Positions 1 to 33,822 of a stretch of DNA of 33,822 nucleotides are shown here, piece by piece. The notes under the pieces are model-generated. The model was given only the letters and a program-made list of their open reading frames with translations, was not told where the DNA came from and made no database searches. This DNA is from Clostridia bacterium (lineage in GTDB: Bacteria; Bacillota; Clostridia; Oscillospirales; CAG-272). The stretch covers positions 1 to 33,822 of the forward strand of contig JAFTTS010000048.1 of NCBI GenBank assembly GCA_017466685.1. The letters are read 5' to 3'. The translations under genes were made by a program, and so were the position numbers. Numbering within the stretch: the first letter of the stretch is position 1; every line of letters begins with the position of its first letter.

Positions 1-348
1 TTCCTCCGAAAGAAGTCGACAGAGTGCAAAACGGAGCATCAGCACGACAGTATAAACCACCGCCGAAGCCAGACTGTACGGCCGTACCGTAAGCGATGAT
101 AAAAGCAGTCCCATATAAGTATAAGGAACGAATTTGTTTATTGTCGAGAGCAGTGATATACCAAATGGGTAACAGGAAAATACCGCATCTGCGCGCCCGA
201 GAATAAACGAAAAAAACATTACGCCTATACCCTTTAAAATATGTAGAGTGTCGACCTTGCCGAGATCGACCGAGGTATCATCCTCTTTCGCATTGCCACC
301 AAGAATAATTTTAGCAAGCCTGTCCCGTAAAATTTTTTGAAATGCCAT
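1..348 (-). CDS. spoIIE: Stage II sporulation protein E, N-terminal part (cut by window edge)
   Basis: The first 116 codons of a larger gene whose remainder lies outside the window. The ATG at 348 follows AAGGAC on the minus strand. After a hydrophilic start of about 40 residues (MAFQKILRDRLAKI...) comes a membrane stretch, VMFFSFILGRADAVFSCYPF, then further hydrophobic segments. The LGRA..F...PFG pattern in the first membrane segment is what I recognise from clostridial SpoIIE, a polytopic PP2C-type phosphatase that dephosphorylates SpoIIAA and so activates sigma-F in the forespore. The phosphatase domain is not in view, so the call rests on the N-terminal membrane pattern only. A promoter with unusual spacing and Spo0A-box-like sequences lies just upstream. 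Confidence 0.68.
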   Translation of the reverse strand, partial: MAFQKILRDRLAKIILGGNAKEDDTSVDLGKVDTLHILKGIGVMFFSFILGRADAVFSCYPFGISLLSTINKFVPYTYMGLLLSSLTVRPYSLASAVVYTVVLMLRFALCRLLSEE

Positions 349-380
349 AATTTTTACCGTCCTTTTTTTCTTGTGAGATA

Positions 381-449
381 ATTATACCGCACAAGATAAC
401 TTTTCCGTGTCGGTTTTTGTATGTATATTGGACGGTTTTTTGGTCGACA
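381..449 (-). promoter_or_regulatory. Candidate spoIIE promoter with 21-bp spacer and Spo0A-box-like sites
   Basis: On the minus strand TATAAT (386-381) is preceded after exactly 21 bp by CCGACA (413-408). On the plus strand the -35 overlaps TGTCGG, close to the Spo0A box TGTCGAA. A second near-match, TGTCGAC, lies at 449-443. The B. subtilis spoIIE and spoIIG promoters are known for over-long spacers and Spo0A boxes, so this fits a Spo0A-activated sigma-A promoter. The boxes are imperfect (5/7 and 6/7). Confidence 0.4.
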
Positions 450-532
450 CAGCGTGAGAAATATCGTCGGAAAGGGGTATTGTGGGAAATTATGGGCTGT
501 GTGTCCTCATCCGTTGAGCCCTCTCCGTTGAA

Positions 533-780
533 CCCTCATCCGACTCGCTTCGCTCGCCACCTTCCCCCGAGGGAAGGCTTTTAGTTAGTCGAAGCCGTGG
601 ACGATGTTTTGTTGCATCAATCTAACATCCTCGCCGACGTGAGTTGGCGAAAACGAGCGATTACCACTACACGAGCGAATTGTGAGCGAAGCGAACTGAG
701 CGTGCCGAGGAGACCAACCAAGGAAGGTAAGGGGTCGAGGGGACGGGAAACTACGGCGAGAGTTGGTTCCTGTCCCCTCG
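533..780 (+). repeat. Dispersed structured repeat, copy E1 (about 248 bp)
   Basis: Begins CCCTCATCCGACTCGCTTCG and ends in the hairpin at 736-780. It aligns over its full length with the minus strand of 17924-18173 (copy E2). Shared blocks in the same order include the CGCTTCGCTCG.CACCT head, GGCTTT.AGT, a central AGCGA.CGATTAC-like block, CCAAGGA.GT, and the terminal CGAGGGGA...GGAAACT.CGGC...TGGTT hairpin. No coding potential is seen. It looks like a non-autonomous mobile or REP-like intergenic element. Confidence 0.7.
736..780 (+). repeat. 14-bp terminal hairpin of repeat E1
   Basis: CGAGGGGACGGGAA (736-749) pairs with TTCCTGTCCCCTCG (767-780) with only one G.T wobble, leaving a 17-nt loop. 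No T-run follows on the plus strand, so it is not a normal rho-independent terminator. Copy E2 has the equivalent stem at 17923-17966 with altered but still pairing bases. Confidence 0.75.
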
Positions 781-871
781 CGGCGGTATCTACAAGTCGG
801 GCGCTGAAGAAGGGACGTTCCGTTTCAAGCGTGGGAGCGATTTTATTAAGATGGGGTGCCGCTCGTTAACA

Positions 872-966
872 CCTCATCCGTCAAAGTTGTGAAGCAATCT
901 TTTACACCTATCTCCCAAAGGGTGAGGCTTTTGGTTAGCCCGAGCCGTGAACAATGTTTGCGGCAT
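872..966 (+). repeat. Partial copy E3 of the dispersed repeat
   Basis: Begins CCTCATCCGTC and continues with GGCTTTTGGTTAGCCCGAGC followed by CGTGAACAATGTTTGCGGCAT. This matches 576-617 of E1 (GGCTTTTAGTTAGTCGAAGC, then CGTGGACGATGTTTTGTTGCAT). Only the head of the element is present; the copy ends where the degV terminator begins. Confidence 0.6.
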
Positions 967-998
967 AAAAAAGAAACCGTCACAGTAATGACAGTTCC
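966..998 (-). terminator. Rho-independent terminator of the tetR-degV unit
   Basis: On the minus strand GGAACTGTCA (998-989) and TGACGGTTTC (982-973) form a 10-bp stem with two G.T pairs and a 6-nt loop. A run of T residues (972-967) follows. It lies 24 bp after the stop codon of the degV-like gene. Confidence 0.85.
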
Positions 999-1021
999 CT
1001 TTTCATATCAATCAATAAAAC

Positions 1022-1849
1022 TTACACCTCAAAGCCGACGAGCATACCGCCCTTTTCGGCGTAAAAGCTGCAAAGACCGCGGCATTCCTCGATCATTATA
1101 TCAGCCTTCGGATATAACGTCTCAAGCCTTCCCTTCAGATGATTTGCCGCCTGAGGGTTGAGACAGTGCGCAATTCTCACCTTGCCGCCATTGTATCCCA
1201 TGTCCTTCATGTGTCCGATCATGTCCGCAAGTGCCTTCGATGTTCCGCGGGATTTGGACAGCATTTCAAGCGTACCCTGGTCACTCGCCTTGCCAACTGC
1301 ACGTACTCCGAGAATACCTGCCGCCGCTGCTGCAAGCTTGCTGATGCGTCCGTTGTTGGCAAGGTTTTTCATCGATTCAAGAACAAACACAAGCTCGGTT
1401 TTGTATTCACTGAGCCCTTTTTCTATTTCATCAAGTCCCATGCCGTCAGATATCATCTGCGCCGCCTTTTCCGCCATCATCGCGATCTCAGGTCCTGCCG
1501 AAAGCGAGTCCACAACAAGAAGACGGCGATCCGGATACATATCCTCATATAACTGCTTTGCCGTACAAGCCGAGTTGTAACTGCCTGAAAGCGCACTCGT
1601 TATCGTAAAGCAAATTATCTCCTCGGCGTCACCGAATGCGGACATCCAGTCGTTCGTATTAGGGCAGGACGTGGACGACTTTCCGCTGTAGCTGTAAAGA
1701 TCCTTAACCATTTCGTGAACGTCCAGCTCCTTGGTATCAACATACTGCTTCTCCGAGGTTACTATTTTCAACGGTGCACAGGCAAACGAAACTCCACTGA
1801 GCTCCGTTATATTTGCAGACGAATCCACGACAAGCTTTACATTTTGCAT
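1022..1849 (-). CDS. DegV/FakB-family fatty-acid-binding protein
   Basis: 275 aa, the usual length for the family. It opens with VKLVVDSSANI, the typical DegV start. It carries the fatty-acid/phosphate-contact motif SSTSCPN at about residue 60, a TSALSGSYNSA block, and an ANNGRISK-like stretch in the second domain. DegV/FakB proteins hold a single fatty acid and, with the kinase FakA, present it for phosphorylation and membrane lipid synthesis. No fakA lies in this window. The gene sits 64 bp behind a TetR gene with no terminator between them, so it is probably controlled by that regulator. The family is clear; the ligand is not. The ATG has only a weak GGGTGA upstream, which sits on a short CCCG/CGGG hairpin that could modulate translation. 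Confidence 0.9.
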   Translation of the reverse strand: MQNVKLVVDSSANITELSGVSFACAPLKIVTSEKQYVDTKELDVHEMVKDLYSYSGKSSTSCPNTNDWMSAFGDAEEIICFTITSALSGSYNSACTAKQLYEDMYPDRRLLVVDSLSAGPEIAMMAEKAAQMISDGMGLDEIEKGLSEYKTELVFVLESMKNLANNGRISKLAAAAAGILGVRAVGKASDQGTLEMLSKSRGTSKALADMIGHMKDMGYNGGKVRIAHCLNPQAANHLKGRLETLYPKADIMIEECRGLCSFYAEKGGMLVGFEV

Positions 1850-1913
1850 TATAATAATTCACCCGTTTTATCGGGCGTCCTTTCTGAGTTTTAATTGATT
1901 TTTTGACACATAT

Positions 1914-2492
1914 TTATGCTTTCATTCCGTCAAGCAGTACACCAAACGAATACTTGAAATCGGCAAGTGCCTTTTCTTTCGGAATCCTTCGACCGAGCGC
2001 ATCGGCGTTATAACCGCGGATGAAACACCAAATGGCGTAGCTCATCGCTTCGGTGTCAAGTGCTTTAAGGTAACCACGGTCTATACCAAATTCTATGTAT
2101 GTCCTGATCTGCGCTTTCCACCATTCGTAATTTTTACTTGTGATCGAATCGGTTTCGAAAACGTAGTTGTTGAAGTTCATTTTCACCTCGTATGACATCA
2201 CAAGGGGATTCGACACAATATCTATCACCTGCGTGAAAAAATCACCGTCCGGATCGAATTTTGCCGTTATGCTCTCGCGTATGCGCTGTATTACGTTTTC
2301 GTAAACGATATCAAGAACCTCAGTGATATTATGAAAACGGTTATAGAACACACGGTTTGTGATACCGAGCGTTTGCAGTATACGGCGCACGTTAACGCAG
2401 TCCGCACCGTATTCCATCGCAAGTGCCTCCGCTGTATCGATGATAGTTTTGCTCATTTCATCGCGTATCATTGCCTGTTCTGCGGCTTCCAT
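1914..2492 (-). CDS. TetR/AcrR-family transcriptional regulator
   Basis: 192 aa from the ATG at 2492, which has a perfect GGAGGTGA four bases upstream. A longer frame from 2516 is possible but has no such site. The N-terminal 60 residues form the TetR DNA-binding domain: IIDTAEALAMEYGADCVNV, then the recognition helix region LGITNRVFYNRFHN. The rest is helical, as in ligand-binding and dimer domains, with a tail ending in FKYSFGVLLDGMKA. It is first in a two-gene unit with the DegV-like protein. The palindrome immediately upstream makes self-repression likely. A fatty-acid-type effector is an inference from the neighbour only. Confidence 0.9.
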   Translation of the reverse strand: MEAAEQAMIRDEMSKTIIDTAEALAMEYGADCVNVRRILQTLGITNRVFYNRFHNITEVLDIVYENVIQRIRESITAKFDPDGDFFTQVIDIVSNPLVMSYEVKMNFNNYVFETDSITSKNYEWWKAQIRTYIEFGIDRGYLKALDTEAMSYAIWCFIRGYNADALGRRIPKEKALADFKYSFGVLLDGMKA

Positions 2493-2510
2493 AAAATCAC
2501 CTCCGCTGTC

Positions 2511-2527
2511 CAGCACACTGTGTGCTG
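2511..2527 (-). promoter_or_regulatory. Perfect palindrome, likely TetR operator
   Basis: CAGCACAC-T-GTGTGCTG, with 8-bp arms around one central base. It starts just downstream of the -10 box and covers roughly +1 to +17 of the transcript, where a bound repressor would block RNA polymerase. Confidence 0.65.
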
Positions 2528-2533
2528 AAGAAT

Positions 2534-2562
2534 ATTATACCACATTTTGCCGTCATTGTCAA
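2534..2562 (-). promoter_or_regulatory. Consensus sigma-A promoter of tetR-degV
   Basis: On the minus strand TTGACA (2562-2557), 17-bp spacer, TATAAT (2539-2534), preceded by TGG as in an extended -10. Both hexamers match consensus exactly. Confidence 0.88.
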
Positions 2563-2578
2563 GTGCCTCGGGCAAATA

Positions 2579-2610
2579 TAAAAAACCACTTGCCGATTAT
2601 GACAAGTGGC
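2579..2610 (-). terminator. Terminator of the seven-gene transport operon
   Basis: On the minus strand GCCACTTG and CAAGTGG (2609-2603 with 2592-2586) form a 7-bp stem with a 10-nt loop, followed by TTTTTTATAT. It lies 15 bp after the stop codon of the last permease gene. Confidence 0.85.
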
Positions 2611-2623
2611 TTTATTTTTGAAA

Positions 2624-3652
2624 TTAACCAACGATACCGGAACGCTCGATACCACCGATCAAATATCTCTGCAGGAATACATACATAACAAGCAGAGGAG
2701 CAAGGATCAGCAGACCGCAAGTGTTCTTGATAGCAGATTCGTAAAGGTTACGTGCGGCATATTCCGTGTTGAGTGTCTTCGGAATCGCAACAACGTCGGG
2801 CATGAGAATGAATTTATCATTGTTGGGAATGAACAGCTCCGTATAGAAGTTGTCAGTCCACTGCCACGAGAAGGCGAAGAGGAAGATTGTGATCATCATC
2901 GGAACAGAAAGCGGCAGAATGATCTGAATAAAGGTTCTGAAAACGCCGCTGCCGTCGATGTACGCGGATTCTTCAAGCTCATCCGGTACGCCGTGGAAGA
3001 ACTGACGCATCATGAAGATATAAAGTCCGTTCTTAAAGGCAAGACCGCCGAATGAGAGAAGTGCCAGAGGCCAATAGGTGTTCATCAGGTTCAACGGGTT
3101 GCCCGTAATCAGCTTGAAGATACCGAAGATATCAAAGAATCTGAAGTTTACGAACATCGAAAGACGCAGGGTTCCGTGCGGGATAACCATCGTGAAGATA
3201 ACGAGCAGGAACACGAGCTTGTTGCCCTTGAACTTGAATTTAGCAAGACCGTAACCGATTACACAGCACATAAACGTCTGAATAAGTCCGCAGAGCACCG
3301 ACAAAATGAAGGTGTTAAAGAGGGCCTCGAAGTATTTATTGCTGCTGATGATCGCCTTATAGGTATCAAGAGTGGGATATTTCGGGATCAGCTTTACCGT
3401 TACATCAACGAAGTCGTCACGGCTCATGAACGAACCGGAGATCTTTGCGAAGAACGGGAAGAGGATGACGTACGAAATACCGATGAGAAGAACGTAAGTG
3501 AAAAGCTTGACAACTACGGTCTTAATAAAGTTACCGTTGAGGAACTTAGCTTTGAGACGGTCCTTCAGAGGGGTTCTTTCAAAATCAACTCTGATCTTGT
3601 TTTTACTCTCCTTCATAACGCGAGGAGTGCTTTGTGTTTGTTGAGAATTCAT
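2624..3652 (-). CDS. Carbohydrate ABC transporter permease, MalG/AraQ type (second pair)
   Basis: 342 aa. A hydrophilic N-terminal tail of about 45 residues precedes the first membrane helix (VVKLFTYVLLIGISYVILFP). The protein has six predicted membrane segments. The cytoplasmic EAA loop that docks on the ATPase is readable as ELEESAYIDGSGVFRTFIQI followed by ILPLSVP, with the conserved Gly. It is the last gene of the operon, 12 bp behind the MalF-like partner at 3665-4633, and the two should form a membrane heterodimer. The sequence does not tell the substrate. The tail is longer than in most MalG proteins. Confidence 0.9.
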   Translation of the reverse strand: MNSQQTQSTPRVMKESKNKIRVDFERTPLKDRLKAKFLNGNFIKTVVVKLFTYVLLIGISYVILFPFFAKISGSFMSRDDFVDVTVKLIPKYPTLDTYKAIISSNKYFEALFNTFILSVLCGLIQTFMCCVIGYGLAKFKFKGNKLVFLLVIFTMVIPHGTLRLSMFVNFRFFDIFGIFKLITGNPLNLMNTYWPLALLSFGGLAFKNGLYIFMMRQFFHGVPDELEESAYIDGSGVFRTFIQIILPLSVPMMITIFLFAFSWQWTDNFYTELFIPNNDKFILMPDVVAIPKTLNTEYAARNLYESAIKNTCGLLILAPLLVMYVFLQRYLIGGIERSGIVG

Positions 3653-3664
3653 TTGTATCCCTCC

Positions 3665-4633
3665 TTAATCGCGTTTCTGATAGAAGACGTATGTACTGAG
3701 AAGTGCCGCAACCACACCGATTATTACGAATACGATGAGGAAGTAGATCCAAGCCATTGCGGAGCTAAGTACCCAACCGCCTGTTGAATCGGTATAAACC
3801 TTTGTGATGTACGACATAACCACGTTCGACTGTGACGTAAACGAGTCGATGACCGTATAGATCGCGTTAACAAGGATCATCGGGCTGATCATCGGGAAGG
3901 TGATCTTCCAGAAGGTTTCCCAAGAGCTTGCGCCGTCTATCGAGCAGGACTCATAGATCGCAGGCGAGATGGACTGAAGACCGGCAAGGAATATAAGCAT
4001 CTGTACACCGGAGCGGTTGATGATATTGTAAATGTTATTAACAAGCGTTACAACATATTCAACAAGCTCAGTACCGACCTTCATGTTTTCGAAAAGCTTT
4101 TCGATATCAACAATCGAAAGAATATCGCCGGTGGTGTTCTGTCCTGAACCGTCATTGATGCCCGACTCGGTGGTGTTCATGTAATCGAGCATAGTGTTTG
4201 ACTGGTCGATCTGATCGATAAGACCTGTCGCAATGATAACGGGGATGAAGAAGATTGCACGGAACGCTGCACGTCCAACCATCTTCTGATTGAGAAGAAC
4301 CGCCATAAAGAGCGAGAAGATAACGATTGCGGGGATATCGAAGATGAGCTGCTGGATACCGGAGGTAAGAGTTTTAACGAACTCGGTATCAACAAACAGA
4401 GCATCCGAATAGTTTTTGAATCCGACAAAATCAAGTGTATAGCTTCCGCTAAGGAACGTGATCTTACTGAAGCTGAAGGTTACGGAGTTGATGATTATCG
4501 GAAGATAGATGAGCGCGAAGCAAAGCACAAACGGGAGAACGAACACCCATCCCGCACGTGCCTTACGTGCATCCAGAGAGGCAATACGCTTGCGTTTTGT
4601 GGAAACGGCAGGCTGTGCTATATTGTTATTCAT
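3665..4633 (-). CDS. Sugar ABC transporter permease, MalF type (second pair)
   Basis: 322 aa. Starts MNNNIAQPAVSTKRKRIASL, then a first helix GWVFVLPFVLCFALIYLPII typical of MalF-like permeases. The EAA loop reads YESCSIDGASSWETFWKITF followed by PMISP. Between two middle helices is a soluble insert of roughly 60 residues (DQSNTMLDYMNTTESGINDG and on), rich in Asn, Thr and Gly, which the other MalF-like protein of this operon does not show. Such a loop could face outside and contact a binding protein. It lies 19 bp after the DUF5696-type gene. Together with 2624-3652 it makes the second permease pair of the operon. Confidence 0.9.
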   Translation of the reverse strand: MNNNIAQPAVSTKRKRIASLDARKARAGWVFVLPFVLCFALIYLPIIINSVTFSFSKITFLSGSYTLDFVGFKNYSDALFVDTEFVKTLTSGIQQLIFDIPAIVIFSLFMAVLLNQKMVGRAAFRAIFFIPVIIATGLIDQIDQSNTMLDYMNTTESGINDGSGQNTTGDILSIVDIEKLFENMKVGTELVEYVVTLVNNIYNIINRSGVQMLIFLAGLQSISPAIYESCSIDGASSWETFWKITFPMISPMILVNAIYTVIDSFTSQSNVVMSYITKVYTDSTGGWVLSSAMAWIYFLIVFVIIGVVAALLSTYVFYQKRD

Positions 4634-4652
4634 TTAATATACCTCTCCTTTC

Positions 4653-7600
4653 TCAGTTAACCTTAACAAATCCGAGAGCTTCAACGGTGTAAGTTTCCTC
4701 ACCGTCGACAACGGTAATCGCAAAGTTATTGTAATTAAGAATGAATGCTGTACCACCCTCGTAAGTAACCTTGACGATCTTACCGTCATCAGAGGTATAC
4801 TTAGTGTAATGGTAGGTTTCAATGACCTCTTCTTCATCGGTGCCAAGGTCAACACCGCCGGAAAGATCGCCCTCATCAATGGTTTCCTTTCCTGCGAGAG
4901 CTGCGAGACGTTCAGCGAGAAGCTTTGCTTTTTCATTCTTTTCAGCAATGAGCTTCGCCTCTTCCTCAGCGAGCTTTGCCTCTTCCTCGGCTGCAATTCT
5001 GTCTGCCTCAGCCTCTTCTGCGGTGGGAATACGCTCACCGAGAATGAATTCGTGACCGATGATCTGCTTATCCTGGAGATCTGCGAGCTCTGCATTAAGT
5101 GTGGTGTAAAGCTCGAGAACGTCCTCATGCCAGATATCAAATCCAACGGAATAATACTTGTTGAATTCCTCATCCTCTTTCAGGAGTTGAGTGTTCTGCA
5201 TGGAGAGAGTGAAGTAAAGCGACGAGCCGTTTTCGATAGCCTTAAGCAGCTCATACTTGGTGTCACCTGCCATGTTGATCGCAGTACCGGTGAAGTTCAC
5301 GCAGCCGTGGAGAACCATACCCATAAACGGAATGGATTCGCTTGCACGAGAGAAACGGCTGGAATCGAGCGGAACATTAAGGATGTGATCCGCATAAGAA
5401 AGCACATATGCGTTACCGCCCTCAGTCATAACGTTGGTGTAAGCTTCCTCGAGATTCGAGAGCATATCAACGGTGAACTCTCTGGAATCCTCGCGGTTGT
5501 ACGGATCTTTCTTATCGAAGTCGGAGTTAAGATCGGTACCGAGAGTGGAAACCGAAACGCCGTTCGGAGAAAGCTTGCTGTATTCTTCGCTGAAGTTATC
5601 GAAGAAATAATCGTAAACCGAAGGAGAAATTACGAGCGCCATACCCTTTTCGAAGGACTGAAGCGTCGAATCGTAGAAACGCTTGGAGATATAACGGTTA
5701 TCCATTGTTTTAACAAGATGCTTCTTATTGGAAACGCCGTCAAACCATCCCTTGGAGGTTACATATGCAAAGTCAAACTCGGGATATACACCGATTCCGT
5801 TCTCATTTGCATATTCAACGAACTCTGTAAATCCATCATTACCGCCGACAACCTTTTCAAATTCAACATGATAAGGATAAGCGGTGTTCATGCCGCCGTT
5901 TGCGTAACCGGTCAGCTTGAAGTTAATGTTTGTGATTCCCTCGTCTGAGAGCTTTTCATACATAGTTCTGAGATCATCGAAGGTTGTAAGAGGCTTCATA
6001 ACGTCGATCGGAATCGAGAGGAACTTCTCAATTGTATCGATCGCACCGAAGGATTCGATGTAAAGCGGAATATTCTCCTCTACATCGGTAAGCTCGGTGA
6101 GAGTGCCCTTTTCGATAAGATAATCTCTGTAAGCCTTTGCCATACCGACGTAGCTGTCTTCATAGAAGTCCTCGATGCCTGCAGCCTCAGCAGCCGCTTC
6201 ATCGGTGAGCATGATATACTTGATACGGTAGCTTCCGGTGTACTTACGCTCGGAAACAACAGTATATGTTGCAGCAGCGCCGCCGGTCATTGCGGTATCA
6301 AGCTCATATGTATCGGTAGGTCTCGGATAGAAGGTCGGATATACGGTGTTATACTTGTGTGTTGTTCCGCCGTGATCGGTACTGAGCTCAGCAAGTGAGT
6401 CGCCCTCCTCGATGATCGCAAAGAAACCGTTAGGCTGCTTATACGGAGGAATGTACGGCTTCATACCCGTTGCAAGCTCTTCTTCTGTGAGCTCCTCGGG
6501 AATGAACACATCAGATTCAAGTACGCCGTAAACCGGCATTCTCATAACTTCCTTGTTTTCGCCGGCGATCTTCTGATATGCATAGTCCTGACCGTAAACC
6601 TTACCTGTGATGGTAAGCGGCTTTGTACCAACATCCTCGAAGCGGACAAGCGCACCCGAACCGTCGGGAATGAAGGTGTAACCCTCATATTCGCTTGAAC
6701 CTGCGCCAAACCAGGGAAGCAGCTGGATATAGTTGAGCTGATATGTGGTCTCGTCGAAACGGATACCGTTTGCAGGGAGACGAACATCAAGGTTACCGTG
6801 CTCATCAAGAGTGTACTCAAGAGAGAGTCTGAAGAGTGCGGGAGCCTTGCTCTGTCCCTTATACTGAGTCATGTTGTGATCCTCTTCGAGAGTTTCGAAG
6901 GTGTACTCGGGGCAGTAGGTCTTGATAAGATCCTCAATAATAGTCTGCTCACGGTTCGGAGCTTCAGAGTCGAAGGTGTAAATTTCCATCTCAGCACAAA
7001 CCGGGAAGTTAGCGATCATGGAGTTGATCAGAGCCTCGGACTTATTGGGATTGAGAGAGTCCTGAAGCACGTAATAGGTCTTGAACTTAGCGAGTGCATT
7101 CTTTCCGTCAGACGCCTTAGCATCCTCGGGAATATTTGCGAGAATGAGCTCTTCAAAACGCGAACGCTCCATATACATCGGAAGCAGCTTACGTGTTTCG
7201 GTACGTCCCATCGCATATTCAACGCGAACACCGTTCTTGATCTTCTTAACGGTGATCTGACCGCGCAGACAAGCTTCAACGTAGCTGTTCATGGTGTTAA
7301 CTTTACCGTTATCGGTATAGTTGATCATGATCTGCGAGAGAAGCTTTTGTTTTGTGTCATTGGTTGACGTTGTGGACGCAACATCAAAGGGGTTTGAGAA
7401 AAGGATCTGACCGGTCTTGTTGTTTACGTAAGCAATTTCACCGGAAACAGGCTCAACATAGAGTGACATATCCTCTTTTTCGAGGTATTTGGTCATGGTT
7501 GCGAGCTTATCCTCGGGAGATGCGAAGACCTGCTTTACGTAATCAATAGTGGGCTTTCCCTCTTCTTCATCAAATCCGGGAACAAGCGGTTCAGCCGCAA

Positions 7601-7667
7601 GCACCGGGAGCATTCCAAGAACCATAACAACAGCCAGGAACGCCGATAATAATTTAATTTTCTTCAT
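4653..7667 (-). CDS. Large secreted DUF5696-type protein, probable polysaccharide-acting
   Basis: 1004 aa with a Sec signal peptide (MKKIKLLSAFLAVVMVLGML, then PVLAAE) and no lipobox or sortase motif. Around residue 330 is the block YEGYTFIPDGSGALVRF, which I associate with DUF5696 proteins of Paenibacillus and Clostridia. Residues about 535-790 alternate beta-strand and helix like a TIM barrel. Acidic positions at strand ends (GVYPEFDFAY, GTDLNSDFD) could be catalytic by analogy with glycoside hydrolases, but this is not proven. A charged Ala/Glu/Lys coiled coil lies at about 882-922, and a small beta-rich domain closes the protein (TYEGGTAFILNYNNFAITV). It sits between the two permease pairs, 21 bp behind the NHL-Yip1 gene and 19 bp before the second MalF-like gene. 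It ends in TGA, which shows that TGA is a normal stop here. The specific reaction is unknown. Confidence 0.75.
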   Translation of the reverse strand: MKKIKLLSAFLAVVMVLGMLPVLAAEPLVPGFDEEEGKPTIDYVKQVFASPEDKLATMTKYLEKEDMSLYVEPVSGEIAYVNNKTGQILFSNPFDVASTTSTNDTKQKLLSQIMINYTDNGKVNTMNSYVEACLRGQITVKKIKNGVRVEYAMGRTETRKLLPMYMERSRFEELILANIPEDAKASDGKNALAKFKTYYVLQDSLNPNKSEALINSMIANFPVCAEMEIYTFDSEAPNREQTIIEDLIKTYCPEYTFETLEEDHNMTQYKGQSKAPALFRLSLEYTLDEHGNLDVRLPANGIRFDETTYQLNYIQLLPWFGAGSSEYEGYTFIPDGSGALVRFEDVGTKPLTITGKVYGQDYAYQKIAGENKEVMRMPVYGVLESDVFIPEELTEEELATGMKPYIPPYKQPNGFFAIIEEGDSLAELSTDHGGTTHKYNTVYPTFYPRPTDTYELDTAMTGGAAATYTVVSERKYTGSYRIKYIMLTDEAAAEAAGIEDFYEDSYVGMAKAYRDYLIEKGTLTELTDVEENIPLYIESFGAIDTIEKFLSIPIDVMKPLTTFDDLRTMYEKLSDEGITNINFKLTGYANGGMNTAYPYHVEFEKVVGGNDGFTEFVEYANENGIGVYPEFDFAYVTSKGWFDGVSNKKHLVKTMDNRYISKRFYDSTLQSFEKGMALVISPSVYDYFFDNFSEEYSKLSPNGVSVSTLGTDLNSDFDKKDPYNREDSREFTVDMLSNLEEAYTNVMTEGGNAYVLSYADHILNVPLDSSRFSRASESIPFMGMVLHGCVNFTGTAINMAGDTKYELLKAIENGSSLYFTLSMQNTQLLKEDEEFNKYYSVGFDIWHEDVLELYTTLNAELADLQDKQIIGHEFILGERIPTAEEAEADRIAAEEEAKLAEEEAKLIAEKNEKAKLLAERLAALAGKETIDEGDLSGGVDLGTDEEEVIETYHYTKYTSDDGKIVKVTYEGGTAFILNYNNFAITVVDGEETYTVEALGFVKVN

Positions 7668-7688
7668 TACTATACTCCTATCCTGTTA

Positions 7689-9815
7689 TTACATACGGAA
7701 TGAAACTTCTGTAACGATGCTGGAAATGAAGCTTACGATCTTAGCAAGAAGCGCGGAGAAGAGAACACCGATAAACATGATGATCGCCATACCGAGGATC
7801 GTACCGAGACAGGTAAGAACATTCTTTCCGAACGTATAATCGTGTGTAACCATCATACCAAAGAAGATGAGCAGACCTGCCCAGACAAAGGCGAAGGTTA
7901 CGAGAAGATTGATGATGGTGGATTCGCCTGCAAGTGCCACATTGGAATAGAGGACCGAGGGAATAATAAGGATCGGGATCGGAACGAGCGCATAGCAGGT
8001 TGCGACGAAGATATCCTTAAGACTTCCTTCACCGTCAAACAGAGTTGTGAGACACCAGTTTGCAACGGTCCAGAGAATAACGGGAACTGCAACTGCAGCA
8101 ACCTGAACAAGGATCGTTGAGGATTCCTGACGGGGATCGAAAATGTAACCGGTTCCGACATCCTGATAGAAGAAGGTCAGAATCGCAACAACAAGCCAAA
8201 CAAGAGCTGCTCTGACAGAACCGCGCTGTTCATGCTTCAGATCCCAGAAGCCGTCAAACGGATGGAGAATAAGGTGACAAGCGTAAAGGAGCTCTTCCTT
8301 GAAGGTCTTGCGTCCTTTCTTGAGCTGAGTTTTCTTGTTGATCTTAGCCGCGTACTTATTAAAGATTACGAGGAGGGCAACAACAACGATTGCAATTACG
8401 GGGATCCAGAGAATATTCTTTGCAATCCAGTTCTTTCTTATTTCCTTGAATGCTTCGGAATAGTTTTCGGTGTCGTATGCCGACTTGTAGGATTCCATCG
8501 CTTCGGTATACTTTGCTTCTCTGTAGAGTGCTTTACCTATACCGATGTATGCAGAGTCGAAGTTATTGTTTCTCTGGCGTATCTCCAGCCAGTATTCCAT
8601 CGACTTGTCATAGTTACGTTCGTTAGTGTTTCTGACAGCCTCGATAAGCAGGTCGCCGTACTCGGTGCGTCTGAAAACAGTAATATTGTCGGCAGCCTTA
8701 TCGAGGATAAGAATATCACTGTCGAGATAAGCAATTGCCTCAATAGACTGAATGTTACCGAGCTGCTGACCGATATCACCGAAGACGAAGAGGAGATTAC
8801 CACCCTCATCATAGGTGAAGATCTTGGAACGCTTTTCGTCGATGATCGACCAGGTTTCCTCAGGACCGACAGCCGCGTCGATGATTACGGAAGCACCGGT
8901 GATCTCTGCGGTTGTAAGATTCGAAACCTTTACTTCACCGCCGGGACCGAAGAAGCCGTTACGCTTCATGATGTCCGCACCTGCAGTGTTGAGCTTCTTA
9001 ACGGGAGCATATGTGCTGTCCTTGCTGTCAATAGCTGCCTGCTGCGAGTCAGGATCGACCGACGAGGTGGTTACATAAATGAAGCCGTCCTTGTCGATGG
9101 TGATGTTGTTAAACTCAGTCGAAACGTACTGCTGCGAGAACTTTCTCTGCTCTGCGGTCTGGAAGTTTCTCCAGAGGATATCGAGAGCACTGATCGTAAC
9201 CTTCTGCGCACCGATGAAGCCCTGGAATTCGCCATCTTCATTGATCGCGATAACGCCCATGTATGTGGAGGAGGATACGACATAGATACGGCCGTATTCG
9301 TCAACCGCGATTGCAACCGGCTTATAAACCGAGCCTGCGGGGAAAACGTCTGCATCGGGTTCTTCGATGGTCTTATAGTAAGTACCGTCGATCTCGAACA
9401 TTACGATACGGTTGTTGTCTGTATCGGCAACGTAGATCTTGTCATTCTGAACGAAAACGCCCGAAGGACTTGAAAGCGAGTCCGGAACGCCGTTCTGATT
9501 GACAAAGGAATCGATGTAGAATTTCAGCTTGTAATATCTGTCAAGAACGACGATACGGTTGTTAGCCGCGTCTGCGATGTAAACGTTTTTGTATTCGTCA
9601 ACAACGAGGTCACGGGGATCGTCGATTGCAGGCTCAACACCCATATATTCGGAATCGATCTGTCTGTCCGGAACATAAGCGTCGGGAGACTGAAGAGCGA
9701 AGCCGTCGATTGAATAGGTGTATGTTGAATACGGAGTGATAGCCGAGAGCGGCAGGCATCCGAAAGCAAGAATGAGACAAGCTGCGAGGGCAAGTAACTT
9801 TATTGATTTTTTCAT
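7689..9815 (-). CDS. Secreted NHL-propeller / TPR / Yip1-type membrane protein
   Basis: 708 aa with several parts. An N-terminal signal peptide (MKKSIKLLALAACLILAFGC...) is followed by NHL-type beta-propeller repeats: DPRDLVVDEYKNVYIADAAN at about 64, SPSGVFVQNDKIYVADTDNN at about 115, and weaker ones to about 350. Residues about 395-465 are TPR-like helices (YDKSMEYWLEIRQRN, YTEAMESYKSAYD). A membrane helix follows at about 470-490 (ILWIPVIAIVVVALLVIF). The C-terminal 200 residues are a Yip1-family multi-helix domain starting HPFDGFWDLKHEQRGS. The propeller and TPR should face outside. It lies 12 bp after the first MalG-like gene and 21 bp before the DUF5696 gene. I infer a membrane-anchored scaffold or sensor for the transporter; no enzymatic motif is seen. 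AFGC is a poor lipobox. Confidence 0.75.
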   Translation of the reverse strand: MKKSIKLLALAACLILAFGCLPLSAITPYSTYTYSIDGFALQSPDAYVPDRQIDSEYMGVEPAIDDPRDLVVDEYKNVYIADAANNRIVVLDRYYKLKFYIDSFVNQNGVPDSLSSPSGVFVQNDKIYVADTDNNRIVMFEIDGTYYKTIEEPDADVFPAGSVYKPVAIAVDEYGRIYVVSSSTYMGVIAINEDGEFQGFIGAQKVTISALDILWRNFQTAEQRKFSQQYVSTEFNNITIDKDGFIYVTTSSVDPDSQQAAIDSKDSTYAPVKKLNTAGADIMKRNGFFGPGGEVKVSNLTTAEITGASVIIDAAVGPEETWSIIDEKRSKIFTYDEGGNLLFVFGDIGQQLGNIQSIEAIAYLDSDILILDKAADNITVFRRTEYGDLLIEAVRNTNERNYDKSMEYWLEIRQRNNNFDSAYIGIGKALYREAKYTEAMESYKSAYDTENYSEAFKEIRKNWIAKNILWIPVIAIVVVALLVIFNKYAAKINKKTQLKKGRKTFKEELLYACHLILHPFDGFWDLKHEQRGSVRAALVWLVVAILTFFYQDVGTGYIFDPRQESSTILVQVAAVAVPVILWTVANWCLTTLFDGEGSLKDIFVATCYALVPIPILIIPSVLYSNVALAGESTIINLLVTFAFVWAGLLIFFGMMVTHDYTFGKNVLTCLGTILGMAIIMFIGVLFSALLAKIVSFISSIVTEVSFRM

Positions 9816-9827
9816 AATTACCCTCCT

Positions 9828-10700
9828 TTAGTCCTTCATACCCGATGAACCCATCGTTTCGATGATGTTACTCTGAGTGATAATAAATACGCTGATCGGA
9901 ACCGCCATCATGATAACCTGAGAAGCCGCAGCAGCACCTGCACGGGCAATACCGCCGGCAACGATCTGGTTGATAGCGTAGTTGAAGGTCTTTAACTGTT
10001 CGGAATAGATGTAGATCGAGTTACCCGCGTTCCAAAGGCCCTGGAAGGAGTAAATGATAAGTGTAAGCCAAGCGGGCTTAACCATCGGCATCGCGATCTT
10101 GATGAATGTATAGAACTCGGAAGCACCGTCAAGTCGTGCAGATTCGAGAACCGCATCGGAAACCGAGGATTCCATGAACTGCTTCATGAGGTAAAGACCA
10201 AGGGAGGTACACCAAGCGGGAACGATGATCGCGAGGTAAGTATCAACCCAGTGGAGAGTACTCATGGTAAGGAAGTTTGCAATAGCGGTGACGGTGGAGT
10301 TAAACATAAGGGAGAGGACGATGACCTGGAAGATCCAGCCGCGTCCGGGGAACTTGATCTTAGCCAGAGCGTAAGCCGCCATGGAGGAGAAGATCAGGTT
10401 ACCGACAGTACCCGAAACCGAAATAAATACGGTGTTGAATATGTATCTTGAGAAAGGAACCCAAGATGTGCTCATGAGCTTAAAGAGGTCGGAGAAGTTC
10501 TTGAGAGTCGGGCTTACAACATAGAAGCGCGGAGGATACATCCAAAGCTCATCAAGAGGCTTCAGCGACTGCATGATAACGTAAAGCATCGGCAGGAACA
10601 TGAAAGCGCCGAGGATAATAAGCATTACGTTAATGCCGAGGTCGCCGCCAACCGAACGGTTGAGGACAACTTTATGTTTTCTGGTTCTTAACTTTGCCAT
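9828..10700 (-). CDS. Carbohydrate ABC transporter permease, MalG type (first pair)
   Basis: 290 aa, the typical length. A short basic tail (MAKLRTRKHKVVLNRS) precedes the first helix (VMLIILGAFMFLPMLYVIMQ). The ATPase-docking loop reads AVLESARLDGASEFYTFIKI followed by AMPMVKP, with the family's conserved Ala and Gly. Its start lies one base after the stop of the MalF-like gene, so the two are translationally coupled and should form one heterodimeric pore. Confidence 0.92.
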   Translation of the reverse strand: MAKLRTRKHKVVLNRSVGGDLGINVMLIILGAFMFLPMLYVIMQSLKPLDELWMYPPRFYVVSPTLKNFSDLFKLMSTSWVPFSRYIFNTVFISVSGTVGNLIFSSMAAYALAKIKFPGRGWIFQVIVLSLMFNSTVTAIANFLTMSTLHWVDTYLAIIVPAWCTSLGLYLMKQFMESSVSDAVLESARLDGASEFYTFIKIAMPMVKPAWLTLIIYSFQGLWNAGNSIYIYSEQLKTFNYAINQIVAGGIARAGAAAASQVIMMAVPISVFIITQSNIIETMGSSGMKD

Positions 10701-10701
10701 A

Positions 10702-11658
10702 TTATTGTCCCACCTTCGAAAGTAATTTCTTGATCACGAGGTTACAGCCCACCATGACGATGAACAGTATAACCGCGATTGTTGAGGAGTAACCGACTTC
10801 GAAACGCTGTCCGCCGTAGTCCTCGAGGTGATGCATGATGGTATGAGCCGCATAGTCAACAGACGGCATACCTGCGAGTGCAGTAACGACCGCACCGAAA
10901 CCGAACGACTGGGTTATAGCCATAACCGCACCGAACATAAGCTGCGGCTTCATCGTCGGCAGAGTGATATACCAGAGCTCCTGCCATCTGTTCTTAACGC
11001 CGTCAACCGCACCTGCCTCATAAAGCGACTTATCGATAGTCTGAAGACCTGCGATAAACGAGAGGAAGGAAGTACCGAGCGAAGTCCAGAGCGCAACAAC
11101 GATACACAGAGGCATAACGTAATTTGCGTCCTTAAAGAACAGAATAGGCTCGGTTATAAATCCGAACTCAAGCAGCCAAGCATTAACATAGCCGTATGAG
11201 TCACTTGAGAAGATTACCTGCCAAATGAGGTAAACGGAACCCGCGATGGACGGCGCATAGAAGATAAGAGTAACTATCGCACGGATCTTGGGAGTAAGCT
11301 CGTTAATGAACCAAGCAACGAGCAGGGATATAAAGTATGATACGGGACCTGTGATCGACGCGAATACGAGGGTATTCTGAGCGGCGGTCAGGAAGATATC
11401 ATCATCGAGGAAGAGTCTGATATAGTTGTCCGCGAAGATGAATCTGGGAAATTCGAGCAGGTTAAACTCGGTGAAGCTCAAAATGATAGACAAAGCAACC
11501 GGGAATACAGTGAAGATGGTAAAGAGGATAATAAACGGCGCGATCATGATGTACGCAGTTTTATTACGAGCTATCTCTTTAAGAGTCCACTGAAACTTGG
11601 TCATTTCTTTACGAGAAGTCGGCTTCGGCGATTTTTTTGCCGTTGCGTTCTGTGGCAT
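10702..11658 (-). CDS. Sugar ABC transporter permease, MalF type (first pair)
   Basis: 318 aa. A Lys-rich N-terminus (MPQNATAKKSPKPTSRKEMT) leads to the first helix (YIMIAPFIILFTIFTVFPVA), followed by the usual MalF-type helices. The EAA loop is SLYEAGAVDGVKNRWQELWY, then ITLPTMKP. It follows the binding-protein gene after an 84-bp gap that holds a strong hairpin, and is coupled to the MalG-like gene downstream. It lacks the extracellular insert seen in the second MalF-like protein at 3665-4633. Confidence 0.92.
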   Translation of the reverse strand: MPQNATAKKSPKPTSRKEMTKFQWTLKEIARNKTAYIMIAPFIILFTIFTVFPVALSIILSFTEFNLLEFPRFIFADNYIRLFLDDDIFLTAAQNTLVFASITGPVSYFISLLVAWFINELTPKIRAIVTLIFYAPSIAGSVYLIWQVIFSSDSYGYVNAWLLEFGFITEPILFFKDANYVMPLCIVVALWTSLGTSFLSFIAGLQTIDKSLYEAGAVDGVKNRWQELWYITLPTMKPQLMFGAVMAITQSFGFGAVVTALAGMPSVDYAAHTIMHHLEDYGGQRFEVGYSSTIAVILFIVMVGCNLVIKKLLSKVGQ

Positions 11659-11693
11659 CTGTATTCTCTCCTTTACAGAAATTTATGATACCG

Positions 11694-11724
11694 TCTCCGC
11701 CCGCCCGTTCCCGGAGGACGGAGA
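11694..11724 (-). other. Intercistronic hairpin between binding-protein and permease genes
   Basis: On the minus strand TCTCCGTCC (11724-11716) pairs with GGGCGGAGA (11702-11694) with one G.T pair, extended by CC/GG inside. No T-run follows (next bases CGGTATCATAAA), so it is not a full terminator. Stem-loops in this position downstream of binding-protein genes are known to protect the upstream mRNA, giving more binding protein than permease. Confidence 0.6.
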
Positions 11725-11742
11725 ATCGGAATAATTAGTCGT

Positions 11743-14700
11743 TTATTCGGTTTCCTGTTCCTGCTGTTCCTTCTGCTTTGCTTCTCTGTCAGCAAGTGTT
11801 TCACCAAGCTCAAGCGTGTCAAGATCAAATTCCTGACGCTTTCTGGTGATTTCCTTATTGATATCGTCAACATAGCCGAGGAGTGCTTCAACAGGATCCG
11901 CGTTGTTATTGAGCGCATCAAGGAACGCGAACTCAACATAACGGGTTATAATGTAACCGCCGGGCATTTCTTCGATAGTAGCAAGGTTATTGTACTGAGC
12001 GAAGATATTTTCGATGTCTGTTGACGTCCAAGGCAGGGACTTGATTGCTTCCTTATTAGCAGTTGCAAACATTGAACCCATACCAACTATAGCAACCTTT
12101 TCGTTTGCGTAGTCGGACTGTGTTTCCTTGGTCGTGTACCAATCCATGAATTTCCAAGCGCTTTCCTGCTTATCACAGCCGTTCATCATGATGATGGAGG
12201 TTACAGTGGAGATCGCAACATTATTGATTGTGCCATCCTCCTGTTCCATACCGATTATCGGTACGAACTCCCAAAGGTCACGAATTTCGGTTGCGAAGAC
12301 GGAGAGCTGATTATACATCGTGATGTAGTCAGCGAAGATAATCGGCATTTCACCCGTTCTGAAACGGTTCGCCGCATCGTACTGATACGGGAACGAATAC
12401 TGAGTAAAGTAAGAACACATGGTGTCGAATGCTTCAAGTGCAACATTGGAGTCGAGGTTGATTCTCATACCGTCATCGGCATAGAGCTCGCCGCCCATCT
12501 GATAGAGGAAGAGCTGGAGACCTGCCATACTGTTCGGTATACCGACTTCCATATTATTATATTGAAGAACAGGAACCATAGCCATAAGGTCGTCCCATGT
12601 TCTCGGGATATCAAGACCAAGCTCTGCGAGGACGTCCTTACGATAGAACATCATCGAGAATGTCTGAGTTTCGGGCAGACCGTACGTTACGCCGTAAAGC
12701 GACATCGGAACGGTTGCGGACTCGGAGAATCTCGAAGCAACCTCATCGAAGTTTGAGAAGACCTGTCTCATCTCTGCCTTGTAAGCCTTGGTTTCCTCAT
12801 CGTCGCCTTCTTCATCTGCATATCCCTCAGGGTTAAGCGGAAGAACTGCACTTCTGATCGCATACTGAACCGGGATGGTCTGAGCGTTTTCAAGTGCAAC
12901 GTCAGGACCTGTTCCCGAAAGTGTCGCCGGGAGAAGTGTACCTGCCGCAACGAGTCGGAGGTTAACGCCGATTCCCTGCTCACCAACGAAGTAGTTATCG
13001 CAGAGTGTACGGATAACCTGTGCGGAGTCACGGTCGCTCTGTGCCCAAACGTCGATAATTTCATTCTGATCGAGCTCTTTGGTTGCACCCATGTTCGAAT
13101 AGTCTGTGAAGAACGACATAACGAACGACTTGACCTCAAAGCCGACTGAATCGAAGAATCCCGCCTCAGCCTTGGGAAGCTTTGTTCCTGCGGGCTGGAT
13201 CGAAATATAGTCGAGAAGCAGCGGCTGGCTTCTTACGCTGTTAAGCCATGTACCGAGCGTACCGATGTTACTCTTAAGAGTTGAAAGGTTCTTAGCAACC
13301 TCGTCCTCATCGGTCGCCATCTTTTCAAGAACACGCGCGATGTTGTCAAGAGTTGCCGTGTTGCTTCCCTTGGAGCCGTTGATCTCGGTTATGAGCTTGG
13401 AAACGGCATCGATCTCGCGGTACTGCTTGTAAAGGTCCTTGATGGTGTCCGGAATAAGTCCTCTGAAGTTATAGTCACGATACTGGTCGGGATCGGCACC
13501 TGTAATCTGAAGGATCTTCAGGTAGTCGTTGTTGATCGAGGTGAGAGCATTCTGAATACGTCCGATGATCTCACTCATTTCGCCGAGAACAACTTCAAAT
13601 CTTATTGTATATTCTTTGCCCGCTTCAAAGTAGAACTGGAACGAGGTCTCGCCGTTGTTGAGTGCCTTTACATTCCAGGATTCAGAGAAATTGAACTGGA
13701 GGTAATTTGCTTCCTCGAAAGGGATCTCACCGTTTATGTAAATACGGCGGGATGTATACATACCGTTAAGGTCAGCCTGCTTGAAGCGCGGAACGATCTC
13801 ATAAAGACCGCTTGCTTCGGGCGTGAATGTATACTCGATCCACTGACCGACACCCTGCCATTTTGTTCCGCCGATCGCATTGAGCTTGGACTGCGACGAG
13901 CTCTGAGGAGAGGTTATCGCGGAAGTTCTGTCATTCTGCGGATAAATGGTCTGGTCTGAGGTTGCGCCGGTGAACTCAGCCTCAATGATAATGGGCTCAA
14001 CACCGGTTGCCGGCTTGTAACCGTTTTTCTCATATTCTGCTTCAACATCGCTGTATGACGGAAGCTCCTCATAGGGAAAAAGCGTTATGCTCTTGATGAT
14101 AAGAGTTTCACGTGTGCCCTCAAAGGAGATGGTGTGAGTACCTTCGGTGAATACGATTTCAAAAGGATTGATGTCGTATCCTGTCGAGTCGGACATAACA
14201 TAAGTACACCATTCGGGAACGACGTTCTTCTCCGGTCTGATCTCATTTTTATTGAGGTCGAGAACGAAGCCGCGTCCGCCATCATCGTAATTGTCCACAA
14301 GACTGTCATGCCACACTTTGGAAAGCGAAAGGTATCTCGCTCCCTTGAAGGGATACTCCCCATCAATACGCAGTCTGCGCTCGATAGCAGTAGCCTTGGC
14401 TTCCTCGTCGTTGAACGATTCACCGGATGCCAAGAAGCTGTATTCGATCTCAACTGCATATTTAGCCGTTTCGGGAACATAGGCATCCCATGTTACAGTA
14501 CCCGAGCTGGGAGTATAAAGCACACCATCGCGCACTTCCACCGCAGCGTCTGTCAGTTCCTTGTTGTAATCGACGGCGTTTATAACGATTGATGATTCTG
14601 CGCGCTTAACATCGGCATTTCTCACCGCATAATCCGCGTAGGTTTCGGCGTTTAACAGAGCCTGAACGTCAGCTATATCGTAGCCGACCATGGAGCTGTC

Positions 14701-14814
14701 ATTTTCCGTTTCGGCGGTTTCAGTCTGCGCAGCCGTAGCAACGCCGAGACCTGAACCGAGCATCATCAATGATAAAAAACCGGCAATTAAACGTGTTAAT
14801 CTCGTTTTTTTCAT
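11743..14814 (-). CDS. Very large extracellular solute-binding protein with two N-terminal beta modules
   Basis: 1023 aa, more than twice the usual binding-protein length. The Sec signal peptide (MKKTRLTRLIAGFLSLMMLG, then SGLGVATAAQ) has no lipobox Cys. Two beta-rich modules follow, at about 55-250 and 270-410. They look like tandem duplicates: RRLRIDGEYPF.GARYLSLSKVW near residue 146 matches RRIYINGEIPF.EANYLQFNFSESW near 360. The second contains IIIEAEF...WIEYTF.PEASGLYEI, as in CBM6/CBM35-like carbohydrate modules. Helices at about 410-575 link to a MalE-type binding domain (575-1000: TLLPATLSGTGPDVAL, VLAELGLDIPRTWDDLMAMV, AWKFMDWYTTKE). It is first in the operon, so it should be made in excess. 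A complex glycan or oligosaccharide ligand is an inference. Confidence 0.88.
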   Translation of the reverse strand: MKKTRLTRLIAGFLSLMMLGSGLGVATAAQTETAETENDSSMVGYDIADVQALLNAETYADYAVRNADVKRAESSIVINAVDYNKELTDAAVEVRDGVLYTPSSGTVTWDAYVPETAKYAVEIEYSFLASGESFNDEEAKATAIERRLRIDGEYPFKGARYLSLSKVWHDSLVDNYDDGGRGFVLDLNKNEIRPEKNVVPEWCTYVMSDSTGYDINPFEIVFTEGTHTISFEGTRETLIIKSITLFPYEELPSYSDVEAEYEKNGYKPATGVEPIIIEAEFTGATSDQTIYPQNDRTSAITSPQSSSQSKLNAIGGTKWQGVGQWIEYTFTPEASGLYEIVPRFKQADLNGMYTSRRIYINGEIPFEEANYLQFNFSESWNVKALNNGETSFQFYFEAGKEYTIRFEVVLGEMSEIIGRIQNALTSINNDYLKILQITGADPDQYRDYNFRGLIPDTIKDLYKQYREIDAVSKLITEINGSKGSNTATLDNIARVLEKMATDEDEVAKNLSTLKSNIGTLGTWLNSVRSQPLLLDYISIQPAGTKLPKAEAGFFDSVGFEVKSFVMSFFTDYSNMGATKELDQNEIIDVWAQSDRDSAQVIRTLCDNYFVGEQGIGVNLRLVAAGTLLPATLSGTGPDVALENAQTIPVQYAIRSAVLPLNPEGYADEEGDDEETKAYKAEMRQVFSNFDEVASRFSESATVPMSLYGVTYGLPETQTFSMMFYRKDVLAELGLDIPRTWDDLMAMVPVLQYNNMEVGIPNSMAGLQLFLYQMGGELYADDGMRINLDSNVALEAFDTMCSYFTQYSFPYQYDAANRFRTGEMPIIFADYITMYNQLSVFATEIRDLWEFVPIIGMEQEDGTINNVAISTVTSIIMMNGCDKQESAWKFMDWYTTKETQSDYANEKVAIVGMGSMFATANKEAIKSLPWTSTDIENIFAQYNNLATIEEMPGGYIITRYVEFAFLDALNNNADPVEALLGYVDDINKEITRKRQEFDLDTLELGETLADREAKQKEQQEQETE

Positions 14815-14975
14815 TAACTTGTTCCTCCTGCCAAGAAATTACTTTGAAGGGTATAGAATCGCATAGAAGCCTTGTCTGTAACCTTTTTTCGCATTCCGAG
14901 CTGCCGTTTGTGTGGCTTATAATATAATGAAGACAAAACTCAAAACGCGCAAAGGGCATAACAAAGCAGTGAACT

Positions 14976-15017
14976 AATCGGCGGTTCCCATCATCATATC
15001 GGGACAGTCCGCCGATT
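14976..15017 (-). other. Hairpin at the 5' end of the transport-operon leader
   Basis: AATCGGCGG (14976-14984) pairs with CCGCCGATT (15009-15017), with an inner TCCC/GGGA stem. In the operon mRNA it begins within about ten bases of the predicted start, a typical position for a 5' stabilising stem. Read on the plus strand it is followed by six T residues and would act as a terminator, but no plus-strand gene precedes it. Confidence 0.6.
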
Positions 15018-15030
15018 TTTTCATACAAAT

Positions 15031-15059
15031 ATAATAGCATAACACCGCAAAAAAGTCAA
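15031..15059 (-). promoter_or_regulatory. Promoter of the seven-gene transport operon
   Basis: On the minus strand TTGACT (15059-15054), 17-bp spacer, TATTAT (15036-15031). Each hexamer differs from consensus at one base. It gives an untranslated leader of about 210 nt before the ATG at 14814, which has GGAGGAAC upstream. Confidence 0.72.
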
Positions 15060-15060
15060 G

Positions 15061-15533
15061 AGCGGCATTTTTTTCGCAACTTTTCCGTGCCGCCCTCAAA
15101 AGTCACTCTTGTGCCGAAATTCGGTTGTTCACATTTTGTCGAGCTGTGCCGCATCGGGTCGAGCTCTTTTGTACGACAAACGTAACGGTTGTTGTGTAAT
15201 TCAAATTTACTTTTGTCAGCTACAAAAGTCTTGTATTCATCGGGTTTATTGAGATACGTCCCTGAACATTTTGTACCGCAGGTAATTTTAAATTACTATG
15301 CTGGACTTCCAAAACAGTACCTTGACAGCTCAAAAGTCTCATTTTTCATAGTGCATTTTGCACAAAAATATCACTATTTTTTCTACACCTATACAATTTG
15401 CACAAAATTAGCGATTTTTAGTAAATATATGTAAAATTATGTAATATTCTTCCAATCAAGCTTTCTTTTACCATGTATCTCCGTTATAATTGATATTCTG
15501 CAAACCATCCGCAGTATGACAGCCGACGGACAC
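15061..15533. promoter_or_regulatory. Gene-free upstream region with multiple operator-like repeats
   Basis: About 470 bp upstream of the operon promoter with no convincing gene. Inverted repeats: TTTGT-acg-ACAAA (15168-15180), ACTTTTGT-cagct-ACAAAAGT (15209-15229), GTAATTT-t-AAATTAC (15282-15296) and GTGCA-ttt-TGCAC (15351-15363). Direct repeats: TTTGCACAAAA at 15357 and 15397, 40 bp apart, and CAAAAGTC at 15097, 15223 and 15331. The density suggests binding sites for one or more regulators not encoded next to the operon. An 81-codon frame at 15189-15434 has no ribosome site and is not supported. Confidence 0.5.
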
Positions 15534-15565
15534 AAAAAAGACTGCCCCGTTGATGTAGGACAGTC
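15534..15565 (-). terminator. Terminator of nifU
   Basis: On the minus strand GACTGTCC (15565-15558) pairs with GGGCAGTC (15547-15540) with one G.T pair, followed by six T residues (15539-15534). It lies 9 bp after the nifU stop codon. Confidence 0.85.
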
Positions 15566-15574
15566 GGATTTATA

Positions 15575-16009
15575 TTACTGATGCTTGGTGCAACTTGAGC
15601 AATGACCGGCACAGCCACCTTTACGAAGATCGTGTGCAATGCCTTTTTTGTCATAATAATTCGCGATCGCTTCCTTTACCGCTTCTTCGGCAAGGACGGA
15701 ACAGTGGATCTTCTGAGGCGGAAGTCCGTCAAGAGCCTCGATAACCGCCTTGTTTGTAAGCTTAAGAGCCTCCTCGACGGTCTTTCCCTTGATAAGCTCG
15801 GTTGCCATTGACGATGTCGCAATAGCCGCACCGCAGCCAAAGGTCTTGAATTTTACGTCCTCGATAACCTCATTTTCGTTTATTTTGAGGTACATTCTCA
15901 TGATATCGCCGCAGGTTGCGTTACCAACCTCGCCAACAGCGTCTGCATTCTCGATCTCGCCGACATTTCTCGGATTGGCGAAGTGATCCATTACTTTTTC
16001 ACTGTACAT
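15575..16009 (-). CDS. nifU: NifU/IscU-type iron-sulfur cluster assembly scaffold
   Basis: 144 aa. The three conserved scaffold cysteines are visible in NATCGDIMRMYLKI, FKTFGCGAAIATSSM and LPPQKIHCSVLAEEAV. They hold the nascent Fe-S cluster built from sulfur delivered by the cysteine desulfurase encoded just upstream. Compared with a minimal IscU it has a C-terminal tail, GGCAGHCSSCTKHQ, with three more cysteines (Cx3Cx2C) and histidines, a possible extra metal or cluster site. It starts 28 bp after the nifS stop with AAAGGAG before the ATG, so the two are surely co-transcribed. A terminator closes the unit. Confidence 0.93.
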   Translation of the reverse strand: MYSEKVMDHFANPRNVGEIENADAVGEVGNATCGDIMRMYLKINENEVIEDVKFKTFGCGAAIATSSMATELIKGKTVEEALKLTNKAVIEALDGLPPQKIHCSVLAEEAVKEAIANYYDKKGIAHDLRKGGCAGHCSSCTKHQ

Positions 16010-16037
16010 AGTATATCTCCTTTCACTGTGTATGCGC

Positions 16038-17204
16038 TTAACCGTTATAAAGCGGACTCATTGCGCGAAGTCTTTCAACTATAGGCGGTAACTTTTCCAA
16101 AATGTAGTCAATATCCGCATCCGTCGTATCACGGCTGATCGAAAGTCTTAATGAACCGTGCGCCTGTTCAACGGGTACACCGATCGCCAGGAGCACGTGT
16201 GACGGTTCAAGTGAGCTTGACGAGCAAGCCGAGCCGGTGGAAGCACAGATTCCTGCCATATCGAGAAGCAGAAGCAAGCTCTCGCCCTCGATAAATTCGA
16301 ACGAAACATTGACGTTTCCGGGAAGTCTGCCCTCTTTCGGACCATTGAGACGCGTGTGCGGTATAGCCGTGATAGCATCAATGAGACGGTCACGCATTGC
16401 CTCAACACGTTTACCCTCATCAAGTCCGCCGACAGCATCCTCAAGAGCCTTCGCAAGACCAACGATATACGGAACATTCTCTGTACCGCCGCGTCTGCTT
16501 CTCTCCTGACCTCCGCCGTCGATGAGGTTATTGATACGAACGCCGTTTCTGATATAAAGTGCACCGATACCCTTGGGAGCGTGAATTTTATGTCCCGAAA
16601 GAGAGAGCATATCAACGCCAAGCTCGGCAATGTTTATCGGGATCGCGCCAACTGCCTGAACAGCATCGGTGAAAACGAGTGTCTTGGGGTTCTTTTCCTT
16701 AACAGCCGCCGCAATTTCGCGAATCGGCTCGATTGTACCGATCTCATTGTTAGCATACATAACCTCAACAAGGATAGTATCGATACGAACCGCCGCCGCA
16801 ACCTGCTCGGGTGTTACACGTCCTTCACTGTCAGTATCAAGATACGTAACCTCAAAGCCCTCTTTTTCAAGACTTTCAAGCGCATGAAGCACAGCGTGAT
16901 GCTCGATCTTGGTTGAAATGATATGTCTGCCGCGGTTTTTCATCGCGTATGCGATACCCTTGATCGCCCAGTTATCAGCTTCCGAGCCGCTTGCCGTGAA
17001 GTATATTTCGTTCGGCTTGCAGTTAAGGAGCGATGCGATCTTCTCGCGTGCCTCTGTGATTGCCGCCTTTGCTATTCTGCCCTTTTGATGCAGGCTCGAC
17101 GGATTGCCGTAAACCTCGGTGAGATAAGGCATCATCGCTTCAAGCACTGCAGGTGAAGTCGATGTGGTTGCCGCATTATCGGCGTAAACCAATCTCTCTG
17201 CCAT
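16038..17204 (-). CDS. nifS: Cysteine desulfurase, NifS/IscS family
   Basis: 388 aa, full length. A PLP enzyme that turns cysteine into alanine and an enzyme-bound persulfide. It opens with VYADNAATTSTSP, the family's typical start. The PLP lysine lies in LSGHKIHAPKGIGALY near residue 204. The sulfur-carrying cysteine is in CASTGSACSSSSLEPSHVL near residue 326, on the flexible loop of group I enzymes. Its partner scaffold NifU follows at once. No iscR, hscA or ferredoxin gene is nearby, so this is the short Clostridia-type nifS-nifU arrangement serving general Fe-S assembly rather than nitrogen fixation. One client in this window would be the radical-SAM enzyme MtaB. Confidence 0.95.
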   Translation of the reverse strand: MAERLVYADNAATTSTSPAVLEAMMPYLTEVYGNPSSLHQKGRIAKAAITEAREKIASLLNCKPNEIYFTASGSEADNWAIKGIAYAMKNRGRHIISTKIEHHAVLHALESLEKEGFEVTYLDTDSEGRVTPEQVAAAVRIDTILVEVMYANNEIGTIEPIREIAAAVKEKNPKTLVFTDAVQAVGAIPINIAELGVDMLSLSGHKIHAPKGIGALYIRNGVRINNLIDGGGQERSRRGGTENVPYIVGLAKALEDAVGGLDEGKRVEAMRDRLIDAITAIPHTRLNGPKEGRLPGNVNVSFEFIEGESLLLLLDMAGICASTGSACSSSSLEPSHVLLAIGVPVEQAHGSLRLSISRDTTDADIDYILEKLPPIVERLRAMSPLYNG

Positions 17205-17272
17205 GATATTTATTCATCCTTTCCGTATGGAAGATAATTTTATAATAGAACGGTTATTATTACCGCATATTA

Positions 17273-17301
17273 ATTGTATACCTTTTTAGTGCACATTTCA
17301 A
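17273..17301 (-). promoter_or_regulatory. Promoter of nifS-nifU
   Basis: On the minus strand TTGAAA (17301-17296), 17-bp spacer, TACAAT (17278-17273), in the 135-bp gap between rnhA and nifS. It gives a leader of about 60 nt. Confidence 0.6.
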
Positions 17302-17339
17302 TACACAAACTACATTTTAATGTAAACATTCCGTGAACT

Positions 17340-17777
17340 CTAACGGTAAAGCTCCGCCTGACCACACGCAAGCTGATCACAACGCTCGTTATACGGATGT
17401 CCCGCATGGCCTTTAACCCAAACAAGCTTGACCTCGTGACGTGCAAGCTGTGCAAGCAATCGTTCCCACAGATCGGGGTTGAGCGCCGGGGATTTGTCGG
17501 ATTTTTTCCAGCCGTTTTTCTTCCAGCCGTAAACCCAACCTTTTTCGATAGAATCGACCATATATTTTGAATCGGACGTAAGCGTCACGTCGCAGGACTC
17601 TTTAAGTGCTTCGAGCGCACTGATCGCCGCCATAAGCTCCATGCGGTTATTAGTGGTTTGCGCTTCGCCGCCGGAAAGCTCCTTTTCGATGCCGTTATAT
17701 ACGATAACAGCACCCCAACCGCCCGGTCCGGGATTACATTTACAAGCGCCGTCGGTGTATATGTCAACGTGTTTCAT
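17340..17777 (-). CDS. rnhA: Ribonuclease HI
   Basis: 145 aa. Cleaves the RNA strand of RNA-DNA hybrids such as primers and R-loops. All four catalytic acids are visible: Asp in [20 protein letters not shown], Glu in [14 protein letters not shown], Asp in [10 protein letters not shown] and Asp in [23 protein letters not shown] matches the substrate-handling loop. I chose the ATG at 17777 because GGAGGTGA ends five bases before it; the frame opened by the GTG inside that ribosome site, three codons upstream, is not plausible. It ends with TAG. Its promoter is not clear. Confidence 0.95.
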
Positions 17778-17823
17778 CCGATTCACCTCCGTTTAACGTT
17801 GCATAATGTATTTTGCTCATTTT

Positions 17824-17851
17824 TTGGAAAAATATTGTGCTCGGGTATAAT
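17824..17851 (+). promoter_or_regulatory. Promoter-like sequence pointing into a gene-free region
   Basis: TTGGAA (17824-17829), 16-bp spacer, TATAAT (17846-17851) on the plus strand. No plus-strand gene follows before purL, which is encoded on the other strand. It could make a non-coding or antisense transcript across repeat E2, or be a chance match in AT-rich DNA. Confidence 0.3.
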
Positions 17852-17913
17852 TTTTATATTGCATATGTGAGAAAATGGAGTTTGATTTTCCCGAAGTGTG
17901 TCGCTTCGATTTT

Positions 17914-18198
17914 CGCGTAATTCGAGAGACATAGAAACCAGCTGCCGCAGTTTCCTATTCCCCTCGAGCTCCCCTTTGCACCTCCTTGGCTGCGCCCGAT
18001 TTGCGCTCAACTCCGCCTTACGGCTCCGGATTCGCTTTGTTCGCTGTAATCGTTCGCTCTGCCAGCTCCGCCGGCCTCAGATTCACCTTTTTTCGTTTTG
18101 CATCACAAAGTTACTTAAAGCCTCTCACTCTGGGAGAGGTGTCGAGCGAAGTGAGACGGAGAGGGTAAAAAGCCGCGTAATTCCCATACGCTTCGATT
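17914..18198. repeat. Short direct repeats flanking E2
   Basis: CGCGTAATTC occurs at 17914-17923 and 18174-18183, directly on either side of E2. CGCTTCGATT occurs at 17902-17911 and 18189-18198, outside it. The orders are mirrored (X-Y-element-Y-X) while each copy is in direct orientation, so this is not a simple target-site duplication, although the inner pair is positioned like one. The inner sequence recurs inverted at 22025-22034. Confidence 0.55.
17924..18173 (-). repeat. Dispersed structured repeat, copy E2 (about 250 bp)
   Basis: On the minus strand it begins near CCCTCTCCGTCTCACTTCG (18165 downwards). It continues through GGCTTTAAGTAACTTTG, AGAGCGAACGATTACAGCGA, and CAGCCAAGGAGGTGCAAAGG, and ends in a hairpin at 17966-17923. 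Order, spacing and total length match copy E1 at 533-780 on the opposite strand. The hairpin arms differ from E1 but still pair: one C-G pair became T-A and one G.T became A-T. No reading frame is conserved between the copies. Confidence 0.7.
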
Positions 18199-18214
18199 GC
18201 CACACACAAAACCA

Positions 18215-18247
18215 AGGGAGCTGCCTTTGTATGGACAAGACAGCCCC
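18215..18247 (-). terminator. Probable purL terminator
   Basis: On the minus strand GGGGCTGtCTTGT (18247-18235) pairs with ACAAAGgCAGCTCCC (18229-18215) around a short loop with small mismatches, followed by TTGGTTTTG. It is 8 bp past the purL stop. The stem is strong; the T-run is interrupted. Confidence 0.65.
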
Positions 18248-18255
18248 ATATAGTT

Positions 18256-21200
18256 TTATTTGAAATACTTAACGCCGGACTCGAAGATCTTCTGATCCTT
18301 ATCGCCCTCGATGTTTACAGCAACGTTTCTGCCGATACGCTCACTGTGTCCCATCTTACCGAGGATACGTCCGTCGGGACTGAGAATACCCTCTATAGCA
18401 TATGTCGAACCGTTCGGATTGTAACGGATATCCATAGTCGGGTTACCGTCCATATCAACGTACTGTGTCGCGATCTGACCGTTAGCCGCAAGACTTCTCA
18501 CAAGCTCCTCACTCGCCCAGAAGCGTCCCTCACCGTGAGAGATCGGAATCGAGTGGATATCGCCTGCATTTACGCCTGCAAGCCAAGGTGACTTGTTCGA
18601 TGCAATGCGTGTACGAACCATCATCGACTGGTGACGTCCGATTGCGTTGAAGGTAAGCGTCGGGCAGTCCGCGTTCATCTCGTCCATGATCTTTCCGTAA
18701 GGAAGAAGTCCCGACTTGATGAGTGCCTGGAAGCCGTTACAGATACCGAGCGCAAGACCGTCACGCTGCTCAAGCAGTCTTGTTACAGCCTCTTTAACTC
18801 TCGGATTGCGGAGTACCGCCGTGATGAATTTGCCCGATCCGTCAGGCTCGTCACCGCCGGAGAATCCGCCGGGGATCATGAGCATCTGTGCATTATCAAG
18901 AAGCGATACGAACTCGTCAACAGCATCGCCGAGTGCCTTTGCATCAAGGTTGCGGAGAACGAAAATGTCCGCGTGTGCACCTGCCTTAACGAAACGGCGC
19001 ATGGTGTCGTATTCGCAGTTTGTACCGGGGAATACGGGGATGACAACTCTCGGCTTTGCGAATGTATCTATATGATGTGCCTTTGCACGGGTGGTGCAGG
19101 TGAATGTTTCGGTGGTTTCGGGCTTAACCTCTGCCGCCTTGGTCGGGAATACCTTCTCAAGTGTATTTTCCCAAGCATCTGCAAGCTCGGTGATGGCAAC
19201 GGATGTACCGCCGATTGTGATCTTACCGTCGTCGGTGGTGTAACCGATAAGCTCTGCATCAAGCTCGTCCGCACTCTCAATGATGAATGCACCGTAGTTA
19301 AGGGCGAACAGTGTCTTTGTATCAATTCCCTCGGACTTGAAGCCGACACGGTTACCGAAGCTCATCTTCATGATACCCTCGGCAACACCGCCTGCGTCAA
19401 CAGTGTAAACAGCCTTTGCCTTGCCGCTTGCCGCGATAGCGTAAACCTTTTCAAAGAGGTCACGAAGCGACGCGAAATCGGGAAGCTTGTCCTCGTTATA
19501 CTTCGGAGCGAGGTAATAAACCTTATCGCCTGCCGACTTAAATTCGGGAGTTACGATCTTCTTTGCATCCATCGGAGCGATTGCGAAGGAAACGAGTGTC
19601 GGCGGAACGTCGATGTTCTCAAATGTACCCGACATGGAGTCCTTACCGCCGATTGCCGCGATGTTAAGTTCAAGCTGTGCCTTGAGTGAGCCGAGAAGTG
19701 CCGCCATGGGTTTACCCCAACGCTCGGGCTTGTTGTTTGTACGCTCGAAATATTCCTGGAATGTGAGGTAGATGCTCTTGTAATCGATACCTGCCGCAAC
19801 TAACTTTGCAACCGATTCAACAACAGCATAAGCCGCACCGTGATAAGGGCTCTTCTCGGAGAGGAACGGATCGTAACCGTACGCCATAACCGATGTAGTA
19901 TCTGTTTCGCCCTCGAGAACCGGAATCTTCGCCGCCATGTACTGAGGCTGTGTGAGCTGATATTTACCGCCGTAAGGCATTACGACAGTACCTGCGCCGA
20001 TCGAACTGTCAAACTTCTCAACAAGACCTCTCTGCGAGCAGATGTTGAGGTCGGAAATAAGCTCTTTGAGTGCCTTTTCGGTGTTTGCGGTATCAAGGCT
20101 TGCCGCATAACCGTCGAGCAGACCGTCCTCGTTTACGGGTGTAATTTCGATGGTTGTATGCTTCTCTGCACCGTTTGAGTTAAGGAACTCACGGGAGAGA
20201 TCGATTATATATTTGCCGTTCCAGAGCATCTTGAGACGTGCTTCCTCGGTAACCGTTGCAACAACAGTCGATTCGAGGTTTTCACGCGATGCAAATTCAC
20301 GGAACTTGTCAACGTTTTCAGCCGCAACGACAACTGCCATTCTCTCCTGCGATTCGGAGATTGCAAGCTCTGTGCCGTCAAGTCCCTCATATTTCTTCGG
20401 AACCTTTGAAAGGTCAATATCAAGACCGTCAGCAAGCTCACCGATAGCAACAGATACACCGCCTGCACCGAAGTCATTACATCTCTTGATAAGACGTGTA
20501 ACCTCGCCGTTTCTGAAAAGACGCTGGATCTTTCTTTCCTCGGGGGGATTACCCTTCTGAACCTCTGCGCCGCAGGTTGTAAGCGATTCTGCAGTGTGTG
20601 CCTTTGAAGAACCTGTCGCACCACCGCAGCCGTCACGTCCGGTCTTACCGCCAAGCAGAACGATAACGTCACCTGCCTCGGGACGCTCACGAACTACGTT
20701 ACATTCGGGAGCTGCACCGACGACCGCACCGATCTCAAGATGCTTTGCGACATAGTTGGGATGGTATAATTCATAAACAGCCCCGGTTGCAAGACCGATC
20801 TGGTTACCGTAAGACGAATAACCTGCGGAAGCACCGTGTGTGATCTTACTCTGCGGAAGCTTACCGGGCATAGTTTCCGAAACGGGCAGACGAGGATCGG
20901 CACAACCGGTCACACGCATCGCCTGGTATACATACGCACGTCCCGAAAGCGGGTCACGGATAGCACCGCCAAGACAGGTTGCCGCACCACCAAAGGGCTC
21001 GATCTCTGTGGGATGGTTGTGTGTTTCGTTCTTGAACATGAGAAGCCAATCCTGCTCCTCGCCGTCAACGTCAACCTTTATCTTGATCGAGCAAGCGTTG
21101 ATCTCCTCGGATTCGTCCATGTTCTTAAGTACACCGCGTTTTTTGAGATATTTAGCCGCGATCGTACCCATGTCCATGAGGGAGATATTCTTCTTGCGCT

Positions 21201-21978
21201 CGCCGTAAACGAACTTACGCTTTTCGAGGTAATCGTTATATGTGTCCTCGATATACTTCTCGCCGATCTTAACCTCATCAATAGCGGTGAGGAATGTGGT
21301 ATGACGGCAGTGGTCAGACCAATATGAGTCGATAAGGCGAACCTCGGAGATCGTCGGATCGCGCTTTTCTTCGTTCTTGAAGTAGCTCTGGCAGAACTTA
21401 ACGTCGTCAAGATCCATTGCAAGCGCATACTTTTTGAGGAAGTTTTTAAGCTCGTCCTCGCCGTAAGCGATAAAACCGTCGATCGTTTCAACAGTTGTGG
21501 GGATATCAAAGACCTCGGCAAGAGTTTCGGGCTTCGCGAGGGATGCTTCACGGCTCTCAACGGGGTTGATCACGTAAGCCTTGATCTTCGCAAGCTCATC
21601 CTCGGTAACGTTGCCCGAAAGAATGTAAACTCTCGCGGTACGAACAGCAGGTCTGTCCTCATATGTAATAAGCTGTACACACTGTGCGCAGGAATCGGCA
21701 CGCTGGTCAAACTGACCGGGCAGATATTCAACTGCAAATATATACTCGCCCACACCGGCGGTAACGTCATCAAAAATAATATCGCTCTGCGGCTCGGAGA
21801 AGATAGTGTTCTTCGCCTTTGCAAAGATCTCCTCGGAAATGCCCTCAATGTCATAGCGATTGAGTACGCGAAGGGATGTCAGCGAGGTGATCATCAGATT
21901 CTCACGGATGTCCGAGAAAAGTGATCTCGCTTCAACTGCGTGTGCAGGCTGCTTTTCAACAAATATTCTGTAAACCAT
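18256..21978 (-). CDS. purL: Phosphoribosylformylglycinamidine synthase, single-chain form
   Basis: 1240 aa. Catalyses the ATP- and glutamine-dependent conversion of FGAR to FGAM, the fourth step of purine synthesis. It is the long fused type, joining the synthetase and the glutamine amidotransferase that Bacillus makes as separate PurL and PurQ. Synthetase motifs include NETHNHPTEIEPFGGAATCL near residue 326 and a second AIRS-like half with AAIGGKDSMSGTF. The amidotransferase begins near 990 (PVFPGTNCEYDTMRRF), with the nucleophile in LALGICNGFQALIKSGLLP near 1078 and the His-Glu pair in SHGEGRF near 1149. An AAGGAG precedes the ATG. No other pur genes are in the window. It follows mtaB by 69 bp and may be transcribed with it. 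Confidence 0.96.
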   Translation of the reverse strand: MVYRIFVEKQPAHAVEARSLFSDIRENLMITSLTSLRVLNRYDIEGISEEIFAKAKNTIFSEPQSDIIFDDVTAGVGEYIFAVEYLPGQFDQRADSCAQCVQLITYEDRPAVRTARVYILSGNVTEDELAKIKAYVINPVESREASLAKPETLAEVFDIPTTVETIDGFIAYGEDELKNFLKKYALAMDLDDVKFCQSYFKNEEKRDPTISEVRLIDSYWSDHCRHTTFLTAIDEVKIGEKYIEDTYNDYLEKRKFVYGERKKNISLMDMGTIAAKYLKKRGVLKNMDESEEINACSIKIKVDVDGEEQDWLLMFKNETHNHPTEIEPFGGAATCLGGAIRDPLSGRAYVYQAMRVTGCADPRLPVSETMPGKLPQSKITHGASAGYSSYGNQIGLATGAVYELYHPNYVAKHLEIGAVVGAAPECNVVRERPEAGDVIVLLGGKTGRDGCGGATGSSKAHTAESLTTCGAEVQKGNPPEERKIQRLFRNGEVTRLIKRCNDFGAGGVSVAIGELADGLDIDLSKVPKKYEGLDGTELAISESQERMAVVVAAENVDKFREFASRENLESTVVATVTEEARLKMLWNGKYIIDLSREFLNSNGAEKHTTIEITPVNEDGLLDGYAASLDTANTEKALKELISDLNICSQRGLVEKFDSSIGAGTVVMPYGGKYQLTQPQYMAAKIPVLEGETDTTSVMAYGYDPFLSEKSPYHGAAYAVVESVAKLVAAGIDYKSIYLTFQEYFERTNNKPERWGKPMAALLGSLKAQLELNIAAIGGKDSMSGTFENIDVPPTLVSFAIAPMDAKKIVTPEFKSAGDKVYYLAPKYNEDKLPDFASLRDLFEKVYAIAASGKAKAVYTVDAGGVAEGIMKMSFGNRVGFKSEGIDTKTLFALNYGAFIIESADELDAELIGYTTDDGKITIGGTSVAITELADAWENTLEKVFPTKAAEVKPETTETFTCTTRAKAHHIDTFAKPRVVIPVFPGTNCEYDTMRRFVKAGAHADIFVLRNLDAKALGDAVDEFVSLLDNAQMLMIPGGFSGGDEPDGSGKFITAVLRNPRVKEAVTRLLEQRDGLALGICNGFQALIKSGLLPYGKIMDEMNADCPTLTFNAIGRHQSMMVRTRIASNKSPWLAGVNAGDIHSIPISHGEGRFWASEELVRSLAANGQIATQYVDMDGNPTMDIRYNPNGSTYAIEGILSPDGRILGKMGHSERIGRNVAVNIEGDKDQKIFESGVKYFK

Positions 21979-22023
21979 ATTGCGACTCCTTTTTATTTAT
22001 AAGTGTAAATGATTTCGTGTATA

Positions 22024-22038
22024 GGAATTACGCGGCTT
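22024..22038 (+). repeat. 15-bp sequence repeated in inverted orientation at the other end of purL
   Basis: GGAATTACGCGGCTT here is identical to the reverse complement of 18170-18184, so perfect 15-bp inverted copies bracket purL. Its core also flanks repeat E2. It lies in the 69-bp gap between mtaB and purL. Confidence 0.6.
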
Positions 22039-22047
22039 GTTATTCAA

Positions 22048-23373
22048 TCAAACAATAAACCCTGTAAATACATTCCCGTCAAAGCCGTTGAGCTTAACGG
22101 TTCTGACCTCGTTGTGAAGATCGTCGTTCGTTATAACGGCAACCTCTAAAAACTCGGGCGTATGACCAATAGCTCTGCCGTCCTCACAAAGCTCAAACAA
22201 AACTTCCTTCTGCTGTCCGATGTATCCCTCTGCCATAGCATAGATACATTCGCGCTGTGCGGCATCGAGACGTCCGAGACGTGCAGACTTAACGTCGTCG
22301 GGAACCTGTCCGTCCATCTCGGCGGCAACCGTGCCCGAACGCTTCGAATACGGGAAAATATGCAGATGCGTGAAGCCGACTCGACGGACAAACGCCACCG
22401 TTTCCTTAAACTGTGCATCCGTTTCATTCGGGAAGCCGACAATAAAATCGGAAGCGAACGTGACCGTCGGTATCTTTTCGCGGATGTATGCGATATATTC
22501 TTGGGCCATCGCCACGTTGTATTTGCGCTTCATTGCATTAAGCACGCTGTCACACGCTGCCTGCATTGATATATGAAAATGAGGTGCGAAATGTGAAAGC
22601 TTTGCAACGCGGTCAACAAATTCGGGCTTCAGTATCGACGGATCAAGCGAACCGAGTCTGATACGCTCAAGTCCTTCGATTTTGTCAACTTCTTCAAGAA
22701 GATCAATCAGACGGTAACCGTCGTCAAAATCCTTACCGTAGGATGCGGTTTCGATACCCGTCAGCACCACCTCACGGTATCCGCTTCTGACAAGTCCCAT
22801 GACCTCGGAAATAACATCGTCGGGTGATTTCGAACGAACCTTACCGCGTGCAAACGGAACGATACAGTATGTACAGTGATTGTCACAGCCGTCCTCGATC
22901 TTGACATATGCACGTGTACGCTCGGAGGAATGGATCGTCATCGGCTCAAACGGAGCCCTCATGATATCGTCCACCATAATAGCTGCCGCGTGATTCTTTT
23001 CGCCCGATGCAATGAGACCGAGCGCCGCATCGACGAGTCTTGTTTTGCTTGAATTACCGCAGATGAAGTCAACGCCGTCAATACCTGCCGCTTTACCTGC
23101 ATTAAGCTGGGCATAACAGCCGGTAACGAGGACATACGCCTCGGGATTGTGACGTGCCGCACGACGGATCATCTGACGCGTTTTGCGATCACTTTCAGCC
23201 GTAACCGTGCAGGAATTGATTATATAAACGCCGCATTTCTCGGAAAATTTACCGATCGTGAAGCCGTGCTTCTCAAATTCTTCGGCAATTGCCGTGCTTT
23301 CGTATTGGTTAACCTTACAGCCGAGAGTCATAATACCGACTCGGCGAGAAATTTTGCTGTCTATTTTAAACAC
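22048..23373 (-). CDS. mtaB: tRNA ms2t6A37 methylthiotransferase MtaB
   Basis: 441 aa. A radical-SAM enzyme that adds a methylthio group to t6A at position 37 of ANN-decoding tRNAs. The N-terminal domain has the three cysteines of the auxiliary cluster in TLGCKVNQYES, NSCTVTAESDRKTRQ and VTGCYAQ. The radical-SAM cluster is CDNHCTYCIVPFARGKVRS (Cx3Cx2C) near residue 164. A TRAM-like C-terminal domain closes the protein. LGCKVNQ and the family order separate it from MiaB and RimO. The start is uncertain: the frame opens with GTG at 23373, which has no well-spaced ribosome site, and an ATG 14 codons on, just before TLGCKVNQ, would be very short of the usual N-terminus. It ends in TGA. Confidence 0.92.
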   Translation of the reverse strand: MFKIDSKISRRVGIMTLGCKVNQYESTAIAEEFEKHGFTIGKFSEKCGVYIINSCTVTAESDRKTRQMIRRAARHNPEAYVLVTGCYAQLNAGKAAGIDGVDFICGNSSKTRLVDAALGLIASGEKNHAAAIMVDDIMRAPFEPMTIHSSERTRAYVKIEDGCDNHCTYCIVPFARGKVRSKSPDDVISEVMGLVRSGYREVVLTGIETASYGKDFDDGYRLIDLLEEVDKIEGLERIRLGSLDPSILKPEFVDRVAKLSHFAPHFHISMQAACDSVLNAMKRKYNVAMAQEYIAYIREKIPTVTFASDFIVGFPNETDAQFKETVAFVRRVGFTHLHIFPYSKRSGTVAAEMDGQVPDDVKSARLGRLDAAQRECIYAMAEGYIGQQKEVLFELCEDGRAIGHTPEFLEVAVITNDDLHNEVRTVKLNGFDGNVFTGFIV

Positions 23374-23396
23374 CTCGGGATCACTAAAAAATTGCG

Positions 23397-23422
23397 ATGA
23401 TACTACAAATATACAGTATCAT
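23397..23422 (-). promoter_or_regulatory. Inverted repeat at the start of the mtaB transcript
   Basis: ATGATACT (23397-23404) and AGTATCAT (23415-23422) are perfect 8-bp arms with a 10-base spacer. They lie just downstream of the predicted mtaB -10 box and could be an operator or a 5' hairpin. Confidence 0.45.
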
Positions 23423-23426
23423 ATAT

Positions 23427-23455
23427 ATTGTAACATTTTTTGTGATTTTAGTAAA
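23427..23455 (-). promoter_or_regulatory. Candidate mtaB(-purL) promoter
   Basis: On the minus strand TTTACT (23455-23450), 17-bp spacer, TACAAT (23432-23427). Four and five of six bases match consensus. Confidence 0.5.
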
Positions 23456-23662
23456 TATCCAATATGCCGAAGTTTATGTCAAACTTTCAAAATATAGTGA
23501 TAATTTTGAACAATCTCCACAATTTTCCCATCTGCTTTTGGTGATACTATCAAAACAGACGCATAAGTTATTGTCCTATATTAATATTGTAATATATTAC
23601 GGTCAATATTTCAATAGTAAATCGCAAAAACAAAAATTTTTTGGTAAATTTCATAAACCCTA

Positions 23663-23691
23663 TTGACAATATCTGTGTGGTATGCTATAAT
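23663..23691 (+). promoter_or_regulatory. Consensus sigma-A promoter of the GntR-ABC operon
   Basis: TTGACA (23663-23668), 17-bp spacer, TATAAT (23686-23691), both exact. Confidence 0.9.
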
Positions 23692-23696
23692 CTAAC

Positions 23697-23717
23697 TGTA
23701 CTACTACACATAGTACA
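23697..23717 (+). promoter_or_regulatory. Operator-like inverted repeat of the GntR-ABC operon
   Basis: TGTACTA (23697-23703) and TAGTACA (23711-23717), perfect 7-bp arms with a 7-base spacer. It covers the predicted transcription start, as expected for self-repression by the YtrA-type regulator encoded next. Confidence 0.65.
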
Positions 23718-23748
23718 CCTAATACACCACAAACAAGGAGGGAAACGC

Positions 23749-24129
23749 ATGGGAATAATCACCGTTGACACCCGTGATCGCAAGCCGATCTGGGAACAGC
23801 TTACCGACAATATAAAATTACTCATTCTTCGCGGTATATTGGGGCCCGACGAACAGCTTCCGGGAGTCCGCACCCTCGCAGGAGAGCTCGCCATAAACCC
23901 GAACACCATTGCCAAGGCGTACGCCGAGCTTGAACGTCAGGGAATCATATATTCGATTCAAGGCCGCGGCAGCTTCGTTTGCGATAACGTCGAGGGACTT
24001 CGCGGCACGCAGAGAAACGAAGCGGCGGAGGAACTCAGGGAAGCACTGAAAAAAGCGTTTGACGCCGGTGTTTCGAGGGAAGATATCATCAAAATGACAG
24101 AGGAGATTTGGAGGGATAAAAATGATTGA
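23749..24129 (+). CDS. GntR-family regulator, YtrA subfamily
   Basis: 126 aa from the ATG at 23749, which has AAGGAGGG nine bases upstream; the longer frame to 23641 crosses the promoter and is not used. Residues 14-76 form the GntR winged helix (PIWEQLTDNIKLLILRGIL, LPGVRTLAGELAINPNTIAK, AYAELERQGIIYSIQGRGSF). Only a short helical tail follows, the mark of the YtrA subfamily, whose members usually repress a neighbouring ABC exporter operon and respond to cell-envelope stress. That arrangement is seen here: its stop overlaps the ATPase start by 8 bp. Confidence 0.93.
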   Translation: MGIITVDTRDRKPIWEQLTDNIKLLILRGILGPDEQLPGVRTLAGELAINPNTIAKAYAELERQGIIYSIQGRGSFVCDNVEGLRGTQRNEAAEELREALKKAFDAGVSREDIIKMTEEIWRDKND

Positions 24130-25021
24130 ACTCAAAGGCGTCAGCATGAGCTATGGAAAGATCCGTTCGCTTGAAAACGTAAACGCGACAGTCAGGGACG
24201 GCTCAATATTCGGACTTATCGGCTCAAACGGCTCGGGAAAATCCACGATGCTGCGTATACTCTGCGGCGTTATAAAGCCCGACGAGGGAGAGGTTACATA
24301 CGACAGCCTGCCCGTTTGGGAAAATGACCTCGTAAAGCAGGATATCGTCTATCTTTCGGATGAACAGTATTTCATTCCGCATTGCACGATAAACGATATG
24401 CGAAAGCTCTATAAAACCGTTTACACAAACTTCTCGGACGAAACCTTCAAGCGTCTGCAAAGCATATTCACGCTCGACTGTGACCGTAAGATCAACACCT
24501 TTTCGAAGGGTATGAAAAAGCAGGCATCGGTCATGCTCGGAATCTCGGCACGTCCGAAATATCTGCTCTGTGACGAGACATTCGACGGACTCGATCCCGT
24601 TGTTCGTCAGCTTGTAAAGCGTATTTTAGCGGAAGAATCGGCAGACGGCGGCATGACCACCATTATCGCGTCACACAACCTTCGCGAAATGGAGGATATC
24701 TGCGACACGGTGGGACTCTTACACAAGGGTGACCTGCTGTTTGTCCGTGAGCTTGACGACATGAAATCGGAATTTCATAAGGTTCAGGCGATCTTCGAGG
24801 GCGAATTTGACGCATCAAAGCTCGTCCCCATGAAAATACTCGCATACTCAAAGCGCGGCAGTCTCGTTTCATTCATCGCACGCGGCACCATCGACGAAAT
24901 AAACCGTCAGATGATCGAAAAGAACCCTACATTCTACGAAACCGTACCGCTCACCCTTGAGGAAATATTCATAAGCGAAATGGAGGAAAAAGGTTATGAC
25001 TTCTCAAAGCTCGACTACTGA
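24122..25021 (+). CDS. ABC transporter ATPase (YtrB-like)
   Basis: 299 aa. Walker A is GLIGSNGSGKSTMLRILCGV (about 34-41), Walker B LLCDETFDGLDP (about 150), and the switch histidine is in IIASHNLREMED. The signature motif is the variant FSKGMKKQ rather than LSGGQ, common in small export-type ATPases paired with YtrA regulators. A C-terminal extension of about 80 residues follows the ATPase core. GGAGG lies just before the ATG. It overlaps both neighbours (8 bp with gntR, 26 bp with the permease), so the three are translationally coupled. Confidence 0.92.
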   Translation: MIELKGVSMSYGKIRSLENVNATVRDGSIFGLIGSNGSGKSTMLRILCGVIKPDEGEVTYDSLPVWENDLVKQDIVYLSDEQYFIPHCTINDMRKLYKTVYTNFSDETFKRLQSIFTLDCDRKINTFSKGMKKQASVMLGISARPKYLLCDETFDGLDPVVRQLVKRILAEESADGGMTTIIASHNLREMEDICDTVGLLHKGDLLFVRELDDMKSEFHKVQAIFEGEFDASKLVPMKILAYSKRGSLVSFIARGTIDEINRQMIEKNPTFYETVPLTLEEIFISEMEEKGYDFSKLDY

Positions 25022-27110
25022 TATCAAGCGTGCCGGCTTTGCACCGCTCTTTAAGTTCACGGCAAAGCAGTTCTGGACGACAATACTGCTTTTCACAATC
25101 ATACTTTTCTTCATTCTGCCCGTTCCCGTGCTGCTTACCATATCAAACCGTGTGATAGACAGTGCCGATGACTTAATAAGACTGAAAAATGAGTTTGCAG
25201 AGGATTGGGTTTCGGTTATACGTTATTTCGTGGTAATTGCTGTTTCAATATTCGGTATAGTCGTCTCCTGCGCAAGGTTCGGTTACCTTAAAAATAAGGT
25301 TTCGATCGACTTTTACCACAGCCTGCCGGTAAAACGCAAGCAGCTCTTTTTAACCCAGCTCACAACCGCATTTATCACGCTTGCCATACCTTATATTTTC
25401 AATATCATTTTCACGCTTGCAGTCCTCGCTTCAAACGGACTTATCAGCGAAACTCTCCTTGTAAACGTCCTCATAATGAGCGCGGAAACCTTTATTTACA
25501 GTATATTTTTCTTTGCCCTGTCAACCTTAGTCGGCATGATAAGCGGACTCGGCGCGGTGCACTTCACACTCACGGTCGTTGCAACCTATGTCATCCCCGT
25601 GATCTGCCTTGTTTCGATCGCGTTTGTCGGCATTTTCAGCGAAAACTTCTGGTTTGACTATTATTTCAATGTCGGCTTCTTCGAAAAAACCTCACCGGCT
25701 ATGCGCTTCCTTTTGAATAATGACACCATGCGCGTCGCAGAGTCAAGCGTCATGCTCTTTATTGCCGCGGCAATGCTTGTCGGCTCGTATGCGATATACA
25801 TGGTCAGAAAAAGCGAGCGTGCAGGCACACCTGTTGTATTCACTCCCCTTGGCGAGATCATCAAATATATCCTCGTTTATATCGGAACACTCTGCGGCGG
25901 CTTACTCTTTTACGCCATGACAGAGGATAACTTCTGGACAATTTTCGGTATGGTCTGCGGAATGACGCTCGTTTTCATGCTCGTGAACACCATCCTTAAT
26001 AAAACCGCACGTGCAATGTTCAAGGGCTGGAAGGGACTTATCATCTTCGGTGCAGTGGCAATCGCGGCATTCTTCGTGCTCGTCACAAACGCATTCGGTA
26101 TCAACACAAACGTCCCGACCCCGGGCTCAACCTCACGTATTGAAGTCAGCATCGGAAGCGACATCGACCATTATGAATTTCGCGACAAAGAGGTTATAAA
26201 GGCCCTCCACACAATCTACACAGAGGGTGGAGATTATTACCGCGACGGTTATAAATACGGCATCAAGGATTCCTATGAATCATTCAATATGGATATCGTG
26301 TTCTATCCGAAGCTTGGCATACCGGTTGCGAAATCGGTGAGAATCTATAACAAATCCGAGTTTATCGAAGAATTCAAAACGATACTCAACAGCGAGGAAT
26401 TCAAAGAGCAATATTCGACAATACTCGATAGAGCAAGCACGAGCGGCGTTGGACACCTCTACCTCTCCTTGCCGCATTACGTCTTTGATGAAAACGAAAA
26501 TGTTATCTATTCAAGCAATTCCACACATTGGAGCTATGACTCCTTAACTCCTCTTTCAGAGCGCGGTAAAACAGCCGGACTTGCGTATCTGTCAAAGGAG
26601 AATAAAGCCTGTGACTTCGATTTCTTCCAGCAGCAGTCAATCGGATTTGTCAATATTTACAGCAGCAGCTCTGCACCTTATTATGATGTAATGCTCCCGA
26701 TCTTCTCATCAATGGAAAGCCTTACAAATCATTATATAAACATCGGATACCTCGGTTACCCGCCCGAGGAGTATCTCGAACACCTTGCAGGAGCGATCAC
26801 AAAGCTTACAGTCTACAGCGAAAGTAAGAACAAGAGCATGACCATAACCGACAAGGAGCAGATACGTGCCATTCTGAATGCTGCAGCAGATCCGCTCGGC
26901 TACTCAACCTCAAATTTCACGTTCGTCGACCTTGATTACAGCATCGAATACGAAATAGAGGTTACGGAAACCACAGGCGAAACGTATTATAACGAATACG
27001 ACGGAACCGTTTACGTTGACGGCGAGGTACGCAGCACATATCCGAGCGAACACGTCGCGGCGTTCTTACTCGGAAAAGTACCGGGCTTCGTTATCGAATA
27101 CTTTGATTAA
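24996..27110 (+). CDS. Large ABC permease with extracellular C-terminal domain
   Basis: 704 aa. The first half carries hydrophobic helices (TILLFTIILFFILPVPVLLT, YFVVIAVSIFGIVVSCARFG, ILVYIGTLCGGLLFYAM and others) and the motif SIDFYHSLPVKRKQLFLTQL, typical of ABC-2-type permeases next to YtrA regulators. After a last helix near residue 370 (GLIIFGAVAIAAFFVLVTNA) comes a soluble region of about 330 residues, rich in Tyr, Ser and Glu, probably outside the cell. It has no catalytic motif I recognise. Only one permease is present, so it likely works as a homodimer with the upstream ATPase. Substrate unknown; export or drug/antimicrobial-peptide resistance is the usual guess for this layout. Confidence 0.82.
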   Translation: MTSQSSTTDIKRAGFAPLFKFTAKQFWTTILLFTIILFFILPVPVLLTISNRVIDSADDLIRLKNEFAEDWVSVIRYFVVIAVSIFGIVVSCARFGYLKNKVSIDFYHSLPVKRKQLFLTQLTTAFITLAIPYIFNIIFTLAVLASNGLISETLLVNVLIMSAETFIYSIFFFALSTLVGMISGLGAVHFTLTVVATYVIPVICLVSIAFVGIFSENFWFDYYFNVGFFEKTSPAMRFLLNNDTMRVAESSVMLFIAAAMLVGSYAIYMVRKSERAGTPVVFTPLGEIIKYILVYIGTLCGGLLFYAMTEDNFWTIFGMVCGMTLVFMLVNTILNKTARAMFKGWKGLIIFGAVAIAAFFVLVTNAFGINTNVPTPGSTSRIEVSIGSDIDHYEFRDKEVIKALHTIYTEGGDYYRDGYKYGIKDSYESFNMDIVFYPKLGIPVAKSVRIYNKSEFIEEFKTILNSEEFKEQYSTILDRASTSGVGHLYLSLPHYVFDENENVIYSSNSTHWSYDSLTPLSERGKTAGLAYLSKENKACDFDFFQQQSIGFVNIYSSSSAPYYDVMLPIFSSMESLTNHYINIGYLGYPPEEYLEHLAGAITKLTVYSESKNKSMTITDKEQIRAILNAAADPLGYSTSNFTFVDLDYSIEYEIEVTETTGETYYNEYDGTVYVDGEVRSTYPSEHVAAFLLGKVPGFVIEYFD

Positions 27111-27120
27111 ATACCCAAAA

Positions 27121-27152
27121 ACAGCACTGCATACGTGGTGCTGTAACTTTTT
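27121..27152 (+). terminator. Terminator of the GntR-ABC operon
   Basis: ACAGCAC (27121-27127) pairs with GTGCTGT (27138-27144), 10-nt loop, then AACTTTTTG. It starts 10 bp past the permease stop codon. Confidence 0.75.
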
Positions 27153-27228
27153 GTTCAAACTTTCGAAACATTCAAAGAAATCCGCTTTTGTGAAATTTCA
27201 ATTTTGTTCACTCTTTTTTGTGTGAATG

Positions 27229-27237
27229 TGGTATAAT
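27229..27237 (+). promoter_or_regulatory. Extended -10 promoter of ispD
   Basis: TGGTATAAT with TATAAT at 27232-27237. No convincing -35 hexamer is found at normal spacing, which an extended -10 can tolerate. Confidence 0.5.
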
Positions 27238-27284
27238 ATATGTAGGAAACAATTATACTTCATAAACAAAAAGGAACCGACAAA

Positions 27285-28043
27285 ATGAAAATATCAGCCA
27301 AAGAAATAGCATCACTTGTCAGAACTCTTTCAAAAACAGCAAATAAACCGCATTTCACCTCGGCAATCATCGCCGCAGCCGGAAGCGGTACACGAATGTG
27401 CAGTGAGGACGGCACGACCAAGCAGCTGCTCACACTTTGCGGTATGCCGATCATCGTGCGTACACTGAAAGCATTCGAGGAATGCGAGCATATAAACGAA
27501 ATAATCGTCGTTGCACGCGAGGACGAGATCCCCGTTTACGAAAAATATAAAACCGAATATAACCTTACAAAAATCACCGCAGTCGTCAGCGGAGGCAGTA
27601 CACGTCAGGAATCGGTGCTCCGCGGTTTCGAGGCAATTTCGGACAAATCCGAGTTCGTCGCAATACATGACGGCGCACGCTGCCTTATAACGCCCGAGAA
27701 AATAGACTCCGTTTTAGCGGAAACCTACCGCTGCGGAGCGGCAACCGCGGCAACACGTGCAACCGATACCGTAAAGCGTGCGAACAGTAAAAACTACATC
27801 ACCGAAACCATCAACTGAAACGAGCTCTGGCTTGCACAAACACCGCAGTGCTTCAAAACCGAGCTTTACCGTGCATCGGCATACATCGCGAAAGAGGAAA
27901 ACTTCACCGCCACCGATGATAACGCCCTCGCCGAGCATCTCGGGTTTGACGTAAAGCTCGTTGACTGCGGCACGGATAACATCAAAATCACAACTCCGGC
28001 AGACCTCGCAATCGCCGAAGTGATACTGCGAAACCGAAAATAA
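27285..28043 (+). pseudogene. ispD: IspD (MEP cytidylyltransferase) interrupted by one in-frame TGA
   Basis: 252 codons in one frame except for TGA at codon 178 (27816-27818). IspD joins CTP and methylerythritol phosphate in isoprenoid precursor synthesis. The front half has the nucleotide-binding motif AAAGSGTRM with the catalytic TTKQLLTLCGMP and the loop IHDGARCL. After the TGA, in the same frame, comes NELWLAQTPQCFKTELYRAS, then FTATDDNALAEHLG and NIKITTPADLAIAE, the expected family ending. Relatives carry Arg where the stop falls (family pattern R.ELW..QTPQ), so CGA to TGA is the simplest change. TGA is a normal stop in neighbouring genes. A 22-residue N-terminal extension is unusual. 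Whether the lesion is real, a sequencing error or read through cannot be told here. Confidence 0.85.
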
Positions 28044-28081
28044 AAAACACCGAGTCCATCAAAATACGGTTGGACTCGGTG
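28044..28081 (-). terminator. Strong terminator of the Asn/Gln-rich small gene
   Basis: CACCGAGTCCA (28048-28058) and TGGACTCGGTG (28071-28081) are perfect 11-bp arms. On the minus strand six T residues follow. It may also end ispD transcription from the other side. Confidence 0.85.
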
Positions 28082-28089
28082 ATGTTCAT

Positions 28090-28245
28090 TTAGCGGTCTG
28101 CCTTGTTGTTGTTTTCGTTGTTTGTCTTATTCTGATTCTGATTGGTGGTCTTAACGTTCTTGGTGCTGTCCTTGCAGTTCTGATTCTGATTTGTCTTGTT
28201 CTGATTCTGGTTCTGACTCTGATTCTGGTTTCTCTCGTTATTCAC
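28090..28245 (-). CDS. Small Asn/Gln-rich protein, GTG start
   Basis: 51 aa. I chose the GTG at 28245 because AAGGAG lies exactly eight bases before it; a longer frame from an ATG at 28299 has no such signal. The protein is almost entirely Asn, Gln, Lys and Thr: NERNQNQSQNQNQNKTNQNQ, a single Cys, then TNQNQNKTNNENNNKADR. It has no hydrophobic core and must be disordered. A ribosome site and an 11-bp-stem terminator show a real gene unit. Function unknown. Its make-up recalls gamma-type spore proteins, which serve as amino-acid stores, and spoIIE shows this is a sporulator, but there is no sequence match to claim that. Confidence 0.7.
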   Translation of the reverse strand: MNNERNQNQSQNQNQNKTNQNQNCKDSTKNVKTTNQNQNKTNNENNNKADR

Positions 28246-28367
28246 TTTGAATACTCCTTGTTTCGGCGCGAATATCACACGCCTTTTTTGCAATTCCAAT
28301 GCATCCGCATGAAATTTACATAATAAGTATTAGCCGATAGAAACAAAATATGCGTCAACATTTCCAC

Positions 28368-28396
28368 TTGACAATTAATGCAATAATATGTATAAT
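28368..28396 (+). promoter_or_regulatory. Consensus sigma-A promoter of the GpsA-family gene
   Basis: TTGACA (28368-28373), 17-bp spacer, TATAAT (28391-28396), both exact. Confidence 0.9.
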
Positions 28397-28433
28397 ATAG
28401 TCATGTAAAAATTCAAAAAACGGAGATATAACC

Positions 28434-29486
28434 ATGGCAATCGTAACAATAATCGGCGCGGGAATGATGGGCTCGGCACTTGCTTTCCCGGCAAGAGAAA
28501 ACGGAAACGAGGTGCGTCTCGTCGGCTCACCGCTCGACCGCGATATCATCGAAAACTGCATAAAAACCAACACACATCTCAAGCATACAAAGCCCTTCCC
28601 TGCAGGCGTAAAATACTACCAAATCGAGGACGTTGACGCAGCAATCGAAGGCTCTGATATGATAATCGGCGGCGTTTCAAGCTTCGGCGTTGACTGGTTC
28701 GGCGATTTCGTTCTGCCGAAAATCCCCGAAGCAACTCCGATACTCACCGTCACCAAAGGTCTCATGGACACCGAAAACGGCGAGCTTTTAACCTACCCCG
28801 AAATATGGCGCAGAAAAGCCGAAAAGCTCGGCAAAAAGTATTCCCTCAACGCCATCGGCGGCCCTTGCACGAGCTATGAGCTTGTCGCACACGACCAGAC
28901 CGAGGTTGCATTCTGCGGCGATGATATGGAAACCCTGAAAAAGCTTAAAAAGATAATGGCGACCGACTATTATCACATCAGCCTTTCCACAGACGTTATC
29001 GGAATCGAAAGCGCAGTCGCACTCAAAAACGGTTACGCACTCGGAGTTGCGCTGACGATCGGCGTCAATCAAAAGAACTTCGGAATAGACAGTGAGCTGC
29101 ACTTTAACTCACAGGCAGCGATCTTCGGTCAGGCAGTTAAGGAAATGTACGCACTGCTCGATTACCAAGGTGCGGCAACGATTGAAAATATGTCCGTCGG
29201 TTACGGCGATCTTTACGTCACCGTTTACGGCGGAAGAACCCGACTCGCAGGTATCCTTCTCGGACGCGGACTTAACATCGACGAGGTTAAAGAAGAACTC
29301 AACGGCGTAACGCTCGAATCGCTCGTCGTTGCCGAAAGAGTGGCACGTGCAGTACGTATCGCCGCATCAAACGGCAAGCTCAACACAGATGATTTTCCGC
29401 TTCTCTGCCACGTAGACGACATCGTAAAGAAAAAAGTCGCAGTAAACATCCCGTGGGAAGATTTTACGTTCAACTACCAAAAATAA
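28434..29486 (+). CDS. NAD(P)-dependent glycerol-3-phosphate dehydrogenase family protein
   Basis: 350 aa, full length. The Rossmann motif is VTIIGAGMMGSALA at residues 4-17. Family landmarks follow: ILTVTKGLMD, AIGGPCTSYELV, the catalytic lysine region ESAVALKNGYALGVAL near 195, and GDLYVTVYGGRTRLAG in the substrate domain. GpsA makes sn-glycerol-3-phosphate for phospholipids. Some motifs deviate from textbook GpsA (GPCTSYELV instead of GPSFA.E, LKNGYALG instead of LKN..AI..G), so this may be a paralogue with another sugar-phosphate substrate; I leave the symbol blank. A single-gene unit with its own consensus promoter, GGAG ribosome site and terminator. Confidence 0.82.
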   Translation: MAIVTIIGAGMMGSALAFPARENGNEVRLVGSPLDRDIIENCIKTNTHLKHTKPFPAGVKYYQIEDVDAAIEGSDMIIGGVSSFGVDWFGDFVLPKIPEATPILTVTKGLMDTENGELLTYPEIWRRKAEKLGKKYSLNAIGGPCTSYELVAHDQTEVAFCGDDMETLKKLKKIMATDYYHISLSTDVIGIESAVALKNGYALGVALTIGVNQKNFGIDSELHFNSQAAIFGQAVKEMYALLDYQGAATIENMSVGYGDLYVTVYGGRTRLAGILLGRGLNIDEVKEELNGVTLESLVVAERVARAVRIAASNGKLNTDDFPLLCHVDDIVKKKVAVNIPWEDFTFNYQK

Positions 29487-29496
29487 TATTTTAATC

Positions 29497-29524
29497 AAGA
29501 GCTGTCATATGGCGGCTCTTTTTT
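29497..29524 (+). terminator. Terminator of the GpsA-family gene
   Basis: AAGAGC (29497-29502) pairs with GCTCTT (29515-29520), 12-nt loop, then a run of T residues to 29524. Confidence 0.75.
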
Positions 29525-29580
29525 GTTTAAGAGTGGGGACGTTAGCGTATGGGAATCAACGATTACCGTTCTAAAATGCA

Positions 29581-29619
29581 AAAAAAGCACTGCCCACCAC
29601 ATAAAGCGCGGTCGGGCAG
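29581..29619 (-). terminator. Terminator of the sugar ABC ATPase gene
   Basis: On the minus strand CTGCCCGACC (29619-29610) pairs with GGTGGGCAG (29598-29590) with one bulged base, and GCTTTTTTTG follows. It lies 25 bp past the stop codon. Confidence 0.82.
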
Positions 29620-29644
29620 CGATTCTTTTAAATTCAGCTCACAA

Positions 29645-30760
29645 TTAGTGAACGATGCACTTTTCGGTATCCTTATCGAAGATATGGAGTCTCGAAATTT
29701 CGAGAGCAACCTGAATGGTGTCACCCTGCTTTGCATTGGAGCGAGAGGATACACGTGCGGTGAGGGACTGTTCCTCATCAGCAGCGAGGTAAAGGAAGAT
29801 TTCGTTACCCATAAGCTCTGTAACGTCAACATTACAGGTGATAACGCTGTCTGCCATATTGGAGAGGTACATAGGCTCGTCGTGGATACACTCGGGACGA
29901 AGACCTGCGATAACCTCCTTGCCGATGTAATCCTTGAGAACATCATCCTTGTTCTTTTCAGCGGGAAGCTTGAGGGAGTTGCCTGCAAACTCGATGTAGA
30001 TGTCGCCATCCTTCTTAACGAGCTTTGCATCGATGAAGTTCATCTGAGGAGTTCCGATAAAGCCGGCAACGAAGATGTTGCAAGGAGAATCGTAAAGGTT
30101 CTGAGGTGTGTCAACCTGCTGAATGAGACCGTCCTTCATAACAACGATACGGCTCGCCATGGTCATAGCCTCGACCTGGTCGTGAGTAACGTAAATAAAG
30201 GTGGTACCGAGCTTCTTGTGGAGCTTGGTAAGCTCAGTTCTCATCGCTGCACGGAGCTTAGCGTCGAGGTTTGAGAGCGGCTCGTCGAGAAGGAATACCT
30301 TAGGATCACGGACGATCGCACGACCGAGCGCAACACGCTGCTTCTGACCACCGGAGAGTGCCTTCGGCTTTCTGTCGAGAAGGTGAGTGATGTCGAGGAT
30401 ACGAGCAGCCTCCTCAACCTTTCTCTTGATTTCTTCCTTGGGAACCTTGCGAAGCTTAAGACCGAATGCCATGTTATCGAACACGGACATATGAGGATAA
30501 AGAGCATAGTTCTGGAAAACCATCGCGATATCTCTGTCCTTCGGAGCAACGTCGTTAACGAGTCTGTCGCCGATGAAGAGCTCACCCTCGGTGATTTCCT
30601 CAAGACCTGAGATCATACGCAGAGTTGTGGACTTACCGCAACCGGAAGGTCCGACGAAAATGATGAACTCCTTGTCCTTGATGTCAAGGCAGAAGTCGGA
30701 AACGGCAGTAACGCCGCCCGGATACTTTTTGTAAATGTGTTTTAAAGATAAGCTTGCCAT
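29645..30760 (-). CDS. ugpC: Sugar ABC transporter ATPase, MsmX/UgpC/MalK family
   Basis: 371 aa from the ATG at 30760, which has AGGAGGAGA just upstream; the longer frame to 30844 has no such site. Motifs: Walker A GPSGCGKSTTLR, Q-loop VFQNYALYP, signature LSGGQKQRVALGRAIVRDP, Walker B VFLLDEPLSNLD, switch VTHDQVEAMTMA. The C-terminal third is the MalK-type OB-fold regulatory domain (GLRPECIHDEP). A lone gene with its own promoter and terminator, as is usual for multitask ATPases (MsmX, MsiK) that energise several sugar importers. The seven-gene operon in this window has two permease pairs and no ATPase, so this is its most likely motor. The symbol follows common annotation; substrate specificity is not implied. 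Confidence 0.93.
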   Translation of the reverse strand: MASLSLKHIYKKYPGGVTAVSDFCLDIKDKEFIIFVGPSGCGKSTTLRMISGLEEITEGELFIGDRLVNDVAPKDRDIAMVFQNYALYPHMSVFDNMAFGLKLRKVPKEEIKRKVEEAARILDITHLLDRKPKALSGGQKQRVALGRAIVRDPKVFLLDEPLSNLDAKLRAAMRTELTKLHKKLGTTFIYVTHDQVEAMTMASRIVVMKDGLIQQVDTPQNLYDSPCNIFVAGFIGTPQMNFIDAKLVKKDGDIYIEFAGNSLKLPAEKNKDDVLKDYIGKEVIAGLRPECIHDEPMYLSNMADSVITCNVDVTELMGNEIFLYLAADEEQSLTARVSSRSNAKQGDTIQVALEISRLHIFDKDTEKCIVH

Positions 30761-30834
30761 AATAATCTCCTCCTGTATATTTTGAAAACGGCACTTAAGT
30801 GTCGATATCAAAGCAGTCTTTTTCAACGTATAAT

Positions 30835-30843
30835 ATTGTACCA
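30835..30843 (-). promoter_or_regulatory. Extended -10 promoter of the sugar ABC ATPase gene
   Basis: On the minus strand TGGTACAAT (TACAAT at 30840-30835) with no good -35 hexamer. A leader of about 70 nt follows. Confidence 0.45.
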
Positions 30844-30979
30844 AATTCCCCCCAAAAATGGAAGAGTGGTTTTCCCCAAATTTTCATACGATTATTTGTA
30901 AGAGATGCACAAGTGATTGCCGTTGTTTTTTAATTTTTAATTTTCAGAATTAATTTATTTTTTAATTTATTAAAAGTTT

Positions 30980-31015
30980 TACACTTGTAAAAACTCGCTC
31001 TACATATGTAAAAAC
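30980..31015. repeat. Two TACANNTGTAAAAAC repeats, 21 bp apart
   Basis: TACACTTGTAAAAAC (30980-30994) and TACATATGTAAAAAC (31001-31015) are direct repeats differing at two bases. Each contains a TACA..TGTA dyad. They lie just past the stop of the DUF4097 gene in the ATPase upstream region. The first, with GTTTTA before it, can also form an AT-rich hairpin followed by T residues on the minus strand, so it may instead be the weak terminator of 31035-31943. Confidence 0.45.
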
Positions 31016-31034
31016 GGTCATTTTTTCGTCAAAA

Positions 31035-31943
31035 TTACTCAATCGCAGCCGAGCCGGACGTTATATCGATGTCTCCCTTTTCGATTGTGACATCCATAGA
31101 CTTCTCGCCGACGGTGAGGTTTGATTTCTGTGCACCGAACGGAATTCCGTCTATTGTAATTTTACCGTCTGTCGTCCTGAGTGAACCGCTGACCATATCG
31201 AACGAGCCGGGACAAGCACAGATCATATTGCCCGTCACGATCGTAACATCCGCCTTTGTGATATTCGCATCGAGAGCGACCGAACCTGTTCCGATAACGG
31301 CATTCAAATTTGTAATATCTCCCTCCTCGAGGTTCAGATTACCCGTACTGATATTGACCGTCAGCGAAGAAGTCGTGTCAACATTGCTAACAGTAACATC
31401 GCCCGAGACAAGCGTGATATTATAGTCAGCCGAGCCGACGCAGTTCTCGATTCTGACATTGCCGGATTCAAGATTACAGCTTATAACATTAACGGGATAA
31501 TCGGCAGAAAGATAAATATTGACCGTCTTTTCGTACTTCGCAAGCTTGAAATAGTTCACAAAGCTGCGAAGGCCCTTGAAGTTCGAGGCAATGGCGGCAA
31601 TTCCCGAAACCGAGTTAAAATCGGAAAGATCGGTAACGGTGAAGGTCTGCTTGTTTTCCGGCGAAGGCGCACTGTAAAGTCCCTCGGGGAAATTGATAAG
31701 CTCAACTCTCGGGATCTCCGCGCCGCCGATAATATTCACGTTGGCATCAGTAAGCTTGAGCTCGATTTTTTCAACGCCCTTGATACCTATCGGCGCTGCA
31801 GTATAACCAACATCCTTGTCCTGAATCTCAACGACCGGCTTTTCATCCTCCGGAGCAAGATTCATCGCAACGCTTGTCGTCACAAAACCGAGAATGACGA
31901 GAATCAGCGAAACTATAAGGAATATAATTGATGCAGGCTTCAC
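31035..31943 (-). CDS. DUF4097-family membrane-anchored beta-repeat protein
   Basis: 302 aa. One N-terminal membrane helix (ASIIFLIVSLILVILGFVTT) is followed by an outside region of repeated short beta strands with the DUF4097 pattern: LESGNVRIENCVGSADYNIT, VSGDVTVSNVD, STGNLNLEEGDITNLNAVIG, TGSVALDANI, VTGNMICACPG, IEKGDIDITSG. Such repeats form a stacked beta-helix-like fold. The start is a GTG that overlaps the TGA of the HAAS gene (GTGA), with AAGGGAG ten bases before. HAAS-DUF4097 pairs are common in Firmicutes envelope stress modules; their molecular role is not established. Confidence 0.85.
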   Translation of the reverse strand: MKPASIIFLIVSLILVILGFVTTSVAMNLAPEDEKPVVEIQDKDVGYTAAPIGIKGVEKIELKLTDANVNIIGGAEIPRVELINFPEGLYSAPSPENKQTFTVTDLSDFNSVSGIAAIASNFKGLRSFVNYFKLAKYEKTVNIYLSADYPVNVISCNLESGNVRIENCVGSADYNITLVSGDVTVSNVDTTSSLTVNISTGNLNLEEGDITNLNAVIGTGSVALDANITKADVTIVTGNMICACPGSFDMVSGSLRTTDGKITIDGIPFGAQKSNLTVGEKSMDVTIEKGDIDITSGSAAIE

Positions 31944-32854
31944 AGCTTGGCACTCTCCCTTCTTAAATAATTAAACAAATGCTTAAGACGTCCAAGCAGG
32001 TATTTGAAAAGCTTCCAGACCTGCTTTATCAGAAGCGGAACAAGACGCACCGCAAAGTTATAGAGAAGTATACCGAAGAACATCACTAAACCGGCAACGA
32101 TAACGCCGAGACCGATCTCATAAAGTCCCGCGGGAACATCCGAAAACAGCTTTACAGCACCGTAAATGATACCGATGAGCGAGAGTCCCGTACCAACTGC
32201 AACAATAGCAGTCAGAGCCGCAACCGCACCCACGATAAGCGCAATAAGAGCCGCCCATGCCGCCGCAAAAACAGACACCGCAGCCAAAGCGAGCGGAAGC
32301 GTTATCGGCAGGCTGACACCAAAGAGTATCCAGAACATTTTGCTGTTCGGTATCTCCTCCTCGGGAACATAGTCGGGAAGTCTTTTCGGCTCATCGAACT
32401 CCTGCTCCGACTGTGAATATTCCGATTCGATATCGTCAAGCAGGTCAGCCGGAATAAGCGGCGGTTCATCCGTTTCGTCAATGAACTCCTCGACCACTTC
32501 ATATTCATCGTCGTCTTCATAAATGTCAACGATATCCGCCTCAGCCGTTGGGAAATCGAGATTTTCGTCCTCGTTCACACCCTCGTCTATATCAATATCG
32601 GAAACGGCGTCAACAGTCATCGTTTTCTCTGCAAGCCGGTTGATGGCATCATATTTGTCCGAAACCTGCGCGGCAATATTGTCTGCAATGGTTTCAACAT
32701 CGGTAAGTACGCTTGACGTCTGCACATCGTCAGTGCGCATACGGTCATAGAAACGGTCAAACTGCTCGATATACGGTGCAATGTCCGTATCCGATATTCC
32801 GCGCTCGGAAAGTGCGGCACTCAGTTCATCGAGAAAGCGTTGTTTTTCATTCAT
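31940..32854 (-). CDS. HAAS/DUF1700-domain membrane protein
   Basis: 304 aa. Residues 1-75 are the HAAS helical domain typical of DUF1700 proteins (MNEKQRFLDELSAALSERGI, IAPYIEQFDRFYDRM). A long acidic linker follows, about 80-155 (DIDEGVNEDENLDFP, IYEDDDEYEVVEEFIDETDE). Then come membrane helices (FWILFGVSLPITLPLALAAV, AWAALIALIVGAVAALTAIV and two more) and a basic amphipathic C-terminus (LIKQVWKLFKYLLGRLKHLF). GGAGGAAG lies before the ATG. HAAS domains are thought to mediate contacts with PadR-type regulators or partner proteins; no PadR gene lies here. The last bases overlap the DUF4097 start. Confidence 0.85.
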   Translation of the reverse strand: MNEKQRFLDELSAALSERGISDTDIAPYIEQFDRFYDRMRTDDVQTSSVLTDVETIADNIAAQVSDKYDAINRLAEKTMTVDAVSDIDIDEGVNEDENLDFPTAEADIVDIYEDDDEYEVVEEFIDETDEPPLIPADLLDDIESEYSQSEQEFDEPKRLPDYVPEEEIPNSKMFWILFGVSLPITLPLALAAVSVFAAAWAALIALIVGAVAALTAIVAVGTGLSLIGIIYGAVKLFSDVPAGLYEIGLGVIVAGLVMFFGILLYNFAVRLVPLLIKQVWKLFKYLLGRLKHLFNYLRRESAKL

Positions 32855-33019
32855 CGGTGTTTATCTTCCTCCGTCGTAAAATTTGGGATATTTTTTAAAA
32901 TTTTGAAAACAGTATATCTTTTGCGGAAAATTTATGTTATAATGGTAATCAAAGATAACGTGTTGCATCAAAAAACACTCTATATATCTATTCTACCAAA
33001 AAAAGGAGCAAATTGCAAT

Positions 33020-33667
33020 ATGAGAATGCGAAAAAAAAAGCACGGAGCAGAAAGAATTAGCGCGTGTTCCGACATAATTATCCAAAATCAGGTAATTAAT
33101 ACTGAAAATGTCAGCGAAATCTTCGGAAATGATACAAAACGCCCTCTCTGGCTTGAGATCGGCTGCGGTAAAGGAGCATTCGTCTGCGGACTTGCGGGAA
33201 AGAATCCGGATGTAAACCTGATCGCACTCGAGCGTATCGCGGACGTCGCCATGCTTGCCATGGAAAAATGTAAGGCGGCAGAGCTTACAAATGTACGTTT
33301 CATCGTCGGTGACGTTGCCAAGCTGTGGGATATATTCGAGGATGGCGTGATCGACCGTATATATTTAAACTTCTCCGATCCGTGGCCGAAAGCGGGACAC
33401 GCGAAACGCAGACTGACTCACAGAAATTTCCTTAACCAGTACCGTCGCATACTGAAGCCGGACGGTGCGATATTCTTTAAAACAGACAATCGCGGACTTT
33501 TCGATTTTTCGCTCGAGGAAATGCGTGAATCGGGCTTCCGCCTTGAAAACATCACATATGATCTTCACAACAGCGAATGGGCAGAAAACAACATCATGAC
33601 CGAGTACGAAAAAAACTTCTCGGAAAAGGGCTTCTCGATAAACCGCGTCGAAGCTTGGTGTAAGTAA
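33020..33667 (+). CDS. trmB: tRNA (guanine-N7-)-methyltransferase TrmB
   Basis: 215 aa from the ATG at 33020; AAAAGGAG precedes it and MRMRKKK is the usual TrmB opening in Clostridia. The longer frame to 32840 crosses the promoter region. It methylates G46 in the variable loop of tRNAs using SAM. The SAM site is WLEIGCGKGAFVCGLA (about 44-59), and the signature NFSDPWPKAGHAKRRLTHRN (about 118-137) is intact, followed by ILKPDGAIFFKTDNRGLFDF. Divergent from the HAAS-DUF4097 pair. A TATAAT at 32938-32943 is a likely -10 box. It is followed by gene-free DNA and a repeat fragment. Confidence 0.95.
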   Translation: MRMRKKKHGAERISACSDIIIQNQVINTENVSEIFGNDTKRPLWLEIGCGKGAFVCGLAGKNPDVNLIALERIADVAMLAMEKCKAAELTNVRFIVGDVAKLWDIFEDGVIDRIYLNFSDPWPKAGHAKRRLTHRNFLNQYRRILKPDGAIFFKTDNRGLFDFSLEEMRESGFRLENITYDLHNSEWAENNIMTEYEKNFSEKGFSINRVEAWCK

Positions 33668-33785
33668 AATTTTCCGTCACCAATTTTGACGAATCAGATA
33701 TATTTTTGTTCCGTGTATGAGATAAAATTATCAAAGCAAGGGCACGAAAAGTGGATCCAACTGCGAAGTTACTCTCTCCGTAAAA

Positions 33786-33822
33786 CCCTCTCCGGCTCGC
33801 TGCGCTCGCCACCTCTCCCAAA
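33786..33822 (+). repeat. Start of another copy of the dispersed repeat (cut by window end)
   Basis: CCCTCTCCGGCTCGCTGCGC and TCGCCACCTCTCCCA match the head of E2 (CCCTCTCCGTCTCACTTCG, CTCGACACCTCTCCCA) and of E1. A CTCTCCGTAAAA stretch just before it echoes the short direct repeats before E1. The rest lies beyond the window. Confidence 0.65.

Follow-up and report, generated by a model that had tools for sequence, protein, structure and literature searches.

The E1 and E2 repeats of a Clostridia contig are mosaic copies of a hairpin-rich modular repeat family

The BOX repeats of Streptococcus pneumoniae consist of boxA, a variable boxB and boxC, extend up to several hundred bp, are folded and occur in many copies; another element treated in the available sections of the same paper is enriched near the 3' ends of convergent genes (PMC3049150). 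CGTC REPs, like the repeats discussed here, are described without a dedicated transposase, and the words "Firmicutes" and "Clostridi-" do not appear in the portion of that paper's text at hand (PMC3733652). For rhizobia, the accessible part of another study names RIME and the AB and C palindromes (PMC2573895).

Here we focus on two intergenic repeats, E1 and E2, of a Clostridia bacterium. The window, i.e., the whole stretch of DNA analysed, is a complete contig (C38, 33,822 bp) of a 2.32 Mb draft genome in 148 contigs that is 89% complete, and its last repeat copy (33783-33822) is incomplete, the contig breaking off inside the repeat. The first-pass annotation had described a single dispersed element of about 250 bp with partial copies at 872-966 and 33786-33822. 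Instead, E1 and E2 are mosaic copies of a hairpin-rich modular repeat family. Its parts in the window are given below, where R1 denotes a covariance model of arm A that was built from the arms of other genomes.

530-584, plus strand: arm module A of E1, R type, with CCTCATCCG, hairpin 1, the CACCTTC..GAAGGC hairpin 2 and a T run (R1, 53.9 bits, E 4.8e-13).
585-672, plus strand: modules B and C1 of E1, a GTTAG..CTAAC spacer and the CGCCGACGTGAGTTGGCG inverted repeat, read from the sequence and common to other copies.
674-780, plus strand: module D of E1, subtype D1 (nhmmer D profile, 49.8 bits).
735-781, plus strand: terminal hairpin of E1 with one flanking base per side, an 18-pair helix in alignment A4 (fold -28.9 kcal/mol, z -4.99; A4 covariation).
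868-934, plus strand: partial copy, a variant A arm with a longer hairpin 1 (AAAGTTGTGAAGCAATCTTTT), the variant having further copies in the genome (R1, 26.4 bits, E 9.9e-6).
18114-18168, minus strand: arm module A of E2, R type, CTCTCC variant (R1, 30.9 bits, E 6.6e-7).
17893-18037, minus strand: module D of E2, subtype D2, including the tail ATTACGCGAAAATCGAAGCG (nhmmer D profile, 101.9 bits).
17922-17967, minus strand: terminal hairpin of E2 with one flanking base per side (fold -20.0 kcal/mol, z -4.27; a row of A4).
33783-33822, plus strand: partial A arm, R type, 3' side cut by the contig end (R1, 21.5 bits, E 2.1e-4).

In a global alignment, E1 (533-780, plus strand) and E2 (18173-17923, minus strand) are identical in 174 of 288 columns. 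The score of 161.3 compares with 34.6 +/- 11.1 in 500 dinucleotide shuffles (z 11.4), which bears out the ordered blocks that had been noticed in both. This likeness is patchy: E2 is absent among the 59 BLAST matches that E1 as query gives in the source genome, and E1 and E2 therefore represent two subtypes. The two partial copies were recovered as matches to the arm model, at 868-934 (E 9.9e-6) and 33783-33822 (E 2.1e-4). Gene calls also agree with an intergenic placement in the window, with E1 between a DegV-family gene and another minus-strand gene, E2 between purL and rnhA, and the contig-end copy behind a gene for a methyltransferase; the ORFs that overlap E1 and E2 are all small. Truncated arm starts (CCTCATCCGTTGAG, CCCTCTCCGTTGAA, CCCTCATCCGAC) are repeated upstream of the complete E1 arm (window 505-545), in a pattern similar to that at locus L082, and these could mark successive insertions at one spot. 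Two further repeats of the window are a 24-bp inverted pair (92%) around purL (18166-18189 and 22019-22042), which resembles the D tail (GGAATTACGCGGCTT), and direct repeats of the CTGATTCTG type at 28077-28230, within low-complexity sequence that precedes the ORF at 28434.

Further copies are numerous. In the source genome, BLAST returned 59 matches for E1, 70 for a second full copy (L013), 48 for the E1 region and 61 for the E2 region (window 17300-19300), where all matches but the window's own fall within the E2 part. Arm and D matches were grouped into 58 clusters in 50 profiled sources of this genome, which had been picked because matches lay in them. Four modules make up these copies. 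Module A comprises CCCTCATCCG, hairpin 1, CACC, hairpin 2 and TTT; module B is a short palindromic spacer running from GTTAG to CTAAC; module C has two versions; and module D holds the terminal hairpin and a tail. Their usual order is A-B-C-D, often followed by another A. E1 has the C1/D1 combination, as do about four close copies of 81-87% identity, and E2 has D2, the common D subtype. At module borders lies ATCTAAC/GTTAGAT, a motif that may read as integron attC-like.

Larger forms consist of opposed halves. In ten copies, which align over about 560 bp, two opposed C-D halves flank a centre with AAAAGTnACTTTT, and five A-A pairs of 117-173 bp are found among the loci read in the source genome. 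Both of these forms are short, non-coding and bounded by terminal inverted repeats, as MITEs are. An A-A element of about 200 bp is common to loci of five genomes from five genera, at unrelated sites. One uniform 250-bp unit is rejected, as the E1 query misses E2 and module A differs in distribution from the C-D half; in its place stands a mosaic of modules with very different distributions.

Folded as RNA, the terminal hairpins reach -28.9 kcal/mol in E1 and -20.0 kcal/mol in E2 (z -5.0 and -4.3); E2 as a whole folds no better than its shuffles (z 0.81). The hairpins had been said to stay paired despite base changes, and this could be followed in alignment A4, made by MAFFT with structure ignored, of 42 distinct D-hairpin sequences, all from one genome and hence not independent. 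Its rows exclude L090:635-678, which lies outside the repeats, and L081:594-637, where an arm breaks the hairpin, and include seven others that were added. Cells are paired in 89.7% of cases, and double changes occur in 12 of the 18 pairs, amounting to 86 cells against 24.3 +/- 6.2 in shuffles. The covariation score is 0.375 against 0.214 in shuffles, with none of 500 shuffles as high, and slid partners give 0.125-0.182. The C-G to T-A double change noticed between the two hairpins is real and recurs, with column 11 of A4 reading UA in 15 rows, CG in 10, UG in 10 and other combinations in 7. The D hairpins of L093, L083, L095, L444 and L448 have a similar mini-palindrome of about 22 nt inserted (CACTCGCC..GGCGATGTGTT).

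Hairpin 1 of the arm was assessed in the same manner. The 281 arm matches contain 194 distinct hairpin-1 cores, and 219 matches are fully paired down to a loop of 3-4 nt. Thirty equal-length rows of these matches, from GTDB and IMG/VR loci (alignment A1), have 36 double-change cells against 13.6, with a score of 0.192 against 0.055 and slid partners at no more than 0.036. In these larger alignments covariation is strong both in the D hairpin and in hairpin 1, with counts that are inflated by the kinship of the rows. Thus neither outcome named in the first-pass annotation as refuting its reading, a lack of further full copies or of covariation in more sequences, came about. Hairpin 2 is invariant in the 30-row set, in part an effect of the search pattern and of how rows were selected. 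Across loci L133 to L372, whether CCTCATCCG is preceded by C or A tends to correlate with the loop base that comes first after CCTTCCCC (C or T/A/G), CA going with TC in 89 and CC with CC in 22 of the 281 matches.

The arms themselves fall into types. When three of their positions may vary (CCTCATCx, CAyCTTC and GAAGzC), 368 of 417 arms read CCG, which we call R, and 43 read AGC, which we call L. Setting aside arms that fit the R-type selection pattern leaves 139, with CCG in 90, AGC in 43, TCG in 5 and CTA in 1, and no simple recombinant; the 53 CTC variant arms comprise 27 R and 20 L, with a few recombinants. Position y pairs with z and x is unpaired, so the y-z pair does not explain the link of x with the other two. 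A third type, S, reads CCTCATCCAC..GTCCCCCTTC. Close inverted arm pairs (n=103) divide into 55 LR, 15 RS, 2 LS, 30 RR and 1 LL, and direct neighbours (n=34), which serve as the control, into 26 RR, 5 LR, 2 LL and 1 RS. Mixed types thus make up 72 of 103 inverted pairs against 6 of 34 direct ones (Fisher p 1.7e-7), which ties them to inverted pairs, even in loci partly picked by the R-type pattern, where R is over-counted. In an L-R pair, we infer, the two arms would mismatch at exactly the three linked places. This linked L/R code, held across a wide taxonomic distance, is the novel part of the family.

Template switching can mimic compensatory change in palindromes, and the repeats could in principle be a by-product of DNA processes. 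Template switching would then perfect quasi-palindromes, and unequal recombination and gene conversion would spread the copies, with neither selection on an RNA nor a dedicated enzyme. The stems and loops of hairpin 1, which vary freely yet stay perfect, fit such an origin, as do the A-A pairs of genome G035, which are similar to those above and stand in near-identical tandem arrays of about 195 bp. However, template switching accounts neither for copies at unrelated sites nor for what many genera have conserved, namely non-stem bases (CCTCATC, CA.CTTC) and the link of the unpaired base with the hairpin-2 pair. We consider this origin quite unlikely.

Searches with R1 found arm A in 36 of 59 genomes from the family of the source species, where scored copies range from 0 to 95 per genome, and in 5 of 299 genomes of a phylum sample (E 1e-6, 18 candidates scored per genome), of which four belong to one family outside the class and the fifth is the source genome. 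The arm pattern occurs in at least 120 stretches in GTDB and at least 120 in IMG/VR. Among the GTDB matches listed, titles name Clostridia, Oscillospiraceae, Lachnospiraceae, Ruminococcus, Gemmiger, Pseudoflavonifractor, Butyrivibrio, Selenomonas and at least three Bifidobacterium, which bears out the first-pass mention of similar repeats in gut Clostridia. Five Bifidobacterium arms score 59-70 bits with R1 and a sixth 34. Beside arms on viral contigs, several ORFs (of 82 picked by size from at least 148) match terminase, portal and capsid families, so some arms sit in phage genomes. Arm-like pairs also match at least in part 167 of 72,556 plasmid records, mostly of Rhizobium and Sinorhizobium, where R1 gives lower scores, with a maximum of 33.5 bits over two loci tested; these plasmid arms likely share ancestry with arm A.

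In contrast, the C-D half and its inverted repeats of about 560 bp appear so far only in the source species. The L013 query had no match in five other genomes of the genus except for its last, A-type part in one, the family sample outside the source genome gave matches to the A part only, and the exact D pattern had 0 matches in GTDB and IMG/VR, where the source record itself may be left out. Rfam, which had been proposed as a check, has no family that matches the repeats: the window gave 0 matches above the gathering threshold, with 400-1030 below threshold only, and ten repeat loci at E 1 gave no repeat family, with two weak sub-threshold matches besides Gut-1 and tRNA. The Gut-1 match, above threshold at 6482-6559 of L395 (G035), stands beside a tRNA within 6370-6670, away from the arrays of that locus. 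For the arm strings, the matches listed from an open-access subset of the literature fit the shortest string only, in unrelated papers.

Where both neighbours of a cluster were called in the source genome (43 of 58), 27 sites are tandem, 13 convergent and 3 divergent, an excess of convergent over divergent sites (two-sided p 0.021). The GTDB loci comprise 53 tandem, 21 convergent and 11 divergent sites (85 assessed of 142), and the IMG/VR loci 41, 18 and 13 (72 of 139). Arm matches overlap an ORF of at least 80 aa, by crude calls, in 57 of 142 GTDB and 84 of 139 IMG/VR loci, which either speaks against a strictly intergenic place outside the source genome or stems from ORFs that are spurious, the DNA being GC-rich. 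Terminator-like hairpins stand near many copies, as seen without a matched control, and targeted insertion behind terminators is therefore not claimed. Many arms have hairpin 2 followed by T.

Such positions raise the question of whether the repeats are a structured RNA family, with a role at the transcript level (for instance in forming 3' ends, insulating genes from one another or protecting against nucleases) that made them useful behind genes, so that they multiplied. Stem covariation would be expected of such a family, and the 13 to 3 ratio of convergent to divergent sites, hairpin 2 with its T run, and the 16 of 58 clusters that have the T run of a facing terminator-like hairpin no more than 50 nt away (again without a matched control) point the same way. 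However, copy number is very uneven between related genomes, and arms lie in both orientations to tandem GTDB genes (32 opposite and 21 same, of 53). The composite and inverted-repeat forms, the result from Rfam and the unremarkable stability of E2 as a whole also argue against it, and we regard a structured RNA family as unlikely.

Relatives were searched for empty sites. From 12 queried loci, the three with both flanks side by side in congeners were aligned. The flanking genes of L010 are adjacent and lack the insert in G003, G002 and G004, those of L094 in G003 and G002, and those of L442 in G004 and G001; divergence of the intergenic DNA blocks an exact junction at all three. The comparison with relatives that had been suggested thus places the insert as absent at three syntenic sites, an absence that could alternatively reflect loss or divergence of intergenic DNA. 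At the E2 site, rnhA and purL stand about 2.6 kb apart in G003, G004 and G001 (L438, L439 and L440), where the source genome has E2 alone. In G003 this stretch holds two ORFs, one with sigma-70 region 4, and for one of these ORFs the source genome, an 89% complete draft searched without a positive control, gave no match. The E1 locus has no match in five congeners.

A target-site duplication was sought at 15 copies, whose ends are uncertain by a few bases: summed direct matches are 21, against 26.3 for re-paired flanks, and 1694 of 2000 shuffles equal or exceed the observed value. On this ground the repeats are not MITEs in the strict sense. Autonomous copies between inverted arms were likewise not recognised: the 25 Pfam families listed (of 63) for the 72 ORFs that such arms enclose, at spacings of 600-4000 bp, include no transposase. 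REPIN-type elements are moved by RAYT, a Y1 HUH transposase, and the inverted pairs of short palindromes (103 close inverted against 34 direct), the positions downstream of genes and a general anatomy like that of REP dimers, as far as the available part of PMC3733652 describes them, would suit such an enzyme. Yet the Y1 transposase domain PF01797, which exceeds the cut-off in 7 of 20 genomes, has 0 matches in the 89% complete source genome and is missing from the copy-rich G033, G035, G092, G120 and G064, and the GTAG tag is not seen. Membership in RAYT-REP is rejected for the source genome on the enzyme, and movement by RAYT is highly improbable.

The first-pass annotation had left the choice between a mobile element and a structured RNA. 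Mobility is favoured by the unrelated sites, the inverted repeats and the three empty sites, and weighed down by the lack of target-site duplications and of an enzyme in the searches above. E1 and E2 are probably composite, non-coding hairpin-DNA repeats of a REPIN/BOX/RIME-like kind, non-autonomous but mobile through an enzyme acting in trans, and tolerated downstream of genes. The basic units would be half-elements, namely arm A with its two tandem hairpins and C-D with its terminal hairpin, and a full element would comprise two opposed halves, A-A of about 120-200 bp or C-D/D-C of about 560 bp. On this view, mosaics such as E1 and E2, like the halves that stand alone, would have arisen by nested insertion or be what is left of full elements. 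An enzyme from elsewhere would recognise the folded single strand, take L and R as its two ends and move the element, and copies would survive mainly between or after genes. In a transcript running in the A direction, hairpin 2 and T would resemble an intrinsic terminator, and a mild effect of the copies on read-through is likely by this resemblance. More tentatively, and on balance doubtfully, arm A may be the end of one ancient or horizontally spread family in Clostridia, Negativicutes, Bifidobacterium, rhizobia and gut/rumen phages, with CCG and AGC end types and a trans enzyme, of a class not yet linked to it, on folded single strands; such an enzyme would account both for the lack of target-site duplications and for arms in phages.

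The repeats are common in the genomes of gut Firmicutes (36 of 59 in one family), carry no Rfam name and break assemblies, as at the end of the source contig. A fixed L/R code amounts to a defined end pair, with which the mobilisation of transposase-less palindromic repeats becomes testable with candidate enzymes. Mobile repeats of this kind would form a large class of selfish hairpins, with phages among their carriers; functional ones would be a 3'-end element of wide occurrence.

By their make-up, these repeats would be grouped with modular or paired palindromic repeats such as BOX, REP dimers and rhizobial palindromes. Set beside BOX by description only, they are likewise modular, strongly folded and multicopy; unlike BOX, which is reported with target-site duplications, none were found for them (PMC3049150, available sections). 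With SPRITE of S. pneumoniae they have in common a terminator-like hairpin and a T-rich tract, but SPRITE is AT-rich with a single 18-bp duplex, whereas these are GC-rich double hairpins in L/R arm pairs (same sections of PMC3049150). Bacterial MITEs, in the accessible part of PMC10969869, are under 600 bp, non-coding and multicopy with inverted repeats, as are the repeats here; unlike MITEs, the latter have no target-site duplication and no related transposase ends in the families listed. A CGTC REP is recognised by a CGTC tag beside a stem of 8-9 bp that opens with two A-T pairs, according to PMC3733652, and was rejected as a candidate since hairpin 2 has C-G at pairs 1 and 2 in 30 of 30 A1 rows; pair 2 of hairpin 1 is also C-G in 30 of 30, the bases in both hairpins being partly fixed by the search pattern. 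Like the CGTC and GTAG superfamilies of the same text, these repeats are short palindromes downstream of genes that form inverted dimers, often heterodimers, and unlike them, arm A has two tandem hairpins and no GTAG tag. Finally, Rhizobium, Sinorhizobium and related plasmids carry A-like arms and L/R-like inverted pairs, which may be likened, by description only, to the rhizobial RIME and AB and C palindromes in the available part of PMC2573895.

Follow-up and report, generated by a model that had tools for sequence, protein, structure and literature searches.

What does a bacterial transport operon take up when it joins one oversized binding protein to two pairs of permeases, and what do the two further proteins encoded between those pairs contribute? 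The question is raised by a contig of 33,822 nucleotides from a Clostridia bacterium of the Oscillospirales, the whole of which is referred to here as the window. Seven ORFs lie on its minus strand between positions 2624 and 14814, with spacings of 12, 19, 21, 12, 1 and 84 bp (ORF check). The features are given below in the order of transcription; the Xlo, Axo and X labels refer to a published locus of Caldicellulosiruptor bescii that is discussed further on.

15031 to 15059, minus strand: putative promoter, TTGACT-17-TATTAT with extended TG (consensus match; conservation in four congeneric genomes)
11743 to 14814, minus strand: giant solute-binding protein, XloE-like, 1023 aa (Pfam, profile matches, AlphaFold model, Foldseek)
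10702 to 11658, minus strand: permease F1, XloF-like (BPD_transp_1; EAA loop YEAGAVDG)
9828 to 10700, minus strand: permease G1, XloG-like (BPD_transp_1; EAA loop LESARLDG)
7689 to 9815, minus strand: NHL propeller-TPR-TM-Yip1 membrane protein, the "X" of the C. bescii locus (Pfam NHL and Yip1, PDB matches, hydropathy)
4653 to 7667, minus strand: DUF5696 protein with a GH129-like fold, putative pseudo-enzyme (Pfam, structural model, Foldseek, profile match, residue columns)
3665 to 4633, minus strand: permease F2, AxoF-like (BPD_transp_1; EAA-like loop YESCSIDGASSWETFWKITFP)
2624 to 3652, minus strand: permease G2, AxoG-like (BPD_transp_1; EAA loop EESAYIDG)
2582 to 2613, minus strand: putative intrinsic terminator, 13-bp stem and T tail

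Pfam assigns SBP_bac_8/SBP_bac_1, two BPD_transp_1 pairs, NHL plus Yip1, and DUF5696 (510 bits) to the seven ORFs, bearing out the MalF/MalG-type permeases, binding protein, NHL and Yip1 domains named in a first-pass annotation made from the letters alone. Its seven minus-strand genes, 1-84 bp apart, and its terminator agree with the ORF positions and with a terminator scan, in which the hairpin at 2582-2613 was the top-scoring candidate. The TPR part of its NHL-TPR-Yip1 protein is less firm, with only weak PDB matches at residues 399-455. As to the single upstream promoter that it had proposed, the consensus match by itself is at chance level (18 sites observed versus 18.8 expected in the scan), but an alignment of upstream regions shows TTGACT-17-TATTAT and the extended TG to be kept in the window and in L036, L054 and L056, all of one genus. 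Given the gene spacing, the domains, the conserved promoter and the best-scoring terminator, the seven genes form a well-supported predicted operon, the leader of which has no Rfam match.

The gene order proved to be strongly conserved. We sampled 20-kb stretches around strong DUF5696 genes, giving 41 order-level loci (window included) and 39 phylum-level loci, and write the order as E-F1-G1-N-D-F2-G2, where E is the giant binding protein, N the NHL-Yip1 protein and D the DUF5696 protein. It is identical in 39 of the 41 order-level loci, the remaining 2 being interrupted by contig ends, and the full order recurs in 23/39 loci at the phylum level. NHL-Yip1 adjoins DUF5696 in every order-level locus except L059, where a contig end prevents the check, and in 39/39 phylum-level loci; the F2-G2 permeases follow DUF5696 in all 37 phylum-level loci with sufficient contig. 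The idea that NHL-Yip1 and DUF5696 are dedicated partners of a transporter, open to refutation had the two genes usually stood apart from such transporters, is thus upheld at both levels. In 5/39 phylum-level loci the block order is swapped, and 7/39, some of them near contig ends, have N-D-F2-G2 without E-F1-G1 in cis, so that the two halves of the operon are separable. When the giant binding protein was used as the query, the rest of the cluster was present in about 70 of 80 named loci, mostly from Paenibacillus, with Cohnella, Lederbergia, Halothermothrix, Thermoanaerobacterium, Treponema and others. NHL-TPR and Yip1 are two separate genes in Paenibacillus and many others, and are fused in the window. 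No gene family is conserved in the flanks of the order-level loci, where the recurrent ones are overlapping antisense ORFs or general ABC ATPases. The module thus keeps one fixed order across Bacillota, though we found no tested role in the literature for two of its parts, the NHL-TPR-Yip1 and DUF5696 proteins.

A published counterpart does exist. The xylan degradation locus of C. bescii reads xloEFG-X-GH129-axoFGE from Athe_0174 onward, followed by xylanase genes, and encodes two CUT1 ABC transporters, Xlo and Axo, with substrates that are themselves predicted; its proximal genes are among those induced by xylan, about 10- to 100-fold (PMC8579813). The window operon is collinear with the transporter block of this locus at the level of gene families: the same seven families occur in the same order, the giant binding protein comes first, and neither operon has an ATPase gene. 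A published 44-nt probe with the XynR operator of Athe_0174 (PMC12285236) matches the upstream region of the giant binding protein with 0 mismatches in two of our loci, L098 and L099. From the shared gene order and this operator, the giant binding protein corresponds to XloE, the NHL-TPR-Yip1 protein to "X" and the DUF5696 protein to "GH129". The first-pass annotation knew of no described function for the cluster; this is not supported, as the ortholog in C. bescii has been published as a locus induced by xylan, its DUF5696 protein already bearing the name GH129, and the cluster had in part been described under a different name. The present analysis adds the connection to the xylan locus, shows how widespread the module is and how fixed its order, and finds that the window clade lacks the second binding protein, that the catalytic Asp of GH129 has probably been lost and that lipid anchors are absent.

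The two loci also differ. AxoE, the adjacent xylanases and the XynR operator are missing from the window, and GH10 and GH43 are missing genome-wide. The window has 7 of the 8 genes in the order E-F-G-X-GH129-F-G-E, and of the 37 other order-level loci that have space for AxoE, 36 likewise lack it. A second binding protein of normal size after G2 occurs in 20/37 phylum-level loci versus 1/38 order-level loci; on this gene-content comparison, it appears to have been lost, or never to have been present, in the window clade. As part of our best overall explanation, we hold it likely that the window carries an Oscillospirales-type version of the C. bescii block, lacking AxoE and linked glycosidases.

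Does the collinearity extend to the substrate? It is the main point in favour of the reading that the window operon takes up oligosaccharides derived from xylan, as has been predicted for C. bescii, which we nevertheless consider improbable. The window genome (89% complete) contains no GH10 and no GH43, and its glycosidase genes include one weak GH26 match, several GH3 and a few GH13 genes; no xylan-active enzymes or other glycosidases adjoin the operon in the window. The best XynR site upstream of the operon has 8 mismatches, which is chance level, and mannan-type and pectin-type enzymes are linked to the module in other lineages. With no linked glycosidase, GH10 or GH43, the xylan assignment cannot simply be transferred, and since AxoE, adjacent glycosidases and genome-wide GH10/GH43 are all missing, the substrate in the window is probably not xylan. 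Elsewhere, the genes adjoining the module belong most often to GH26, then to GH10, GH30, GH5, GH113, GH43 and GH38, that is, to mannan- and xylan-type families. Import of a complex glycan, as first proposed from the sequence, gains support from the linkage to GH26, GH10, GH30, GH5, GH113 and GH43 and from the C. bescii xylan regulon. The module resembles a chassis that has been fitted to various hemicellulose-type glycans.

In the giant binding protein, a signal peptide is followed by two beta-sandwich domains (residues 70-410), a helical stalk (residues 413-528; model and profile) and a cluster-1 binding protein, with a pLDDT of 88 for the AlphaFold model. In the profile search, the second beta domain matches 5x7g, a cycloisomaltooligosaccharide glucanotransferase, in a region that we take to be its CBM35. 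The binding part is nearest to binders of beta-1,2-glucan, cycloisomaltooligosaccharide and cycloalternan (profile search, Foldseek): the beta-1,2-glucooligosaccharide-binding protein Lin1841 and the cyclo-glucan-binding proteins (5YSB, 9XF5, 5F7V) have a fold like that of its C-terminal half, but have no counterpart to its N-terminal CBM-like and helical part of roughly 570 residues. A pattern search found no lipobox in any of the operon's three secreted proteins, and by the same kind of pattern the lipobox Cys is absent from the window binding protein and in 134/139 of its family. The three other binding proteins of the window genome do show a lipobox-type Cys, two by pattern and that of L197 by eye, the pattern having missed it. 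The obvious candidates for holding the giant binding protein at the surface are an uncleaved signal anchor and the NHL-TPR-Yip1 protein.

The transport machinery carries the hallmarks of CUT1 (MalEFG-type) importers, namely a cluster-1 binding protein and two BPD_transp_1 permeases. The EAA coupling loops are present in all four permeases, three by pattern and that of F2 by reading the sequence. ORFs and domains reveal no ATPase gene within the seven-gene operon; the best candidate lies elsewhere in the window.

29645 to 30844, minus strand: UgpC/MsmK-type ATPase (NCBIfam PRK11650, 483 bits, cut-off 432)

The two next-most-similar ATPases in the window genome share contigs with other binding proteins, and the protein at 29645-30844 is likely the subunit that energises the operon's permeases in trans. 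In MsmK/MsmX shared-ATPase systems, as in the window, the importer has no ATPase of its own and a UgpC-type ATPase is encoded elsewhere, and we propose a similar pairing here; in C. bescii, deletion of the shared ATPase gene msmK impairs growth on xylan (PMC8579813). The operon without an ATPase gene, the absent lipobox and the UgpC/MsmK-type ATPase at 29645-30844 are features that the first-pass annotation had missed.

Two permease pairs facing a single binding protein in the window clade could also mean that the operon serves in glycan sensing or surface assembly, with one pair inactive in transport and the NHL-TPR-Yip1 protein acting as relay or organiser. The large size and the repeat domains of this membrane protein would fit such a device, as would the absence of linked catabolic enzymes. 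However, EAA loops for ATPase docking are recognisable in all four permeases, pair 2 comes with its own binding protein in 20/37 phylum-level loci, and Pfam finds no sensor kinase or signalling domain encoded in the operon. We regard this alternative as decidedly improbable, and continue with the reading of both pairs as importers.

For the NHL-TPR-Yip1 protein, the hydropathy profile begins with a signal-peptide segment; a long soluble part containing the propeller and TPR comes next, then a TM segment at 462-493 and more membrane segments in Yip1. The PDB matches place NHL at 64-237 and, weakly, TPR at 399-455. With a signal peptide ahead of it, the soluble NHL-TPR part should face outward. 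This topology, together with the fixed place between the two transporter halves, leads us to infer a scaffold role, in which the protein would tether the binding protein. Carried further, NHL-TPR-Yip1 might be an ABC-importer accessory of a new kind: a scaffold in the membrane that attaches non-lipidated binding proteins with CBMs, and a catalytically dead relative of GH129, to two importers. Present across Bacillota, it would be the monoderm counterpart of the Sus glycan-capture complex of Bacteroidetes. We put this forward tentatively, with rather more doubt than conviction.

What, then, does the DUF5696 protein do? Its model (pLDDT 87, pTM 0.83) has GH129 structures at Foldseek ranks 1-11, with E down to 5e-29; ZgGH129 and NagBb come first, with TM-scores of 0.69-0.73 on target length, and GH101, GH31 and GH36 next. 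A profile search matched GH129 chains at E 5e-9 to 6e-7, which the single-sequence PDB search, with 0 matches, did not; the GH129 family of Pfam, PF11308, left the window protein unmatched at E 0.01. A scan of Bacillota genomes with PF11308 also gave 0 matches, but is uninformative as no positive control was registered. A text search of the literature returned no paper naming DUF5696. Like the GH129 enzymes (NagBb, 5WZN; ZgGH129/DagB, 5OPQ and 8RZG), the protein has a beta-sandwich, a TIM barrel and a C-terminal beta domain; unlike them, to which it is about 10-12% identical, it has Thr in place of the inferred catalytic Asp, and the second acid is unconserved.

The published catalytic Asp is Asp-435 in NagBb and Asp-486 in ZgGH129 (PMC5698469). 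The HMMER alignment to the GH129 chains ends before the active site, and the corresponding column was set by model strands and spacing rather than by superposition: it is predicted at the end of strand beta-4, at window residues 707-708, where the spacing from the aligned beta-3 region falls within 9-14 residues. The window and the C. bescii-type L098 both have Thr in column 708, and 23/27 order-level rows, the window among them, have Thr or Ser there. At the end of beta-5 an acid is conserved in no clade, and a nearly invariant Asn-752 follows. As the inferred Asp is replaced by Thr in the window and no second acid is conserved, this model-based reading favours a pseudo-enzyme that binds carbohydrate over a hydrolase. 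The protein could instead be active outside the cell as a glycosidase from a new family related to GH129, and trim the captured glycan before import via other acidic residues: the fold is GH129-like, D335, D361, D716 and E812 are nearly invariant, 11/22 rows from other lineages do have Asp at the inferred nucleophile column, and ZgGH129 is active although it keeps only one of the two NagBb catalytic residues (PMC5698469). Against the Thr/Ser column and the missing beta-5 acid, we judge activity unlikely, though well worth considering. The "processing" that the first-pass annotation ascribed to an outer-face complex is accordingly conjectural for the window, where this protein carries Thr at the inferred catalytic position.

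The explanation that we consider probable as a whole is a cell-surface glycan-capture and import module with two CUT1-type ABC importers, F1-G1 and F2-G2. The non-lipidated binding protein with its CBM-like domains would take up large or branched oligosaccharides, and the GH129-like DUF5696 protein would bind the glycan or, less likely, trim it. The NHL-TPR-Yip1 protein, with propeller and TPR outside and Yip1 in the membrane, may hold both near the permeases, while the shared UgpC/MsmK-like ATPase (29645-30844) would supply ATP hydrolysis. The substrate would be a hemicellulose-type or other glycan, with large, plant-type sugar chains. If the scaffold reading is true, this would be a Gram-positive surface glycan-capture complex independent of lipoproteins. 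Through the link to C. bescii, a thermophile with published knock-outs, the roles of NHL-TPR-Yip1 and DUF5696 become directly testable. Copies of the module were also seen in metagenome genomes of Treponema and Acholeplasma.

The complete cluster also occurs beyond its main Bacillota range, in metagenome genomes of Treponema and Acholeplasma (loci L111, L186 and L190), where its presence may reflect either transfer or a binning error. In some relatives (loci L057, L069 and L070), the DUF5696 protein is enlarged to 1600-2061 aa. Smaller DUF5696-like proteins of approximately 570-700 aa, encoded outside the operon, were also found (G001, G002, G003, G005 and G023); their matches are partial and weaker, and they possibly represent a separate enzyme family. 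In one genome (locus L094, G209), congeneric with the C. bescii-type loci, a CBM27-GH26 mannanase is located downstream of the module, in place of the xylan enzymes.

Between the operon promoter and the first gene, the leader contains a hairpin:

14976-15017, minus strand: leader hairpin, AATCGGCGG...CCGCCGATT

Comparison of upstream regions within the genus revealed a similar hairpin in L036 and none in L054, and an Rfam search with the leader returned no match. At the other end of the operon, immediately past the terminator, lie a promoter and a TetR-like gene:

2534-2562, minus strand: sigma-70 promoter (12/12 consensus, extended TG), upstream of the TetR-like gene
1914-2516: TetR-like gene, preceded by this promoter

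Elsewhere in the window, an ABC ATPase gene (24122-25021) is directly followed by another gene:

24996-27110, plus strand: 704-aa protein

A Pfam search gave no match for this protein; it is probably an exporter permease.
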